Assembly (NCBI GenBank): GCA_024742415.1
Contig: JANSYN010000011.1
Coordinates: 1-64,000 of the forward strand
DNA length: 64,000 nt
Source: Gammaproteobacteria bacterium
GTDB lineage: Bacteria > Pseudomonadota > Gammaproteobacteria > Pseudomonadales > Halieaceae
Direction of reading: 5' to 3'
The translations under genes were made by a program, and so were the position numbers. This document shows, in pieces, positions 1 through 64,000 of the stretch; within the stretch, counting starts at the first letter, position 1, and each line of letters opens with the position of its first letter. The notes under the pieces were generated by a model. It saw only the letters and a list, made by a program, of their open reading frames with translations. It did not search any database and was not told the origin of the DNA.

Positions 1-37
1 GGTTTGGTTTGGTTTGGTTTGGTTTGGTTTGGTTTGG
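1..37. repeat. GGTTT pentanucleotide tandem repeat
   Basis: Seven perfect GGTTT units followed by GG, starting at the first base of the window, so the true length is unknown. The opposite strand reads AAACC. There is no gene within the visible part. Five-base arrays of this kind are prone to slippage, so it could vary between strains or be a collapsed assembly repeat. Confidence 0.95.
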
Positions 38-50
38 CGCACCGGCCCCA

Positions 51-109
51 CGGCACGTGGGGTCACAGGTTCGAACGGCAAAGATACTCACCGGTGACCC
101 CACGTGCCG
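51..109. repeat. long hairpin A with 19-base conserved loop
   Basis: Bases 51-70 pair with 90-109 at 19 of 20 positions (16 perfect pairs, one mismatch at 67/93, then three pairs). The loop 71-89 is TCGAACGGCAAAGATACTC. The same 19-mer, with two changes, forms the loop of hairpin B in the opposite orientation. No T-run follows either arm, so it is not a standard terminator. It could be a mobile palindromic repeat or part of a structured RNA; the function is unknown. Confidence 0.85.
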
Positions 110-196
110 CGCGGCCTTTATTGTTCAAGGGATTCCACGCCTTGCGCAGGCGGCTTGTATGCGCAGCACATCGGCGCGGATGCCACTCCCAACCGA

Positions 197-269
197 GCCC
201 GTTGCGCGGCCTGGTTCCAGAGCGAGTATCTTGGCCTTTCGAGCGCTGGAGCCAGGCCGCGTAACGGGC
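197..269. repeat. long hairpin B, inverted copy of the hairpin A loop
   Basis: Bases 197-220 pair with 246-269 at 22 of 24 positions, and the two exceptions are G-T wobble pairs. Two more pairs (222-223 with 243-244) close directly on the loop 224-242, GAGTATCTTGGCCTTTCGA. This is the reverse complement of hairpin A's loop with two changes. The stems of A and B are unrelated in sequence, so the loop is conserved while the stems only keep their pairing. Confidence 0.85.
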
Positions 270-458
270 GGCTCGCCAGGACCTGGCGCCTGACACATAG
301 CACCCTATCCCCGGCCCCGGCCCCGGCTCCAGCTCCCGGCACTCAACAACAATCCTTGATGGTAGAAATCAAATCCGCGCCACGCACGCGCAGCAACAGG
401 GTTACGACGCTGGCTTCGCGTCAATGACTCAGCAGCTGCCTGATACACGCCGAGAGTG

Positions 459-1154
459 TCACCAGCCCTCGCTGAAGGGCCGGATCACCACGTCAAAGGT
501 CCACGCCGATCTGGGCTGGTGCACAATGTGAAAGCATTCGGCGGCAATGTCTTGTGGTCGTGCAAAAAAATCGTTCGGGGCATCGGGCAGTGCCGCCCGC
601 GTCCAGGGCACATCGATCGCCGCATCAATAGCTACATAGGCCACGTGTACCCCCTTTGGCCCAAGCTGGCGCGCTGCTGATTCCAGCAAAATGCGCTGGG
701 CCGCCTTGGTGGGCGCGAAGCTGACAAAGTTTGGCCTTCCACGGTAGGCCGCCGTATTGCCCGTTGCCAAAATGGCGCCACTACCTGCTGCAACCATTGC
801 TGGCGCAAACGCCTGCACCAGATGCAACAACGCCATGGTATTGACCTGAAAGTTCTTTTGCAGATCGGCAGGCTTGATGGAAAGCACATCGCCGACACCG
901 CCGCGCACCGCATTATGGATAAGCACAGCAGGGTCACCCAGCAACTTGATCTGCTCGCACATCGCCAGCAGCGCTGCTTCGTCACACAGATCACAGATCA
1001 TTATGCTGCCGTCGGGCACCTCTGACGCGAGCCTCTCGAGGCGCTCGCGGTCCCGGGCCACCATCACTATCCGGTAGTCATGTGCAAACTTGCGCACCAG
1101 CGCGCTACCGGTGCCGGGCCCCACGCCGGTGATTACGCACAGCGGCTTGCTCAT
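459..1154 (-). CDS. SDR-family oxidoreductase with altered active site
   Basis: Short-chain dehydrogenase/reductase of 231 residues if it starts at the ATG at 1154, which has AGGT about eight bases upstream. A GTG at 1163 would add three residues but has no ribosome site. The N-terminus carries the dinucleotide-binding motif TGVGPGTG (about residues 9-16), and NA stands at 81-82 where NNAG is usual. The catalytic Tyr of YxxxK is Phe (FAPTK, residues 146-150), and the expected Ser region is GNTAA. The fold is clear, but classical SDR chemistry is doubtful. Some SDR subgroups with FAxxK exist, so this may be a divergent branch rather than a dead enzyme. Substrate unknown. Confidence 0.85.
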   Translation of the reverse strand: MSKPLCVITGVGPGTGSALVRKFAHDYRIVMVARDRERLERLASEVPDGSIMICDLCDEAALLAMCEQIKLLGDPAVLIHNAVRGGVGDVLSIKPADLQKNFQVNTMALLHLVQAFAPAMVAAGSGAILATGNTAAYRGRPNFVSFAPTKAAQRILLESAARQLGPKGVHVAYVAIDAAIDVPWTRAALPDAPNDFFARPQDIAAECFHIVHQPRSAWTFDVVIRPFSEGW

Positions 1155-1230
1155 AGTGTGCACCTGGCTTGCTCGGGTAACGGAGCCACGTTGTGCTGCG
1201 CCGGGTAGGGGCAGGCACTGTTGGCAGGCA

Positions 1231-3627
1231 CTACTGCTGTTCCCCGTCCAGGCGCTCTACCCTGCCGGTATCACCATCAACACGCACATGATCGCCGGTG
1301 GCAAAGACCTTTGTGCCGCTGCGACTGTTGACTACGCAAGGCAAGCCGTACTCGCGTGCGATTACCGCGCCGTGCGAAACGGAACTGCCAAGGTCAGTCA
1401 CCAGCCCGCCAATCAGGCTGAAATAAGGTGTCCAGCCTATATCGGTGATGGGGGTGATCAGAATCTCGCCGGGCTGCAGCTGTGCGGCCTCCTCCAGAGT
1501 ATGCGCCACCCTGGCGATGCCCTGGGCGACTCCACGGGAGGCAGGCCGACCTACCAGCACTCCGTCGGTGTTACTGAGCACCTCGGGCTGCAGGGGTGCG
1601 GGAATGCCCACCGAGATTTCAGGAAACTCGAAACGCTGTTGATAATCCAGCGCCAGGCGGCGCTGCTGTGCCAGCTCGACATCAGCAGGTTGTGGATTGG
1701 GCACAATGCGCGCCAGCTCTGCAATACTGAAAAAATTGACCAGATCGGCGTCCGGTAGCGCGCCCTCCTGCTCCAACAGGCGGCCCAGATGCCGAAAGGC
1801 GATCTTGTAGCGATGCGCGACTTCGACCAGTTGCGATTTGGTGTGCTCGCGGCGGCGGATCGCATTGTGTGCCTTGGGCAGCACCCAGCGCAGCCCCCTG
1901 CTTAGCTTGTCCCAGTCTATCTGTGGTGCCTGATGAAGGCCCTGGCCGCCGCCGATGTGCCGGCCGCGCACAGCGGCGCGCATACTTTGAATCAGGGGCT
2001 GAGGGTCATCCACCCAGGCCGGGTCGCGCATACACAGTTCACGATAACCGCGATGCCCGTGTGCAGACATAAACGCACGGTACTGACTGCTGATCGGTGT
2101 GCAGCTTTCCAGCCATTGCTGTGCCGCGACGGGGTCAGCCTCGATGAATCGTTGCTGCACTTCAGGGTGCGCTGCCACTTCATCGACCAATGCATCCAGT
2201 TGTTCGAGCATCAGTGCACTCTCGACGCCAGTGGCGCCCGCGAGCAGCGCCACGGCTTCGGCCTGGTCTTCATTGCTGTTGTCGTAAGAGCCACCGGACA
2301 CCATGCTCTCGACAATCGACGAGAGAAAACCAGAAAGAGCCGATGATTGAATATGCACGGCCATCGCATGTTCATAGAAATGCAAATGACCTTCAATTTC
2401 CTGCCACATCGCCAGGCTGGTGTCTTGCTCAGCAATTCTGAACTGCGCCAGTTCTTCGCCAAACTTTTCCACGACGGCCGGCGCGCGCAAAGCGTACCTG
2501 AGCAGCTTGCCCGTATTGATCACCTGCTTCCACAGTGGCTGGGGCGGGAATTCTTTCAGCTCGGGTACGATGCGGCCGCACAGCGTCTGTGCGGTTTGCT
2601 CGGCGTTGGAGCCCAGCACCGCCGATGACATCACCACGTTGCCGCTAAGGTTGAGGAACAGGTGGCCATAGGCCCATGCCGTAATCTGCCATTGGGGTTC
2701 GATCGCCTGCCGCGCGCCAACTTTCACCTGCATATCCTGCAGGCCATAGTCGATACACCAGCCGGTGAACGATCCGGTCAGGGGTGAAACAGCACCGGGC
2801 ATCATTTCGCTGACATTGCTGATGGTCAGCACGTCGCCGGGTCGCGGCAGCACGGTGTCAAACTCATTGAGATCGGCCGGTAGCGTCGTGATGGGGCGCG
2901 CCTGCAGCCAGTGCAACACACCGTCCTGGTCTATGGCCCACTCCAGATCCAGTGGCTGCCCTTCGTGCTCGGCCGCTGCACGCGACTGCTCGGCAATCTG
3001 CTTGATCTGCCGGGCGGTCAACAGCGGGTTTTCGTGCACACACAGCTGCTTGATCACGGTACCGGACAAATCGACCTCGTAATGATCCGGCGTCGCCTCG
3101 CCGCTGACCAGCGCCTCGCCCAGGCCGGCAACGGCATCGATGACCAGCAGGTCACGGCGGGCACTGACCGGGTCGGCGGTAAAGACGACGCCCGCACAGC
3201 GCGCATCTACCATGCTCTGCACGACCACGTTCATTACACAGGACTGCCCTTCAAGGTTGTCCTGCAAATACTGCACGGCGCGCTCGCTGGCCGCTGAGGC
3301 CACGCATTCATTAATAGCTGCGCACACCGCATCGAAACCCCTCACGTTCAGAACGGTTTCATATTGGCCTGCAAAAGAGGCTTCGGCACCGTCTTCGCCC
3401 AGCGCAGAAGAGCGCACCGCCAATGCACTGGCCTTGAGCCCGGCGACCGCCTCGGCGAGCTGCTGTGGAAACGTATCAGCCTGCGCATTCTGGACCACAA
3501 AGGCCGGCGGTACGTCCAGGCCCATCGCGCGCAATCGCGCCAGTCCATAGGCCTTGCCACCAACGCTAGCGTCTTTGATGTCATCCAGTTGCAGTATCCG
3601 TGGTTGCACCGACTCAGCTGACCCCAT
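1231..3627 (-). CDS. PEP/pyruvate-binding enzyme, rifampicin phosphotransferase-like
   Basis: 798 residues with the three-part plan of the PEP-synthase and rifampicin phosphotransferase group. The N-terminal ATP-grasp domain has GGKAYGLARL near residue 24, LAVRSSALGEDG and AGVVFTADPVS. A long middle domain carries NVSEMMPGAVSPLTGS and GHRGYRE. The C-terminal swivelling domain has SSVSHGAVIAREYGLP near residue 750 and supplies the phospho-histidine. The middle motifs match the drug-binding lid region of rifampicin phosphotransferases better than PpsA. It is slightly shorter than typical members (about 860). Phosphoryl transfer from ATP to an unknown acceptor is the safe prediction; rifampicin is one possibility. 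It lies on the same strand as the dehalogenase upstream, about 100 bases away. Confidence 0.85.
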   Translation of the reverse strand: MGSAESVQPRILQLDDIKDASVGGKAYGLARLRAMGLDVPPAFVVQNAQADTFPQQLAEAVAGLKASALAVRSSALGEDGAEASFAGQYETVLNVRGFDAVCAAINECVASAASERAVQYLQDNLEGQSCVMNVVVQSMVDARCAGVVFTADPVSARRDLLVIDAVAGLGEALVSGEATPDHYEVDLSGTVIKQLCVHENPLLTARQIKQIAEQSRAAAEHEGQPLDLEWAIDQDGVLHWLQARPITTLPADLNEFDTVLPRPGDVLTISNVSEMMPGAVSPLTGSFTGWCIDYGLQDMQVKVGARQAIEPQWQITAWAYGHLFLNLSGNVVMSSAVLGSNAEQTAQTLCGRIVPELKEFPPQPLWKQVINTGKLLRYALRAPAVVEKFGEELAQFRIAEQDTSLAMWQEIEGHLHFYEHAMAVHIQSSALSGFLSSIVESMVSGGSYDNSNEDQAEAVALLAGATGVESALMLEQLDALVDEVAAHPEVQQRFIEADPVAAQQWLESCTPISSQYRAFMSAHGHRGYRELCMRDPAWVDDPQPLIQSMRAAVRGRHIGGGQGLHQAPQIDWDKLSRGLRWVLPKAHNAIRRREHTKSQLVEVAHRYKIAFRHLGRLLEQEGALPDADLVNFFSIAELARIVPNPQPADVELAQQRRLALDYQQRFEFPEISVGIPAPLQPEVLSNTDGVLVGRPASRGVAQGIARVAHTLEEAAQLQPGEILITPITDIGWTPYFSLIGGLVTDLGSSVSHGAVIAREYGLPCVVNSRSGTKVFATGDHVRVDGDTGRVERLDGEQQ

Positions 3628-3729
3628 GTGATCGAGCCCCCGCAGTGTGTGCTGTCATTGGCCTGGCGGCACAGACCGAATCGCTGATTGTTATTAGCGG
3701 TGCCTGCCGGTGCACCAAGGTAGGGTATG

Positions 3730-4608
3730 TCATAGGTTGTCCATCCACTGTGCCACTGCCTGGCCGATCTCCATCGGTGAATCCTCCTGAATGAAGTGCG
3801 CGCCTCTCACCGTCACTTCCTGCTGGTTGGGCCAGGTTCTGCAGTACTCGCGCTGTCGACCAACAAGAATAGAGCCCGGCTCGGCATTAATAAACAGCTT
3901 GGGTATAGCAATTGCGCCTTCGAGCCATTTTCCATAGCTTTCTACCAGCGCCACCATGTGCGCGGGCGTTCCGGCAATGGGAATCTGTCGTGGCCAGTTG
4001 AGCGTCGGCTGACGTTCATCCGGCGTCGCGAAGGGCGCACGATAGTGCTGCATCTCGTCTTCAGTCAGTCCGCGCAGTACGGCACTGGGCAATACACCCT
4101 CTACAAAAATATTCTTCTGCAAACACAGCTCTTCGCCCTTATCCGAGCGAAATGCCTTGAATATGCCGGCCTCGGGGGGCCAGTCTTCCCAGCCCAGTGG
4201 GCAGACAATCCCTTCCATATACGCGATACCGCGCAGCGCATTGGCATGTTGCTGCGCCCAGTAAAAGCCCAGGGCGCTGCCCCAGTCATGGATGACCAGC
4301 GTGACCTTGCGATCAGCACCGATTGCGCTCAACAGGCGTTCAAGGTAGTCATAGACCACCGCGAAGCTGTAGCGCTCCGGGCCATCGCTGGCCGGCAGCT
4401 TGTCGGAATCACCCTGGCCAATGAGATCTGGCGCTACAACACGCCCCTTGCACACAAGGTGTGGGATGACATTGCGCCACAGGTAAGACGACGTTGGATT
4501 GCCATGCAGCAGCACAATCGGGTCGCCCTCTCCTTCATCGACGTAGGCTACTTTGCGGCCATGTATCTCCTGGTAGTGCCTGGCATACGGCATATCGGCA
4601 TGGATCAT
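3730..4608 (-). CDS. dhaA: haloalkane dehalogenase (DhaA/LinB type)
   Basis: Alpha/beta hydrolase of 292 residues that should hydrolyse a carbon-halogen bond to an alcohol plus halide. Numbered from the ATG at 4608, the oxyanion/halide Asn is N37 in HGNPTSS. The nucleophile is D108, followed by the halide-binding W109 in HDWGS. The acid is E243 in INAEPG and the base H271 in GAHFIQ. The Asp-His-Glu set and Asn-Trp halide pair are those of subfamily II (DhaA, LinB). A perfect AAGGAG at 4615-4620 fixes the start; a longer upstream reading adds 15 unlikely residues. No regulator or alcohol dehydrogenase is adjacent, so the natural substrate is open. Confidence 0.93.
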   Translation of the reverse strand: MIHADMPYARHYQEIHGRKVAYVDEGEGDPIVLLHGNPTSSYLWRNVIPHLVCKGRVVAPDLIGQGDSDKLPASDGPERYSFAVVYDYLERLLSAIGADRKVTLVIHDWGSALGFYWAQQHANALRGIAYMEGIVCPLGWEDWPPEAGIFKAFRSDKGEELCLQKNIFVEGVLPSAVLRGLTEDEMQHYRAPFATPDERQPTLNWPRQIPIAGTPAHMVALVESYGKWLEGAIAIPKLFINAEPGSILVGRQREYCRTWPNQQEVTVRGAHFIQEDSPMEIGQAVAQWMDNL

Positions 4609-4853
4609 CGGTTTCTCCTTGCGGCTGGGGTTTGACGGGAAGCCAGGCTGCACGGCGCATTACCCGGCTGGCGGTGCAAATGTGGGCTATGCGGGTGAAC
4701 ATAGCAGATTTACAACCATTGAGTGCCACCACGCGCATTCCCGCTGCGCGCAGGCAGCGGCGGGGTTTGTCCGGCAGAGTCTTGCGCGATGCCCGCGGTC
4801 ACGGCATTGTGGTGTCGCGCGATTGGCGCACACAACAGGGACGACGTAGCCAT

Positions 4854-6311
4854 ATGCGCAGCCTGACAGCACTCGAGAAATGGTCCTATGCAATAGGCAA
4901 CATGCCCTATGCGGTCAAGGATGCCGCCTTCGTCAATTTCGTTATTTTCTACTACACCCAGGTGCAGGGCCTGTCAGGTTCGCTTGCGGGGTTGTCGGCT
5001 TTCATTGCATTGAGCTGGGATGCCATCAGTGACCCGATCGTCGGCAGTTGGTCAGATACCGTGCGCACGCGCTGGGGGCGTCGACATCCGCTGATTCTTC
5101 TGGGTGGCATTCCGTTTGCGCTAATGTTCCTGCTGGTTTTTTCTCCACCACAGGGCCTGGGGCAGTTCTCGATGTTTCTGTGGCTGACCGTAGTTGCCGT
5201 GCTCCTGCGCACGTTCCTGACGATCTACTTCATTCCCTATTCTGCGATGGGTGCAGAGCTCTCTACGGATTACGACGAACGCACCGTGATAGCCAAGGCC
5301 CGCGTTACTATGTCATGGATTGCCGGTATGGCGCTGCCTGCCATCGCGTTTACCGTTTTTTTCAAAAGCAGTGACATCAGCGACGGGCGGCTGATTGCAG
5401 AGAATTATCATGCCTATGGTGTGTTCTCTACGCTGGTTGCGGCCATCACGATTGTCGTTTGCGTCTGGGGCACGCGCACTATGATTGACCGCCTGCCGCA
5501 GTCCACCAGTAGCGTCTCCGGCTTGAGCCTGCGGCGTACGGTCGACGATTTCAAACTGGCGTTGACCAACCGCAACTTTCGTATGACCGTGGGCACTAAT
5601 CTCGCCTTCGGCATGGCCTCCGGGGTTTATGTGACCCTGGCACTCTACATGGGCACCTACTTCTGGGAGTTCAGTTCAGACCAGCTTGCCGGCCTGGTGG
5701 TACCCATGGCGTTAGGCACGGTATTGGCGTTCTCGTTGGTCGCGCGCCTCGGGGCAAGGTTCGACAAGGCAACGCTCATGGCAGCGTGCAGCCTCGGCAT
5801 CATGTTCAATGCCATCTGGTTCACGGGCCTGAGGCTGCTGGACTGGCTGCCCGAGAATGGGCACCCCGTGATTTACCCCCTGCAGATTCTAAACACAGTG
5901 CTTGGCGTGTTCACCATTGCCGGATTGCAGATGCTGGGTATTTCTTTACTGGCGGACATCCTCGACGAGCAGGAACTCAACACCGGCCTGCGACAGGAAG
6001 GCGTGTTTTTTGCCGCCAGCACGTTCGTACAGAAGGCAACAACGGGTGTAGGCGCACTGGTCGCAGGCGTGGTGGTTGATATGGCGGGCATTGCTGCCGG
6101 CAGCCAACCAGGAGAGGTTCCCGAGCGCACACTGCAATTGCTGGGATGGTTCTTTGTCAGCATTACCGGCGTGCTCGCATTTATTGCGTTTGTCTACGCA
6201 AGCAGGGTACGCCTGGGGCGCCAGGCGCATGCGCAGGTGCGCCAGCGCCTCAACGCCCAACAGGCAACAACAGCCGCAGCTGCCGTCAGCGAATCGCCAC
6301 CGGGTTTATGA
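4854..6311 (+). CDS. MFS transporter, GPH cation symporter family
   Basis: Inner-membrane transporter of 485 residues with about 12 hydrophobic helices. The early motif SDPIVGSWSD followed by TRWGRRHP (around residues 60-80) is the signature of glycoside-pentoside-hexuronide:cation symporters (MelB-like). The start is the ATG at 4854, with AGGGACG upstream. The frame stays open further upstream, but that part is not membrane-like and overlaps the divergent dehalogenase. The substrate cannot be read from sequence; GPH members in marine bacteria move sugars and other small solutes. Its last 26 bases overlap the 3' end of the convergent cyclase gene. Confidence 0.88.
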   Translation: MRSLTALEKWSYAIGNMPYAVKDAAFVNFVIFYYTQVQGLSGSLAGLSAFIALSWDAISDPIVGSWSDTVRTRWGRRHPLILLGGIPFALMFLLVFSPPQGLGQFSMFLWLTVVAVLLRTFLTIYFIPYSAMGAELSTDYDERTVIAKARVTMSWIAGMALPAIAFTVFFKSSDISDGRLIAENYHAYGVFSTLVAAITIVVCVWGTRTMIDRLPQSTSSVSGLSLRRTVDDFKLALTNRNFRMTVGTNLAFGMASGVYVTLALYMGTYFWEFSSDQLAGLVVPMALGTVLAFSLVARLGARFDKATLMAACSLGIMFNAIWFTGLRLLDWLPENGHPVIYPLQILNTVLGVFTIAGLQMLGISLLADILDEQELNTGLRQEGVFFAASTFVQKATTGVGALVAGVVVDMAGIAAGSQPGEVPERTLQLLGWFFVSITGVLAFIAFVYASRVRLGRQAHAQVRQRLNAQQATTAAAAVSESPPGL

Positions 6312-7227
6312 TCATCTGCACGGCGCCGCGCACCTTGGCCTGCCCCAGCACGAACATGAATTCATACACGCCGTCCCTCACCAGCGGCCCCGTATTCATG
6401 GTTTCCAGCAGGTAGATACCAGACTCCTTCAACAGAATAACATGCCCCTGGAAAGGCCGAGCCGGATCAGGTGAAGGCAGCACGTCGACACCCCAGGTGT
6501 CCGCACCCACGGCAACGACATTCTTGCCGGCCAGGTAGCGGGCCACCTCCTCACTCTGGCCGGGCTCGCCCGAGGCCCAGGCCTGCGGGTCACTTTCCAG
6601 TTTGGCATCCGTCCAGCCGGTATGAAACAACACGACGTCTCCTTCGCGGATGGGCGTACCCTGCTTTTTCTCTACCGCCTGCACATCTTCCACCGTGAAG
6701 TACTCGCCCGCCTTCATATAGTCAACGCCCTTGTGGGCGGCCATGTCCAGCACTACACCGCGCGCAACTATCGGCGGTACATTGTGCGTGCCCAGATGCG
6801 TAAGACCAGTGAACTCCGCGATCTCCCGCGCCTCGAAGCAGTTGTAGTGCATACCCTGCGCATCGCCAATATGGCCGAGTCCGTCGAGCTGTGAGCCTAT
6901 CCCGAACCAGCCAATGAAAACATCATCGTTATAGGTCGCGTTGGGAAAGGCAGGCTTGCCCTGTTGCTGGCCCGGCTGCACCACCTGCAGGCTCATTGAG
7001 CGCGGCGCAAAGGCCGGCGTATTGCTGTCTATCGTAATACCCAATGAATAGGTTCTACCGGTAGTAACCAGTGAGCTCGCTGCCAGTACGCTGGCAGGTG
7101 TAATGAGATTTGCGTTACCGATCTCATCACCTGCTCCCCAGCGCGATGGTTCACAGCGGCTATCGGCAACTGCGGGCAGGCTGAAAACGCCGAGTAACAA
7201 CGCTAGTTGCAAGACAAGAATTTTCAT
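6286..7227 (-). CDS. exported cyclase-family hydrolase (kynurenine formamidase-like)
   Basis: 313 residues with a cleavable signal peptide (hydrophobic LVLQLALLLGVFSLPAVA, then about residue 22), so probably periplasmic. The body is the cyclase/KynB fold (PF04199), a metal-dependent hydrolase. The usual HxGTHxDxPxH motif appears here as GIGSQLDGLGHIG, keeping the Asp and a His but not the first two His. GTQxDGLGH variants form a known branch, so this may be a subgroup trait. Later conserved pieces include GDVVLFHTGW and GADTWGVD. The substrate is unknown; kynurenine is not implied by any neighbour. It converges on the GPH transporter with a 26-base overlap. Confidence 0.82.
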   Translation of the reverse strand: MKILVLQLALLLGVFSLPAVADSRCEPSRWGAGDEIGNANLITPASVLAASSLVTTGRTYSLGITIDSNTPAFAPRSMSLQVVQPGQQQGKPAFPNATYNDDVFIGWFGIGSQLDGLGHIGDAQGMHYNCFEAREIAEFTGLTHLGTHNVPPIVARGVVLDMAAHKGVDYMKAGEYFTVEDVQAVEKKQGTPIREGDVVLFHTGWTDAKLESDPQAWASGEPGQSEEVARYLAGKNVVAVGADTWGVDVLPSPDPARPFQGHVILLKESGIYLLETMNTGPLVRDGVYEFMFVLGQAKVRGAVQMIINPVAIR

Positions 7228-7291
7228 ACGTAGGTTCCTTTTTTAGCGTTACGTGGATCGCGGCCTGTTCCACGAACATGCATAGTGCCGC

Positions 7292-8233
7292 TCAGGCCGT
7301 TTGCGTGCTCCGCCAGTGCGCCAGGCCCTGCGCGTTCAGCGGTATGTCGAACTGCAACCAATCGCTTAACTGCTGCGCATCGGTAGAAGGCGTAAATGCC
7401 CGAATCGATTGCAATGCCAGCGCCGACAATCGCGCCTCAAGCTCGCCGTCGTCGGCGCAAGACTGCAGCGCAACATCACGATAAGCCTGCACTTGCTGCG
7501 CGAGCGCGCTGTTTTTGCTGGCACTGTATTCAATCATGCCATAGTGCGTGAGGTAGATACGCCGGGGGGCATAGCTGTGCAGAAGCTCAAGAGACCGCAA
7601 GTAGGCCTGCGGATCAAACTGCGTTGGCGTTGTAGAAGGCAGCAGGTAATCACCCTCTGGAAACCGAAACCACGGGTAGCAGATACCAAACATATCACCG
7701 GTAAACCAGCCATGGCTGTGCTCGTCCCATACGCAAAAATGGTGGCGGGCATGTCCTTCTGTATGGCGCAACAGCAGCGTGCGCTGACCAAAGCAAAGTG
7801 TGTACCCGTCGTCGGCCGCAACAACACGCTGCGCTTCGATCGGCATGACATCACCATACAGCGAGGCAAACAATTGCTCCCCGTACACGGCCTGCGAGGC
7901 CGCAACCAGCTGTTGCGGATCTATCATATGGCGCGCGCCGCGTGGATGTATCACCAGCTGCGCACGTGGGAACAGTGCCATCATGGCCCCGGCACCACCG
8001 GCGTGATCGAGATGCACGTGTGTCGGAATGATAAAGCGAATCTGTTCCGGTTGAATATCGCGCTGTGCAAGGCAAGCTAACAAGCCACCCACACTGTGAT
8101 TAGTGCCGGTTTCAATCACCGCATATTCACCGGCCGATTCCAACAGGTAAAAGCACGCCATGCCCCACGACACGTACTGCGCATCGATGCAGGTAACGCC
8201 GTAACCGATCTCTTCAAACAGTGGAGTATTCAC
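7292..8233 (-). CDS. MBL-fold metallo-hydrolase
   Basis: 313 residues of the metallo-beta-lactamase superfamily. The zinc site is clear: THVHLDHAGG near residue 71, a His in EGHARHH and an Asp in FTGDMFG. A further His (LTHYG) completes the site. The C-terminal 60 residues are probably a helical extension. No signal peptide is seen, so it is cytoplasmic. Related proteins include lactonases, thioesterases and glyoxalase II-like enzymes, and I cannot choose among them. It is transcribed ahead of the cyclase gene with a spacer of 64 bases. Confidence 0.85.
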   Translation of the reverse strand: MNTPLFEEIGYGVTCIDAQYVSWGMACFYLLESAGEYAVIETGTNHSVGGLLACLAQRDIQPEQIRFIIPTHVHLDHAGGAGAMMALFPRAQLVIHPRGARHMIDPQQLVAASQAVYGEQLFASLYGDVMPIEAQRVVAADDGYTLCFGQRTLLLRHTEGHARHHFCVWDEHSHGWFTGDMFGICYPWFRFPEGDYLLPSTTPTQFDPQAYLRSLELLHSYAPRRIYLTHYGMIEYSASKNSALAQQVQAYRDVALQSCADDGELEARLSALALQSIRAFTPSTDAQQLSDWLQFDIPLNAQGLAHWRSTQTA

Positions 8234-8304
8234 GCGACCATACTAGCAAAGCGCTGGCGCGAATGCGCGTTGGCCTGGTTGCCCGTCACCGTGGCCAGTC
8301 GGCA

Positions 8305-10209
8305 CTAGCGGCGGATATTTGCCTGTACTTCCAGGGCGATGGGTTCGCCGACGCGCTGCGCTATCAACGCCTTGAGTTCGTCTACGTCCTTGGTTTCAAG
8401 AGCCTGCCCGGAACTCAGGGTGATCAGCAGCAGATGAGGGTCGCCCAGGCGAACATCCGCGCGACTGACATTCACACTCACGTCAGACAGCTGCACGGCG
8501 CCCATCGGCACATGTTCAATAATCCTGTCCCTGGCCACCAGGTGGGAAAACGACAGCGTCAGCGGCAGGCAGATAATCAGTGCGAGTACGAAGGTCACAA
8601 TCAAACCGGGCTTGGCGCGACTGAAGGGCGCAAAGCCGAGCATCAGAAAGGTCAGGCTGGCTGCCAGTGCGATGCCAATCAGGTTGGTGACCAGCAGCAG
8701 CGAAGCACCCCAGGCCATGTGCCAGTCACCCCAGCCCAGGCCAATGCCGGCCACACTCAGCGGTGGCACCAGAGCAACCGCAATCGCAACACCTGCCAGG
8801 CTCTTGGCAATCTCTTCCCGGGAGTGGGCATAGGCGCCGGCGATGCCCGAGAGCACCGCAACAAACAGGTCCAGCAGCGTTGGCGACATGCGAGCTTTCA
8901 TTTCGGCCGTTGGAATTTCCAGTGGCATGGCCCAGGCCAGCACAATGCCACATCCCAACCCCCAGGCAATGCCCTTAAGTAGCGTGCGTCCGGCCACATT
9001 CATCAAGGCGGCGTCCGAGCGCGCCAGCCCCATAGACAGTGAAATGATGGGCGACATTAACGGCGCCAGGATCATCGCGCCGATGATCACGGGAGCGGAA
9101 TTGGCATACATCCCGCCCAGCGCCAGCAGCACACTCAATACCATCAAGACCTGATACGATGCAGACGATGCCGCATTCTCGCGCAGGGCAACAAAAAGCT
9201 CGCGGTATTCCTCCTCGGTGGCGTGGTTGAAAAGTGGCAGCGGCTTTTCGAGCAAGGGTTTGGCTGCGGAATCGACCGGCACGTGATTCAGGCGCACCGT
9301 TTCCTTGGCGTTCAGGGTGGTCAAGTCAGGCTGCAGCTTGAGTTCAGGCCCCGGCAGCAGTTTGATTTTGTCCTCCAGTATTTCGAATTCAATTTCGGTG
9401 GCGTGCACGGGCTTGCCATCGAGCAGGTACTCTGTGCCCTTTTGCGCTGTGATGCGCAGGCGATTCGTCTGGACAACGCTGAGAGAGGACGGCAGCCTGG
9501 AAAAACTCATCTTGCCCGGCATAAACAGGCGCAATAAAAACACCAGGTAACTCAGGATACTGCGCGGCGCCAGGGCGATCATCGACAAGCGCCCGTCGGC
9601 GATACCCATGTCATCGGCAAACGCGCGGTACATCAACTTGCTCTGGGTTTGGCCGGTGACCACGATACCCAGCGCCGCCATCGAGATCTCGCGCTCCTTG
9701 GCCGTCGTCAGTTTATAAGGACGCAGGGTGAGCGCACTGAGCCCGCGCAACGCGCCCTTGAGCATATCCAGGCCGGTTTGTGGTCGATTGATATCCTGCG
9801 GTCGCAGCGCCAGGACCCTGCCGATCACGACTGAATTGAACACCAGTTCGCCGTTGCATGTCATGGCATCGGCGGCAATCTCCGGGGCTGCAAGGTAGTG
9901 TTTGATCAGTTTGACCAAATCGCCGTGCGCGCCCAGCGCCGCACTGGAGCGGCGTGCCCGTGGATGGGGCAGCACGCCCACCGCCCAGCCCTTTTCCATT
10001 GCTAGCGGCGCGAGGTCGCGAACGCGCTCATCGCCTACGTAGGTCAGGACCCTGGCATCGGTATGGCAGTTGGCTCGCTCGCTCCAGGGTACCAGCGCGA
10101 CCCCGTGTTGCGCACAACATGCTTCGACCAGCCCTGTATCCAGCTCAGTGTCGTAGATCAAATAGGCACTCGCGCCGCCGGGCGCCGCCGACTGGGTCTG
10201 GTCCATCAC
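8305..10209 (-). CDS. DUF389 membrane protein with N-terminal lipid-kinase-like domain
   Basis: 634 residues in two parts. Residues 1 to about 320 resemble the diacylglycerol/sphingosine kinase fold (YVGDERVRDLAPLAM, then VGVLPHPRARRSS), but the glycine-rich GGDGT nucleotide motif is absent, so kinase activity is doubtful. From about 345 onward is DUF389 (TIGR00341), with several hydrophobic helices beginning YQVLMVLSVLLALGG and including ILAPLMSPIISLSMG. The C-terminal 70 residues are soluble. DUF389 proteins have no settled role. The gene follows the RhlG-like SDR on the same strand after 66 bases and may be the last gene of the acyl-CoA operon; a hairpin lies in that spacer. Confidence 0.8.
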   Translation of the reverse strand: MMDQTQSAAPGGASAYLIYDTELDTGLVEACCAQHGVALVPWSERANCHTDARVLTYVGDERVRDLAPLAMEKGWAVGVLPHPRARRSSAALGAHGDLVKLIKHYLAAPEIAADAMTCNGELVFNSVVIGRVLALRPQDINRPQTGLDMLKGALRGLSALTLRPYKLTTAKEREISMAALGIVVTGQTQSKLMYRAFADDMGIADGRLSMIALAPRSILSYLVFLLRLFMPGKMSFSRLPSSLSVVQTNRLRITAQKGTEYLLDGKPVHATEIEFEILEDKIKLLPGPELKLQPDLTTLNAKETVRLNHVPVDSAAKPLLEKPLPLFNHATEEEYRELFVALRENAASSASYQVLMVLSVLLALGGMYANSAPVIIGAMILAPLMSPIISLSMGLARSDAALMNVAGRTLLKGIAWGLGCGIVLAWAMPLEIPTAEMKARMSPTLLDLFVAVLSGIAGAYAHSREEIAKSLAGVAIAVALVPPLSVAGIGLGWGDWHMAWGASLLLVTNLIGIALAASLTFLMLGFAPFSRAKPGLIVTFVLALIICLPLTLSFSHLVARDRIIEHVPMGAVQLSDVSVNVSRADVRLGDPHLLLITLSSGQALETKDVDELKALIAQRVGEPIALEVQANIRR

Positions 10210-10228
10210 GCTGTTGCTTCCCTTAAGC

Positions 10229-10255
10229 TGGCAGGTTGACTCACTTTACCTGCCA
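10229..10255. promoter_or_regulatory. 8-bp perfect inverted repeat in spacer
   Basis: TGGCAGGT (10229-10236) and ACCTGCCA (10248-10255) flank an 11-base loop between the RhlG-like SDR and the DUF389 gene. No T-tract follows on the transcribed strand. It could be an operator, an RNA processing hairpin or a weak attenuator. Confidence 0.35.
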
Positions 10256-10275
10256 CGCGCTGAAACTGCGACACC

Positions 10276-11046
10276 TCAACCGGCGTTCGCAACCTGTCCG
10301 CCATCGAGTACGAGCGTTTGCCCGGTCATCCAGGCAGAGGCACGCGAACTGAGATAAATTGCCGTGCCCGCTGCATCGGCCTCATCGCCGATACGCCCGC
10401 GTGGAATCGCCTTTTCCAGGCCCAGGTCAGGTTCCAGTAAGTGGGCGGTCATCTTACTGGGAAAGAAACCCGGCGCGATGGCGTTTACGTTAATGTGTGA
10501 AGCTGCCAGCGCGGCGCCCAGGTGGTGCGTGAGGTGATGCACGGCAGCCTTGCTCGCCGAGTAAGCGTAGTTGTTCATGCCGGGATTGGTGATGCCGTTG
10601 ATCGACCCAATATTAATGACACGACCCGGATCTTCCGGCGTAGCGGCGTTGCGCAACAGCGGCAGCAATTTTTGCGTGAGGAAGAACAGGGACTTGACGT
10701 TCAGGTTCATGGTTTTATCCCAGCCTGATTCGGGAAAGTCATCGATCTCTGCCCCCCAGGTAGCCCCGGCATTATTGACCAGGATCCCCAGCGTATCCTC
10801 ACGCTCAGCAATGGCTTGCGCAAAAGTGGTCACACCGGCATGCGTCGACAGGTCAGAGGGTATGGCCTGGCACTCTCCCAGTTTCGATAACTCACTGGCG
10901 GTCTCTTGCAGTTCCGCCTCACGACGCGCGGTAATGTAAACCCGTGCTCCGTGCTGCACGAACCCGCTGGCGATCATTCTGCCAATTCCGCGTGAACCGC
11001 CGGTGACTACCGCCACCTTCCCCTTGATGCTGAATAAATTGTCCAT
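10276..11046 (-). CDS. SDR-family oxidoreductase, RhlG-like
   Basis: Classical short-chain dehydrogenase of 256 residues: TGGSRGIG near the N-terminus for NAD(P) binding, NNAGATWG, Ser in NIGSINGIT and YSASK as the catalytic Tyr-Lys. The C-terminal GQTLVLDGG is standard. The arrangement and length are close to RhlG and FabG-like 3-oxoacyl reductases. In this acyl-CoA operon it likely reduces or oxidises a 3-hydroxy/3-oxo intermediate; the exact substrate is inferred only from context. It starts 29 bases after the AraC gene on the same strand. Confidence 0.88.
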   Translation of the reverse strand: MDNLFSIKGKVAVVTGGSRGIGRMIASGFVQHGARVYITARREAELQETASELSKLGECQAIPSDLSTHAGVTTFAQAIAEREDTLGILVNNAGATWGAEIDDFPESGWDKTMNLNVKSLFFLTQKLLPLLRNAATPEDPGRVINIGSINGITNPGMNNYAYSASKAAVHHLTHHLGAALAASHINVNAIAPGFFPSKMTAHLLEPDLGLEKAIPRGRIGDEADAAGTAIYLSSRASAWMTGQTLVLDGGQVANAG

Positions 11047-11075
11047 CGTTACTCTCCGGTTTGTCTTGCAAGTGG

Positions 11076-12110
11076 TTATTGTTTAACTACGGGCTGGTTG
11101 ATCGCGCGCTGGCGATACTCCGTTGGTGCACAGCCGCTCCATACCTTGAACGCGTTGGAGAACGATGCCTGGTCGGAATATCCCAGCAGCAGGGCTATCT
11201 CGGTAATAGCCAGGCGCGGATCGTCGAGATAGCGACGCGCCTGTTCCTGGCGCACATCCTGCAACATGCGCTTGAAGCTGACCCCATAACTGCTCAGGCG
11301 TCGCTGCAGTGTGCGACGCGACAGGTTGAGTTCATCGGCCAGCGTGTCAATGGTGAAGTCACCGCCCGGTAATGCCCTGCGAATGGCCGCGCGAATGTCG
11401 CGCAGAAAAGGATCGTCACCCTCCTCCTGTGTGACCACATTGGCCGGCCCAACCCAGAAATCGCTGGTCAACTCAAAGCCCAGGTCTACCAGCGGATAGC
11501 GCAGCACGTCGCGTGAAAAATACAGGCGGCTGGTGTCGCTGCCAAACTTCAGGTGGGAGCCAAAGGCGCGCTTCAGGGCGCGCGTATCATCAGGCGTTGA
11601 ATAGGTGAATTCGGCGGCGCGCACCAGCACTGGCAAGGCACAGATCGCGTTGATGATTTCTACCGATGACATCAGCATCTCGTCGACCACCGGCCGCCAG
11701 TCGGCAATGCGTGGCTCCAGCGGGTGCCACTCGAGTGCGATCATGTCGCCCTGTGCCCGGATCAGCACCCGCCCCGTATCGCCACGCAGGCGAATAGTGC
11801 TGGGAATCACATTGAAGTACTCCTTCAGCGTGCGGCAGATGGTGGTCATATACAGGTGCAAATTGATACCGCTGAAGTACACGATGTGGCCCACGTAAAG
11901 GCCGAAATCAGGATCCGCAGCACGCTCCACGGCAAGCCTGTACAGGCTCAGGTAGCGATCCATGGGGATATGTTCGCTGCTGTCGCGCAGCAGGCCGGGG
12001 TTGATCCTGGCGTCGCGCAGCAATGCCGCCACATCGACCCCAAGGGCGCCTGCGGCCTGCACCACCGCCTGGGGCCCAAGCGCATAGACGATGCCGGCGC
12101 CGGGCGACAT
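11076..12110 (-). CDS. AraC-family transcriptional regulator
   Basis: 344 residues. The N-terminal two thirds is the arabinose-binding-like sensor domain seen in OruR-type regulators. The C-terminal 100 residues hold the two helix-turn-helices (LADELNLSRRTLQRRL and ITEIALLLGYSDQASFSNAF). Its ATG overlaps the TGA of the carboxyltransferase gene as TGATG, which suggests translational coupling. Sitting inside the acyl-CoA operon, it probably controls that operon in response to the substrate or a CoA ester. A second AraC protein of the same type is at 19904. Confidence 0.9.
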   Translation of the reverse strand: MSPGAGIVYALGPQAVVQAAGALGVDVAALLRDARINPGLLRDSSEHIPMDRYLSLYRLAVERAADPDFGLYVGHIVYFSGINLHLYMTTICRTLKEYFNVIPSTIRLRGDTGRVLIRAQGDMIALEWHPLEPRIADWRPVVDEMLMSSVEIINAICALPVLVRAAEFTYSTPDDTRALKRAFGSHLKFGSDTSRLYFSRDVLRYPLVDLGFELTSDFWVGPANVVTQEEGDDPFLRDIRAAIRRALPGGDFTIDTLADELNLSRRTLQRRLSSYGVSFKRMLQDVRQEQARRYLDDPRLAITEIALLLGYSDQASFSNAFKVWSGCAPTEYRQRAINQPVVKQ

Positions 12111-13642
12111 CAGTACGCCGGTGTCGCCGCTGCAAGGGCACGCAAAATGGTGCTGCGCGTTTCGGCAGGATCAATGACCGCGTCGATCTCAAGGTAGGCT
12201 GCTGCCTCTGAGGCCTTGCCGATCTCATACATGTGCGCGACCAGTTCATTGAACAGGGCCTCGCGCTCAGCCGGGTCGGTCTTTGCTTCCAGCTCCTTCT
12301 TGAACCCAAGCTGCACGGCACCCTCCAGACCCATACCGCCGAACTCACCAGTGGGCCAGGAAGCGGCGTAGACAGGCCGCGCGAAGCTGCCGCCCGTCAT
12401 GGCCATGGCACCCAGGCCGTACCCCTTGCGCAGGAATATCGCGATCACGGGCACCGTCATTTGCGCCCCGGCAATAAACAGCGACGCCATCTTGCGCACC
12501 GCACCGGCTTCTTCACTGGCCGGGCCCACCATGAAGCCGGGCGTGTCGGTCAGCGACAGCACAGGCAGGCCCAGTGCATTACAGATCGTCAGAAAGCGCG
12601 CGGCCTTTTCTGCCGCCTCGCCATCCACTGCGCCGCCCAGCTGCTGGCAGTCATTTGCAACCAGCGCCATCGGCCTGCCCTCGATACGCAGGAACCCGGT
12701 GATAACAGAGCGGCCATGGATGCGCTGCAGTTCCAGGAATGACCCGCAATCAGCCAACGTTTCGATGACATCGCGCACTGGGTAGCCCCACCGTCTGTCC
12801 TGTGGCACCGCGTCGCGCAGCGGCTCCTGCGGTGCTACTTCCCAGGCCGACAGCGTTCCCTGGAAATAGGACAACAGCTGCCTGGCCAGCTGCGTCGCGT
12901 GGGCTTCGTCCTGCGCCACGATATCAATGACGCCATTTTTCTCCTGGGACTCGGCAGGGCCGATATCTGTAGGCTCAAACTTGCCCAGTCCGCCACCCTC
13001 GATCATCGCCGGGCCGGCCATGCCGATCCAGGACGAACGCGTCGCGATCCTGAAGTCTGCGCTGCCGAACAGGGCTGCGTTGCCGGCAAAGCAATAACCG
13101 TTATTCACCGCGATGCGCGGTACACGCCCGCTGAGCCCGGCCCAGGTGGCAAAAGAGTTAATGTTCAGGCCCGCAATTTGTGTGGTGACGTCGGTATCAC
13201 CGGGGCGCCCACCACCGCCTTCGGTGTACATCACCAGTGGCAAGCGGTGCTCCCCGGCCAGTTCGCACATGCGGTCCAGCTTGCGGTGATGGAAAAAACC
13301 TTGTGTGCCCGCCAGTACGGCGTAGTCATTAACCACAACCGCCGCGCGTGCGCGACGCGCGCCGACACGGTCGGCATTGATAGTGCACGTTCCAGTGATG
13401 ACCCCATCGGCAGCGGTACTGGACTGTAAATCGGCATAATCACGGCGATTGCGCTGTGCCGCTACGGCCAGTTGGCCGTATTCCTGGAAGGAATCGCGAT
13501 CGACAAGATCGCTGAGGTTCTCGCGCGCGGTGCGGTAACCGCGCGCGTGGCGTTTGTCTCTCGCGGCCTCGCGCTGTTCGTCAAGGGTGCGATCCCGGCG
13601 CTCACGCCAGGCGATAAATTCAGGCCGCAGCTCTTCGTCCAA
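12110..13642 (-). CDS. acyl-CoA carboxylase, carboxyltransferase subunit
   Basis: 510 residues with both halves of a carboxyltransferase: an N-terminal half with AVVVNDYAVLAGTQG and VNNGYCFAGNAALFG, and a C-terminal half with LSLTDTPGFMVG. These enzymes move CO2 from biotin to an acyl-CoA (propionyl-, methylcrotonyl-, geranyl- or longer). No biotin carboxylase or biotin carrier gene is in this operon or elsewhere in the window, so it must borrow them or act as a decarboxylase. Related proteins are often the C-terminal part of a three-domain fusion. Stop and next start overlap by one base with the AraC gene. Confidence 0.88.
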   Translation of the reverse strand: MDEELRPEFIAWRERRDRTLDEQREAARDKRHARGYRTARENLSDLVDRDSFQEYGQLAVAAQRNRRDYADLQSSTAADGVITGTCTINADRVGARRARAAVVVNDYAVLAGTQGFFHHRKLDRMCELAGEHRLPLVMYTEGGGGRPGDTDVTTQIAGLNINSFATWAGLSGRVPRIAVNNGYCFAGNAALFGSADFRIATRSSWIGMAGPAMIEGGGLGKFEPTDIGPAESQEKNGVIDIVAQDEAHATQLARQLLSYFQGTLSAWEVAPQEPLRDAVPQDRRWGYPVRDVIETLADCGSFLELQRIHGRSVITGFLRIEGRPMALVANDCQQLGGAVDGEAAEKAARFLTICNALGLPVLSLTDTPGFMVGPASEEAGAVRKMASLFIAGAQMTVPVIAIFLRKGYGLGAMAMTGGSFARPVYAASWPTGEFGGMGLEGAVQLGFKKELEAKTDPAEREALFNELVAHMYEIGKASEAAAYLEIDAVIDPAETRSTILRALAAATPAY

Positions 13643-13707
13643 GACGGCTCTCCTAGTGTCGGGAAGTGACTACTATAGCGAAGTCAGTCGGCACGAGCAT
13701 TGCGCGC

Positions 13708-14490
13708 TCAGGAAACCTGCCCCTTGCCGCGCTCCACCACCGCGCCGCGGCGCTCGGCGATCGCTTCTCCCGCCACGCGGCTATTGACGGGCGCCATCAC
13801 GTTACGCTCCATCACCAGGCCCGCCCCCAGGTTCATTTCCAGGCCGTCGTTGACCATTTGCTTATAGACCCGAACAGTGTCTGGCACGCAGCCGGCAATA
13901 TCCAGGGCAACTTTGCGACATTCGTCGAGCAGGTCATCCGGTGCGACCAGGCGACTCACCAGACCCCAGGCGTCGGCCTGCTCGGCACTGATGAAATTCC
14001 CGGTAAAATGCGCCTCGCGCGCACGGCTTGGGCCAATAATACGCGCCAGCTTCTGCGACAGGCCCCAGCCTGGTGCTAGCCCCACGCGCGCATGGGTATC
14101 GGCAAAGCGCGCCTGCGTCGATGCGATCAGGATATCGCCCATCAGTGCAAGCTCAAATCCACCGGTGGCGGCAACGCCATTCACAGCAACAATGATCGGC
14201 CGGTCGAAGCTGGCCATGGCCGCTACGATGTCGTGCTCACCGTGGATATCATAGAGGTTCAAGCCGGCATCGCTCTCGCCCATTGCCTTGAGGTCCAGCC
14301 CGGCACAAAAAGCCGAACCGGCGCCGATGAGCACCACGGCACGTATACTGCGCTCCGAGCGCAAGGCACGAAACGCTGCGCAGAGATCGGACAGCAACTG
14401 CGGAGACAGCGCATTGCGCGCCTCCGGACGATTCAACGTCAGTACCGCATACCCCTCGGCACGCTCGATCAACAGATGCTCCTGGCTCAT
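13708..14490 (-). CDS. enoyl-CoA hydratase/isomerase family protein
   Basis: Crotonase-fold enzyme of 260 residues starting at the ATG at 14490, with AGGGAG just upstream. The oxyanion-hole segment is GAGSAFCAGLDLK. The first catalytic Glu of hydratases is present in GGFELALMGD. The second position, usually Glu in FGxPE, reads FADTHARVGLAPGWG, so it is not Glu. A one-Glu active site fits many crotonases of unclear reaction, including hydratases and C-C hydrolases. It lies between the PaaG-like gene and the carboxyltransferase in the operon and should act on a CoA ester in the same pathway. Confidence 0.88.
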   Translation of the reverse strand: MSQEHLLIERAEGYAVLTLNRPEARNALSPQLLSDLCAAFRALRSERSIRAVVLIGAGSAFCAGLDLKAMGESDAGLNLYDIHGEHDIVAAMASFDRPIIVAVNGVAATGGFELALMGDILIASTQARFADTHARVGLAPGWGLSQKLARIIGPSRAREAHFTGNFISAEQADAWGLVSRLVAPDDLLDECRKVALDIAGCVPDTVRVYKQMVNDGLEMNLGAGLVMERNVMAPVNSRVAGEAIAERRGAVVERGKGQVS

Positions 14491-14537
14491 TGGTTCGCTC
14501 CCTGATTGACGAAAGTGGTGCTGCGTTGCAGGCGGGC

Positions 14538-15332
14538 CTAGCGGCCCTTCCACTGCGGTGCGCGCTTCTGCATAAAGGCCGCTGCACCTTCTATTGCGTC
14601 CTCACTGCTGATACAGATGTGTTGCAGTTTGGCCTCCTGGGAAATCGTATCGCCCACAGACTGCTCGATCGCCTGGTTGACGGCCTGCTTGGCATAGCGC
14701 ATGGACAACGGCGCCTTCCGGGCAATTTCCTCAGCCCAGGCCAGTGTGTCTTCCAACAGTGCCGCGGCAGGCACTACGCGATTGCACAACCCCCACTCGA
14801 GGCATTTCTGTGCGGCCAGCTTCTCACCGGTCACAATGACCTCGTAGGCGCGCTTGCGGCCAAGCGTGCGCACCAGGTGCCAGGTCGCACCGCCATCCGG
14901 CACCAGTCCGATGGCGGCAAACGCCTGGTAGATGAACGCGTTATCAGCCATCACGGTCAGGTCGCAGACCATGCCATAAGCACTTCCGATACCGGCGCAG
15001 GGGCCGTTAATGGCACTGATCCAGGGTTTGGGGGCCTCATGAATCTCCATCAGCGAAGGCTTGTACTCGCCGTTTAACTGATCTTCCACGCGAAAGACCT
15101 GCTGCGCGTCACCCGCTGGCAGCTCCGACAAATCGGCGCCGGCACTGAAAGCACGTCCGTTGCCCGTGAGTACGACCACACGTACGGCGTCATCGTCATT
15201 GACTTCGCGAACGGCCAGCAACATTTCCCTGCGCAGGGCAGTATTGAAGGCGTTAAGTGCGTCAGGGCGATTCATCCTGACGATTGCCACAGCCCCCTGA
15301 CGTTCTACTTCAATTGTTTCGTAGCCACTCAT
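14538..15332 (-). CDS. PaaG-like enoyl-CoA isomerase (crotonase family)
   Basis: Crotonase-fold protein of 264 residues with AGGAG at a good distance from the ATG at 15332. Both Glu positions of true hydratases are missing: the first lies in AGIGSAYGMVCD and the second in YQAFAAIG. An Asp follows in GLVPDGGATW, the position of the key acid in PaaG-type isomerases. The best reading is double-bond or related isomerisation of an acyl-CoA rather than hydration. The gene is fifth from the end of the operon, 23 bases after the AMACR-like gene. Confidence 0.85.
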   Translation of the reverse strand: MSGYETIEVERQGAVAIVRMNRPDALNAFNTALRREMLLAVREVNDDDAVRVVVLTGNGRAFSAGADLSELPAGDAQQVFRVEDQLNGEYKPSLMEIHEAPKPWISAINGPCAGIGSAYGMVCDLTVMADNAFIYQAFAAIGLVPDGGATWHLVRTLGRKRAYEVIVTGEKLAAQKCLEWGLCNRVVPAAALLEDTLAWAEEIARKAPLSMRYAKQAVNQAIEQSVGDTISQEAKLQHICISSEDAIEGAAAFMQKRAPQWKGR

Positions 15333-15355
15333 TGCTTTGCTCCTGTAGCAGAGGT

Positions 15356-16480
15356 CTATGTAATCGCGCCGGATGTTTGCAGTTCACTGAGCTCCTGCTC
15401 GCTGAAGCCCATCGCTGCCAGCACATCGGCCGTATCCTGGCCGACGTCATGGCCACCGTGCTGCACTTGCGACGGCGTACGACTGAAGCGCGGAGCCGGT
15501 GCAGGCTGCGTCATGCCGTCCAGCTCAATGTAGCTGTTGCGCGCCACGTTCGCCGGGTGGCTGGGGGCTTCCATGAAGTTCAACACGGGTGCAAAACACA
15601 CGTCAGTGCCTTCCATCAGGTCGCACCACTGTGCCTGCGTCCTGGTCAGAAAGACGGCGGTGAGCTTTTCTTTCAGCGCCGGCCACTTTTCCTGGTTGTT
15701 CTGGTCACCAAAGTCGGCTTCGGGCAACTCGGCGAGCTCCTTTAACAGCGCGTAGAACTGCGGCTCAATAGAGCCTATGGAAATGTACTTTCCGTCGGCA
15801 CACTCATAGGTATCGTAAAAATGCGCGCCGCCGTCCAGCATATTGGATTCACGTTGCGTTTCGTCCCACAGGCCCATCGCCTGAAACCCGTAGAACATCC
15901 ACATGAGCTGCGCCGCGCCGTCGACCATGGCCGCATCGATGACCTGCCCCTTACCGGAATTTGCCGTCTCCAGCAGCGCCGCCAGCACTCCCGTGACCAG
16001 AAGCATACCGCCGCCACCGAAATCGCCCACCAGGTTCAGTGGTGGCACCGGTTTCTGGCCCTTGCGCCCCATCGCAAACAGCGCGCCGGTAATCGAAATG
16101 TAATTGATATCGTGGCCGGCGGCCTGCGCCAGCGGCCCGTCCTGGCCCCAACCGGTCATGCGCGCAAAAATCAGCCGGGGATTACGCGCCAGGCATACAT
16201 CGGGCCCGATGCCAAGTTTTTCGCAGACACCGGGACGAAACGGATCGATCACCACGTCAGCGTTCTCGATCATGCGCAAGAGGGTTTCCACGCCGGCGGG
16301 ATCCTTGAGATTGATCGCCACTGACTTCTTGCCCCGGGAACTCACATCCTTCATCGCCATACCACCGGCACGATCAATGCGAATAACCTCTGCACCCATG
16401 TCAGCCAGCACCATGGCGCCCATGGGGGCCGGACCGATACCGGCCAGTTCTATTACGGTGTAACCATTCAATGGTCCCAT
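15356..16480 (-). CDS. alpha-methylacyl-CoA racemase-like (CaiB/BaiF family)
   Basis: 374 residues from the ATG at 16480, which has AGGAG upstream; a longer upstream reading would overlap the SDR gene and adds nothing conserved. It is a family III CoA-transferase fold protein. The AMACR active site is visible as AGHDINY (H123, D124) and VGDFGGGGM (D153). It should therefore swap (R)- and (S)-2-methylacyl-CoA rather than transfer CoA. In the operon this suggests breakdown of a methyl-branched or isoprenoid/sterol side chain, where the dehydrogenase accepts only one epimer. Confidence 0.9.
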   Translation of the reverse strand: MGPLNGYTVIELAGIGPAPMGAMVLADMGAEVIRIDRAGGMAMKDVSSRGKKSVAINLKDPAGVETLLRMIENADVVIDPFRPGVCEKLGIGPDVCLARNPRLIFARMTGWGQDGPLAQAAGHDINYISITGALFAMGRKGQKPVPPLNLVGDFGGGGMLLVTGVLAALLETANSGKGQVIDAAMVDGAAQLMWMFYGFQAMGLWDETQRESNMLDGGAHFYDTYECADGKYISIGSIEPQFYALLKELAELPEADFGDQNNQEKWPALKEKLTAVFLTRTQAQWCDLMEGTDVCFAPVLNFMEAPSHPANVARNSYIELDGMTQPAPAPRFSRTPSQVQHGGHDVGQDTADVLAAMGFSEQELSELQTSGAIT

Positions 16481-16542
16481 ACTGCTGCTCCTGAAATACG
16501 GTGCGCGCCGGGCACTGGCCCGGCGCGCTGTCGGTGACTGCC

Positions 16543-17334
16543 TTACTTGGGCTGCATACGGATGCCGCCATCCATACGGATACACTCGCCGTTGATGTAG
16601 TCGTTCTCCACCAGCTGCTGTGCAAGCTGTGCGATCTCGTCAGCCTTGCCCAGGCGCTTGGGATACAATACCTGGCTGGCCAGCGGCTGCAGGAACTCGG
16701 CGATTTCAGGGGTCATCTCTTCAGCACCGCCCATCATCAGGGGGGTTGCGATCAGGCCGGGCACGATGGTGTTGACGCGAATGCCCAGTACCGCAAGATC
16801 ACGGGCAATCGGCAGGGTCATGCCGACCACGCCGCCCTTTGAGGCAGAGTATGCCGCCTGGCCGATCTGCCCTTCATAGGCAGCAATCGACGCGGTATTG
16901 ATGATCACACCGCGTCCGCCATCGTCATTCAGGGGCTCGTTGTCGGCCATTTTTTCTGCGCACAGGCGCAGCACGTTGAACGTTCCTACGAGGTTGATCT
17001 GGATAATCATGTTGAAGGCATCGAGCGGGAACGGACCGTTCTTGCCCATGGTGCGCACCGCGTTGCCAGTGCCGGCAAAGTTGCAGCAGATATGGATAGC
17101 GCCGAACTTCTCCATGGTGGCCGCAATGCCGGCCTGCACAGATTCTTCACTGGTCACGTTCACGTTGCAGAAAATCACGTCATCGCCCAGTTCCGCGACC
17201 AGCTGATTGCCCTTCTCCTCGTTCATGTCGAAGATTGCCGCTTTACCGCCATTGGCAACAAAGCGTTTTACGGTAGCGCGGCCCAGGCCAGAGGCCCCAC
17301 CGGTAATGACGGCGACTTTGTCTTTCAAATCCAT
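16543..17334 (-). CDS. 3-hydroxyacyl-CoA dehydrogenase, SDR type (HSD10-like)
   Basis: SDR of 263 residues with TGGASGLG at the N-terminus, an acidic DMNE after the second strand that favours NAD, Ser in NTASIAAYEGQ and YSASK. Length and the insertion carrying GRGVIINTAS match type-2 3-hydroxyacyl-CoA dehydrogenases (HSD17B10 group). These oxidise 3-hydroxyacyl-CoA, including 2-methyl-branched ones. That agrees with the AMACR-like gene 62 bases downstream and the acyl-CoA dehydrogenase 50 bases upstream. Confidence 0.9.
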   Translation of the reverse strand: MDLKDKVAVITGGASGLGRATVKRFVANGGKAAIFDMNEEKGNQLVAELGDDVIFCNVNVTSEESVQAGIAATMEKFGAIHICCNFAGTGNAVRTMGKNGPFPLDAFNMIIQINLVGTFNVLRLCAEKMADNEPLNDDGGRGVIINTASIAAYEGQIGQAAYSASKGGVVGMTLPIARDLAVLGIRVNTIVPGLIATPLMMGGAEEMTPEIAEFLQPLASQVLYPKRLGKADEIAQLAQQLVENDYINGECIRMDGGIRMQPK

Positions 17335-17384
17335 GGTTATTCTCCTGTTAAAAGTACAGTGGATGATGCATGTTAACTGTTGGG

Positions 17385-18560
17385 TTAAAAGTTACGGGTG
17401 TTGAAGGGGACGTAATCCTCACCCAGGCAATCCCTGCTGATGATGATCTTCATCACCTCGGAGCTGCCCGCGTAAATCGTGGAAATTTTCGCGTCCGTAT
17501 ATTGCCTGCTGATCGGATACTCGTCCATATAACCGTGGCCGCCGTGCAACTGCAGGCCAACGTCCGCCACTTTTACCTGCAGCTCGCTGGTGACCAGCTT
17601 GGCCTTGGCGGCATCTACCGCGGTAAGCTGGCCACTGTTAAAGGCCTTGACGCAGCTATCGACATAATTCTGGGCAAAATCCAGCTCGGTGCGCAGTTCC
17701 GCCAGTTTGAACTGGGTATTCTGGAAAGCAGCCAGCGGCTTGCCAAAGGCTTTGCGCTCCTTGACGTAATCAGCGGCGAGATCCCAGGACAGTTGGGCGG
17801 CAGACAGGTACCCCGCGGCGCCAATAAGGCGCTCCTCGGCCAGGCCTTCCATGAGGTAATAAAAGCCCTTGTGGACCTCCCCCAGCACGTTCGCCTTGGG
17901 GACCTTCACATCATTAAAAAACAGCTCTGCGGTGTCCTGCGCCTTCAAGCCCATTTTCTTGAGGTTGCGGCCACGCTCAAACCCTTCCATGCCGCGCTCA
18001 ACCAGGAACAGCGTCATGGCGTGCGGGTTGTTATCCGGGTCAGTCTTGGCTGCGACGATAACCACATCGGCGTTGATGCCGTTGGAGATAAACGTTTTTG
18101 ACCCGTTGAGCACCCAGTAGTCGTCTTTCTCTACCGCATTGGCACGCATACCGGCCAGGTCACTGCCGGCATCGGGTTCGGTCATCGCAACGGCAAGAAT
18201 GCTCTGGCCACTGACGCACTTGGGCAAAAAACGCGCACACTGCTCCTCACTACCAAAACGCGTGAAATACGGCCCCACCAGGCGACTGTGCAGGGTGTTG
18301 TACCAGTCACCGCAGCGCGCGTAGCCGGTCTCTTCAATGATGATCTGCTCAAAGCGAAAGTCATTGTCGCCCATGCCGCCGTACTTCTCATCCGGCCAGA
18401 CCATGAGAAAGCCCTGCTCTCCCGCCTTGGCAAAGGCCGCACGGTCGACAATTCCGGCCTCACGCCAATCCTCCATATGTGGCACAATCTCCGCTGCGAG
18501 AAACTTGCGGTAAGCCTCGCGGAACATGGTTTGTTCTTCGGTGAATTCTCGTTGCAGCAT
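17385..18560 (-). CDS. acyl-CoA dehydrogenase, LCAD/IVD type
   Basis: FAD enzyme of 391 residues making the 2,3 double bond in an acyl-CoA. Start at the ATG at 18560 is set by GGAGGT upstream; the 92-residue upstream extension is not conserved in style. AMTEPDAGSDLAG and the adenine-side segment YVKERKAFGKPLAAFQ are present. The C-terminal site has IYAGSSEVM with Ala where MCAD has the catalytic Glu. A Glu in GLAEERLIGA sits where LCAD and isovaleryl-CoA dehydrogenase keep theirs, which fits long or branched substrates. It is the first gene of the eight- or nine-gene operon. Confidence 0.92.
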   Translation of the reverse strand: MLQREFTEEQTMFREAYRKFLAAEIVPHMEDWREAGIVDRAAFAKAGEQGFLMVWPDEKYGGMGDNDFRFEQIIIEETGYARCGDWYNTLHSRLVGPYFTRFGSEEQCARFLPKCVSGQSILAVAMTEPDAGSDLAGMRANAVEKDDYWVLNGSKTFISNGINADVVIVAAKTDPDNNPHAMTLFLVERGMEGFERGRNLKKMGLKAQDTAELFFNDVKVPKANVLGEVHKGFYYLMEGLAEERLIGAAGYLSAAQLSWDLAADYVKERKAFGKPLAAFQNTQFKLAELRTELDFAQNYVDSCVKAFNSGQLTAVDAAKAKLVTSELQVKVADVGLQLHGGHGYMDEYPISRQYTDAKISTIYAGSSEVMKIIISRDCLGEDYVPFNTRNF

Positions 18561-18587
18561 GGGGACCTCCGTTAGACAGCGCAAACA

Positions 18588-18600
18588 CGCGAATTTCGCG
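18588..18600. promoter_or_regulatory. palindrome, possible operator
   Basis: CGCGAATTTCGCG is a perfect 13-base palindrome centred on 18594. It lies 28 bases upstream of the acyl-CoA dehydrogenase ATG and in the divergent spacer with the GGDEF gene. Its place fits an operator or leader element for the operon. The binding protein is unknown. Confidence 0.4.
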
Positions 18601-18702
18601 CGCATCAGTATGGTGACGCCCCAAAAACGCAACAATGACCGGCCCCGACAAATAAATTGACTGCAACTGACAGGCAACTGGCGGCGGAGTGACAACGACA
18701 CA

Positions 18703-19911
18703 ATGGACCTGATTACAACGCGTGACTGGACCATCATCTTCTTCGGGCTGATCTTTATGATCACCTGCGCCCATATGCTGGTGGTGTACGTGCTCAGCGG
18801 CTCGAGCATTCCCACGCCGGGGCTTGGCCTGTACACCGTGTACTTTATGGCGGTGCTGTTGGGCTGGATCGCCTACACGCTGAAGCAGGTCGCGGATATA
18901 CCCATGACCGTGGACGTACCCTCGGTGGCCGCCATACTCAACGCATTCATCTTTTTTCTGGCAGCCAGCGAACGCGCCGGCAGCAGCGCCGGGCGGATTG
19001 TTCTTGGCGTGCTTTGCACCGCCGCCAGCCTGTGTGTGTTTTTCCTCCCCGCCCAGCAGATGTTTATGGTTCAGACGCTGGCGGCCACGGTGTTTTTCAC
19101 CTGTGCAGGCATCGCCTGCCTGCGGCGCGGATTGCTCAAGGGCAATTCCGGGGACTATATCAGCACCTGCGCCGCACTGCTGATGCTCATTGGCATGCCC
19201 ATCGCGCTTTACCAGCTAGCCGGTGCTGGCGACTACCAGGGCGCACAGGCTATTGCGTTTGGCACGCACAGCATTGCCTTCGTGCTGGTGGCAACCGGCT
19301 TCCTGGCCAGTGTCGCCATCGAGTACCAGCAGCAGCTCTCCAGCCTTGCCACGCAGGACCCGCTGACCCGCTTGCTCAATCGACGCGGCCTCGAACAGGC
19401 GCTGCAACTGTCGCTGGTGCAGGCCGCCCGGCAACAGCTGCCTTCGGCGGCGATCATGATTGATATCGACCAGTTCGGCGAAATCAATCGCAGCTTTGGC
19501 CCGGAATTAGGCGACCGCGTGATTCGTCGGGTGGCCGAGGTGCTGCAGCAGCTCAGCCGTGGTGGCGACGTGGTCGCCCGCACCGGTGGCGATGAATTCC
19601 TGCTAGTGCTTCCCCAGACCAACGCCGAGGGTGCCAGAATGCTGGCTGAGCGCATTCGTGAGCTCGTCGCTGAGCGACCTATGGTGATTGCGAACAATCG
19701 CGTTCCGGTCACCCTGAGCATGGGCGTGGCCAGCATTGTAGGCGCAGAAGGCCTGGACAAGCTCTCGCAGGATGCCGACCGCGCGATGGCCCTGGCCAAG
19801 CGCGCTGGCGGCAACCGCGTCGCGTCCGTTGAAAACCGACCCGTTCACCTGACCACCCAGGCCGCACAGGCACGACCACCGCAGGCGGGCGCAGCAACAC
19901 ACGATGCGTGA
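18703..19911 (+). CDS. diguanylate cyclase with N-terminal membrane domain
   Basis: 402 residues. About six hydrophobic helices fill residues 1-210 (for example FFGLIFMITCAHMLVVYVL), then a cytoplasmic GGDEF domain. The signature is intact as ARTGGDEFLLVLP with GGDEF at 295-299, and DPLTRLLNRRG and IDIDQFGEIN are present, so it should make cyclic di-GMP. No RxxD inhibitory site is obvious five residues before GGDEF. The last 8 bases overlap the start of an AraC gene, implying joint expression. Confidence 0.93.
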   Translation: MDLITTRDWTIIFFGLIFMITCAHMLVVYVLSGSSIPTPGLGLYTVYFMAVLLGWIAYTLKQVADIPMTVDVPSVAAILNAFIFFLAASERAGSSAGRIVLGVLCTAASLCVFFLPAQQMFMVQTLAATVFFTCAGIACLRRGLLKGNSGDYISTCAALLMLIGMPIALYQLAGAGDYQGAQAIAFGTHSIAFVLVATGFLASVAIEYQQQLSSLATQDPLTRLLNRRGLEQALQLSLVQAARQQLPSAAIMIDIDQFGEINRSFGPELGDRVIRRVAEVLQQLSRGGDVVARTGGDEFLLVLPQTNAEGARMLAERIRELVAERPMVIANNRVPVTLSMGVASIVGAEGLDKLSQDADRAMALAKRAGGNRVASVENRPVHLTTQAAQARPPQAGAATHDA

Positions 19912-20905
19912 TCTTTCCATTTCAGTGCATTTTGTGCGGGCAGCACTCAGGCACGCGGTGGCACAGGGCCTGGACCCGGCCACACTGCTGCGCGAGAACC
20001 GCATCCCCCCGCGCCTGCTGCGTGAAGACGGCGCGCGAATTTCCATCGAGCGCTATGCCGACCTGCAGGTAGCGACGATGCTGGCAATGGGCGACGAATC
20101 ACTGGGCTACTCCCGACGCCGCCTGCCACCGGGATGCTGGGCCATGATGTGCCACGCGGTGATCGGCAGCGAGACCCTCGGCCAGGCCCTGCATCGCTAT
20201 TGCCGTTTTTTCCAGTTGTTCGATTCTGATGTGGGCCCGGAGCTGTCTATCTGTCAGGACACGGCGCGCGTGCGTTTGAACACCGCGGGTAACAACAACG
20301 CGTTTGACCCTTTCCTGGTGGAGACCGCACTGTTCAACACACACCGCTTTGCCAGTTGGCTGGTGCAGGAGCACCTGCCCCTGCAAAGCGTCCAGCTGGC
20401 ATTTGCGCCTGTCGCCGCTGCAGTCGATTACCGCCACATGTTCCTGGCAAACCCGGTTGAGTTTGAACAGCCGCATTCGCAGTTGATTTTTTCGTCCGCA
20501 CTCATGGACAAACCGGTTGTACAGAACGAGGCGTCACTGCGCCACTTCCTGCGCCATCCGGTACTGATCATGCTCACACAGAACTACCAAAGCAGCAGTT
20601 GGACCAGTCGCGTGCGCCACATCGTCAGCCGCCGCCTGCTGGACATACCCGAACTCAATGATGTCGCGCAGGACCTGGAGATTCACCCGCAGACACTGCG
20701 TCGCCGCCTGTCCAGTGAAGGCACCACGTTCAAGGACATCAAAAACCAGGTCAGGCGCGACACCGCCCTGCATTTCCTGGGAAAGCATGGCCTGTCCATA
20801 GAGGAGATTGCGCACCGCTCGGGTTTTTCCGAGTCCAGCGCCTTTATTCGCGCCTTCAAGGGCTGGACTGGCGTTACGCCCTACAGCTATCGCAAGGGCC
20901 TGTAA
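19904..20905 (+). CDS. AraC-family transcriptional regulator
   Basis: 333 residues with the arabinose-binding-like N-terminal domain (OruR type) and a C-terminal DNA-binding domain: VAQDLEIHPQTLRRRLSSEG and IEEIAHRSGFSESSAFIRAF. The ATG lies inside the final codons of the GGDEF gene (8-base overlap), so the two are probably translated together. It is the same subfamily as the regulator at 11076, and the divergent acyl-CoA operon begins nearby. Control of that operon is plausible but inferred. Confidence 0.9.
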   Translation: MRDLSISVHFVRAALRHAVAQGLDPATLLRENRIPPRLLREDGARISIERYADLQVATMLAMGDESLGYSRRRLPPGCWAMMCHAVIGSETLGQALHRYCRFFQLFDSDVGPELSICQDTARVRLNTAGNNNAFDPFLVETALFNTHRFASWLVQEHLPLQSVQLAFAPVAAAVDYRHMFLANPVEFEQPHSQLIFSSALMDKPVVQNEASLRHFLRHPVLIMLTQNYQSSSWTSRVRHIVSRRLLDIPELNDVAQDLEIHPQTLRRRLSSEGTTFKDIKNQVRRDTALHFLGKHGLSIEEIAHRSGFSESSAFIRAFKGWTGVTPYSYRKGL

Positions 20906-21250
20906 GCCGGGGCCACCGCTGTGGCCTGCACCCGGTCAGTCCAGGCGCGCTATTCCTGTGCAGGCATTAGCGTTAAGCTATGTCACTGCTGAACGACGCC
21001 CGCACACCAGCCAAAGAACGCGCGCGGCAGCGGCAATGGAACAACGCTTACCGGAGCCGGCACCAGGGCGGCAAGCAGTTGCAAGCTGCAGCCCACGTGG
21101 CATAAGCGCAGCGCCACAGAGAGTTACTGCCGTTTGCACCCGGCGTGCTTTATGCTTTGCGCGGCAAACAGGAACGAATAACCTCAGCAACAAAGAACGC
21201 AGCACCCACGCTGCCCAAATGCTATCTACACGATCACAAAGGATCCGCCC
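20906..21250. other. intergenic, nothing recognised
   Basis: Spacer of 345 bases between the AraC gene and the DUF748 gene. I found no supported gene, no hairpin followed by a T-run and no tandem repeat. The promoter of the DUF748 gene presumably lies in the more A-rich last 80 bases. Confidence 0.6.
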
Positions 21251-24200
21251 GTGTTACTGCTCAAACGCCTGCTCATAGCCTGTATCGCACTCTACTACGG
21301 CGTGACGCTGCTAATCATTACGCCTGCACTCAATTTCCTGCCTGCCTGGTATGTTGAAAAGCACTACGAGCGCACGCTCGATACGGGCCTGGTGGTGCTC
21401 AACCCGTTCAAGCTGAGCCTGGACATCAGTCGCGCTGAACTGAGCGAAACCTCTGGCGAACCCTTCCTGAGTTTCGGTGATACCTCCATCAACCTGTCGC
21501 TGTCGAGCCTGTGGCAGCGCGGCTGGGTGCTGGACGAGCTGCGCATGCATGAGCTGGCGGTGACACTGGTTCGCCTCGATGAAACGCACTTTAATTTTTC
21601 CGATCTCTTGCCGGCACCAGCGCCCGAGCAGGAAGACGAGGCGCCAGCAGAGATTCCGGCAGTCACTCTGTCTTTGCTGGACTTTCAGGCCAATGAAATC
21701 ACCTTGATCGACCAGTCACGCTCCAAGCCCTACCGGGGCCAATGGCGCGGCCTGGCGTTCACCGTGCATGACCTGTCCACCGTGTTTGAAGATGGCAAAC
21801 CCTACAAGCTGGACGTCACCGGGCCGGACGGTGGCACGCTGGCCTGGCAGGGTCACATCTCCATCCCCAGAGGGCACAGCGATGGCACGCTGAAAATCGA
21901 AGGGCTGAGCCTGGTCGACCTGTGGCAACTGGCAGAACCCTGGGTTGAGTTTGAGGTGGCCAGTGGCAAGCTGGATGTCTCCGGCTCTTACGACGTGAAA
22001 TGGGGCGAAGCCCTGTCCTACTCACTGGGCAATGGTGCTGTCAGTGTGCGCGCGCTGTCGGTCGTGCCCGGCGCCACTGCCGAACTAGGCGAGACCGGTG
22101 TGCAGCTTGACTTGCTGGCGCTCAATAACATCTCGGCGCTCAGTGAAACACGCCACGCTGCCGTGGCCAGTGTTGAAATTGACGGCTTCCGCGTCAAAGG
22201 CTGGAGCGAGGGCAGCAGCGCCAGCATTGTCACCATGTTGATGGGAGAGCAGCCCGATACCGCCGCAGACCCGGCGACCGACAACCCGCCCAGCGACGCG
22301 ACGCAACCTGATCAAATGGCAACTGCCGAAGCCGCAGGCTCTGCACCTGAGCCGGGCGCCACGCCGGAAGATGCGGCAGCGTCACCCGCGGAGACTGCCC
22401 ACGGCAACGCGCTAGCCCAGGAGCAGGATGCGGGGGCTGGCAGCAATGGCGATAGCGCAGCATCGCTGCCGTCCAACGACAGCCCGGCAGAATCAATGGA
22501 GCCGGCGCAAGACACCTCCGCGACTTCGCGGACCGAAGCAGACCGGGCGGCGCCGTCACCGAACAATCCGGCGGGCGCATTACCGATGGATGACGAGCAG
22601 TGGAGCGCTGCGGTCGGCCGCATCGCACTGCGCAACAGCGCGCTGCACTGGCGCTCGGAGTTCACCGACCCGCCGGCACTTGCGATCACGCCGATTGCCG
22701 CGACCGTCAGCGACTTGAACTGGCCGCTACGCGGTGTCAGCCCATTCACGCTCTCTGTCGTGGTCAACGACAGTACAAGCCTGGAACTCGATGGCAGTAT
22801 TGATCCCGACATTGGCAACGGCACGGTGAACTATGCATTGCGTGACCTGCCGCTGCCGCTGTTTAATCCCAACCTGCCCCAGGCCCTGCACGCGAAAATC
22901 ACCGATGGCACAGCAAGCGTAACAGGCAGCGCCACGGTCGAAGCGTTTGCGCCGGGCCAGGTGACGGCCGATGGCGCTATCAGGAATTTCGCCATCGAAA
23001 TCCATGATACCGAAAACGTTCTCACCGGGTGGGACAGCGTGGCGCTTGCATCCCTGCGCGTGGACGTGCCCGCGCAAAGCGTAACGCTCGATGAGCTGCG
23101 CATCGACGGCTACCAGGGTCGGCTGCATATCTTCGAAGATGGCTCTATCAATGCTTCAAAGGTCTGGCGTGCTGAACTGGCAGACGCCGACAACGCCGAT
23201 GAGACCGCGACTGAGAACACTGCGCCAGCAGCGGATGTCGCGCCCACTGAAGACGCCAGCACGGCAGCGGTTGCCAACAGCGACAATGCTGCGCCGTGGA
23301 TGATTGACGTACGTTCGGTGATTCTGCACGAGAGCAAGATCGACTTCATGGATCAGTCGCTGCCGATCCCCTTTCGCACCATCATTGGTGATATCAACGG
23401 TGCCATCAAGAACCTCAACAGCGACGCTGCCATCGTCGCAGACGTAGACATCAAGGGCGCCGTTGACACCTACGCCCCGGTGGCCCTCACAGGCACCATG
23501 AACCCCTTGGCCGCCCCGATGTCACTGGACCTGAACCTGACCTTTGACGGTGTCGACATGGCCATGCTCAGCCCCTACTCCGCCACCTATGCCGGGTACC
23601 GGATCGATAGCGGCTTGCTCGACCTGGACCTGACCTATGCGCTCGAGAACGACGCGCTGAAAGGGATGAACAAGGTGCGCCTGGACAAGCTCAAACTAGG
23701 CGAGAAAATTGCAAGCGACAAGGCCATCGATGCACCATTGGAACTGGCGTTGGCAATCCTTACCGACGCCAACGGTGTCATTGACATGCAGGTGCCCGTC
23801 GCGGGCAATGTCGACGACCCCAGTTTCGCACTGGGGGGCGTGATCGCCAAGGCGTTCATTGGCCTGTTCACCAAGGTCATCACAGCGCCTTTTTCCATAC
23901 TGGCAAGCCTCGTTGACAGCGAGGAGGACTTGCGCCAGTTGACGTTCCCGGTGGGCAGTGCACAGATCGACGAACCTACCGCGTTGAAACTTGACGATAT
24001 CGCAAAGATCATGCAGCAGCGACCAAAAATCGACCTGGCGTTGACCGGCAGGGTCAACCCTGCGGCTGATCGCGATCGCTTGCAAAAGAACGCGCTGGAT
24101 GTCCAGTTACTTGAAAGTGGGCTTTCCGCCCAGTCACTGGCGGCGCGCGATGAAGACTGGGAGCGTGCTATCAACGCCCGTTTTCGCGACAACGGCGGCG

Positions 24201-24427
24201 ATCCGGATGACGAGACGCTGACCATACGTGACAAACAACTGCGCATCATCAAAACGCTGGAGGTCAGTGACGAACAGCTACAGGCGCTGGCACAGGCGCG
24301 CGCCGCTGCCGTAAAAACCTATCTGGTGACACAAGCGGCCATCGATGTTGAACGGGTCGTGATACGCAGCGGTGATATCAAGGACAAGGAACATCGCTAC
24401 AACGGCGTGGAGCTGGATATTGATTAG
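21251..24427 (+). CDS. DUF748/AsmA-like envelope protein
   Basis: 1058 residues beginning at a GTG. One N-terminal membrane anchor (LIACIALYYGVTLLIITPAL) is followed by a very long periplasmic region of beta-rich DUF748/AsmA type, with LSLDISRAELSE early and repeated VDIKGAVDTYAPVALTG-like segments late. Two low-complexity Ala/Pro/Asp/Glu stretches, about residues 335-446 and 643-680, look disordered. The last 170 residues contain an OmpA-like pattern (LTFPVGSAQIDEPTALKL). AsmA/TamB relatives help lipids reach the outer membrane. A similar role here is likely but not shown. Confidence 0.82.
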   Translation: MLLLKRLLIACIALYYGVTLLIITPALNFLPAWYVEKHYERTLDTGLVVLNPFKLSLDISRAELSETSGEPFLSFGDTSINLSLSSLWQRGWVLDELRMHELAVTLVRLDETHFNFSDLLPAPAPEQEDEAPAEIPAVTLSLLDFQANEITLIDQSRSKPYRGQWRGLAFTVHDLSTVFEDGKPYKLDVTGPDGGTLAWQGHISIPRGHSDGTLKIEGLSLVDLWQLAEPWVEFEVASGKLDVSGSYDVKWGEALSYSLGNGAVSVRALSVVPGATAELGETGVQLDLLALNNISALSETRHAAVASVEIDGFRVKGWSEGSSASIVTMLMGEQPDTAADPATDNPPSDATQPDQMATAEAAGSAPEPGATPEDAAASPAETAHGNALAQEQDAGAGSNGDSAASLPSNDSPAESMEPAQDTSATSRTEADRAAPSPNNPAGALPMDDEQWSAAVGRIALRNSALHWRSEFTDPPALAITPIAATVSDLNWPLRGVSPFTLSVVVNDSTSLELDGSIDPDIGNGTVNYALRDLPLPLFNPNLPQALHAKITDGTASVTGSATVEAFAPGQVTADGAIRNFAIEIHDTENVLTGWDSVALASLRVDVPAQSVTLDELRIDGYQGRLHIFEDGSINASKVWRAELADADNADETATENTAPAADVAPTEDASTAAVANSDNAAPWMIDVRSVILHESKIDFMDQSLPIPFRTIIGDINGAIKNLNSDAAIVADVDIKGAVDTYAPVALTGTMNPLAAPMSLDLNLTFDGVDMAMLSPYSATYAGYRIDSGLLDLDLTYALENDALKGMNKVRLDKLKLGEKIASDKAIDAPLELALAILTDANGVIDMQVPVAGNVDDPSFALGGVIAKAFIGLFTKVITAPFSILASLVDSEEDLRQLTFPVGSAQIDEPTALKLDDIAKIMQQRPKIDLALTGRVNPAADRDRLQKNALDVQLLESGLSAQSLAARDEDWERAINARFRDNGGDPDDETLTIRDKQLRIIKTLEVSDEQLQALAQARAAAVKTYLVTQAAIDVERVVIRSGDIKDKEHRYNGVELDID

Positions 24428-24431
24428 GCGT

Positions 24432-24959
24432 TCAGCGCACCGCGGCAGGTTGGTAGACCAGCGTAGCGTGACAGAAGCGACACTGGTACTGTCCGCGCCG
24501 CCGCTGCACGCGATTATGCCGCGTTGAAGAAAGCGCATGCTCGCGACAGTCGCAGCGGTAGGCATGCGTGCGTTGGCGCCGCTGCGGCACGCCAGAAAGA
24601 TCCATATCGAACGTCACCTCAGGGTCTGCGCCAAAGCTGCGCATGACCTCTTGCCACTGCCAGCCGTGCGGCTTGATGCGGCGATCACCGTACACCGCAT
24701 GCACGATATAGTGCGCCACTTCATGCGGTACGGTGTCGCGCAGGTTGACCTCGAAGTACTTGGCAAATATCCAGGGATTGAAACGAATCTGGAGCCGCGC
24801 TCCCTCTATTTTGTACATCCCCGCCGTCGTACCACGCAGGTCAAAGCGCACGGGTATGCGTGCGAAATCACGGGCAAATAACTGCTCCGCCTGCACAATG
24901 AAAGACTCCGCACGCTCCAATACCTGCAATTGTTGCTGTGCGCCTATCGGTTCAATCAC
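24432..24959 (-). CDS. sprT: SprT-family zinc metalloprotease-like protein
   Basis: 175 residues of the SprT/Spartan-like family. The zinc site HEVAHY (residues 79-84) comes after VPHE, and a third ligand lies in IKPHGWQW. The C-terminal half has paired Cys (CDCREH and CRFCHA) typical of the SprT zinc ribbon. No signal peptide is seen, so it is cytoplasmic. Bacterial members are poorly characterised; by analogy with Spartan they may act on DNA-bound proteins. It converges on the DUF748 gene with a gap of 4 bases. Confidence 0.88.
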   Translation of the reverse strand: MIEPIGAQQQLQVLERAESFIVQAEQLFARDFARIPVRFDLRGTTAGMYKIEGARLQIRFNPWIFAKYFEVNLRDTVPHEVAHYIVHAVYGDRRIKPHGWQWQEVMRSFGADPEVTFDMDLSGVPQRRQRTHAYRCDCREHALSSTRHNRVQRRRGQYQCRFCHATLVYQPAAVR

Positions 24960-25233
24960 GCTCTTCGCTCGCCCTCATCCAGTGGAACCGCTGGCCGCGG
25001 CTGCTTGCGCCGAGGTTAATTATGCGGTGAGGTTGGTCACGGTATCAACAGTCACGGCAGGCCCTGCTACACTGTGGCAGGACAGTAGCGTCAGGGGCTC
25101 CCCTTCCGCAACGTGGGTACCGTGTCAGTTACGGCACATTTATTTGTGCGGACTGGCCATTGTTCACGGCAGGGCCAGACTCCAGACTTTGGCACGCGGT
25201 TAATTGCGACAAACCCTACTCAGGACTTTTACA

Positions 25234-26253
25234 ATGAGTACCCAAGAACTCGACACCAGCGCACTGGGCCGCTACCTGGCCGAGCATATCAGTGGCCTGC
25301 AACTGCCCATCACGGCGGAAAAATTTCCCGGCGGACAATCAAACCCCACTTTCAAGCTCAGCGCCGGTGCGGATCACTACGTGCTGCGTCGCAAGCCGCC
25401 GGGCGAGTTACTTAAATCGGCGCATGCGGTAGACAGGGAATACCGCGTGATCAGCGCACTGCAAGACACTGAGGTGCCGGTGCCGGCCACCTATGTGCTG
25501 TGCGAAGACGACAGCGTCATCGGCTCAATGTTCTATGTAATGGAGTATAAAGAAGGCCGTATTCTGTGGGATCCACTGTTGCCAGAGGCCAGCGATAACC
25601 GCGAACGTGCAGCCATCTATGACGCCATGAATAAAACCATGGCGGCGCTGCACAATGTCGATGTCGACAAGGTCGGCCTGTCTGACTACGGCAAGCCGGG
25701 CAATTATTTCGAGCGCCAGCTGGCGCGCTGGTCAAAGCAGTACCGCGCCTCGGAAACCGAGCGCATAGACGACATGGAGTTGCTGATGCAATGGCTGGCG
25801 GCGCGCATGCCGGACGACGACGGCACCGTCACGCTGGTGCACGGGGATTACCGTCTGGACAACATGATGTTCCACCCCACCGAGCCACACGTGATTGCCC
25901 TGCTCGATTGGGAGTTATCGACACTGGGCCACCCACTGGCTGACCTGGCCAATCAGTGCATGGCCTGGATGCTGCCGCGCGATGGCCGCATTATGGGCCT
26001 GGCCGGCGTCAACCGGGATGACTATGGTATTCCCAGTGACGAGCAGTACATCGCACGCTATTGCGAACGCACCGGGCGCGAGCGCATCGACAACTGGAAC
26101 TTCTACCTGACCTTCTCCCTGTTTCGGCTCGCCGCCATCATCCAGGGGATCGTCAAGCGTGCACAGATCGGCACCGCATCCAGCAGCGAGGCGCACTCCA
26201 GCACGGAAGGCGTGCGCGGCCTGGCGGCACTGGGCGCCGCACTGACGGACTAG
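25234..26253 (+). CDS. APH-family phosphotransferase (ACAD10/11 kinase-like)
   Basis: 339 residues with the aminoglycoside phosphotransferase/choline kinase fold. GGQSNPTFKL and YVLRRKPPGELLKSAHAV form the nucleotide lobe, LVHGDYRLDNMMF the catalytic loop and ALLDWELSTLGHPLADL the metal motif. This is the version found as the N-terminal domain of animal ACAD10 and ACAD11 and as LvaA in the Pseudomonas levulinate pathway, where it phosphorylates a hydroxyacyl-CoA. A matching dehydrogenase is at 28971. The start at 25234 has CAGGA upstream; an ATG-less extension further upstream is unlikely. Drug resistance is not implied. Confidence 0.88.
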   Translation: MSTQELDTSALGRYLAEHISGLQLPITAEKFPGGQSNPTFKLSAGADHYVLRRKPPGELLKSAHAVDREYRVISALQDTEVPVPATYVLCEDDSVIGSMFYVMEYKEGRILWDPLLPEASDNRERAAIYDAMNKTMAALHNVDVDKVGLSDYGKPGNYFERQLARWSKQYRASETERIDDMELLMQWLAARMPDDDGTVTLVHGDYRLDNMMFHPTEPHVIALLDWELSTLGHPLADLANQCMAWMLPRDGRIMGLAGVNRDDYGIPSDEQYIARYCERTGRERIDNWNFYLTFSLFRLAAIIQGIVKRAQIGTASSSEAHSSTEGVRGLAALGAALTD

Positions 26254-26370
26254 CAGCGTGCACAGGCTACAGGCGCAGTGGTTTCTGGCAGGCAGCGCAA
26301 GCGCCGCAGCAACGCGATTGACCCACACACAGATCACTTAACCCCATCACCTAACCAAGAGGAATTCACA

Positions 26371-27135
26371 ATGTCAGATGAAGTACTGGTAGACGTAGCG
26401 GACGGCATCATGACCGTTACCCTTAATCGCCCTGAAGCCAAGAATGCGGCGAACCGCGCGCTCGCCGAAGGCGTTGCAGCGGCGATGGACGAACTGGATA
26501 GCAACGATGCAATCCGGGTTGCGATTCTCACAGGGGCCGGCGGCACGTTTTGCTCCGGTATGGACCTCAAGGCCTTCGTCAGTGGTGAAACACCCTCCAT
26601 TGAGGGCCGCGGATTTGCCGGCCTGACTGAGTCAACACCGCGCAAGCCGTTGATTGGTGCCGTCGAGGGCTACGCACTGGCCGGTGGCCTGGAACTGGCC
26701 ATCTCCTGCGACTTGCTGGTCAGTGCCGATAATGCCAAATTCGGCATCCCTGAAGTCAAGCGCGGATTGGCCGCCGCAGCCGGCGGGTTGATGAAGCTGC
26801 CACGCCAGATTCCTTCTCGCATCGCCATGGAACTGGCGCTGACCGGTGACTTCATCGACGCCAACCGCGCGATGGAGCTGGGCCTGATCAACCAGGTGGT
26901 TCCTGCAGGCACAGCGCTGGACGCCGCCAAGGCGCTGGCGGCCAAAATCGTTGCCAATGGGCCGCTCGCCGTTGCGGTAAGCAAGCAGGTGGTACTGGAA
27001 TCTGCCGACTGGGACAGCGACACCATGTGGCAAAAACAGCAGGAACTGGTCATGCCGGTCTTTGTCAGCGAAGACGCCATCGAGGGCGCTACCGCCTTTG
27101 CCGAGAAGCGGGCACCGAACTGGAAAGGCAAATAA
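26371..27135 (+). CDS. enoyl-CoA hydratase (both catalytic Glu present)
   Basis: Crotonase-family protein of 254 residues from the ATG at 26371, preceded by AAGAGGA. The oxyanion segment is GAGGTFCSGMDLK. Both catalytic Glu are present (GGLELAISCD and FGIPEVKRG), unlike the two crotonases at 13708 and 14538, so a hydratase reaction on 2-enoyl-CoA is expected. It ends with FAEKRAPNWKGK, typical of the family. It is followed by thiolase after 54 bases, and the pair fits beta-oxidation of the product of the flanking kinase/dehydrogenase genes. Confidence 0.92.
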   Translation: MSDEVLVDVADGIMTVTLNRPEAKNAANRALAEGVAAAMDELDSNDAIRVAILTGAGGTFCSGMDLKAFVSGETPSIEGRGFAGLTESTPRKPLIGAVEGYALAGGLELAISCDLLVSADNAKFGIPEVKRGLAAAAGGLMKLPRQIPSRIAMELALTGDFIDANRAMELGLINQVVPAGTALDAAKALAAKIVANGPLAVAVSKQVVLESADWDSDTMWQKQQELVMPVFVSEDAIEGATAFAEKRAPNWKGK

Positions 27136-27189
27136 CGCCCCACCCGGCGCGACTCATACGCCACCTATTAAAGAATCAAGGAGAACACC

Positions 27190-28425
27190 ATGTCAGAAGC
27201 CTGGATTATTGATCATTGCAGAACGCCACGCGGTATCGGCAAGAAAGGGAAAGGCTCCCTTGCAGACCAGCATCCGCAACACCTGGGCGCCACCGTACTA
27301 AAAGCCATCGCCGAGCGTAACAAGCTCAATACCGCCGAGGTCGATGACGTGATTTTTGGCACCAGTTCACAGCGCGGCCGCCAGTCGGGCGACCTCGCAC
27401 GCATGGCGGCACTTGAGGCCGGCTATGATATTCGCTCCAGCGGCGTCACGCTGGATCGTTTTTGTGGCTCTGGTATCACCTCGGTGAACCTTGCCGCCAT
27501 GAGCATTATGTCCGGCACCGAAGACCTGGTCATCGGCGGCGGCGCAGAGATGATGTCCGTGTATGGCGAAGAAGGCGCAGCAATGAACCCCTTCCTGGAC
27601 AACGGCAACCTCGTTTTGCGTGACATGCACCCGCAGCCCCACCAGGGTGTATGCGCAGACGCTATCGCCACGATTGAGGGTATCGCGCGTGAAGACCTCG
27701 ACGCACTCGCCCTGGTCTCCCAGCAACGCGCCGCCAATGCGATCGACAATGGCTACTTCAACAAAAGCCTGGTTCCCGTGTACTCCAGCGACGGATCACT
27801 CGCCCTGGATCACGAGGAATTCCCGCGCCCGCAGACCACCGCAGAGGGGCTGGCGGAACTGCAACCTTCCTTTGCGGCAATTGCGGATTACCCGCTGGAT
27901 GAAGCCGGCACGACCTACCGCTCAATGGTGTTGAAAAAGTTTCCAGGGCTGGAGATTACGCATATGCACCACGCGGGGAACTCTTCCGGTGTGGTCGATG
28001 GTGCCGGCGCGGTTCTGCTGGCCTCACCCGAGTACGCCAGAGCCAATGGCCTGCAGCCACGGGCCCGTATTCGCGCCATGTGTAATATGGGCGACTGCCC
28101 TACCCTGATGCTGAATGCCCCCGTTCCGGCGGCCAGAAAAGTCCTGCAGAAAGCCGGCCTGACCATTGACGATATCGACCTGTTTGAAATCAACGAAGCC
28201 TTTGCTGTTGTGGCCGAGAAGTTTATCCGTGACCTCAACCTGGACCGTGATAAAGTCAACGTCAACGGCGGCGCAATGGCCCTGGGCCACCCGATTGGTG
28301 CTACCGGGTCGCTGCTGATCGGTACGGTATTGGACGAACTGGAGCGACGTGACCAGACCCTCGGCCTGATCACCATGTGTGCTGCAGGCGGTATGGCACC
28401 GGCGATCATTATCGAACGTCTCTAA
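27190..28425 (+). CDS. acetyl-CoA C-acyltransferase (thiolase)
   Basis: 411 residues with all thiolase landmarks: nucleophile C92 in DRFCGSGITS, NEAFA, the base His in MALGHPIGATG and the second Cys in CAAGGMAPA. It should split 3-oxoacyl-CoA into acetyl-CoA and a shortened acyl-CoA, and probably works as a tetramer in the cytoplasm. CAAGGMAPA and the overall length match degradative acyl-CoA thiolases. It is the third gene of the plus-strand cluster after the APH-like kinase and hydratase. A good AAGGAG lies 5' of the start. Confidence 0.93.
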   Translation: MSEAWIIDHCRTPRGIGKKGKGSLADQHPQHLGATVLKAIAERNKLNTAEVDDVIFGTSSQRGRQSGDLARMAALEAGYDIRSSGVTLDRFCGSGITSVNLAAMSIMSGTEDLVIGGGAEMMSVYGEEGAAMNPFLDNGNLVLRDMHPQPHQGVCADAIATIEGIAREDLDALALVSQQRAANAIDNGYFNKSLVPVYSSDGSLALDHEEFPRPQTTAEGLAELQPSFAAIADYPLDEAGTTYRSMVLKKFPGLEITHMHHAGNSSGVVDGAGAVLLASPEYARANGLQPRARIRAMCNMGDCPTLMLNAPVPAARKVLQKAGLTIDDIDLFEINEAFAVVAEKFIRDLNLDRDKVNVNGGAMALGHPIGATGSLLIGTVLDELERRDQTLGLITMCAAGGMAPAIIIERL

Positions 28426-28593
28426 ATGCCCCTGTGGCGCGCAGGCGCGTCAGGGCCGGACGCCGCAGTAGCACGGCAACGTCTATTGCGGCGATTTCTT
28501 CAACCGGCATGGCCGTTTACAGGCTTCACTGACCCTCTTCACTTGTTGAACCTGTGGCTTGACCGTGCCTGCTGTACGTCATGAACAACCACG

Positions 28594-28926
28594 ATGCTAG
28601 CTCGCCTTAAATGCGCTGCTTTTATCTATATCGCGGGACGCCTGCTCGCGATTGGGCGTTACGACGGCGCGCAAGCCTGCTTGGTGCGAGTGCTGAATAA
28701 CGAACCTGAGTTGCCCCAGCGCCGGCGCGCTTATGCTGGACTGGCGCAAACCGAGTATCATCGCGCTCATTTTCTGAATGCCAGGCATTACGCACGGCTT
28801 TTTCTCGATTCGACTGCAGCAGACGATAGCGTCTTGCAAACCCAAACAGAAAAAGACCTGCTTGCAAAAGTCAACGCATACCATGAGGCCAGCCAGGAGC
28901 AGGCCATGCACCTCAGGCGTCGATAA
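28594..28926 (+). CDS. hypothetical small protein, weak TPR-like helices
   Basis: 110 residues. I do not recognise the family. The middle (LLAIGRYDGAQACLVRVLNNEP and the next 30 residues) has the spacing of a tetratricopeptide helix pair: small residues alternate with aromatics, as in AYAGLAQTEYHRAHFLNARHY. No signal peptide is clear, and the ribosome site is weak. It lies between thiolase and the ACAD10/11-like gene in the same direction, so it could be part of the operon. An overlapping frame on the other strand is less protein-like. Confidence 0.45.
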   Translation: MLARLKCAAFIYIAGRLLAIGRYDGAQACLVRVLNNEPELPQRRRAYAGLAQTEYHRAHFLNARHYARLFLDSTAADDSVLQTQTEKDLLAKVNAYHEASQEQAMHLRRR

Positions 28927-28970
28927 CCGCGGCACCTTTTTGGCCGCACCACTTTTCCGGAGACCGCACC

Positions 28971-30188
28971 ATGTTCCCATTCAGCGAAACATCCCTGCGC
29001 TATCAGCAGCAACTGACTGCATTCATGAACGAGCATATCTATCCCAATGAGCAGGAGTATGCGCGGCAACTGCACGCGGCACCTCATCGCAATAGCTACC
29101 TGCCCATCATGGATGAACTCAAGCAGAAGGCGCGTGCCGCGGGCCTGTGGAACCTGTTCATACCGCCCGCGCTGGCAGAGTTTGCTGATCACGATGGCTT
29201 CAGTAATCTCGACTACGCGCCGATGGCCGAGATCATGGGGCGGGTTATCTGGTCGCCCGAGGTGTTCAACTGCAACGCACCGGACACCGGCAACATGGAG
29301 GTGTTCATGAAGTACGCCACGCGTGAACAACAGGCCGAATGGCTGACCCCGTTACTCAATGGCGAGATCCGCTCATCCTATGCCATGACGGAACCACAGG
29401 TGGCATCGTCCGATGCTACCAACATCGAATTGAGCATCGTCCGCGACGGCCAGGAGTGGGTGCTGAATGGGCGCAAGTGGTTTATCACCGGTGCCATGTA
29501 TGAGCGCTGCAAAATCTTTATCGTGATGGGCAAATCCGACCCAAACAACCCGAACCGGCATCAGCAGCAAACCCAGGTACTGGTACCCAGGGACACCGCC
29601 GGCGTAGAGGTCGTGCGCCCACTGACCACGCTGGGCTATGACGATGCACCCATTGGCCATGCTGAACTGCGCTTTAACAATGTGCGCGTCCCGGCACAGA
29701 ACGTTTTACTTGGCGAAGGCCGCGGCTTTGAGATTGCCCAGGGGCGCTTGGGCCCAGGGCGTATTCACCACTGCATGCGCCTGATCGGTTCTGCGCAGCG
29801 CGCCCTGGAGCTGACTTGCGCCCGCGTCGAGTCGCGTACCACCTTTGGGCGTACGCTGAGCCAGCACCAGTCCGTGCGTGAAGATATAGCGCGCAGCTTC
29901 TCGGAGATCGAGATGATGCGTCTACTGGTATTGAAAACCTGCGCGCGCATGGATGAAGTGGGTGCCAAGGAGGCCATGGACCTGATCGCAGCGAGCAAGA
30001 CCAGCGTTCCGATCATGGCGCAAACCGTCATTGACCGCTGCATGCAGATGCATGGTGCCGGCGGCCTGACCGAAGACTACCCCATGGCCGAGGCCTTCAA
30101 CTATGCGCGCTGGTGCCGCCAGGCAGATGGCCCGGACCAGGTGCACCTGATGTCACTGGGCAAGCAAATCATCAAGCGGTACGCATAG
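28971..30188 (+). CDS. acyl-CoA dehydrogenase, ACAD10/11 type
   Basis: 405 residues. YAMTEPQVASSDATN, QEWVLNGRKWFITGAM and LGPGRIHHCMRLIG are hallmarks of the ACAD10/11 group. At the position of MCAD's catalytic Glu the sequence reads ADGPDQVH, with Asp. In animals this domain is fused to an APH-like kinase. Here the kinase homologue is a separate gene 2.7 kb upstream (25234). In the Pseudomonas levulinate pathway the equivalent pair acts on phosphorylated 4-hydroxyacyl-CoA, so a similar job is a good guess. The stop codon lies inside a 14-base tandem repeat. Confidence 0.9.
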   Translation: MFPFSETSLRYQQQLTAFMNEHIYPNEQEYARQLHAAPHRNSYLPIMDELKQKARAAGLWNLFIPPALAEFADHDGFSNLDYAPMAEIMGRVIWSPEVFNCNAPDTGNMEVFMKYATREQQAEWLTPLLNGEIRSSYAMTEPQVASSDATNIELSIVRDGQEWVLNGRKWFITGAMYERCKIFIVMGKSDPNNPNRHQQQTQVLVPRDTAGVEVVRPLTTLGYDDAPIGHAELRFNNVRVPAQNVLLGEGRGFEIAQGRLGPGRIHHCMRLIGSAQRALELTCARVESRTTFGRTLSQHQSVREDIARSFSEIEMMRLLVLKTCARMDEVGAKEAMDLIAASKTSVPIMAQTVIDRCMQMHGAGGLTEDYPMAEAFNYARWCRQADGPDQVHLMSLGKQIIKRYA

Positions 30189-30236
30189 TACATTATGGAT
30201 AGTACATTACGGATAGTACATTACGCATAGTACATC
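30186..30236. repeat. 14-base tandem repeat starting at a stop codon
   Basis: Three full units TAGTACATTAYGSA at 30186-30199, 30200-30213 and 30214-30227, then a partial unit to 30236. The first three bases are the TAG stop of the acyl-CoA dehydrogenase. Each unit restores a TAG, so changes in copy number would not alter the protein. It has no hairpin or T-run of terminator type. Confidence 0.95.
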
Positions 30237-30244
30237 CGCAGGGC

Positions 30245-31174
30245 TCACGAGCCGGGCGCATCCTGCGCCCCCCGTTTGCACTGCTGCACGCCCGGACGCA
30301 ACGCCCTCGGCAGCGGCTGCAAGGCCTTGCGCTGTACGTCTTCACCCATCGCCCGGGCAATCAGCGCCAGACGACGCTCGCTGTCCGGGTGGGTACTGGC
30401 AAACTCTACCCACAAAGCGGCATCCTGTGCGCTGTGCATCGACTGGAAAAACTCGTCAGCACCACCGACGTGGCCGTAGTGCTGGCGCAGAATCTGCAGG
30501 GCGCGCGCATCGGCGGCAAGTTCCATGTCACGACTGAAGCTCAGCAGTGCCAGCAGGCTACCGCTGTTGACCACACCACCGACTGCCGCGCTGTCACCGC
30601 CGCCCAGCAGCAATCCCATCACGAGCTGTAGCAACACACCTCGACTCAGCGCCTCCAGCGGGTGCCGAAGCTGTATATGCGCTATCTCGTGGGCAAGTAC
30701 CATGGACAGGCCATTTTCGCTACTGACCTCCTGCAGGAGGGCATCCGTCACCATGACGTGACCGCCAAGGGTGGCAAAGGCATTGGGCGAGAGGCCTGGC
30801 ATCAAGCGGAAAGTGTAAGCGTCCACCGGCACCGACTGCACACGATGGCGTCCGTCGATGGCCACCCCAAGACTGCTGTTCACCAGTGCACGGGCTAGAT
30901 TCTCCAGGGTGGCCTGTGCGACGCGCTGTTCATCGCAGGACGCATCCCCCGCTGCTGATTCGAACTGTATAGAGGATTCAAATCGGGCGCTGATTGTCTG
31001 CTCCCAGTGAAACGGCACATACGGTGCAAACCACCTGACGGTGAAACTCAGCACAAAGACCAGCAGCACTATGCCCAGCAGCACCGCAGCCGTGAGCCAT
31101 GCGAACTCGACCAGCGGGTTGTCCTGGCTGGCGTTGATGCCCTCGGGGATTCTGGGGTTCTGATCAGGCAGCAT
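30245..31174 (-). CDS. M48-family membrane metallopeptidase
   Basis: 309 residues. A membrane helix at about 27-48 (LTAAVLLGIVLLVFVLSFTV) anchors the protein. The zinc motif HEIAH is at 162-166 and the third ligand Glu in FSRDMELAADARAL near 218, as in HtpX/BepA-like peptidases. It lies 19 bases after the membrane-anchored YbjQ protein and is the third gene of a three-gene operon. M48 enzymes clean up misfolded membrane or periplasmic proteins; which side this one faces is uncertain. A lone Cys near residue 80 may matter for folding. Confidence 0.88.
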   Translation of the reverse strand: MLPDQNPRIPEGINASQDNPLVEFAWLTAAVLLGIVLLVFVLSFTVRWFAPYVPFHWEQTISARFESSIQFESAAGDASCDEQRVAQATLENLARALVNSSLGVAIDGRHRVQSVPVDAYTFRLMPGLSPNAFATLGGHVMVTDALLQEVSSENGLSMVLAHEIAHIQLRHPLEALSRGVLLQLVMGLLLGGGDSAAVGGVVNSGSLLALLSFSRDMELAADARALQILRQHYGHVGGADEFFQSMHSAQDAALWVEFASTHPDSERRLALIARAMGEDVQRKALQPLPRALRPGVQQCKRGAQDAPGS

Positions 31175-31193
31175 GCGCGCCAGGCCTGCGCCG

Positions 31194-31652
31194 TCAGCGG
31201 CGCGGGGTCAGGGCAGTACCGTAGGCCAGCACTTCAACGGAGCCAAGCCCCCTGCCGGCGGTTCCGGACACCCTGCTGGTTTCGAACTTCAGGTTGATCA
31301 CTACCTCCGCACCAAGTTCGGCGGCAGCCGATTGCAGCCGTAGTATCGCCTCTCGCCGCGCGCGATCAAGCAGTGACTCGTAAGCGGTCAGGTTACCGCC
31401 TATCAGGCCGCGCAGGGCCGCCGCCACTGTCTTGAAGTAATCCACTGACACCACGACATTGCCACAGACCAGCGCCGCGTCATGACGCAGCAGGGATGGC
31501 GGCGGCAAACGCTGGCTGATCACAACAATGCGTCGCAGTTCATCCTCGCGCTCGCGGATGCTGCGGTAGTGCCTGCTCTCGGCGCTGCGCCCAAAAAAAT
31601 AGCCCAGCGCGAGCAGTACAAGAAAAACCCCTAACTGGATCAGCACATCCAC
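31194..31652 (-). CDS. membrane-anchored YbjQ-like (UPF0145) protein
   Basis: 152 residues: an N-terminal membrane helix (LIQLGVFLVLLALGYFFG) and a basic, coiled stretch (RSIREREDELRRIV), then a YbjQ/UPF0145 domain. YbjQ features are the strand VCGNVVVSVDYF, GGNLTAYESLLDRARREAI and GAEVVINLKFET near the end. The family forms oligomeric rings in structures and is labelled heavy-metal-binding from older annotation, without firm proof. The next gene is the M48 peptidase (19 bases) and the previous one a soluble YbjQ (11 bases). Confidence 0.82.
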   Translation of the reverse strand: MDVLIQLGVFLVLLALGYFFGRSAESRHYRSIREREDELRRIVVISQRLPPPSLLRHDAALVCGNVVVSVDYFKTVAAALRGLIGGNLTAYESLLDRARREAILRLQSAAAELGAEVVINLKFETSRVSGTAGRGLGSVEVLAYGTALTPRR

Positions 31653-31663
31653 GAACGAGTCCC

Positions 31664-31984
31664 TCAGGTATCTTCGACGACCACAGCCGTACCGTAAGCG
31701 AGTATCTCGGAGGCGCCCGCCGCGATAGCCGAGGTCGAGAAGCGGACATTGATGACCGCGTTACCGCCGATGGCAGTAGCCTGTTCCTGCATGCGCTGCA
31801 ACGCCTGCTCGCGCGATTCCTGCAAGAGTTCGGTGTAGCCGCCCAATTCGCCACCGAAGATGTTCTTGAAGCTTGCCATGATATCCCTGCCGGCGTGTTT
31901 TGCGCGCACTGTACTGCCTTGCACCAGGCCAAGGTGTTTCACGACGCGCTTGCCTGGCAGCACTTCGATGTTGGTAATCAGCAT
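31664..31984 (-). CDS. ybjQ: YbjQ-family (UPF0145) protein
   Basis: 106 residues starting at the ATG at 31984, with GGAG about eleven bases upstream. This is the usual YbjQ length; the reading frame is open further upstream but not conserved. Family marks are ITNIEVLPGKRVVKHLGLVQG, GGELGGYTELLQESREQAL and GGNAVINVRFSTSAI. It is a soluble homologue of the next gene and the first gene of the YbjQ, YbjQ-TM, M48 operon. The molecular role of YbjQ proteins is unknown. Confidence 0.88.
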   Translation of the reverse strand: MLITNIEVLPGKRVVKHLGLVQGSTVRAKHAGRDIMASFKNIFGGELGGYTELLQESREQALQRMQEQATAIGGNAVINVRFSTSAIAAGASEILAYGTAVVVEDT

Positions 31985-32109
31985 AGGGGCGCTCTCCGGG
32001 AAAATTGACGGGGTGTTGCTCTTTTCGGTGTACTTTTGTTCGGCGTGAGTGTGCCGCGTTATGGCTAACGCACCGTGCTGGCGGCAGTGGTCGGCAGTGC
32101 CACTAGCAC

Positions 32110-32186
32110 GCAACTACCACATAACTACCTCATAACTACCTCATAACTACCTAATAACCACCACACAACTGCCTCACAACCACCAC
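32110..32186. repeat. seven 11-base tandem repeats
   Basis: Exactly seven units of eleven bases with consensus AYAACYRCCWC. The second to fourth units are nearly identical (ATAACTACCTC); the others diverge. The period is close to one helical turn, so all units face the same side of the DNA. It lies about 130 bases upstream of the ybjQ start on the opposite strand. It could bind a protein in register or be an unselected minisatellite. Confidence 0.9.
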
Positions 32187-32321
32187 ACACCCGAGCACAA
32201 CTGCACACCACCAGAACGCAATGACCTGCACTGTACCATGCCACTACAGTAGATTAAGCGTTTCCGCGCCCGGCATCAGGTTCACGCTGGACACTGCGCA
32301 GCGCCCCGCGTAGCTGACCGC

Positions 32322-32346
32322 GCGCTGTCGATATCAGCGACAGCGC
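32322..32346 (-). terminator. possible hairpin terminator of the DUF3313 gene
   Basis: GCGCTGTCG (32322-32330) and CGACAGCGC (32338-32346) form a perfect 9-base stem with a 7-base loop, just downstream of the DUF3313 stop. No T-tract follows on the minus strand, so it is at best an unusual intrinsic terminator or a transcript-end stabiliser. Confidence 0.4.
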
Positions 32347-32357
32347 ACACACTGCGT

Positions 32358-33050
32358 TTACTGCGTCCTGGCGCGATCGAGACCCTTGCGCAGCTGGCCC
32401 GCCCAATAGCGTAGCGCACGATCCGCATCTGCACGGTTAGTGACGCTGTTGGTCCACTCCAGCCGGCCTGTGTCAAAATCGCGGCGTTTGTCGATTACCC
32501 GTACCAACACCTCGCCAGTGGTGGCGTCGGCCATCTCCAGCGACAGTGTGGCCGCACCCGCGGAGGTGGTGTAGGTCCGGCTGATACCAGGGCTCATGGT
32601 GTCGGGAGCGTTGATATCGAGGTTAATAATGGACGGGCGCAGTACCAGGACGGACTCGCCGTCATCAAAGCTCTCGGCAATGGTATAGGCCGGCTCTTCA
32701 AGCAACGCTTCGCGGAAAAATTTGTCGCAGTGCTCCGCCAGGCTGTCCTTGATCTTGTCGACATCTTCCTGGGTAACGCGGCGTGTCAGGTCTATCCGAT
32801 TGGTATTCTGGTCGCGCAGCCAGTTCTTGCGAAAGGCCACGGTGCACGGTTCAACACCCACTTCGTTATAGCCGGCAAGTGACACCCCGGGCTTGAGGTA
32901 CACCTGGTCCAGCTGGGTACCGGGCTGCAGCTCGAGGCCGTCGTGCGAGATCTGTGGCGCCTGCGAGGCGCAGGCGGCCAGCAAAGTGCCCAGTGCAATA
33001 CCGGCCGCAGTACGGGCCGCAGTACGGGCCAAAGTCTGCTGAATCTTCAT
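32358..33050 (-). CDS. DUF3313 family lipoprotein
   Basis: 230 residues with a signal peptide ending in the lipobox LLAAC (Cys near residue 27), so a membrane-anchored lipoprotein. The rest fits DUF3313: LDQVYLKPGVSLAGYNEVGVE at the start and a C-terminal RALRYWAGQLRKGLD. The function of this family is unknown. The signal peptide contains ARTAARTAAG, which comes from a perfect duplication of 12 bases (33007-33018 and 33019-33030). It is divergent from the RND pump genes, with about 260 bases between. Confidence 0.82.
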   Translation of the reverse strand: MKIQQTLARTAARTAAGIALGTLLAACASQAPQISHDGLELQPGTQLDQVYLKPGVSLAGYNEVGVEPCTVAFRKNWLRDQNTNRIDLTRRVTQEDVDKIKDSLAEHCDKFFREALLEEPAYTIAESFDDGESVLVLRPSIINLDINAPDTMSPGISRTYTTSAGAATLSLEMADATTGEVLVRVIDKRRDFDTGRLEWTNSVTNRADADRALRYWAGQLRKGLDRARTQ

Positions 33051-33306
33051 GTGCGTCTCCTTCGGAATGGGCGCCGCAGCACCCGTTGCGGAGCCCCGAT
33101 TATAGGCCTTGCCGCGCGCTGCAACCAGCCTACTTTGCGCGGCGCGGGCTTACCCCTGCACTGCCTACGCGGGGCGGCGCAAGGACTACGCCTGCGTCTT
33201 TGGCACTTTTTGGCCACGGGGGTGCACGTCGCGTACAAACGCCATAGAATGTGCAGGCATTGCGCCCCTTCGCGCGCTATTACACCACGCTACCAGAGGC
33301 CACACC

Positions 33307-34374
33307 TTGCGCGCTTACCTGTTTGTTCTGCTGCTACTGCTCGTTATCTTTGGTGGTATCGGAGGTTACCTCTACAACAAGTTTACAACGCTTGCGAACA
33401 CGGATTTCACGCCCCCGCCGATAACCATCGCTGGTGGCACTGCACGCAACGCCGTGTGGCCAACGCGCCTGGAAGCAGTGGGTACGATTCGCGCCGCCAG
33501 GGGGGTTGAGCTAAGCGCCGAGACCGCCGGCGAGGTGATCTCCGTGCACGCACGCTCGGGCGAGCAGGTGCGCGCCAACCAATTGCTCGTGACACTAAAC
33601 GACAGTGTCGAACAGGCCAGCCTCGAGCGCCAGGAGGCGAACCTTACCCTGGCCGAAATACTGCACAAGCGCGATGCCAGCCTGATCAGGCAGAACTCCA
33701 TTCCGCAGAGCCAGTACGATCGCTCACGCGCGGACCTCGACAGCGCCATCGCACAACTGGCTGAAACCAGGGCACGCCTGGAAAATAAACGCATTGTTGC
33801 ACCGTTTGCGGGAACAACAGGCATCATGCGTGTGAAAGTCGGCGACTATGTAGACACCGGCGCACCCATCACCACCTTGCAGGATCTGAGCGAGCTGGAG
33901 GTCGACTTCTCGGTCCCGGCGCGACATTATCCGAATCTTCGCCCTGGCCTTACCATTACCGTCACCACCGATGCCTTTCCCGACAAGACGTTTTCAGCCA
34001 CGCTGGAGGCACTGGATGCCCGCGTGGATGCAGGAACGCGCAACCTTGCCCTGCGCGCCGTCCTGGCAGACACCCAGGGGCTGTTGCCAGGCATGTTTGC
34101 GCGACTTGTCATCGACCTGGACCAACCACAAAAAGTCGTTACCGTTCCGGAGACGGCGGTGTCCTATTCCATACACGGCGACACCGTCTGGGTGTTGCGC
34201 CAGGGCATTGGCGAGACAACCGCGCACCCGCGTGTGGTAGAGGCTGGCCAGTCGCGTGATGGGGAGGTCGCTATACTGTCCGGCCTGCGTGGCGGCGAGT
34301 GGATTGTCACCGTTGGCCAGAACAAACTGCATCGCGGCGCGCGTGTCATGCTCGACGACGACACGGACCTGTAA
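33307..34374 (+). CDS. RND efflux periplasmic adaptor (membrane fusion protein)
   Basis: 355 residues from a TTG at 33307 (reading LRAYLFVLLL), with AGAGG upstream. The first ATG in frame is almost 200 bases earlier and gives a Cys-rich, unlikely extension. A membrane helix is followed by the lipoyl half motif GVELSAETAGEVISVHARSGEQVRAN, a hairpin and the second lipoyl half RIVAPFAGTTGIMRVKVGDYV. It joins the inner-membrane pump to an outer-membrane channel. The stop is directly followed by the ATG of the pump. Confidence 0.88.
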   Translation: MRAYLFVLLLLLVIFGGIGGYLYNKFTTLANTDFTPPPITIAGGTARNAVWPTRLEAVGTIRAARGVELSAETAGEVISVHARSGEQVRANQLLVTLNDSVEQASLERQEANLTLAEILHKRDASLIRQNSIPQSQYDRSRADLDSAIAQLAETRARLENKRIVAPFAGTTGIMRVKVGDYVDTGAPITTLQDLSELEVDFSVPARHYPNLRPGLTITVTTDAFPDKTFSATLEALDARVDAGTRNLALRAVLADTQGLLPGMFARLVIDLDQPQKVVTVPETAVSYSIHGDTVWVLRQGIGETTAHPRVVEAGQSRDGEVAILSGLRGGEWIVTVGQNKLHRGARVMLDDDTDL

Positions 34375-37300
34375 ATGCGCGCCTTCACAGACGTTTTCAT
34401 CCAGCGCCCCGTACTTGCCATTGTCATCAGCAGCCTGTTGCTGCTGCTCGGCAGCACTGCCCTGAGTCGCATCAATCTGCGCGAGTTCCCCGAACTTGAG
34501 CGCAGCGTCATTTATGTCGAGACCCTCTACCCGGGCGCCAGCGCACGTACCGTGCAGGGTTTTGTCACTACCCCTTTGCAGATATCCATCGCCGGTGCGC
34601 GCGGCGTTGAGTACATGACCTCCAGCAGCAACCCCGGCATCTCCGAGATCGAGGTCCACGTGCGCCTGGGCGAGGACAGCAGCGCGGTACTGTCTGAAGT
34701 GATCGCGAAGGTCAATGAAGCGCGCGGCGAACTGCCCCGCGATATCGAAGACCCGGTGGTCACCAACGCCAGCGGTGGCGATGCCATGATGTACCTGGCG
34801 TTCTACAGTGACCAGATGAGCCCCTACCAGATTACCGACTACCTGGCGCGCTCCGTGCAACCAGAGCTGGCCACGCTCGACGGCGTGGGCCGCGCCCGTA
34901 TCTTTGGTCGCTACCTGGCGATGCGGGTCTGGCTCGACCCTGTGCGCATGGCCGCCTATGGCGTGACGGCCACAGACGTCAGCGCCGCCATCCAGCGCGA
35001 CAACTTCGTTGCGACTTCCGGTTCCACTGAAGGCAACCTGGTGCAGGCCACGGTAGATGCGCGCACAGACATGCAAAGCCCCGCAGATTTCGAGAGCATG
35101 GTCATCCGCCAGATGGGCGAGGAAAGAGTCCGCCTGGGCGATGTTGCCACTGTTGAAATGTCCGCCGAGTCCACCCAGCTCAAAACGCTGTCCAGCGGGC
35201 GTGACGCGGTGTTTATGTCGATATCGCCAACGCCGGATGCCAATCCGCTGGAGGTCTCACGCAACGTGCATGCGGCACTGCCGAGAATCAACGCCACGTT
35301 GCCTGCCGACATGGAACTGCTGCTCGACTGGGACGGCAGCGTGGTCATCGACGAGGCGCTCAAGGAAGTCATCATCACCTTGATAGAGGCCTCCCTCATC
35401 GTGATCCTGGTGATTTTCCTGTTCCTGGGTTCACTGCGTGTCGTACTTATTCCGCTGGTGGCTATACCGCTGTCACTGATTGGCGTTGTTTTCCTGATCC
35501 TGCTGATGGGCTTTTCCCTCAACTTGCTGACCCTGCTCGCCATGGTCATCGCCATTGGCCTGGTCGTGGACGATGCCATTGTTGTTGTCGAGAACGTGCA
35601 CCGACATATCGAGTTAGGCGCAACGCCGCGCGAGGCCGCCCTCAAAGGCGCGAGGGAAGTCGCAATGCCCGTGGTTGCAATGACGCTTACCCTGGCTGCG
35701 GTCTATGCGCCCATTGCGTTCATCGGAGGGCTGACCGGCGCCCTGTTCACCGAGTTCGCCCTGACACTGGCCGGTGCTGTACTGATTTCAGGCATCGTCG
35801 CGCTCACCCTTAGCCCGATGATGTGTTCGAAAGTACTCAGCGACCAGGCGCACCAGGGTCGCCTCGAAAACTGGCTGGATGCACGCTTTGAATGGCTGAC
35901 CGCACGCTACCAGAGACTGCTGGGTAAATCCCTGTCGCACCGCGGCCCGGTGATACTGTTTGCGGCCGTCATCCTGGCCAGCCTGCCGCTGCTGTTTACC
36001 CTGACACAGCAGGAACTGGCCCCGGAGGAAGACTCCGGTGGCGTGTTTGTGACCGGTACCGCACCGCGTCATGCCAACCTTGAATACACCGATTACTTTC
36101 TCAACGAGGTCGTCGAAATCTGGAAAGGCATCCCGGAGTTTTCGCACTCATGGCAGGTGATCTTTCCCTCCACCAACTTCGGCGGGATCACACTACACCC
36201 ATGGTCCGAGCGCGAACGCACGCAACAGGAAGTGCAGGTGGAGTTCCAGAAGAAACTCGGCGGTATTGCAGGCATGGAAGTGTTTTCCTTTGGCGTACCG
36301 CCGCTGCCCGGCTCCGATGCCGGCTTGCCCGTAAGCTTTGTGGTGGCCTCTACAGCGGATTACACCGAGGTCATGCGCGTCGGAGAGGCACTTCTGGCTG
36401 CCGCGCGTGAATCGGGGCTGTTTATTTTTGTCACGCAGACGCTGGATTTCGATCGCCCAGAGGTCGGGGTAAACATTGACCGTGAACGCGCGGCGCAGTT
36501 GGGTATCTCCATGCAGCAGATCGGCCAGACCCTGTCCGTGATGCTCGGTGAGGCCGAGATCAATCGCTTCAACCTGAAGGGCCGCTCCTACAAAGTCATC
36601 GCCCAGGCTGAACAGGGTTTCCGCCTGACCAAGGAAGAGCTCGAAAAGTACTACCTGCGCACGCAGAGCGACCAGCTGGTGCCCATGTCTACCGTCATCT
36701 CCCTGGACTCCAGCATTGAACCCAACGCGCTGACCCAATACCAGCAACTCAACAGCACCGTGATACAGGGCATTATGATGCCGCCCAACAGCCTGGGCAC
36801 GGGCCTGGAGTTTCTGCGTAGCAAGCTGGCAGAGATTGCGCCTCGCGGAATCCGCGCGGGCTACACCGGCGCTTCCCAGCGTTTTATGCAGGAAAGCGCA
36901 TCTTTCCCACTGCTGTTTACGCTGTCCATGATACTGATTTTCCTGGTACTGGCCGTGCAATTTAACAGCTTCCGCGATCCGCTGGTGGTACTCATCAGCG
37001 TTCCCCTTTCTATTTTCGGTGCGGTGGTGCCCATGGCGCTGGGCTTTGCAACGCTCAACATTTATACGCAGATCGGTTTGTTGACACTAATCGGACTGAT
37101 CAGCAAGCACGGTATATTGATCGTTGAGTTTGCCAATAAACTCGCCCTGCAGGGTCTGCCACAGCGCGAGGCGGTGGTGCAGGCTGCCGCGCTGCGCCTG
37201 CGGCCGATTCTCATGACGACGTTTGCAACTGTGCTGGGCGTGTGGCCGCTGGTCATTGCCAGCGGTCCGGGCGCGAACAGCCGTTTCAGTATCGGCCTGA

Positions 37301-37470
37301 TGATCACCTGCGGAATGCTGGTGGGAACCCTGTTTACGCTGTTTGTACTGCCGACGTTTTATCTACCGTTTAGCAAGCGTGGCAAGGCACAACAACACGC
37401 GGCTGAACCGCTGCAGGACGACAACACCAACGCGACGCTGCCGCCAGAAGCGCCCGCCAAACCGGCGTAA
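34375..37470 (+). CDS. RND efflux pump, AcrB/MexB type
   Basis: 1031 residues, standard for a hydrophobe/amphiphile RND exporter, with 12 membrane helices and two large periplasmic loops. The first helix begins FIQRPVLAIVISSLLLLLGS. The proton-relay Asp pair is present in GLVVDDAIVVVENVHRH. The C-terminal half has LIGLISKHGILIVEFANK. Its ATG begins on the base after the adaptor stop, so the two are coupled. No outer-membrane TolC-type gene is beside it, so it presumably uses one from elsewhere. Substrates unknown. Confidence 0.93.
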   Translation: MRAFTDVFIQRPVLAIVISSLLLLLGSTALSRINLREFPELERSVIYVETLYPGASARTVQGFVTTPLQISIAGARGVEYMTSSSNPGISEIEVHVRLGEDSSAVLSEVIAKVNEARGELPRDIEDPVVTNASGGDAMMYLAFYSDQMSPYQITDYLARSVQPELATLDGVGRARIFGRYLAMRVWLDPVRMAAYGVTATDVSAAIQRDNFVATSGSTEGNLVQATVDARTDMQSPADFESMVIRQMGEERVRLGDVATVEMSAESTQLKTLSSGRDAVFMSISPTPDANPLEVSRNVHAALPRINATLPADMELLLDWDGSVVIDEALKEVIITLIEASLIVILVIFLFLGSLRVVLIPLVAIPLSLIGVVFLILLMGFSLNLLTLLAMVIAIGLVVDDAIVVVENVHRHIELGATPREAALKGAREVAMPVVAMTLTLAAVYAPIAFIGGLTGALFTEFALTLAGAVLISGIVALTLSPMMCSKVLSDQAHQGRLENWLDARFEWLTARYQRLLGKSLSHRGPVILFAAVILASLPLLFTLTQQELAPEEDSGGVFVTGTAPRHANLEYTDYFLNEVVEIWKGIPEFSHSWQVIFPSTNFGGITLHPWSERERTQQEVQVEFQKKLGGIAGMEVFSFGVPPLPGSDAGLPVSFVVASTADYTEVMRVGEALLAAARESGLFIFVTQTLDFDRPEVGVNIDRERAAQLGISMQQIGQTLSVMLGEAEINRFNLKGRSYKVIAQAEQGFRLTKEELEKYYLRTQSDQLVPMSTVISLDSSIEPNALTQYQQLNSTVIQGIMMPPNSLGTGLEFLRSKLAEIAPRGIRAGYTGASQRFMQESASFPLLFTLSMILIFLVLAVQFNSFRDPLVVLISVPLSIFGAVVPMALGFATLNIYTQIGLLTLIGLISKHGILIVEFANKLALQGLPQREAVVQAAALRLRPILMTTFATVLGVWPLVIASGPGANSRFSIGLMITCGMLVGTLFTLFVLPTFYLPFSKRGKAQQHAAEPLQDDNTNATLPPEAPAKPA

Positions 37471-37507
37471 CTCTCCGCTGCTGCGCAGTCACCCGCTGCG
37501 CGCGTTG

Positions 37508-39055
37508 TTACTTCACTGGTTTGTCTCGGCTATCACTGTATTGTTCTACCAATCGGCGCTTGTACAGCTTGCCGTTATCCATACGCGGCAGCTCCGGATG
37601 GAAGTCCAGCGAGCGAGGCATCTTGACGCTGGATATCTTCTCGCGCAGCCACTCCAGTATTTCAAAGGCTGTCTCGTCGGTCGCATCTGCCCAGTTCATT
37701 GGCTGCACCACCGCCTTTACCTGCTCACCAAACTCCTCATGGGGTATGCCAAAAACGGCGACATCGGCAATCTTGTCATGACCAATCAGGGCGTTTTCAA
37801 TCTCTTGCGGATAGATATTGACGCCGCCACTGATGATCATGAAGTTTTTGCGATCGGTCAGGTACAGGAAACCGTCTTCATCCACGTAGCCAACGTCCCC
37901 GCAAGTTGCCCAGCCTTTGTCGTTGAAGGCCTCAGCAGTCTTGGTGGGTTCATCAAAGTACTCAAAGGTGGTTTGCGGGCCGCCAAAGTACACTGTGCCG
38001 ATCTCGCCAGGGGGCAGTTCATTGCCATCGTCGTCCACGATATGCAGTTCACCGACCAGTGCAGGGCCCACCGAGCCCTTGTGGGTCAGCCAGCTTGCCG
38101 AATCAATCAGGGTAAAACCGATGCCCTCGCTGGCCGCGTAGTATTCAAAGATAATCTCACCCCACCACTGGATCATCTGGTCTTTCACATCCACCGGGCA
38201 GGGGGCCGCCGCATGCAACGCGACCTGCATTGAGCTCAGGTCGTAGGCTTCTCGCACCTCTTGCGGCAGCTTCAGCATGCGAATGAACATGATAGGCACC
38301 CACTGGCTGTGAGTAACGCGGTGCTCCTCGATCAACGCCAGCGATTGCTGTGCATCGAAGTGCTCCATCACAACAATGGTGCCGCCGTTGTAGGTCGTCA
38401 TCAGGCAATAATGCAAGGGGGCGGCGTGGTACAGCGGCGCGGGCGATAGATAGACGGTCTCTTCGCCAAAGCCAAATACCGGGCCGATGGTTTGCGCGAT
38501 CATCGGCGGCGTGTCGACGTCATGCGCAGGCGCTGCTACAAAAATCCCTTTGGGCTTGCCTGTCGTACCCGAGGAATACAACATCGGCTGTCCGTTGCCC
38601 TGGTCATCAATCGGGGTGTCGGGCTGGGCGTCGATCGCCTCTTCCCAGGATTCATAGCCCGGCTTGATGCCGCCGACCATATAAAAGTGCTGTACGGCGG
38701 TTTCGGTCTCGCGCAATTCCTGCGCCACCTTCGACAGTGCCAGCGAACCTATGAACAGCCTGGCCCCGCAGTTCTGCATGATGTAGGCGGTTTCTTCACG
38801 CGTCAGGTGCGTGCTTACCGGCGTATAAATCAGCCCTGCGCGCTGCGCTGCCCACACGATTTCGAGAAAATGCCGGTTGTTTTCCAGCATCAGGCCGATA
38901 TGGTCCCCCGCCTGAAGCCCCAGGGAACGAAACAGCTGCGCGCCCTGGTTGGAGCGCTCATCCAGTTGTCTGAATGTCACAATCTCACCACTGGCGCCCA
39001 TGATAAAGGCCGGCTTATGGGGATAGGTCTGGGCTGTGATACTGGGATGGGGCAT
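37508..39055 (-). CDS. AMP-dependent acyl-CoA synthetase
   Basis: 515 residues of the ANL superfamily. The phosphate loop is MLYSSGTTGKPKGI, then YYAASEGIG, GDVGYVDEDGFLYLTDR and the C-terminal Lys in LPRMDNGKLYKRR. It should activate a fatty or other carboxylic acid to acyl-CoA with ATP. The substrate pocket is not recognisable by eye. It converges on the RND pump gene with 37 bases between. TesB, next on the same strand after a short gap, would do the opposite reaction. Confidence 0.92.
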   Translation of the reverse strand: MPHPSITAQTYPHKPAFIMGASGEIVTFRQLDERSNQGAQLFRSLGLQAGDHIGLMLENNRHFLEIVWAAQRAGLIYTPVSTHLTREETAYIMQNCGARLFIGSLALSKVAQELRETETAVQHFYMVGGIKPGYESWEEAIDAQPDTPIDDQGNGQPMLYSSGTTGKPKGIFVAAPAHDVDTPPMIAQTIGPVFGFGEETVYLSPAPLYHAAPLHYCLMTTYNGGTIVVMEHFDAQQSLALIEEHRVTHSQWVPIMFIRMLKLPQEVREAYDLSSMQVALHAAAPCPVDVKDQMIQWWGEIIFEYYAASEGIGFTLIDSASWLTHKGSVGPALVGELHIVDDDGNELPPGEIGTVYFGGPQTTFEYFDEPTKTAEAFNDKGWATCGDVGYVDEDGFLYLTDRKNFMIISGGVNIYPQEIENALIGHDKIADVAVFGIPHEEFGEQVKAVVQPMNWADATDETAFEILEWLREKISSVKMPRSLDFHPELPRMDNGKLYKRRLVEQYSDSRDKPVK

Positions 39056-39138
39056 CGGTTTTTCCTGCGGTCACCTGAAAGAGCTACAACTATAGATTGA
39101 CCAGCAAAAAAGTACAGGCACGCGGGCAAAAACAGCGA

Positions 39139-39978
39139 TTAACGGAAGCGCATGACACCCTGCTGCATGGTGGTGGCGACCAAACGGCCCTGACGTGTGT
39201 AGAAACTGCCGCGCGCAAGGCCACGTCCGGCGCCGATGCGCTCCGCTTCTACAATATGCAGCAGCCACTCATCCGCGCGAAACCCCTCATGGAACCACAG
39301 CGCGTGATCGAGACTGGCAACCTGAAAATCCTTGCCGGCGAAGTGACGACCGTGGGCAATCAGGCAAACGTCGATCAGGAAGGCATCCGACATGTAACTC
39401 AGCAAGGCCTCGTGCAGACCACGCTCATTGCCCACGGGGCCGGTGGTTTTCATCCATGCCTGCAGTATGGGTTCGCGGGGTACGGGGTTTTCCCAGTTGA
39501 CCGGTTCAACCACCCGTATATCGAGGTCTTCGCCCGTGGTGATCATAAAGCTTTCATCCAGATTGCCCGCCTCCAGGCTCAGTTCACGCTCATTGGGCAA
39601 TGACTCCGGGGGCGGCACGGCCGGCATGTCGGGCTGGTAGTCATCACCGCGCGAGGGCGCCTGGAACGACATGGAACTCACCAGTATTGGCTTGCCGTCC
39701 TGCAGGGCGACCACCCGTCGCGAACTGAAACTGAAACCATCGCGGGCGCGCTCTACCTCGAATTCAATGGGCTTGGACGGATTGCCGGCGCGCAGGAAGT
39801 AGGCATGCTGGGAGTGGATATCACGGCCATCCTCGACCGTTTCTGCCGCAGCACTCACGCACTGCGCCAGCACCTGCCCGCCATACACACGAAATGCACC
39901 GGGGTGCATGTTTTGCCCCGTAAAACGATCGGCGCCCAGTGCTGTTGGGCGAACCACCTTGATTAACTGGTCAAGCAT
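39139..39978 (-). CDS. tesB: acyl-CoA thioesterase II (TesB-like)
   Basis: 279 residues from the ATG at 39978, which has AAGGG upstream; an ATG at 40017 would add 13 residues but lacks a ribosome site. It is a double hot-dog protein. Active-site segments are present: SYMSDAFLID (Asp), ASLDHALWFH and the Gln in TTMQQGVMRFR. It hydrolyses medium- and long-chain acyl-CoA to free acid. It is divergent from the D-glutamate operon, and the 128-base spacer holds both promoters. Confidence 0.9.
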   Translation of the reverse strand: MLDQLIKVVRPTALGADRFTGQNMHPGAFRVYGGQVLAQCVSAAAETVEDGRDIHSQHAYFLRAGNPSKPIEFEVERARDGFSFSSRRVVALQDGKPILVSSMSFQAPSRGDDYQPDMPAVPPPESLPNERELSLEAGNLDESFMITTGEDLDIRVVEPVNWENPVPREPILQAWMKTTGPVGNERGLHEALLSYMSDAFLIDVCLIAHGRHFAGKDFQVASLDHALWFHEGFRADEWLLHIVEAERIGAGRGLARGSFYTRQGRLVATTMQQGVMRFR

Positions 39979-40106
39979 ACACACCAAACCCTTGCTAGCA
40001 GGTGCGCCATTATCCATATTTGCACGGCGCTGCCAATGCGTGATGCACTGCGCGCCGGCTCGCAGATTTGCTATGGTGTGGCTCTGGATTGCAACGGGAC
40101 AGGACC

Positions 40107-40877
40107 ATGACGCCCGCAGAACTGCGGCAACGCATTCGCACAGGCGAACACAGCGGCACGACTTCCGGACTCGCACCGGGATTCGTCCAATGCAACCTGG
40201 TCATCCTGCCAGCCCGCGCTGCGCAGGATTTCCATGAATTCTGCCGGCTTAACCCCAGGCCCTGCCCCCTGATTGCCGTGGGTGAGCCCGGTGACCCGGC
40301 CTTGCCCGCGCTGGGCGATATCGACCTGCGCTATGATCTGCCTGGCTACCGCGTATTCAGGCAGGGCGTGGTGACTGACGACGTCGCTGAAATCAGTGCG
40401 CTGTGGCGCAACGACCTGGTCAGTTTTGCCCTGGGCTGCTCCTTTTCATTTGAAGAGGCTTTACTCGATGATGGGCTGGAGGTGCGCAATATCAGCGAAG
40501 GGGTGAACGTTCCCATGTACCGTACCAACATTGACTGCTCGCCGGCAGGGCCATTTGCCGGGAAGTTGGTGGTCAGCATGCGCCCCTTCCCCATCGACCA
40601 GGTGGAGCGCGTGGTGGCAATCTGCTCGCGCTTTCCACAGGTGCACGGCGCGCCCATTCATGTGGGGGATGCGCACGAGATCGGCATCCACGACCTGCAG
40701 GAGCCGGATTTCGGCGATGCCGTAACCATCAACCCCTGTGAAGTGCCGCTGTTCTGGGCCTGTGGGGTTACCCCCCAGCTGGCACTGGAGGCAGCTCGCC
40801 TGCCACTGGCTATTACCCACCGCCCCGGCTGTATGCTGGTCACAGACATTACCAACGCCAGCCTGGCGGTGCGCTGA
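40107..40877 (+). CDS. DUF1445 protein, D-glutamate cyclase N-terminal-like
   Basis: 256 residues beginning at the ATG at 40107 with ACAGGA upstream. It belongs to the DUF1445/putative hydro-lyase family: [13 protein letters not shown] at the start, [34 protein letters not shown] and a final [13 protein letters not shown]. In animals this domain is the N-terminal half of mitochondrial D-glutamate cyclase, which turns D-Glu into 5-oxo-D-proline. Here the gene opens the operon that also carries the other half (43342) and 5-oxoprolinase, so a role in that chemistry is likely. It could act alone or need the DUF4392 partner. Confidence 0.88.
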
Positions 40878-40994
40878 TGCCAACACCCGCGACCGTTGCC
40901 GCCCCCGCCCGTGTGCCCTTGCGCCCACGGCGACTTGATGGTGACCGAACATGCACATTGACACTGCCCCCGTTGACGCAGGCCGGAGCGACGC

Positions 40995-41726
40995 ATGCTG
41001 TTGAACTGTGACCTGGGCGAGAGTCATGGCGAGCGTCGCGTTGGCGACGATGCCGCGGTAATGCCGTACCTGGACCAGGCCAATATCGCCTGTGGGTTTC
41101 ACGGCGGTGACCCGCTCACCATCAGCAATACGCTACGCCTTGCAATGCAGTACGGTGTGGCGATCGGCGCGCACCCCTCGTATCCGGACCGGGAAGGCTT
41201 CGGCAGGCGCAGCATGACGCTGGATGAAGACACTATGATTGCCACCCTGCATTACCAGATCAGTGCTCTGGACGGTATGGCCCGCTGCGCCGGGACAGCG
41301 CTGCAACACGTAAAGCCCCACGGGGCGCTCTACAACGACATGATGGCCAGTGAGGTGCTGCTGAATGTGATCATGCGGGCCATCGCTGCGTTTCCCACGC
41401 CGTTGCCGCTGATACTGCAAAGCACCCCGCGCTGGCGCGATCACCTTGCGCTGGCCGACCGCGTGGGCATTGCCGTGCAGTTTGAGGTGTTTGCCGATCG
41501 GCGCTACTTGTCCTCGGGCGCTTTGCTGCCCAGAAGCGAGGCCGGTGCCGTACTGAACGCCAACGAGGCGCTGCGGCAGGCGCGGCAATTACTGGACTCT
41601 CAACAGGTGACCTGCACCGACGGCAGCCTGCTGCACCTGCAGGCCGACACGCTGTGCATACATGGTGATCATGCCGAGGCCGCGCGCTGCGCAGCACAGA
41701 TCCGATCACTGATGCAGGCGCGGTAG
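40995..41726 (+). CDS. pxpA: 5-oxoprolinase subunit A (LamB/YcsF family)
   Basis: 243 residues with the whole LamB/YcsF pattern: LNCDLGESHGE at the N-terminus, IACGFHGGDP, IGAHPSYPDREGFGRR, HVKPHGALYND and EVFADRRYLSSGAL. Together with PxpB and PxpC it opens 5-oxo-L-proline to L-glutamate using ATP. The start has GGAG nine bases upstream. The stop is followed at once by the PxpB ATG. It comes 117 bases after the DUF1445 gene. Confidence 0.94.
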   Translation: MLLNCDLGESHGERRVGDDAAVMPYLDQANIACGFHGGDPLTISNTLRLAMQYGVAIGAHPSYPDREGFGRRSMTLDEDTMIATLHYQISALDGMARCAGTALQHVKPHGALYNDMMASEVLLNVIMRAIAAFPTPLPLILQSTPRWRDHLALADRVGIAVQFEVFADRRYLSSGALLPRSEAGAVLNANEALRQARQLLDSQQVTCTDGSLLHLQADTLCIHGDHAEAARCAAQIRSLMQAR

Positions 41727-42410
41727 ATGGACGTTCGCCTGCTATGTGTTGGCGCCGACGCCATCATGCTCTATGCACAGGCGCCACAGGGCGGTGCCGT
41801 CGCCTTTATCGGCGCACTGGCCGATAGCATCGAACGCGAGCTCGGTGGTGCACTTGTTGACCTGGTGCCGTCCTATACCTCACTGCTGGTGATCTACGAT
41901 CCACTGCAGTCATCGCATACCGCGATGGCGCGGCAGTTGCGACAGCTTGCCCGCAATGCCGCAGTGGCCCAGGAGCACGCCGGCAAGACCGTGACGCTGC
42001 CCGTGTACTATGCTGCGGAGGCGGGGCAGGACATCGAGCGTCTGGCAGACAACGCCGGCCTGGGCGTCGACGAGGTCATCGCACTGCACAGTTCCCGCAA
42101 GTACCGTGTTTACGCCATCGGTTTTGCGCCAGGATTTGCCTACCTGGGTGACGTCGATGAACGCATTGCCTGCCCGCGACTGGCCACACCGCGGCTGCAG
42201 GTACCGCGCGGCAGCGTGGCAATTGCAGAGCGACAAACGGCAGTCTATCCCGCCGTTTCACCGGGCGGCTGGAATCTGCTCGGGCGCTGCCCGACAACCC
42301 TGTTCAATCCACACAGCAAACCTCACATGCCAGTTGCGGTAGGCGATAATGTCCGCTTTGAGCCCATTACCCGCACCGAGTTTCTGCGCATGGGGGGTGA
42401 GCTGGAATGA
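41727..42410 (+). CDS. pxpB: 5-oxoprolinase subunit B (KipI-like)
   Basis: 227 residues, allophanate hydrolase subunit 1/KipI family. Conserved segments are ADSIERELGGALVDLVPSYT near the N-terminus, YRVYAIGFAPGFAYLG in the middle and VSPGGWNLLGRCPTTLFNP near the end. It forms a complex with PxpC and receives the substrate from PxpA. Its ATG directly follows the pxpA stop. Its last four bases (ATGA) overlap the pxpC start, indicating translational coupling and a fixed ratio of subunits. Confidence 0.94.
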   Translation: MDVRLLCVGADAIMLYAQAPQGGAVAFIGALADSIERELGGALVDLVPSYTSLLVIYDPLQSSHTAMARQLRQLARNAAVAQEHAGKTVTLPVYYAAEAGQDIERLADNAGLGVDEVIALHSSRKYRVYAIGFAPGFAYLGDVDERIACPRLATPRLQVPRGSVAIAERQTAVYPAVSPGGWNLLGRCPTTLFNPHSKPHMPVAVGDNVRFEPITRTEFLRMGGELE

Positions 42411-43345
42411 GCCTGCGGGTTGTTCGGCCGGGCGTGCTCAGCCTGCTGCAGGATGGCGGGCGACGCGGCGTACACCGACTTGGCCTGGCAACGGCGGGCG
42501 CACTGGACCACGAGGCGTACCTGTACTGCAACCGCCTGCTGCAAAACCCCGCGCACAGCACCGCCATCGAAATTACAGCCGGCGGCCTGCAGCTGCAGGC
42601 ACAGGTTGACACCTTTATCTGCCTGACCGGCGCAGCGATGCCACTGAGCATCAATGATGCCGCCTGCGATGGCTGGACCGTACACAGGGTTTGCGCCGGC
42701 GACAGCATTCATGTCGACTATGCCGTCAGTGGTGCGCGCGCCTATCTGGGCGTTGCCGATGGTTTTGCCGTTACGCCGGTGTTTGGCAGTACCGCCACGG
42801 TCGTTCGTGAGGGCCTGGGAGGACTGACTGGCGCAGCACTGGCAGCAGGCGATGCTCTGCCCTGCCCTGCCATCACGCGCCGCCGGCGCCTGCAGCTGAG
42901 CGTCGCGGAGCGTCCCCGCTACCAGCGCCAGCTAACCGTGCGGGTTGTACCCGGGTACCAGCAAAAACACTTCAGCCGCATCGAGCAGCGCCGCTTTTTT
43001 GGTGCGCCCTTCGAGGTCAGCCCCCACAGTGATCGCATGGGCTATCGACTCATCGGGCCGCCCGTCGCCTGCGATATCACGGCCATACCTTCTGAGGGTA
43101 TCTGTGCAGGAGCCATTCAGATTCCACCCGACGGACAGCCCATTGTGCTGCTGGCAGATCGCCAGACCATCGGCGGCTACCCCAAGATCGGTGCGGCGCT
43201 GGGTCTGGATACCGCGCGCATGGCCCAGCTCACTGCGGGCTGCGTTGTTCACTTTGCACCCATCACGCCGGCTACCGCGCGCCGGGCGCTGCAACTGGCA
43301 CAACGCTTCACTTACCAGCGCCTACTGCAGGAGATACCCGCATGA
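42407..43345 (+). CDS. pxpC: 5-oxoprolinase subunit C (KipA-like)
   Basis: 312 residues, allophanate hydrolase subunit 2/KipA family (biotin-dependent carboxyltransferase-like). Marks are VVRPGVLSLLQDGGRRGVH at the N-terminus, GAYLGV-like ARAYLGVADGFAV, VREGLGG and a C-terminal RVVPG followed by FEVSPHSDRMGYRLIG. It is the third subunit of ATP-dependent 5-oxoprolinase. It overlaps pxpB and the DUF4392 gene by four bases each, so the whole block is translated as a unit. Confidence 0.94.
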   Translation: MSLRVVRPGVLSLLQDGGRRGVHRLGLATAGALDHEAYLYCNRLLQNPAHSTAIEITAGGLQLQAQVDTFICLTGAAMPLSINDAACDGWTVHRVCAGDSIHVDYAVSGARAYLGVADGFAVTPVFGSTATVVREGLGGLTGAALAAGDALPCPAITRRRRLQLSVAERPRYQRQLTVRVVPGYQQKHFSRIEQRRFFGAPFEVSPHSDRMGYRLIGPPVACDITAIPSEGICAGAIQIPPDGQPIVLLADRQTIGGYPKIGAALGLDTARMAQLTAGCVVHFAPITPATARRALQLAQRFTYQRLLQEIPA

Positions 43346-44184
43346 ATGAGCAACAGCTCAGCGAAGCGATTGAGCAACTGCTGGTGGAACGCAATCCGCG
43401 CAATATGCAGCTTGCGCGCACCGCCCTGCAACCTGGCTATTTCGTGCGCGCCGCTCGCATGCTGCGTGGCCTGGATGGCTGCGTCATTATCGGTACCGGC
43501 TTTCCCGTTACCGGCACGTTCGAAACAGACGGGCCGGTGGGCGCGATCATCCTCTACAACGCGCTACGGTCACTGGGCGCGCAACCGCTACTGGCCTGTG
43601 GGCCACCGCTGTCAGATGCCCTGTGTGACGACTTCAATGTACTGACACTCACCGCGCGCACCTACACGCACGCCCTGCAGGAGGCCACACGCATGCTCGC
43701 CGAACACGCACCGCAAGCGGTTATTGCCATAGAACGGCCCGGGCTTGCCGCCGATGGCCGCTACTACAATATGCGCGGCGTGGACATCAGCGAACGCTGC
43801 TACTACTTTGATCCGATCATGACGCAGGCGAGCTGCCCGACGATCGCAATAGGCGACGGCGGCAACGAATGCGGCATGGGTAACATCAGCGCCACGCTGG
43901 CAGGGCTGGACATCAACCCTTCCATTACGCCCTGTGATGAGTTGCTGGTCGCCGATGTTTCCAACTGGGGCGCCTACGGGCTGCTTGCGCTGCTCGGGCA
44001 CTGGGCGCGCAGTGACCTGCTGGCCGGCATCACACCGGTAGAAATACTCAATTATCTGTTAATCCGTGGCAGCGTGGATGGCGTGACCGGCCAAAGCACA
44101 CTCACCGAAGATGGCATTGAGGCTCGCGTCGGGCTGGACGTCATTCGCGCCCTGCGCGTGCTGGTAAATTCGCTGGAAGATTAA
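43342..44184 (+). CDS. DUF4392 protein, D-glutamate cyclase C-terminal-like
   Basis: 280 residues of the DUF4392/GLUCM_C family. Visible marks are GCVIIGTGFPVTGTFETDGP, ERPGLAADGRYYNMRG, AIGDGGNECGMGN and VADVSNWGAYGL. In animal D-glutamate cyclase this is the C-terminal half and the likely catalytic part; the N-terminal half is DUF1445, here a separate gene at 40107. Expected reaction: D-glutamate to 5-oxo-D-proline. Its ATG overlaps the pxpC stop by four bases. It is followed after 34 bases by a D-amino acid transaminase. Confidence 0.9.
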   Translation: MNEQQLSEAIEQLLVERNPRNMQLARTALQPGYFVRAARMLRGLDGCVIIGTGFPVTGTFETDGPVGAIILYNALRSLGAQPLLACGPPLSDALCDDFNVLTLTARTYTHALQEATRMLAEHAPQAVIAIERPGLAADGRYYNMRGVDISERCYYFDPIMTQASCPTIAIGDGGNECGMGNISATLAGLDINPSITPCDELLVADVSNWGAYGLLALLGHWARSDLLAGITPVEILNYLLIRGSVDGVTGQSTLTEDGIEARVGLDVIRALRVLVNSLED

Positions 44185-44218
44185 ACTCACCCTCCCATTT
44201 TCCGTTACAATCGCTGCC

Positions 44219-45076
44219 ATGAATACGGTGTACCTCAACGGCAGCTACCTACCCATGCACGAAGCGCGGATCTCCCCGATGGATCGCGGTTTCCTCTTTG
44301 GCGACGGCGTCTATGAAGTGATCCCTTCCTACGACGGCGCAATGGTGGGGTTTCGCCAACACATGCAGCGAATGCAGGGCGGACTGGACGCCATCGAGTT
44401 GCGCTATACACTGGATCTGGAGCAGTGGCGGATCATCATCGAGCAGCTCATTGCCCGCAACGGTGGCGGCAACCTGGGTATCTACATGCACATCAGCCGC
44501 GGCGCCGACACCCGCCGCCAGCACGCCTACCCCGAGGGCATTGCACCTACTGTTTTTGCCTTCGCCTATGCTATCGGGCCTTCGCCGCCGGCCGACAAAT
44601 CACTGGCCAAAACCTACACTGCTGCTACCGCCGAAGACCTGCGGTGGAAGCGCTGCAATATCAAGACAACCGCTTTGCTGGGTAATGTCATGCATATGCA
44701 GCATGGCGTAGCGCGCGGAGATGGCGAGACCATTCTGTACAATGCCGCGCAGGAACTCACCGAAGCGGCCGCATGCAATGTCTATATCGTCAAGGCCGGC
44801 GTGGTGGCCACACCGCCGCTCGACCACCAGATCCTGCCCGGAGTCACCCGTCAGCTGCTGATGGAAATCTTGCGCACCCACAGCGCTATCCCTGTGCAGG
44901 AACGCATCATCACGCTGGCTGAGCTGTACGATGCTGATGAAGTCTGGCTGAGCAGTTCCAGCAAAGACATCGCACCGGTCCTCAAGATAGATGGCAGAAC
45001 GATCGGCAACGGCGAGATCGGCGATGTCTGGCTCGCCGCGCAAACACTGTTCAGCCAGCACAAGTTTGACCTGTAG
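44219..45076 (+). CDS. dat: D-amino acid transaminase (class IV)
   Basis: 285 residues, fold-type IV PLP enzyme. The Schiff-base Lys is K149 in RCNIKTTALLGN. FLFGDGVYEVIPSY and HISRGADTRR fit the D-amino acid branch rather than the branched-chain one. AAQELTEAAACNVYIV lines the phosphate side. The usual reaction is D-Ala plus 2-oxoglutarate to pyruvate plus D-Glu, and it is reversible. Beside an alanine racemase (12 bases downstream) and D-glutamate cyclase halves, a D-Glu/D-Ala role is strongly suggested. Confidence 0.9.
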   Translation: MNTVYLNGSYLPMHEARISPMDRGFLFGDGVYEVIPSYDGAMVGFRQHMQRMQGGLDAIELRYTLDLEQWRIIIEQLIARNGGGNLGIYMHISRGADTRRQHAYPEGIAPTVFAFAYAIGPSPPADKSLAKTYTAATAEDLRWKRCNIKTTALLGNVMHMQHGVARGDGETILYNAAQELTEAAACNVYIVKAGVVATPPLDHQILPGVTRQLLMEILRTHSAIPVQERIITLAELYDADEVWLSSSSKDIAPVLKIDGRTIGNGEIGDVWLAAQTLFSQHKFDL

Positions 45077-45088
45077 CGATTACTGACA

Positions 45089-46189
45089 GTGACTCGACCT
45101 ACCCAGGCAACTATCAACCTGCAGGCGCTGCGACACAATACCGCCCACGCGCGCACCCTGGCAGGCACGGCGCGTCTGCTCGCCGTAGTCAAGGCCAACG
45201 CCTATGGACATGGCGCCGCTAAGGTGGCTGTGGCCATCGCAGAGCAGGTCGATGCATTTGGTGTTGCCTGTCTTGAAGAGGCGCTGCAGCTGCGAGCGGC
45301 AGGTATCACGCGGCCAATCCTTCTGATGGAAGGCGTATTCGAGGCACAAGAGCTGGACAACGCCGCGCGCGAGCAGTTGTGGCCAGCCATCACCAATGAG
45401 CAGCAGCTGGCCTGGCTTGAGCAGGCGCAGCTGTCGGCACCGTTACAGGTCTGGCTCAAGGTCAACACCGGCATGAACAGGCTTGGCATAGCACCTGCCC
45501 AGGTCACTGCTTTCCTGCAACGCATCTACGACTGCCCACAGGTGATCGACCACAGTGTCGCACCCGTGGTGGTGTTTACCCATCTATCGAGCGCTGACAA
45601 CCTGCACAGCGATGCAACGCTGCAGCAGCTGAAACAGTTTGCTGAGCTGCCGCTGGCAAGCGCAGCGGTAGCACGCAGTGCCGCCAATTCCGGTGGTCTG
45701 CTGCAGTGGCCGGCCAGTCACTACGACTGGGTGCGGCCCGGCTACATGCTCTACGGCAACTCACCACTGGACGCTGCACACAGCAATACCGCGGCCCTCA
45801 AGCCCGTCATGACGTTAACCTCCCGGATTATTGCCCTGCGCAACATCGAAGCGGGTGAGGCCGTGGGCTATGGCGGCACCTTCGTGGCGCAGCGCCCCAC
45901 TACGATCGCCTGCGTTGCCATCGGCTATGGCGACGGCTATCCGCGCCAGGCAGTGAATGGCACCCCCGTGCTGGTTAACGGCCAGCGCGCAGCCCTGGCT
46001 GGCAGGGTCTCCATGGACATGCTCATGATCGACGTTACCGATATCGCCAACGTGGCGCTGGGCACTCCCGTGGTGCTATGGGGCGATGGGCTTCCGGTCG
46101 ATGAGGTGGCCCGCTACGCCGGCACCGTGGGCTATGAGCTCCTCACTCGCCTGCCAGCGCGACCCGCGCGCGTTGTGGTCGAAGACTAA
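45089..46189 (+). CDS. alr: alanine racemase
   Basis: 366 residues from a GTG at 45089. The PLP Lys is K35 in AVVKANAYGHG, the second catalytic Tyr is in AIGYGDGYPRQ, and RVSMDMLMIDV lies in between as usual. It interconverts L- and D-alanine. Here it stands directly after the D-amino acid transaminase in the D-glutamate operon. It may feed D-Ala to the transaminase or drain D-Ala made from D-Glu to L-Ala. Whether this is the only alanine racemase in the genome cannot be seen. Confidence 0.94.
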   Translation: MTRPTQATINLQALRHNTAHARTLAGTARLLAVVKANAYGHGAAKVAVAIAEQVDAFGVACLEEALQLRAAGITRPILLMEGVFEAQELDNAAREQLWPAITNEQQLAWLEQAQLSAPLQVWLKVNTGMNRLGIAPAQVTAFLQRIYDCPQVIDHSVAPVVVFTHLSSADNLHSDATLQQLKQFAELPLASAAVARSAANSGGLLQWPASHYDWVRPGYMLYGNSPLDAAHSNTAALKPVMTLTSRIIALRNIEAGEAVGYGGTFVAQRPTTIACVAIGYGDGYPRQAVNGTPVLVNGQRAALAGRVSMDMLMIDVTDIANVALGTPVVLWGDGLPVDEVARYAGTVGYELLTRLPARPARVVVED

Positions 46190-46231
46190 GCAGTCACCGG
46201 CCTTGGCACCCTGACCAGGATACGCAACCGC

Positions 46232-47752
46232 ATGCGCCCCGAAGACACCGACTGTTCCCTGCTGCATCACATCCTCGCACTGCAGGCAGGCCTGCGGCCA
46301 GATGCGCCGGCGCTGTGGTGGCAGGACACCCCCATCAGCTTTGCCCAACTGTACCGGCGCGTTAGCCAGTTGTCACACGCATTGGCAGGCATCGGTACCG
46401 CCGGCGACCGCATTGGCCTGCTGTCGTGGAACTGCCCCGAGTTTATCGAACTGATGTATGCCGTGCCCGCAGCGGGTCGTGTTCTGGTACCACTGAATGC
46501 GCGACTGGCGCCGGCCGAATGGGCCGACCAGCTGCAGCGCACAGACTGCCAGTGGCTCTTTGGCGATGCGGCCCTGCTGCAACGTCTGCGCGATGCTGAT
46601 TGCCCCGCAGCAGCCGTGCGCATGATTCCCCTGGACAGCCACTACCACGACTGGCTGCAGGCAGCACAGCAGCGCACGCCGGCACCCGTAGACCCCGAGG
46701 ACATTGCCTGGATACTGTTTACCTCCGGTTCAACAGGCAAGCCCAAAGGCGCGATGCTCAGCCATCGGGGGTTTATGGCAGGGCTGCGCTCGGCAGCCCA
46801 CGCGCGTCCAGTTGCACCGGGTGATCGCTTTTATTATCCGTTCCCCCTGTTTCACGTCGCCGCTCACAATGTGCTCTTGCAGCATCGCTATGGCGCCTGC
46901 GTAGTACTGCCGCGCGGCTTCGATGCCGCCGAGACTATCCATGCCTGCCATCGACTGGGCGTGACCAGCATGTCGCTGGCCCCTACCATGCTTGCCATGC
47001 TGCTTGACCACCCCGATTTCAGCCCGGCGGTACTGTCGAGTGTGCGCAGCATCGGCTACGGCGCATCGGCCATGCCGGTGTCGCTGTTGCAGCGGCTGCT
47101 GAGCACTACCGACGTCGGCCTTTGCCAGAGCTACGGCATGACCGAACTTTGCGGCAGCGTGGCATTCCTGACCGCGCAGGATCACCAACTCGCACTGCAG
47201 AAAAGCGCACTACTGCAATCGGTAGGACACGTCCTGCCCACTGCCCGGGTGCGTCTTGTGGATGACAACGGCGCGGACTGCCCGCCAGGCGTTGCCGGTG
47301 AAATCACGGTGCAAGCTGCGCAACAGTTCAGTGGCTACTGGGGTGATGAAGCGGCCAGTGCACAGGCGCTGCGCGATGGCTGGCTGCACACGGGCGACAT
47401 TGGTCGCTTTGACAGCGCCGGCTATCTCTACATCGTTGACCGCAAAAAGGACATGATTATCAGCGGTGGCGAAAACGTCGCATCACGGGAAGTAGAAGAA
47501 GTTTTACGCACTCACCCTGCCGTGCGCGACTGTGCCGTTATCGGCCTGCCGGATGCTCGCTGGGGTGAAACGGTGGCGGCGGTTATCGTCGCACAGGCGG
47601 CCACCGATAACGCCTCCCTTGAGAAGCACTGTCGCGCGCGGTTGGGTGCCTACAAAACACCGCGTCACTGGTTCCAGGCCTCTGCGTTACCACTTAACGC
47701 CGCGGGCAAGGTCGACAAACCCCTGCTCAGGCAACGCTACGCAACGCAGTGA
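46232..47752 (+). CDS. AMP-dependent acyl-CoA synthetase
   Basis: 506 residues of the ANL superfamily with ILFTSGSTGKPKGAMLSH, CQSYGMTELCG, GDIGRFDSAGYLYIVDR and the C-terminal Lys in LNAAGKVDKPLLR. It makes an acyl-CoA or acyl-adenylate. It follows alr by 42 bases on the same strand, so it may be read through from the D-glutamate operon, but no link in chemistry is evident. Substrate unknown. Motif spacing is standard and no frameshift is seen. Confidence 0.9.
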   Translation: MRPEDTDCSLLHHILALQAGLRPDAPALWWQDTPISFAQLYRRVSQLSHALAGIGTAGDRIGLLSWNCPEFIELMYAVPAAGRVLVPLNARLAPAEWADQLQRTDCQWLFGDAALLQRLRDADCPAAAVRMIPLDSHYHDWLQAAQQRTPAPVDPEDIAWILFTSGSTGKPKGAMLSHRGFMAGLRSAAHARPVAPGDRFYYPFPLFHVAAHNVLLQHRYGACVVLPRGFDAAETIHACHRLGVTSMSLAPTMLAMLLDHPDFSPAVLSSVRSIGYGASAMPVSLLQRLLSTTDVGLCQSYGMTELCGSVAFLTAQDHQLALQKSALLQSVGHVLPTARVRLVDDNGADCPPGVAGEITVQAAQQFSGYWGDEAASAQALRDGWLHTGDIGRFDSAGYLYIVDRKKDMIISGGENVASREVEEVLRTHPAVRDCAVIGLPDARWGETVAAVIVAQAATDNASLEKHCRARLGAYKTPRHWFQASALPLNAAGKVDKPLLRQRYATQ

Positions 47753-47845
47753 AAGGCATTAACGGACTTGCATGCGCGAGCGCGTCATCGCAACCTGCCA
47801 AAGCAGCGCGGCGCGGCTCCAGGCCATGCTGGCCAGCCAAAGCCG

Positions 47846-48925
47846 CTAACGCTGATCCTGTGAATCAAGGAAGCTGGAGAATTCATCTTCATACATCCGA
47901 AACAGGACCAGCGCGATAGCGAAAACCAGCGGCCCATACACCAGGCCCATAAGACCAAAAACCTGCAGGCCGCCAATGAGCGAGAAGAACACCACTACCG
48001 TACTCATGCTGGCACCTTGCATGAACAGCGGGCGCAGGAAATTATCGATGGAGCCGACAACCACAGCGCCCCAGGTCGCCATAAAGAGCGCCCAGCCAAG
48101 CTCGCCCACCACCAGCAGGTAAAGTGCGGCGGGCACCCACACCAATGCCGTGCCCACAAACGGGATCAATGAGGTAAAGGCCATGACCGTGCCCCAGAAC
48201 AATGCAGGAAACCCGGCCAACCACAGCGCAAAGCCGCCAACAAACCCCTGTGTAATGGCTGTGAGCAGAGACCCCAGCAAGGCCGACTTGCTGACCTGGC
48301 GTACCTCGCGAATGAGCACATCTTCCTGCGAGCGCGACAACGGCAACGCGTGGCGTAAAAACTCCAGCAGGCGATCGTGATCGCGCAGGACGAAAAACAG
48401 GACAAACAACAGCAGAACGAAATTCAGGAAAAAGCCCGTGACGCTGCCCAGCAGCGCTGTCGAGACCTCGGCAAACTTGCCGCCCAGCGAGCTGGCCAGC
48501 GACAGCGCCTTGGTCCGTATGTTCTCCAGCTCCATGGCACCTTCAGGCAGCAACTGCACCAGCAGCGCATGCACCTTGACCACCGCCGGTTGCGTCATGA
48601 ATGCCTGCAGGTTTTCGGGCGTCGCCCATTCCCGGGCTTTTACGGAATAGGCTATACCCTGCTCCAGCACCGCCGCCATCAGTGCCATGCTGGGCAGGAG
48701 GATGAGCAGGGATAACGCCAGGCAGGAAAACAGCGCCGCGGCCGACTCGCGTCCGCGCAGCAAACGAATAACGCGATGATGCAGGGGGTGCGCCAGCATG
48801 CCAATCAGGATCGCCAGTACGATGGGCTCAAGGAACGGCTTGATCAGCGCATAGCAGGCGTACAACGCCAGCGCCAGGAAGACCAGTAACACGGCCCTGT
48901 TGGAAGCTGAACTGTTATTGCTCAT
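47846..48925 (-). CDS. AI-2E family transporter/permease
   Basis: 359 residues starting at the ATG at 48925; the upstream extension is not membrane-like. About seven to eight helices, with the family pattern of two N-terminal helices (AVLLVFLALALYACYALIKPFLEPIVLA), a soluble middle part, then FFLNFVLLLFVLFFVLRDHDRLLEFL and a C-terminal LVYGPLVFAIALVLF. Family members range from AI-2 exporters (TqsA) to sodium/proton antiporters, so the substrate is open. It ends convergently with the acyl-CoA synthetase. Confidence 0.88.
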   Translation of the reverse strand: MSNNSSASNRAVLLVFLALALYACYALIKPFLEPIVLAILIGMLAHPLHHRVIRLLRGRESAAALFSCLALSLLILLPSMALMAAVLEQGIAYSVKAREWATPENLQAFMTQPAVVKVHALLVQLLPEGAMELENIRTKALSLASSLGGKFAEVSTALLGSVTGFFLNFVLLLFVLFFVLRDHDRLLEFLRHALPLSRSQEDVLIREVRQVSKSALLGSLLTAITQGFVGGFALWLAGFPALFWGTVMAFTSLIPFVGTALVWVPAALYLLVVGELGWALFMATWGAVVVGSIDNFLRPLFMQGASMSTVVVFFSLIGGLQVFGLMGLVYGPLVFAIALVLFRMYEDEFSSFLDSQDQR

Positions 48926-49159
48926 TACGCGTTTCCCGGTCTGCGTACAGTGCGTACCAACATAGAGAAATCGACGCAAAAAGCAACGCTGCGGGCAGAC
49001 ACTGGCGTATTGCCCGGTTTGCCTACCGGCGCGCCACGCTGCTGCGCTAAGATGCTGATACAATTGCCACGCCCGGGGTGCTCGTTATGGCCACGGGTGG
49101 TAGGGGGTGCGCCGATAAGTGTAGATTTCAGCCATCAGGTTATTCACGGGAAGTTCGCA

Positions 49160-51223
49160 ATGAAACGACTGCTAAGCCTGGCGAAAATGATCGCCTGGTC
49201 GCTACTGGCAATTCTGCTGTTACTTGCAGCAGCCGGTTTTTGGCTGCGCTATGAATTTGCCCGCGTCAGCAGCGAAACACTCGAGCCTTTTGACTGGCGC
49301 ACCGTAGAGGTCGCATCGCTGTTCCCCGATCGCGAGGCAGCCGACTCCTGCGCAGAACAACACCCGCACAAACGCGCCTGGTTCGGCGCCTTGCATGTGC
49401 ACACGGCTGCAAGCTATGACGCCACCTCTTTCGGTTCTACGGTTACGGCCGACCAGGCCTATGCGTTTGCCAGGGGTGAACCACTGGCCATCGCGCTGCG
49501 TGGCGATCCACCAGATTTCGAGGCGCCCACGGTGCGCATCAGCTCGCCGCTGGACTTTATGGCCGTGACCGATCATGCCGAATCGCTGGGCGAGGCGCAA
49601 CTGTGCTATGACCCACGTGTCCATGCCTATGATGCCCTGGTGTGCAAGCTGTATCGCGGCGATGTCAGGCTTCCCGTCGAGGAGCGACTGCAACCCATCA
49701 TGCGCCTGGTCAGCTTCGCCATTTTCGGCACACAACGATCCATGCGCATTTGCGGCGAGGACGGTTCGCGCTGTCGCCTGCGCGCTGCAAACGTCTGGAA
49801 AGACAGCCAGCGCAGCACGCAACAGTGGCAGGACGCCTCCGCGGCCTGCGAGTTCACGACCTTCCACGCCTATGAATACACGCTGGCCGAAGACTCCAGC
49901 AACCTGCATCGCAATGTGATCTTCAAAAACGACACGGTGCCGCAGAACCTGCTCAGTGCCAAGGAGGCGCCTACACCGCAGCAGTTATGGGAGTGGCTCG
50001 ATGCAACCTGTATCGAAGGGAATCCCACTTGTGATGTGTTGGCGATACCCCACAACAGCAACTGGAGCTCGGGCAGGATGTGGTTTCCCTACAGCAACCT
50101 CGATCTGCCGCTTGCCGAACAACAGCGCCTGGCAACACTGCGCGCAAGGCTGGAACCGCTCGCCGAGATCAACCAGGTCAAGGGCGACTCGGAATGTCGC
50201 AACGGCATTGCCAGCGTCATCGGCGCGCCGGATGAGCACTGTGATTTTGAGAAGCTGCGCCCACCGCGCGAGGCAATCCAGGACTGCGGCGAATCCCAGG
50301 GGAGCCAGGGCATGCTGCTTTCGGGCTGTGTTTCGCGCTACAGCTATGTTCGCTACGCGCTGACCGCCGGACTTGCCGAACACGACAAGCTGGGCATCAA
50401 TCCCTTCAAACTCGGCATCGTTGCTGCCACAGACACCCACAATGGCACGCCGGCTGCCGGCCTGGAAAGCACACCCACAGGCTCCCATGGCTATGACCGC
50501 ACGCGAGAGAACCGCCTGCTGGGAGAAATAGATGTGCCGGGCAAGGTCGCCAAGGGCTCACCGGTGCGCTACAACCCCGGCGGCATCGCGGGCGTGTACG
50601 CGCATGAGAACAGCCGCGCCGCGCTGTTTGATGCCATGCGCAATCGCGAGACCTTTGGCACCAGCGGGCCGCGCATTACCCCGCGCTTCTTCGCCGGCTG
50701 GCAATTGCCCGAGGACATCTGCTCCCAGTCAGACTATCTCGCCACGGCGTATGAAAAAGGCGTACCCATGGGCAGGGACCTGAACGTACCACCGGCCAAC
50801 TGGACAACCAGCCCGGTGTTTTTGGCCAGCGCCGCTGCAGATGCGCGCAACGGTAGTAACTTGCTGCAGCGCTTGCAGATCGTCAAGGGCTGGATCGACG
50901 CACACGGGCAGACACACCAGGCAGTTTATGATGTTGCCGGCGACCCCAACAACGGTGCCAGCGTAGATCCTGCCACCTGTGCCACCTCAGGACCGGGCTT
51001 CAGGCAACTGTGCACCACCTGGCGCGACCCCGACTTTGACCCGGCGACCGCCGCGGTGTACTACCTGCGCGTTCTGGAGAACCCCAGTTGCCGCTGGAGT
51101 GCCCACGATTGCCTGGCCATTGAACCCTCCCAACGCCCTGCCAGTTGCTCGGATGCAGATATTCCCTGGGCGATTCAGGAACGCGCGTGGACCTCACCGA
51201 TCTGGTTCCATCCACAGTTCTAG
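49160..51223 (+). CDS. DUF3604 protein, membrane-anchored
   Basis: 687 residues from the ATG at 49160, with GGGAAG upstream. A membrane helix (WSLLAILLLLAAAGFWL) is followed by a large outside domain of the DUF3604 family. Metal-type motifs LHVHTAASYDATSFGS and DFMAVTDHAESLG resemble the PHP phosphoesterase fold, with a later VAATDTHNG and AIPHNSNWSSG. Many Cys (at least ten) suggest disulfides in the periplasm. DUF3604 has no proven function; metal-dependent hydrolysis is an inference from the His/Asp pattern. The frame is open further upstream but is not protein-like. Confidence 0.85.
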   Translation: MKRLLSLAKMIAWSLLAILLLLAAAGFWLRYEFARVSSETLEPFDWRTVEVASLFPDREAADSCAEQHPHKRAWFGALHVHTAASYDATSFGSTVTADQAYAFARGEPLAIALRGDPPDFEAPTVRISSPLDFMAVTDHAESLGEAQLCYDPRVHAYDALVCKLYRGDVRLPVEERLQPIMRLVSFAIFGTQRSMRICGEDGSRCRLRAANVWKDSQRSTQQWQDASAACEFTTFHAYEYTLAEDSSNLHRNVIFKNDTVPQNLLSAKEAPTPQQLWEWLDATCIEGNPTCDVLAIPHNSNWSSGRMWFPYSNLDLPLAEQQRLATLRARLEPLAEINQVKGDSECRNGIASVIGAPDEHCDFEKLRPPREAIQDCGESQGSQGMLLSGCVSRYSYVRYALTAGLAEHDKLGINPFKLGIVAATDTHNGTPAAGLESTPTGSHGYDRTRENRLLGEIDVPGKVAKGSPVRYNPGGIAGVYAHENSRAALFDAMRNRETFGTSGPRITPRFFAGWQLPEDICSQSDYLATAYEKGVPMGRDLNVPPANWTTSPVFLASAAADARNGSNLLQRLQIVKGWIDAHGQTHQAVYDVAGDPNNGASVDPATCATSGPGFRQLCTTWRDPDFDPATAAVYYLRVLENPSCRWSAHDCLAIEPSQRPASCSDADIPWAIQERAWTSPIWFHPQF

Positions 51224-51238
51224 GGCGTTTGCGCTGCG

Positions 51239-52213
51239 CTAAAGGCCCTGTTCGATATCGCGCAGGAACTCAACAAGTATCGCGTTCACCTGCTCCGAGG
51301 CTTCCAGTTGCACCATGTGGCCGGCACCCTTGATCATGCGCACCTGGCGCAGCTCCGGGAAAATGGCTCGCATCAGGCTGATCGGGTCATCGCCGTGAAA
51401 TCCCTCAAGGTCGACATCGTTTTCACTGCCCAGAAAATAGGCCGGCACAGCACTGGTTACACCCTCAAAGGGCCGGCGCTGTTGCCATTTCAAGTCCATG
51501 GAGCGGTACCAGTTCAATCCCCCGGTAAAACCGCTGCGGCTGTACTCAGAAACGAAAAACTCAAGTTCAAGTTCCGACAGCCAGGGCCATGGCAGCGGTG
51601 GCGGCTCCGCCATAGCCTCAATATAGCCGGTGCCCGGAGGATGCTTGAAGCAGTCGAAGTAATTCCCTGAGCCACTGAGTGTGTGAAAAACTTTATGCAG
51701 GAAACGACGCGGCTGTGCGGCCAATTCCTGATCGGCACGGGGCGGTTCGCGGAAGTACTCAATGTGCAAAAAATGCTGCTCGCCCATGCGGCGGTATTCG
51801 GTCAGTGGCGACTCACCGGGATTGTGGGGCGCGGCCGGGTTTTCCAGGCCAATGATCGCAATGACCCGCTCAGGATGGCGCAGGGCAAAGTCGTAACTGG
51901 CAAACGCACCGAAATCCAGGCCGGCGAACACCGCACGCTCAATGCCTGTATGGTCAAGCAGACCCAACAGGTCTGCCGTGATGTGATCCACGTCATATGC
52001 CCCGGGATCCGTCGGGGCCTGTGTCTGGCCCATGCCGCGCATGTCCGGCGCTATGACACGATAGCCCGCGGCAGCCAGAGCGGTAATCTGGCGGTGCCAG
52101 CTAAACCACAAGTGCGGAAAACCATGGCACAGCACAATGGGCATGCCCCGGCCCTGCTCGACGTAGTGCACCTGGATGCCGTTGATCGTTGCATGATGAT
52201 GTTGCCAGTCCAC
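51239..52213 (-). CDS. alpha/beta hydrolase, epoxide hydrolase-like
   Basis: 324 residues. HGFPHLWFSW (residues 30-39) is the HGxP oxyanion motif of epoxide hydrolases, the nucleophile is D100 in GLDFGAF, and the base is His in GAGHMVQ. FTGGLNWYRSMD matches the lid motif that carries an epoxide-binding Tyr. Together these favour epoxide hydrolysis to a diol over dehalogenation. No signal peptide is seen. It converges with the DUF3604 gene, 15 bases apart. No epoxide-forming enzyme is in the window. Confidence 0.88.
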   Translation of the reverse strand: MDWQHHHATINGIQVHYVEQGRGMPIVLCHGFPHLWFSWHRQITALAAAGYRVIAPDMRGMGQTQAPTDPGAYDVDHITADLLGLLDHTGIERAVFAGLDFGAFASYDFALRHPERVIAIIGLENPAAPHNPGESPLTEYRRMGEQHFLHIEYFREPPRADQELAAQPRRFLHKVFHTLSGSGNYFDCFKHPPGTGYIEAMAEPPPLPWPWLSELELEFFVSEYSRSGFTGGLNWYRSMDLKWQQRRPFEGVTSAVPAYFLGSENDVDLEGFHGDDPISLMRAIFPELRQVRMIKGAGHMVQLEASEQVNAILVEFLRDIEQGL

Positions 52214-52346
52214 CGTTCGTCTCCCACAACCTGATGTGATAAGCCTAGCCTACCTCAGTCACTGGCGCTGGCCAGCGCGCGGGTACACACAGCACAACCG
52301 TCGCCGGGAAAATCATCAGCACACGCCAACAGTACACCCGCCCGGC

Positions 52347-52379
52347 AAAAAAAAGGGCCACTGATGCACAGTGACCCTT
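52347..52379 (-). terminator. Rho-independent terminator of glnK-amtB
   Basis: On the minus strand 52379-52369 pairs with 52363-52353 (11-base stem with one G-U pair, 5-base loop ATGCA), followed by eight T (52354-52347). It lies 35 bases after the amtB stop and is the clearest intrinsic terminator in the window. Confidence 0.9.
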
Positions 52380-52413
52380 CGATTAACCCGCTGGCTGGTC
52401 GCGCGCGGCTGTA

Positions 52414-53817
52414 TTACAAGTCGTAGCCGCGCTCGTCGTGCAGCACAAGATCCAGGCCCTGTGTTTCCTCTTCGTCATCAACGCGCAGCCCTACCAGCAT
52501 GTCTACAATTTTCAGGATGACCCACGTGGCCACCGCAGTGTAGACAAAAGTAGAGATCACACCGGTGCCCTGAATGGCGAGTTGCCCGCCGATAGAGGTT
52601 GCTTCCCCTGTGAAACCATTACCGCTGAATATGCCCAGCTGTGTGGAGCAAAAAATACCCGCCATCAACGTGCCCAGAATCCCCCCAACGCCGTGTACCG
52701 GGAAAACATCCAGGCTATCGTCAATCTTGAGCTTCTGCTTGATGTAGTTGGTGGCGAAATAACATACCACGCCGGCCGTCAAACCGATTATGACCGCGCC
52801 GGCAGGGCCAACGGAGCCCGAGGCAGGCGTGATCGTGCCCAGGCCTGCCACCATTCCGGTGACAATACCCAGTACCGAGGGCTTGCCGTGGCGTATCCAT
52901 TCCATGGCCATCCACGCCAGCGAACCACAGGCCGCGGAAAGGTGCGTGACCAGCATCGCCATTGCCGCGCTGTTGTCGGCGGCCACGGCAGAACCGGCAT
53001 TAAAGCCGAACCAGCCGACCCACAACATGCCTGCGCCGGTGACGGTCATCGTCAGGTTATGCGGCGGCATAGGATGTGAACCAAAGCCACGACGCGGCCC
53101 CATCACCAGAGCGGCGACGACTGCTGCAACACCCGCAGTGATGTGCACAACGGTACCACCGGCAAAATCCTGCAAGCCCATTTCACCGAGCCAGCCGCCG
53201 CCCCACACCCAGTGGCAGATCGGTGCGTAAACAAAAATCAACCATATCGAGCTGAACAACAGCATTGCCGAGAAGCGCATGCGCTCGGCGAACCCGCCGA
53301 CAATCAGGGCCGGTGTGATAATGGCGAAGGTCATCTGGAAGATCGCGAACAGGCTGGCGGGGATGCCGCCGTTCATGGAGTCCATGGTAATCGCGGCAAA
53401 AAAGACGTTGCCAAAGTCGCCGATAAACCTACCCTGCTCTACCCCGTCGCTGCCAAAGGCGATGGTATAGCCCACGGCGAACCAGAGCAGCGACATCAGG
53501 CAGGTGATCGCGAAACACTGCATCAACACCGACAACACATTCTTTACCCGAACCAGGCCAGCATAGAACAGCGACAGCCCGGGGATTGTCATAAACAGCA
53601 CCAGGGCAGTGGCGGTCAATATCCAGGCGGTATCTGCGCCGTTAAGGTCATCGGCAAACGCCGAGCCTGAAGCGAACAGGGTAAACACGGCCAGCAGCGT
53701 AGTGGCGACACCACTTCCACGGCCAGTCAGCGCGGGCAGTGGCGCGTTAGAGTTACCCCTTGTTTTACCGGCAGATGCATGTGCGACTGCATTGCGATTG
53801 CGAATTAGCGTCATCAT
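52414..53817 (-). CDS. amtB: ammonium transporter
   Basis: 467 residues with an N-terminal signal-like helix and eleven further helices, as in AmtB. The twin His of the pore are seen in TVVHITAGVAA and VFPVHGVGGILG. FYAGLVRVKNVLSVL and PICHWVWGGGWL are also conserved. It takes up ammonium when nitrogen is low. Its ATG (53817) overlaps the glnK stop by one base as TAATG, and the following Met codon (53814) is an alternative start. Control by GlnK binding is expected. Confidence 0.95.
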   Translation of the reverse strand: MMTLIRNRNAVAHASAGKTRGNSNAPLPALTGRGSGVATTLLAVFTLFASGSAFADDLNGADTAWILTATALVLFMTIPGLSLFYAGLVRVKNVLSVLMQCFAITCLMSLLWFAVGYTIAFGSDGVEQGRFIGDFGNVFFAAITMDSMNGGIPASLFAIFQMTFAIITPALIVGGFAERMRFSAMLLFSSIWLIFVYAPICHWVWGGGWLGEMGLQDFAGGTVVHITAGVAAVVAALVMGPRRGFGSHPMPPHNLTMTVTGAGMLWVGWFGFNAGSAVAADNSAAMAMLVTHLSAACGSLAWMAMEWIRHGKPSVLGIVTGMVAGLGTITPASGSVGPAGAVIIGLTAGVVCYFATNYIKQKLKIDDSLDVFPVHGVGGILGTLMAGIFCSTQLGIFSGNGFTGEATSIGGQLAIQGTGVISTFVYTAVATWVILKIVDMLVGLRVDDEEETQGLDLVLHDERGYDL

Positions 53818-54155
53818 TAGAGCGCCTCCTGGCCAGTTTCACCCGTGCGGATGCGCACGCTTTGCTCCAGCGGAGCGACGAAAATTTTGCCGTCGCCGAT
53901 TTTTCCAGTCGCCGCCGCTTTGCAGATCGCGTCAATGGCAGGGTCTACCTGCTCATCGGCAATGCCGATGGTGATCTTCACCTTGGGCTGGAATTCCACG
54001 ACATATTCTGCACCACGGTAGAGCTCGGTATGGCCCTTCTGGCGGCCGTAGCCTTTCACTTCCTCCACTGTCATGCCCGAAATACCAATTTGGTGCAACG
54101 CTTCGCGAACATCATCAAGCTTGTGGGGCTTGATAATTGCAGTCATCAATTTCAT
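53817..54155 (-). CDS. glnK: nitrogen regulatory protein P-II (GlnK)
   Basis: 112 residues, full PII length. MKLMTAIIKPHKLDDVREAL, the T-loop with Y51 (LYRGAEYVVEF) as the uridylylation site and the ATP site TGKIGDGKIFV are all intact. It senses 2-oxoglutarate and ATP and blocks the AmtB pore when nitrogen is plentiful. It is translated just before amtB with overlapping stop and start. I looked for a sigma-54 promoter upstream on this strand and found no good match. Confidence 0.95.
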   Translation of the reverse strand: MKLMTAIIKPHKLDDVREALHQIGISGMTVEEVKGYGRQKGHTELYRGAEYVVEFQPKVKITIGIADEQVDPAIDAICKAAATGKIGDGKIFVAPLEQSVRIRTGETGQEAL

Positions 54156-54478
54156 GGGGGTTCCTCAAGAGTTACTGCCCGACGCTTTAGAATTAGAATA
54201 AGCCGCCAATTTGCTGGGCGATTTCTCCCCTCGGGCGAAACGGGAAAAACGGCATCGTGCCACAGCGTTTGGCAAAGGTTAACTACTTTGGCTGCCGCCG
54301 CAATAAAAAAGTGCAGCGCACCTGACCTGCGCGCCCAACATGCACCACAAGAGTGCCTGAACGCTTCGCTTGCGCGCTTGTGCACCAAATCCGCGCACGC
54401 CACGGCCATGCCAACCACGCATGCAAGAGTCGCCCCAATGTGGTATCAATACGCGCTTACTACCGCGGATCAACATTT
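54156..54478. other. divergent intergenic region, no gene recognised
   Basis: 323 bases between glnK and the alkaline phosphatase gene, so it must hold both promoters. The glnK-proximal part has an AT-rich stretch (about 54188-54200). A short CAAAG/CTTTG inverted repeat flanks GTTAACTA near 54275. No Pho box and no sigma-54 site with correct spacing were seen. Confidence 0.55.
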
Positions 54479-55927
54479 ATGAACAGTCCCAGCCTTGCAC
54501 TTCTCACCGCAGTACTATTGTGCGCCACCGCCGGACCGGCAATGTCCACTAGCACCACCGACGACATCCCTTCACACACAACAGCGCAAGCGGCGACCGT
54601 GCCAGCCCAGGAACGGCCGCGCAATGTCATATTGCTCATTGGCGATGGCATGGATGAACAGCAAATCACCATTGCGCGCAACTACCTCAAGGGCGCCAGC
54701 GGTGAATTGGTGATGGATGGCATGCCACTGCGCAGTGCGGTGCAAATCCTGACCGTGGAGGACTCCACCGAGGGCCGGGCGGTTTACGTGGCGGACTCTG
54801 CCAACACTGCCACCAGCCTCGCCACTGGCGCGGTGACCAGTCGCGGTCGCATTGCGACCACTGCCGGCAGTGACGAGCGACTGACCACCATCGTCGAACT
54901 GGCAAGCGCCGCCGGCCTGCGCAGCGGCCTGGTCACAACCGCCAGCGTCACTGATGCCACAGCGGCGGCGTTTGCAGCGCATATCAATTTTCGCCTGTGT
55001 GAAAACCCGCAATCGATGGTCAACGTCAGCTATGGTGATATACCGCTGGGGGATTGCACGCAACACCTCAAGGCCAACGGCGGTAAGGGCTCGATCTCGG
55101 AGCAACTGGCAGAATCGACGCTGCATGTGCTGCTTGGCGGCGGCGAGAAGCACTTCGCACCAAACATTGAAGGCGGCGCTATCAGTGTTGCCGAACTGGC
55201 CCGCCGTAACGGTTTCACCCTTGTCGAAGACGAAGCGGCACTGTTAGCGGCCAAGCCTGATGCGCGACTGCTTGGCCTGTTCGCACCGAGCACACTCCCG
55301 GTGCGCCTGCAGGGTGAAAACGCGCGCGAGGCGGAAGCGCCCGATCCCAGCCTGCTCAATCATGTGCACCCCTATCTCGGCGACGTCACATTGCCCCAGC
55401 CGATGCGCTGTGAGCCCAACCCGGCATTCGCCACTGTACCGTCGTTAAAAACGATGACAGACGCGGCGCTGCGTCATTTATCGCTGGACAACAGCCGCGG
55501 GTTTTTCCTGATGGTGGAATCCGCCTCCATTGACAAGCAAGCCCACGAGCGTAAGCCCTGTGGCTCTATCGGCGAACTGGAGCAACTTGATGAGGCGCTT
55601 GCCAGTGCGCTGGCGTTTGCGCGCACTGCGCCGGACACGCTGATTCTGGTGACGGCTGATCATTCACAGGCCGCACAGCTCATTCCCTATCACAGCCTGT
55701 TTGCGGCTTACCCCATCCCCACCTATACACCGGGCAAACTCGCACGCATCATAACGCCGGAAGGCAGTCATATGTCGGTCAACTATGCGACCACAAATTT
55801 CATGATGGAAGAGCATACCGGCGCCGCGGTACCGCTCTTTAGCAATGCACAGGGCCAGGGGCGGGTTCCACCCTACCTGCGACAACCGGAACTGTTTGCG
55901 ATCATGCGCGATTACCTGCGCCTGTAG
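54479..55927 (+). CDS. alkaline phosphatase (PhoA superfamily)
   Basis: 482 residues with a signal peptide (LALLTAVLLCATAGPAMS), so periplasmic or secreted. Metal and catalytic residues are in place: D56 in IGDGMDE, the nucleophile S107 in ADSANTATSLATG, TTASVTDATAAAFAAH, MVESASIDKQAH, TADHSQ and EEHTG. It hydrolyses phosphate monoesters. ATG at 54479 is chosen because the signal peptide begins there. It is next to glnK in the opposite direction; no phosphate regulator box is seen. Confidence 0.9.
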   Translation: MNSPSLALLTAVLLCATAGPAMSTSTTDDIPSHTTAQAATVPAQERPRNVILLIGDGMDEQQITIARNYLKGASGELVMDGMPLRSAVQILTVEDSTEGRAVYVADSANTATSLATGAVTSRGRIATTAGSDERLTTIVELASAAGLRSGLVTTASVTDATAAAFAAHINFRLCENPQSMVNVSYGDIPLGDCTQHLKANGGKGSISEQLAESTLHVLLGGGEKHFAPNIEGGAISVAELARRNGFTLVEDEAALLAAKPDARLLGLFAPSTLPVRLQGENAREAEAPDPSLLNHVHPYLGDVTLPQPMRCEPNPAFATVPSLKTMTDAALRHLSLDNSRGFFLMVESASIDKQAHERKPCGSIGELEQLDEALASALAFARTAPDTLILVTADHSQAAQLIPYHSLFAAYPIPTYTPGKLARIITPEGSHMSVNYATTNFMMEEHTGAAVPLFSNAQGQGRVPPYLRQPELFAIMRDYLRL

Positions 55928-56062
55928 CGGTAAGCGCACTCCTTCAGGCACTGCTGGCACTGCTGCCACTGCTACCACAAGCGGTGCCCGCGTACTGTTG
56001 TCGCACCGCCCTTCAGCGCGCGTCTGCCACCCTGCAACGTATACACGCCTGAAAGGCTGGGT

Positions 56063-57094
56063 TTAGAGGTTAACCCAGCTGTTGAGCGCGCGCAGCCGAA
56101 ACACTATCCCGCCAAAATTCAGGATCACCGATTCAGGCAGAATCTCCTGAACTTCCACGCCGCGCGTTTGCCCGCCGACTTTCAGGCTGGCGCCGTTGAG
56201 AACCACGCTCGACTGCCCCTCCTGCACCGAATAGTCATGGCGCTGATACAAAATGGTGGGGATGTCGTCCTTGGTCTGCTGCGACAGGGTCGACAGAAAG
56301 GGTGCCGGGTGATCGACCAGCCGGGCCTCTTTAAGTTCTTCCCTGGCACGCATGAGCATCCGTTCGATGTCGACCGGGTCCTCACGTATCTGGGCGTTGG
56401 CGCCCGGCTCGACCGCGCCGCCGCCACCGGGCTGCGCCGACGCAGGTGCTGGCTCTGCGATCGATGCCGCCTGTGCCTGGTAGATAGCCGCGACCGCCGG
56501 GTCGACGGGCGACGCCTCCGCCGCACGGGTGCTCGTACCTCGAGCGTCAACCGGCGCCTGCCGGGGGGCGGCGGACACGCCGGCCGCAGGCGTTGCAGCT
56601 GCAACACCGGCCTGCGCTGCATGCGACGCAGACGCTGAACGGTCTGTACCACTGCTGCGTGGATCAAGGGGTTGCTGCGCTTCACCAACGGACACCGACG
56701 TGCCTGGATCGGCCCGCGTCACCGCGCCGGACTGCGCAGCCCTCCCGGCAACCTCGCCCGCGGCACTGGCCGCGACGGCGCGTTGCTGCAGTTCTGCAGT
56801 AACTGACATGAGCGCACTGCCAAGATTGTCAGACACCGCGGCAGCGGCATTGTCCTGTACCTGTGAGGGCGCGTCCGCGCCAGGTGTTGCAGGTTGCGTG
56901 GCAGGCGCAGGCACGGGTGCGCGCGCAACCAGCAGCCAGGCAATCACCAGCAACGCCACACCCAGTGCCGCCCAGGGCAGGTAACGCCGCAGGGTCGGCC
57001 GCTGCATCACGATGCCGGCATGCTCAGTGGCAATACCTGGAACGGGCTCGGACTCCTGCCGCGATCGGTTGAGTGCATCAAGTATCAGTGACAC
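56063..57094 (-). CDS. gspB: general secretion pathway protein GspB
   Basis: 343 residues from a GTG at 57094 (SLILDALNRSRQES), with GGAG ten bases upstream. An ATG ten codons earlier lacks the conserved start. One membrane helix (LPWAALGVALLVIAWLLVA) is followed by a long Ala/Pro-rich linker and a C-terminal domain ending RLRALNSWVNL, the GspB signature. With GspA it helps pass the peptidoglycan so that the type II secretin can assemble. It follows gspA by 40 bases. Confidence 0.9.
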   Translation of the reverse strand: MSLILDALNRSRQESEPVPGIATEHAGIVMQRPTLRRYLPWAALGVALLVIAWLLVARAPVPAPATQPATPGADAPSQVQDNAAAAVSDNLGSALMSVTAELQQRAVAASAAGEVAGRAAQSGAVTRADPGTSVSVGEAQQPLDPRSSGTDRSASASHAAQAGVAAATPAAGVSAAPRQAPVDARGTSTRAAEASPVDPAVAAIYQAQAASIAEPAPASAQPGGGGAVEPGANAQIREDPVDIERMLMRAREELKEARLVDHPAPFLSTLSQQTKDDIPTILYQRHDYSVQEGQSSVVLNGASLKVGGQTRGVEVQEILPESVILNFGGIVFRLRALNSWVNL

Positions 57095-57134
57095 AGGCCG
57101 CTCCAAATTGGCGATAGATCGCATTGCCCGGTTT

Positions 57135-58913
57135 TCACTGCAGCACCCCTTGATTTGTGGAAGCCATCACACGCTCCCGCACGAGTGCGGGGTCAGGATC
57201 TATGCCCAGCGCTGCGTTGAGGGCCAACAAGGTCTGCGCCCCTACCACACCGTCGTCAACCAGTCCCTGCGCGCGCTGGAATAGCTTGACCCGTTGTTGC
57301 AAGGGGACATTGAACACACCGCGCGTCAACGGTTGCGACTGTCCGTCCAACTGCATAAAGAGCAAGGCCACAGAGGCCACCGCCAGGCCCTGCTGACCGA
57401 GCGCCAACGGCGCCTCAAAACCATCGGGAACCTGCCACAGAAAGCTGAAATTGCCGTCCCATAGCGGAGCCAGTTGTGCCAGGCCGATTTGCTGCAAACC
57501 CTGTCTGCCCCACACCCAGGCGCGCGCGCCTTCGATACCGAGCAGTACTGCGGCGGCAGAAAATCGCTGCGGCGTCACCAGCGACAAAGCCACTGGGCGA
57601 TTGAGCAACGCCAGTTCGTCCCAGGTGGCAGCGCTGCGCGTTTCGCAGCGCAGACCGGCAAACACACCGGCCGGGCAAGGCTGATTGGGCGGCGTATCGG
57701 TGTAAATCGACCACAGGCGATCCGCCGCTTCGCCAGGCCCCAGTAAGTAGGTGGACGCCGCTGCAGCACCACCCTGCGCGGCGGGCATGCGCACAGGCCC
57801 ACCGTCGGCAAGCGCCGCAGCGTCCAGCGCTGTCGACGGCGCGGGAATGCCGGCGGTTGGTGCGGCTACCGGCTGTCCGGTGTGCGCTGACTCAGCGACT
57901 ACCTCAGTCGCCAGCGCAGTCGTGCCGGTGCTTGTCATTGTATTTGTGCCGGTAGACGTGGGCACGGTCTCAACGGCCGCGGGCCCGGGTGCGCCGCTGG
58001 ACAGCAGCAGCCAACCGCCCACCGACACCAGGAGCAGCACCAGCGCCAGGCCGCCGATAATGGCCAGGGGAAAGCCCCACTGCGCGTGCGCATCTGCCTG
58101 GCTACCCAGCACCTCCTCCACTGCGGTCTGCAGCATTGCCCTGTCTGCGGCCAGTTTGTTGCGGCCATAGGCTCCCAATAGAATCCTATCGCACAGCACA
58201 TTGATCACGCGCGGTATACCGCGCGTTGCCTGGTATACGCCTCTCACCACGTCCGGCGGAAATATCTCGCGCCCCATACTCATGCCGGCCACTTGCAGGC
58301 GATGCTGGATGTAGGCACCGGTCTCCTCAAAGTTCAGCGGCTCCAGGTTGTAACGCGCGGTAATGCGCTGGTTGAGCTGGCGCAATTCTGGCCGTGCGAG
58401 TTTTTCTGCCAGTTCCGGCTGGCCTATCAGAATGATCTGCAGCAGTTTTTCACTGTTGGTTTCCAGGTTGGTGAGCAGGCGAATTTGCTCCAGCACGTCG
58501 AAATCCAGATGCTGCGCCTCATCGATCAGCAACACAGTCTTGCGGCCGCGCTGATAGTTGTCCAGCAGGTAACGGTGCAGACTATCGGTGAGTGTCTTCA
58601 GGGTATGGTTGTTGCGCTCGTAGTCGATACCCAACTCATCGCACACTGTCGCCAGCAGTTCCATGGCATTGAGCGCCGGGTTCAGCACCATCGCAATGTC
58701 GGTGTCCTGCGGCAGCTGCTCCAGCAGGCAGCGATTGATCGTGGTCTTGCCGGTGCCCACCTCGCCCGTAAGGAGAATGAAACCGCCGCCGGCGCCCACA
58801 CCGTAGAGCAAGTGGGCCAGCGCGTCGCGATGCCGCGCGCTCATAAACAGGTAGCGCGGGTTAACGGCGATTGAGAATGGGGCTTCATTCAAGCCAAAGT
58901 ATTGATGGTACAT
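57135..58913 (-). CDS. gspA: GspA/ExeA-type ATPase
   Basis: 592 residues. An N-terminal AAA ATPase carries Walker A GEVGTGKTT (residues 50-58) and Walker B VLLIDEAQ (about 127-134). A membrane helix (about 278-305) leads to a periplasmic Ser/Thr-rich linker, a C39-like domain (LWSIYTDTPPNQPC) and a peptidoglycan-binding domain (LVDDGVVGAQTLLALN). It is the partner of GspB. The rest of the type II system is not in this window, so gspA and gspB stand alone as in many genomes. Confidence 0.92.
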   Translation of the reverse strand: MYHQYFGLNEAPFSIAVNPRYLFMSARHRDALAHLLYGVGAGGGFILLTGEVGTGKTTINRCLLEQLPQDTDIAMVLNPALNAMELLATVCDELGIDYERNNHTLKTLTDSLHRYLLDNYQRGRKTVLLIDEAQHLDFDVLEQIRLLTNLETNSEKLLQIILIGQPELAEKLARPELRQLNQRITARYNLEPLNFEETGAYIQHRLQVAGMSMGREIFPPDVVRGVYQATRGIPRVINVLCDRILLGAYGRNKLAADRAMLQTAVEEVLGSQADAHAQWGFPLAIIGGLALVLLLVSVGGWLLLSSGAPGPAAVETVPTSTGTNTMTSTGTTALATEVVAESAHTGQPVAAPTAGIPAPSTALDAAALADGGPVRMPAAQGGAAAASTYLLGPGEAADRLWSIYTDTPPNQPCPAGVFAGLRCETRSAATWDELALLNRPVALSLVTPQRFSAAAVLLGIEGARAWVWGRQGLQQIGLAQLAPLWDGNFSFLWQVPDGFEAPLALGQQGLAVASVALLFMQLDGQSQPLTRGVFNVPLQQRVKLFQRAQGLVDDGVVGAQTLLALNAALGIDPDPALVRERVMASTNQGVLQ

Positions 58914-59054
58914 GTGTGCGCGGGCACCCTGCCCCTGCCAAGATAACTGCGGGCATTATGCCCAAGCACCCGTATCAAAGCCATGCTCGTACCAAGAGAT
59001 ACTGTGCAAGTACGCGCCCTGCCGTACAATCAACCTTTTCAGGGAGAGAGGCCA

Positions 59055-59927
59055 ATGCCAGCCAGTCCGCAGGCGGTACGCCATGCTATCGGTTTATCGC
59101 TACTGATGGTGCTGCTGGCAAGCACCGCCGTGGCCGCGACCAAATACGCCTCGGAACAGGCATCTACGGCGGCAATCGTCACGGTGCAATACCTGATCTG
59201 CTCCGTCCTGTGCCTGCCGCGCATTCGGCGCGCGGGCCTGCGCGAACTGGCCACGGACCATCTGGCACTACACCTGTTTCGGGGCGTTGCCGGGGTGCTG
59301 GGTTTCTACCTGTTTTATGCCTCAATCGAGAATATTCCCATGGTCGATGCCATGCTGCTGCGGCAGAGCGCGCCACTGCTGGTGCCACTCGTGCTCTGGC
59401 TGTGGCTGGGTGAAAAAGTCCCTCCACAGGCCTGGCTGCCACTGGGGATCGGTTTTGTCGGTATCGCGGTGATTCTGCGCCCTTCGCCGTCAGGGCTTAG
59501 CTGGTGGCACGCGGCGGGCCTGGCCTCGGCGGCGACACTGGCGATTTCGATGGTCGCGACGCGACTCCTGGCCAGCACCGAACCGACCTACCGCATACTG
59601 TTTTACTATTGTGTGCTATCGCTGGCCTGCGTCGCACCCTTCAGCATTGGCGACTACGCTAACATTTCCCTGCCCGGATGGGCTGCCATGATCTACATTG
59701 GCATCGCCATTTACTGGACGCTGGAACTCTACACCCGCGCCTATGGCATGGCGCCAACGGCAATCATCGCGCCGATTAACTACTTCGCGGTGGTACTGGC
59801 GGGCTTCTGGGGGTGGGTGTTCTGGGCACAGGTCCCTGACCTGTGGTCGCTGCTGGGCAGCCTCCTGGTAATCTCAGGTGGCCTGCTGACACTGGGTCTG
59901 GCGCGACATAGTGCACGCCGGGAATGA
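59055..59927 (+). CDS. DMT-family (EamA) transporter
   Basis: 290 residues with ten hydrophobic helices in two EamA repeats. The first repeat ends LGEKVPPQAWLPLGIGFVGIAVILRP, the usual EamA wording. The second ends FWAQVPDLWSLLGSLLVISGGLLTL. The ATG at 59055 has AGGGAG and GAGG upstream. Such proteins export or import small metabolites and amino acids; substrate unknown. It converges on the small DUF4124-like gene. Confidence 0.9.
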   Translation: MPASPQAVRHAIGLSLLMVLLASTAVAATKYASEQASTAAIVTVQYLICSVLCLPRIRRAGLRELATDHLALHLFRGVAGVLGFYLFYASIENIPMVDAMLLRQSAPLLVPLVLWLWLGEKVPPQAWLPLGIGFVGIAVILRPSPSGLSWWHAAGLASAATLAISMVATRLLASTEPTYRILFYYCVLSLACVAPFSIGDYANISLPGWAAMIYIGIAIYWTLELYTRAYGMAPTAIIAPINYFAVVLAGFWGWVFWAQVPDLWSLLGSLLVISGGLLTLGLARHSARRE

Positions 59928-59933
59928 GGTCTG

Positions 59934-60260
59934 TCAGTTCAGCACGGCAGCGGTGTCAGGCTCTGCCGCTCGCGCAGTCGCACTGTTTTCGTAAATGGCA
60001 CGACGTTCTGCGTTGTAATCCACACCCGTTTTACGCGTGTCGATCTGGCTGTTCCAGGCCTTGCGCTGTGGCGCCTTCACGTAGCGTTTGCCTGAGTCCA
60101 GGTTCGTGGGCTCAACCTTCACTTCCTCGACTTTCTCTACCACGTCACAGCCCTTATCGGTAAACGTGGTGTTTCCCGTGGCCTTGTCGACACACATATA
60201 TACTCTGGCGTTGGCTGTCTGTGACAGACACACCACCAGGCAGATCAATAGCATCCGCAT
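59934..60260 (-). CDS. small exported DUF4124-like protein
   Basis: 108 residues from the ATG at 60260. A signal peptide (LLICLVVCLSQTANA) is followed by RVYMCVDKATGNTTFTDKGCDV, the DUF4124 pattern of a short beta domain with two Cys, and then a Lys-rich, probably flexible tail. Function unknown; DUF4124 proteins are common in gammaproteobacterial envelopes. It ends 6 bases from the EamA stop. Confidence 0.75.
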   Translation of the reverse strand: MRMLLICLVVCLSQTANARVYMCVDKATGNTTFTDKGCDVVEKVEEVKVEPTNLDSGKRYVKAPQRKAWNSQIDTRKTGVDYNAERRAIYENSATARAAEPDTAAVLN

Positions 60261-60499
60261 AACCCCATATCCCCCAATGTGCAAAAATTTGCGCTTTCGC
60301 CACTACCACTCTAGGCAGCCGCAAGGGGTAGAGCCATGAAAAACTGGACTTTTCGCCAGATAATTGGAAATGCAGATAAAATCCGCCAAACTTGCTGACA
60401 ACTGTTCGCATTTTCGGAAAAACGACGCGCATCTCCTGACATGGAACTTGCTCTGCAGGGGCGCGGTCGAACGTTGGTCATCCACAAAAAGGAATCCCT

Positions 60500-61090
60500 G
60501 TGAAAGCCTACCCCCTGTGCATGGTGCTGATGGCACTGCTGTTTTCGTTCTCCCCGGCCCGGGCCCAGCCAGCGTCGGCCACGGCCGTTTTTGCCGGCGG
60601 CTGCTTCTGGTGTATCGAATCGGACTTCCAGGATCGCGATGGCGTGCTCGATGCGGTGTCAGGCTTTACCGGGGGTACCTTGAAAAACCCTACCTACAGC
60701 GGCAACCATGCAGGGCACTACGAAGCGGTGAAGATCACCTATGACCCACGGGTTATCAGCTACCAGGCGTTACTGGAGGCTTACTGGCGCAGTATTGACC
60801 CGTTCGACGCCGCCGGCCAGTTCTGTGACAAGGGGCCAAGCTATCGCGCGGCAATATTTGCCATCGACGCGCAGCAGAAACAGCTTGCTCAGGCCAGTAA
60901 AGAGAGGGTCATCGCGCGGTTCCCACAGCAAGCGGTCGTGACCGAGATACTGGATGCCACCGAGTTCTGGCCTGTCGAGGAGTATCACCAGGACTACTAC
61001 CTGAAAAACCCGGTGCGCTACAAATACTATCGCTGGAGTTGCGGCCGCGATCAAAGACTCCGTGACATCTGGGGCGACCAGGCCAGCTAA
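60500..61090 (+). CDS. msrA: peptide-methionine (S)-S-oxide reductase, exported
   Basis: 196 residues. MsrA catalytic Cys is C35 in AGGCFWCIESDF, and GHYEAVKITYDP and EEYHQDYYLKNP are conserved. It reduces methionine-S-sulfoxide in proteins. The N-terminus (PLCMVLMALLFSFSPARA) is a signal peptide, so this copy works in the periplasm. The last part of the gene overlaps a longer open frame of the next gene, but the true start of that gene is 38 bases after this stop. Confidence 0.92.
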   Translation: MKAYPLCMVLMALLFSFSPARAQPASATAVFAGGCFWCIESDFQDRDGVLDAVSGFTGGTLKNPTYSGNHAGHYEAVKITYDPRVISYQALLEAYWRSIDPFDAAGQFCDKGPSYRAAIFAIDAQQKQLAQASKERVIARFPQQAVVTEILDATEFWPVEEYHQDYYLKNPVRYKYYRWSCGRDQRLRDIWGDQAS

Positions 61091-61127
61091 CCGGGCTCAC
61101 CGGCGACCAACGCAAGGGGCGCAGCTC

Positions 61128-62144
61128 ATGCACGTGTTTGTCAGCGGCGCCACCGGTTTTGTCGGCCTGCATACAGTGCTTGCCCTGCGCAAGGCCGGCC
61201 ATCAGGTTCGCCTGGGCGTGCGCAACCGGCAGAAGATGACCGCACTGTACGCGGCGCATGGCGTCCCCATCGACGACTACAGCGTCGCCGACATTACCGA
61301 TGCCGGCGCTCTAAAGCACGCCCTGCGCGGCGTAGACGCAGTCGTGCATACGGCGGCGCTGGTCAGCACCGACCCGGCACAAGCAAAGCGGATGCACGAT
61401 ACCAATGTCATCGGCACACGAAATGTGATGACACAGGCACTGCAGCAGGAGGTGGCGTCTATCGTTTACGTCTCCAGCGCCGCGGCCCTGTTCGACCCTG
61501 CCCTGGCAGCCATTGATGAATCCACTCCCATCGCCGCCGCCAGCTCCCCCTATGCGCGTTCAAAAATCGAGGCGGATCACTTTGTCCGCAACTTGATAGA
61601 CCAGGGCGCAAACATTGCCATTACCTACCCAACCGGTGTGATGGGCCCCCAGGATCCGGCGCTCAGCGAGGGCAACCAGTCCTTACTCTTCATACTGAAC
61701 AATTTTCACATCCACACCAGCAGTGGCCTGCAGATCATTGACGTGCGCGATCTTGCCGCGGCACAGGTCAGATTGCTCGAAGGCGCGCATCGCGGTGGAT
61801 TCGTGATCGCGGGTCATTACTGCCCATGGCGGGAGTTTGGCGAATTGATCGAGCGGCTGAGCGCTCGCCGCCTGCTGAAATTGCCGATCCCGGGGCCACT
61901 GTTGCGCGGGATCGGCAGCGCCATTGACACGCTCAACAGCGTTTACGCTATCAACACGCCCATCACGCGCGAGGCGATGGAGTTTGCCACGCGCTGGGTG
62001 GTGTGTAACGACCAGAAAATCCGGGACACACTGAACATTGACTATCGCCCTCTGCAGGACACCGTGCGGGATACAACGCATTGGCTTGCGGCCACCGGGC
62101 ATGTCAGCGCGCGCTGGGTTAGCGCGATGTCTGCAACGTCATGA
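61128..62144 (+). CDS. NAD-dependent epimerase/dehydratase family protein
   Basis: 338 residues of the extended SDR family, with VSGATGFVGLHTV at the N-terminus and YARSKIEAD carrying the catalytic Tyr-Lys. The ATG at 61128 has AAGGGG upstream. Typical substrates are sugar nucleotides, flavonoid-like or steroid-like ketones; VHTAALVS and TYPTGVMGPQDP are shared by the dihydroflavonol/steroid reductase branch. The neighbour MsrA gives no clue. Substrate unknown. Confidence 0.85.
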   Translation: MHVFVSGATGFVGLHTVLALRKAGHQVRLGVRNRQKMTALYAAHGVPIDDYSVADITDAGALKHALRGVDAVVHTAALVSTDPAQAKRMHDTNVIGTRNVMTQALQQEVASIVYVSSAAALFDPALAAIDESTPIAAASSPYARSKIEADHFVRNLIDQGANIAITYPTGVMGPQDPALSEGNQSLLFILNNFHIHTSSGLQIIDVRDLAAAQVRLLEGAHRGGFVIAGHYCPWREFGELIERLSARRLLKLPIPGPLLRGIGSAIDTLNSVYAINTPITREAMEFATRWVVCNDQKIRDTLNIDYRPLQDTVRDTTHWLAATGHVSARWVSAMSATS

Positions 62145-62168
62145 GCACCCACTACAGCGCAGTCTCCC

Positions 62169-62726
62169 TCAGGATGCACCGCGCTTGTCCTGCAGGGCAG
62201 ACAGCATGGCCTGGGCCTCATCGCACCAGGCCAGGAACTGCTCGCCCTGGCTGATACCCGCACGTAGCGCCAGGTACACGCCCTTGTGCCGGACGCCCAG
62301 TGCCGCGGTATCGGCATAGTGGCGCATGCGGATCTTTTCATAGAGGTATAGCATGCGCATGGTCTGCTGGCGCCGCTCGGCCACTTCAGCGGCCAAATGT
62401 TGCGAGTTTTCCTCGCTTAAGTTATACAACTTGATCAACAACTCGTCTTTGGCCGGCTGCATCTTGCTGCTTTCAAATACCCAGCTGGCCAGCGCGTCGC
62501 GACCAGACCTGGTCAGCCCGTAAACGATCTTGTTGGGCTTGCCGCTCTGGCTGACTTCACGCTTATTCAGCCATTGCTTGTCGGCCAGCTTGTGCAACTC
62601 CTGGTAAATCTGCTGATGAGAGGCACGCCAGAAAAACCCCAGGGAGGCTTCAAAGTCCTTCGCCAGTTCATAGCCGGAGAGATCGTTGTCGATCAGGGCG
62701 GTCATGATTGCATGTGCCAGTGCCAT
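62169..62726 (-). CDS. PadR-family transcriptional regulator
   Basis: 185 residues from the ATG at 62726, which has an excellent AAGGAGGTGA upstream. The winged helix reads LSGYELAKDFEASLGFFWRASHQQIYQELHKL, then the wing and YGLTRSGRDALASWV. The C-terminal helices are of the long PadR subfamily with a VirR-like dimer region. It should repress a gene in response to a phenolic or lipophilic compound; the target is unknown. The symporter gene lies upstream on the same strand. Confidence 0.9.
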   Translation of the reverse strand: MALAHAIMTALIDNDLSGYELAKDFEASLGFFWRASHQQIYQELHKLADKQWLNKREVSQSGKPNKIVYGLTRSGRDALASWVFESSKMQPAKDELLIKLYNLSEENSQHLAAEVAERRQQTMRMLYLYEKIRMRHYADTAALGVRHKGVYLALRAGISQGEQFLAWCDEAQAMLSALQDKRGAS

Positions 62727-62772
62727 ACCCTCACCTCCTTCTGCCGGTTGGACAACAGCGCGCTGCGCACTA

Positions 62773-62802
62773 CCGCGGGCTGCAATGCCGCGGGCTGCAA
62801 TG
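62773..62802. repeat. 15-base tandem duplication
   Basis: Two perfect copies of CCGCGGGCTGCAATG in the 203-base spacer upstream of the PadR gene. It does not overlap the ribosome site. A recent duplication is the simple explanation; an operator role is possible. Confidence 0.9.
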
Positions 62803-62929
62803 CCGCTCGCCGTTACGCCGTGTTGCTTCAGCATACCGCCAGCAGGCCGCATGACGCAAAGCGCGCCAACAAACCCAGCCGGCCGCTCCCTGACTTGACG
62901 GGCTGCCGCTCGCGAGCGCAGCGACACCT

Positions 62930-64000
62930 TCAGGGCAGGCGAATATTATGCACCAGTTCCCGCACCGAAGCCGGCGGCGCCGCAGTGATGCGCGATACCG
63001 ACAGCGCAACGGCAAAGTTCACCACTGCCCCCACAGCGCCAAAGGCGTTGGGTTCAATCCCCAAGAACCAGTTCGCAGGCAATTCACCGAGAAATGCCGT
63101 GTCGGGCACAAACATAATGCCCTTGTGCTGAAAGACATAAAACAGGGTGACGCCAATTCCGCATAACATGCCGGCAACCGCGCCCTCGCGCGTTACACGG
63201 GCCGAAAAAATACCCAGCAGGAGCGCCGGAAAAATCGACGAAGCCGCCAGGCCAAAGGCCAGGGCCACGGTACCCGCCGCAAACCCCGGTGGATTCAACC
63301 CCAGGAACCCGGCACCGAGAATTGCCAGCGCCATGGCCATACGGCTGGCCAGCAGTTCCTGTCGCTCGGTGATGGTTGGCATTAACATGCCCTTGAGCAG
63401 GTCATGGGAGATCGCCGAGGCAATCGCCAGTAACAGCCCCGCAGCCGTTGACAGGGCGGCGGCCAGACCGCCTGCCGCAATCAGCGCGATCACCCAGTTG
63501 GGCAGGCCTGCAATCTCCGGATTGGCCAGCACGATGATGTCCTGGTCCACGGTGGACAGCTCATTGGTCGCGGCATCAGCAGCATACTGGATACGCCCAT
63601 CACCGTTTTTGTCCTCAAAGGCCAGCAGGCCGGTTTTTTCCCAGTTGCGAAACCACTGCGGCCGCTCATCAATGGCCAGATACTCGCCGGGCCGTGGTTC
63701 CATAGTGGTCATCAGGTTCAGACGTGCCATGCCTGCCACAGCCGGGGCCGTGGTATACAGAATTGCAATGAACACCAGGGCCCAGCCCGCCGAAGAGCGG
63801 GCATCCTTGACGTTGGGTACGGTAAAAAAACGAATGATGACGTGCGGCAGACCGGCCGTGCCAATCATCAGCGACAGCGTAAATGCCACCATGTTGAGCC
63901 CGGAGAGGCGCACATCCGTTGTGTACTCCCTGAACCCGAGATCAGTCACTATCTCATCGAGGCGATCCAGAAGGTACGTATCGCTGCCGGCCAGCGTACT
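62930..64000 (-). CDS. sodium:solute symporter, partial
   Basis: C-terminal part of a large SSS-family transporter; the frame is open to the last base of the window, so the start lies beyond it. At least seven helices are visible, with MIGTAGLPHVIIRFFTVP, AAALSTAAGLLLAIASAISHD and IFPALLLGIFSARVTREGAVAGM. The pattern, including the NGDGRIQY insert between helices, fits the VC_2705-type group related to acetate/propionate permease ActP. It likely takes up a small organic acid with Na+. A GTG at 63949 is not the true start because the upstream residues are also conserved (TYLLDRLDEIVTDLG). Confidence 0.88.
   Translation of the reverse strand, partial: STLAGSDTYLLDRLDEIVTDLGFREYTTDVRLSGLNMVAFTLSLMIGTAGLPHVIIRFFTVPNVKDARSSAGWALVFIAILYTTAPAVAGMARLNLMTTMEPRPGEYLAIDERPQWFRNWEKTGLLAFEDKNGDGRIQYAADAATNELSTVDQDIIVLANPEIAGLPNWVIALIAAGGLAAALSTAAGLLLAIASAISHDLLKGMLMPTITERQELLASRMAMALAILGAGFLGLNPPGFAAGTVALAFGLAASSIFPALLLGIFSARVTREGAVAGMLCGIGVTLFYVFQHKGIMFVPDTAFLGELPANWFLGIEPNAFGAVGAVVNFAVALSVSRITAAPPASVRELVHNIRLP

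Follow-up and report, generated by a model that had tools for sequence, protein, structure and literature searches.

Seven genes lying in one direction within the window (the whole stretch of 64,000 nucleotides that was analysed) form an operon that probably serves both the supply and the disposal of D-glutamate in a lineage lacking MurI. The two halves of this reading, in which activities are deduced from sequence, differ in strength: the case that dat and alr make wall D-Glu and D-Ala without MurI is strong, and the case that DUF1445, PxpABC and DUF4392 dispose of D-Glu via 5-oxoproline is moderate. In the proposed scheme Alr would produce D-Ala, which would also supply D-Ala-D-Ala; Dat would move the amino group of D-Ala onto 2-oxoglutarate, giving D-Glu, and MurD would add this D-Glu to the wall precursor. 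Surplus or recycled D-Glu would be turned into 5-oxoproline by a split cyclase (DUF1445 plus DUF4392), probably Mn-dependent, and PxpABC would use ATP to reopen the ring and yield glutamate. Such an outlet would make sense, because a MurI-less cell is unable to racemise D-Glu to L-Glu. The earlier note on this DNA had read the operon as a D-glutamate module which could make D-Glu without MurI. Supply without MurI stands as the stronger half of that proposal (no MurI, Dat conserved) and disposal as the weaker one; the cyclase as maker of D-Glu does not stand, the likely source being dat-alr.

Table 1. Genes of the operon with their positions in the window (where two values are compared, score versus model cut-off)
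Gene or family	Product	Position	Strand	Matches
DUF1445	D-Glu_cyclase, YcsI-type	40107..40877	+	PF07286 218 bits; NCBIfam NF003969 "putative hydro-lyase" 385 vs 324
pxpA	LamB/YcsF, 5-oxoprolinase subunit A	40995..41726	+	PF03746 283 bits; subfamily NF003816 299.9 vs 213
pxpB	carboxyltransferase C/D, 5-oxoprolinase subunit B	41727..42410	+	PF02682 222 bits; TIGR00370 157.1 vs 145.55
pxpC	carboxyltransferase A/B, 5-oxoprolinase subunit C	42407..43345	+	PF02626 266 bits; TIGR00724 238.8 vs 230.2
DUF4392	GLUCM-like_C	43342..44184	+	PF14336 203.7 bits; TON_0340 by sequence and fold
dat	canonical-type D-amino acid transaminase	44219..45076	+	PF01063 Aminotran_4 174 bits; best PDB matches D-amino acid aminotransferases
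alr	alanine racemase	45089..46189	+	PF01168/PF00842 227/150 bits; TIGR00492 387 vs 168

The window ORFs and Pfam place all seven genes on the + strand between 40107 and 46189, with Pfam scores above the family cut-offs for every protein. DUF1445 starts with ATG and alr with GTG. The three 5-oxoprolinase subunit genes are all present and adjoin one another. Among NCBIfam models, PxpB passes an equivalog cut-off, PxpA passes subfamily models and falls below three equivalog models, PxpC scores 220 on the equivalog NF045499 (cut-off 500), and the DUF4392 protein has no match. The DUF1445 and DUF4392 proteins are the counterparts of the N-terminal and C-terminal halves, respectively, of animal D-glutamate cyclase. 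The intergenic gaps are, in order, 117, 0, -4, -4, 34 and 12 bases, which bears out the 0-, 4- and 4-base junctions described earlier. Promoters and terminators were found at the operon no more often than in shuffled sequence. The 117-base gap, together with a LysR gene standing before dat in some relatives, argues against a single transcript everywhere. An AMP-ligase gene lies 42 bases 3' of alr in the window; among 60 relatives' loci it follows alr only in L109 and L111, the two loci of that set from the host's own genus.

The conservation of the locus was analyzed on two sets. The first consists of 60 Dat loci, hand-picked rather than drawn at random, in which the arrangement DUF1445-pxpABC-DUF4392-dat recurs across ten families of the order. 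Variants are also found: seven of the relatives' loci read carry a LysR-family gene in the space separating DUF4392 from dat; seven of the 60, including one from a genome of 1.3 Mb, have dat-alr without the other five genes; locus L080 has pxpABC-dat-alr and neither cyclase half; and PxpABC or its B/C subunits are absent from the module in several loci. Two loci of family f6 (L116 and L133) have DUF1445-DUF4392-dat together with no adjoining pxp genes, and a PxpB-family gene is present elsewhere in both genomes. A separate function for PxpA where PxpB/C are missing was considered and is weakened, because each of the four genomes of this kind that were tested has a PF02682 gene at another place (G142 and G185, and with a weaker match G001 and G004). 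The second set comprises the best 80 of 551 named loci, gathered by DUF4392 and hence silent on DUF4392-less loci. Among the 50 of these best 80 that have full flanks, same-strand dat is present in 45, DUF1445 in 47, pxpA in 50, pxpB and pxpC in 47, and alr in 24; a LysR match is found in 17, and the five-gene core without a dat or LysR match in 4. Unrelated genes that are neighbours by chance would fit the 117- and 34-base gaps, which leave space for separate promoters, but the gene order held in ten families and the five-gene core found also in Colwellia and Thiothrix (among the best 80 of 551) go far beyond chance, and we give this explanation practically no credit. The cluster is thus conserved in relatives, as the earlier note had asked to be checked, both in the loci read and in the family counts below.

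The host genome is 99.65% complete and gives zero PF01177 matches; the search for murI that had been suggested therefore returned no MurI-family match. MurD is canonical and above its cut-off, and the only alanine racemase match is the operon alr. The genome also holds two weaker Dat relatives (3 matches at E <= 0.001; 1 at 1e-38). Within the family, MurI exceeds the TIGR00067 cut-off in one of 140 genomes (G138), with weak matches in nine more; loss of MurI to an assembly gap is unlikely, since 139 of the 140 genomes have no MurI above this cut-off. A strong Dat match is present in 129 of the 140 genomes. Genome G084 (94% complete) has no Dat, probably because of a contig edge, as its alr match starts at contig base 6. 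Of the 129 genomes with any Alr match, 127 have a single match row, and 127 have dat then alr within 600 bases on one strand; by the same measure, 112 of 114 genomes of the family have DUF4392 followed by dat.

Across the order we compared 390 genomes, scoring MurI as present at TIGR00067 E <= 1e-20 (282 genomes, 278 of which pass the curated cut-off; 20 weaker matches were scored as absent) and Dat by a match to the window Dat at E <= 1e-38, a threshold that also admits stand-alone Dats from beyond the operon clade. The genomes are distributed as follows: 91 with Dat and no MurI, 17 with neither, 49 with both and 233 with MurI alone. Dat is thus present in 91 of the 108 MurI-lacking genomes (the other 17 have no match at this threshold) and in 49 of the 282 MurI-bearing ones; these and the family counts are raw genome numbers, uncorrected for kinship, which the Fisher values of the order sample likewise ignore. 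Ten families of the order contain both members with Dat and no MurI and members with MurI and no Dat (tallied on genomes with a family read only, and without the 17 lacking both genes). In many genomes that lack MurI the Dat stands alone and falls outside the operon clade, so this mutual exclusion supports Dat and not the operon. As for DUF4392, 53 of the 54 genomes of the order sample that bear it also have a Dat match, and 15 of the 54 have MurI, which indicates that the module is not merely a MurI substitute. In a class-wide sample, PF14336 was found in one of 219 genomes, the host itself; DUF4392 is therefore rare in the class at large.

The Dat protein resembles a canonical D-amino acid transaminase. 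The motif defined on bsDAAT (F26, Y31, [VA]33, [KRPT]35) is present as F27, Y32, V34 and P36. In the xYxQ (88) and RxH (98) motifs, Y89 and R100xH102 are kept, and the Q position is occupied by H. In an alignment of the window protein with 25 of 62 Dats, F27, Y32, V34, P36, Y89, R100, H102 and K149 are invariant across all 26 sequences. The protein scores under the NCBIfam cut-offs for D-amino-acid transaminase (TIGR01121, 213.7 versus 277.45; NF005209, 230.5 versus 320). A tree was built from 59 Dats, namely the window protein and all of the 62 except L105, L107 (two pieces), L113 and L115; in it, 47 operon-type Dats share one side of one branch with an SH-aLRT of 97, and Dats of the dat-alr-only loci are placed among them. 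The Dat route is, according to an excerpt of PMC8788868, one of two general sources of D-Glu. The operon resembles such Dat-dependent supply in its canonical DAAT residues and in the presence of Alr beside Dat; it differs in the near-absence of MurI from the family and in the location of dat in an operon with proposed D-Glu disposal genes. In the same excerpt (PMC8788868), the Xanthomonas MurD2/MurL pathway likewise makes wall without MurI, but is found where Dat is also absent, whereas the operon lineage has Dat.

The same genes could also be read as a catabolic operon, in which D-amino acids and wall peptides serve as food, Dat and Alr degrade, and wall D-Glu comes from a MurL-type epimerase (presumably PF26298 and PF26299) or a DapF- or MetC-type racemase. 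The LysR genes, in seven relatives' loci and 17 of the 50 full-flank loci, recall inducible pathways, MurI coexists with DUF4392 in the 15 genomes mentioned above, and two Pseudoalteromonas records carry a glycoside hydrolase family 3 gene 5' of DUF1445, one with a dipeptidase gene nearby. However, the operon alr is the sole alanine racemase match found and should therefore serve the wall; moreover Dat occurs far more often in genomes without MurI, and dat-alr are kept without DUF1445-PxpABC-DUF4392 in seven of the 60 loci, the 1.3 Mb genome's among them. We consider a catabolic role unlikely.

For the disposal half, the reference is animal D-glutamate cyclase (DGLUCY, C14orf159, 9030617O03Rik), which, in the available extract of PMC5339696, has the DUF1445 and DUF4392 domains in common with the operon, and whose product is given there as 5-oxo-D-proline, with L-Glu not seen. 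Here both domains (PF07286 and PF14336) are encoded unfused, by two separate genes with pxpABC in between, and the pair is a putative split cyclase. A table in PMC11580864 names split D-glutamate cyclase homologs (6) in gut bacteria. The DUF1445 protein (alignment set of 30 proteins) matches 3DB9 with a phmmer E of 5.8e-81, and its fold matches are its own family (2PIF, 3DB9) and, weakly, the NrpR-like MJ0159 (TM 0.41/0.47). For DUF4392, 15 of the 16 Foldseek matches at E <= 0.001 are to TON_0340 of Thermococcus, itself a DUF4392 protein similar in fold and sequence, and one is to a Rossmann-type reductase (TM 0.28). TON_0340 is reported, in an excerpt of PMC5132392, to be a weak Mn-dependent phosphatase. 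Alignments were made of the window protein with 24 of 42 and with 33 of 80 proteins; E61, D63, E131, D172 and E176 show no variation in 34 sequences. Of these, E61 and D172 align with Glu59 and Asp157 of TON_0340, and some of the other three may be metal ligands. A role of DUF4392 as a MurI-like racemase was considered and set aside, no Asp/Glu racemase occurring among the 50 Foldseek matches listed.

Another explanation is housekeeping repair: PxpABC would clear spontaneous 5-oxo-L-proline with the assistance of DUF1445 and DUF4392, which would have no role with D-Glu, and dat and alr would be mere neighbours. It draws on Bacillus subtilis, where YcsI is, we assume, a DUF1445 protein and the gene order presumably pxpA-ycsG(mntG)-ycsI-pxpB-pxpC-kipR. 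That operon likewise joins PxpABC and YcsI, has a Mn importer and KipR, and serves 5-oxoproline use; DUF4392, dat and alr are not named in the excerpted text (PMC10448178). The 4 full-flank loci with the core and no dat or LysR also favour repair, but the link of DUF4392 to Dat in 53 of 54 genomes, its place next to dat in 112 of the 114 genomes of the family and the f6 loci without adjoining pxp genes speak against it, and we think repair improbable. The stereochemistry bears on the disposal reading itself. The PxpABC study concerns 5-oxo-L-proline (PMC13274462, in part). If the cyclase product is 5-oxo-D-proline, as in animals, PxpABC opening this D form would merely remake D-Glu. A tentative, rather doubtful proposal is that DUF1445, DUF4392 and PxpABC are an ATP-driven one-way converter of D-Glu to L-Glu through 5-oxoproline, in which one DUF protein, or PxpA, would invert or relax the stereocentre of the ring form.

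The usual view of MurI is that of a near-universal enzyme and a drug target. Dat-based D-Glu supply and the pairing of pxpABC with ycsI were each known before; the literature searched gave no case of the two combined in MurI-less lineages, although one search was weak, matching mostly unrelated "murine" texts. One marine family, and members of ten others in its order, seem to be MurI-less and to have a transaminase instead. The operon, which hints at how such bacteria make their walls, links to wall metabolism two orphan protein families that in animals are joined in one protein, D-glutamate cyclase, and for several little-known proteins it suggests a role open to testing. It also poses a sharp chemical question, namely which stereoisomer is handled at each step; if the converter proposal were true, MurI-less bacteria would, with no glutamate racemase at all, have a means of running that enzyme's back-reaction.

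The seven genes DUF1445, pxpA, pxpB, pxpC, DUF4392, dat and alr were recovered in this order where the earlier note had placed them, all on the + strand, with intergenic gaps of 117, 0, -4, -4, 34 and 12 bases from 5' to 3'. All seven products score far above the Pfam cut-offs of their named families. NCBIfam models are passed by the PxpB, DUF1445 and Alr products; PxpA passes subfamily models and nothing beyond those, PxpC is over the cut-off of TIGR00724 and under that of the PxpC equivalog, Dat is closest to D-amino-acid transaminase models and scores below their cut-offs, and no NCBIfam model matches the DUF4392 protein. The best solved relatives by sequence are D-amino acid aminotransferases for Dat, TON_0340 for DUF4392 and the UPF0317 proteins 3DB9/2PIF for DUF1445. 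K149 of Dat, invariant in 26 Dats, is presumably the PLP lysine. The canonical DAAT motif is described as F26, Y31, [VA]33, [KRPT]35, xYxQ at 88 and RxH at 98 (PMC10003956); the Dat of the window has F27, Y32, V34, P36, Y89 and R100xH102, all invariant in the 26 Dats, and a histidine at the Q position of xYxQ. Residues E61 and D172 of DUF4392, invariant in 34 sequences, align with Glu59 and Asp157 of TON_0340, changes of which abolished the Mn-dependent activity (PMC5132392). TON_0340 is also the only confident fold match of the predicted DUF4392 model (mean pLDDT 95.2), and for the predicted DUF1445 model (90.9) the matches are its own family and, at a weak level, an NrpR-like protein.

Location of the operon and of other genes in the window
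Feature	Coordinates	Strand
HlyD-type adaptor, then AcrB-type efflux pump gene	33109-37470	+
AMP-binding acyl-CoA ligase gene, upstream of operon	37508-39055	-
TesB-type thioesterase gene	39139-40014	
Seven-gene operon	40107-46189	+
AMP-binding acyl-CoA ligase gene, downstream of operon	46232-47752	+
Large DUF3604 protein, function unassigned	48950-51223	+

The upstream ligase adjoins the operon in many Halieaceae loci, in some together with the TesB-type thioesterase. Among the loci read, the downstream ligase lies beside the operon only in the two from the window's own genus.

The earlier note had proposed that the operon might supply D-Glu without MurI, and had called for a murI search. In the window's genome (99.65% complete, 27 contigs), no match to PF01177, the MurI family, was found; the same search gave matches in 10 of 14 well-known control genomes. 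The only alanine racemase match is the alr of the operon. MurD is well over its cut-off, so this genome should need D-Glu. Among 140 Halieaceae genomes, TIGR00067 (MurI) matches ten at E <= 0.001 and a single one (G138, locus L002) over the cut-off; this MurI may be a late gain, a retention or a contamination. A strong Dat match is present in 129/140 genomes, the Dat of G098 being a fragment (E 2.8e-37). Among the 78 good genomes (>=90% complete, <=5% contaminated) only G084 has no strong Dat, and its alr match begins at base 6 of a contig. Alr (E <= 1e-20) is matched in 129/140 genomes, including 78/78 good ones, and 127 of these 129 have a single match row. Gene order is conserved: of the 129 genomes in which alr was matched, 127 carry it within 600 bases downstream of dat on the same strand, the exceptions (G008 and G084) both having an alr match which begins at a contig end. 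DUF4392, matched in 114/140 genomes, precedes dat in 112 of them, the exceptions being G098, where it lies at a contig start, and G083. Sixteen genomes carry dat-alr without a DUF4392 match.

The relation between MurI and Dat was extended to 390 genomes evenly drawn from the order (MurI, TIGR00067 at E <= 1e-20; Dat at E <= 1e-38). MurI and Dat avoid each other: 233 genomes have MurI only, 91 Dat only (73 without Halieaceae) and 49 both, the 233 and 49 being unchanged when Halieaceae are removed. Seventeen genomes, with or without Halieaceae, have neither at these thresholds. Ten families (f6, f8, f15, f38, f39, f40, f41, f44, f46 and f47) contain both MurI-only and Dat-only members, so that, judging from family membership, a swap between MurI and Dat probably took place more than once. 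Several of these Dats are stand-alone and fall outside the operon clade; the exclusion therefore concerns Dat and not the operon. PF14336 (DUF4392) is over its cut-off in 54/390 genomes, of which 53 have a Dat match; MurI is present in 15 of the 54 and missing from 39. Among 219 genomes sampled from the class, the window's own is the only one with PF14336.

Sixty Dat loci, hand-picked across genera and families from the Dat matches of Halieaceae and the order sample, were then read. The order DUF1445-pxpA-pxpB-pxpC-DUF4392-dat, often followed by alr, occurs in f1, f2, f10, f16, f27, f31, f38, f39, f41 and f47. Other arrangements are pxpA without adjoining pxpB/pxpC in three separate lineages (L077, L078, L101, L102 and two Pseudoalteromonas records, L136 and L137), PxpB-family genes being present elsewhere in the genomes of the first four; DUF1445-DUF4392-dat without pxp genes alongside (L116, L133); pxpABC-dat-alr with neither cyclase half matched (L080, genome G149 of f11, which has no PF14336 match); and dat with no match to the other six genes in the stretch (twelve loci, L117-L125 and L128-L130). 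A LysR-family gene, over the cut-offs of PF00126 and PF03466 in 7/7 cases, separates DUF4392 from dat in L076, L083, L090, L091, L092 (on the opposite strand), L093 and L135, which suggests that dat is regulated there in response to D-Glu, D-Ala or 5-oxoproline.

Named genomes were scanned by DUF4392, one per species. Among the best 80 of 551 loci, the closest to the window are from Haliea, Halioglobus, Seongchinamella and other Halieaceae, followed by SAR92, Aestuariicella, Dasania, Neptuniibacter, Amphritea, Marinobacterium, Oceanobacter, Colwellia, Pseudoalteromonas, Rheinheimera, Thiothrix, an Osedax symbiont and others; by this ranking the window probably comes from the Halieaceae or a near neighbour. 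The 50 of these 80 loci with full flanks contain pxpA (50), DUF1445 (47), pxpB and pxpC (47), dat on the same strand (45), alr (24) and LysR (17). Within this set, gathered by DUF4392, the five-gene core DUF1445-pxpABC-DUF4392 is thus the steadiest part, dat the usual partner, and alr is present in about half.

Dat as a D-Glu source (PMC8788868) and pxpABC in one operon with ycsI (PMC10448178) are established, and a D-glutamate cyclase in split form has been listed for gut bacteria (PMC11580864). In a Mariana Trench survey, Alr, MurI and Dat are counted as suppliers of the wall, and Gammaproteobacteria are stated to be the largest DAT contributors in Tara Oceans data; its main text contains neither "D-glutamate cyclase" nor "Halieaceae" (PMC12363236). 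In searches of open-access papers, PMC6131576 and PMC12344293 included, neither the seven-gene operon nor a family-wide MurI absence in Halieaceae was found to have been described.

The D-glutamate module proposed earlier would have two sides. For disposal, a role with moderate support, the model is the fused animal D-glutamate cyclase, which removes D-Glu as 5-oxoproline (PMC5339696): the DUF1445/DUF4392 pair would do the same and PxpABC would then recover glutamate. Stereochemistry is its weak point, since the animal product is 5-oxo-D-proline, L-Glu not being formed (PMC5339696), and the PxpABC work cited here concerns 5-oxo-L-proline (PMC13274462). There are three options: PxpABC takes the D form here, in which case the loop is wasteful; the ring form is inverted by one of the proteins; or PxpABC acts on the L form and only the chemistry is in common. 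A link of the pathway with Mn is suggestive, as TON_0340 uses Mn (PMC5132392) and the B. subtilis pxpABC-ycsI operon includes a Mn importer (PMC10448178). For supply, Alr and Dat, by their predicted activities, would make the D-Ala and D-Glu of the wall, a reading with good support.

Seven of the 60 loci have dat-alr alone (L095, from the 1.3 Mb genome G179, L096-L099, L112 and L127). In a tree of 59 Dats, built by a quick method with midpoint rooting only, a single branch (SH-aLRT 97) has the 47 operon-type Dats on the same side, and the dat-alr-only loci are placed among them: L095 is next to full-set loci of f41 (94), L096-L099 are next to the full-set L100 (92) and L112 is next to L114 (85), while L127 falls within a join flagged as unsure by the program. 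The most parsimonious account is a loss of the DUF1445-PxpABC-DUF4392 part from these lineages with dat-alr retained, the outcome expected of an essential dat-alr and a dispensable remainder.
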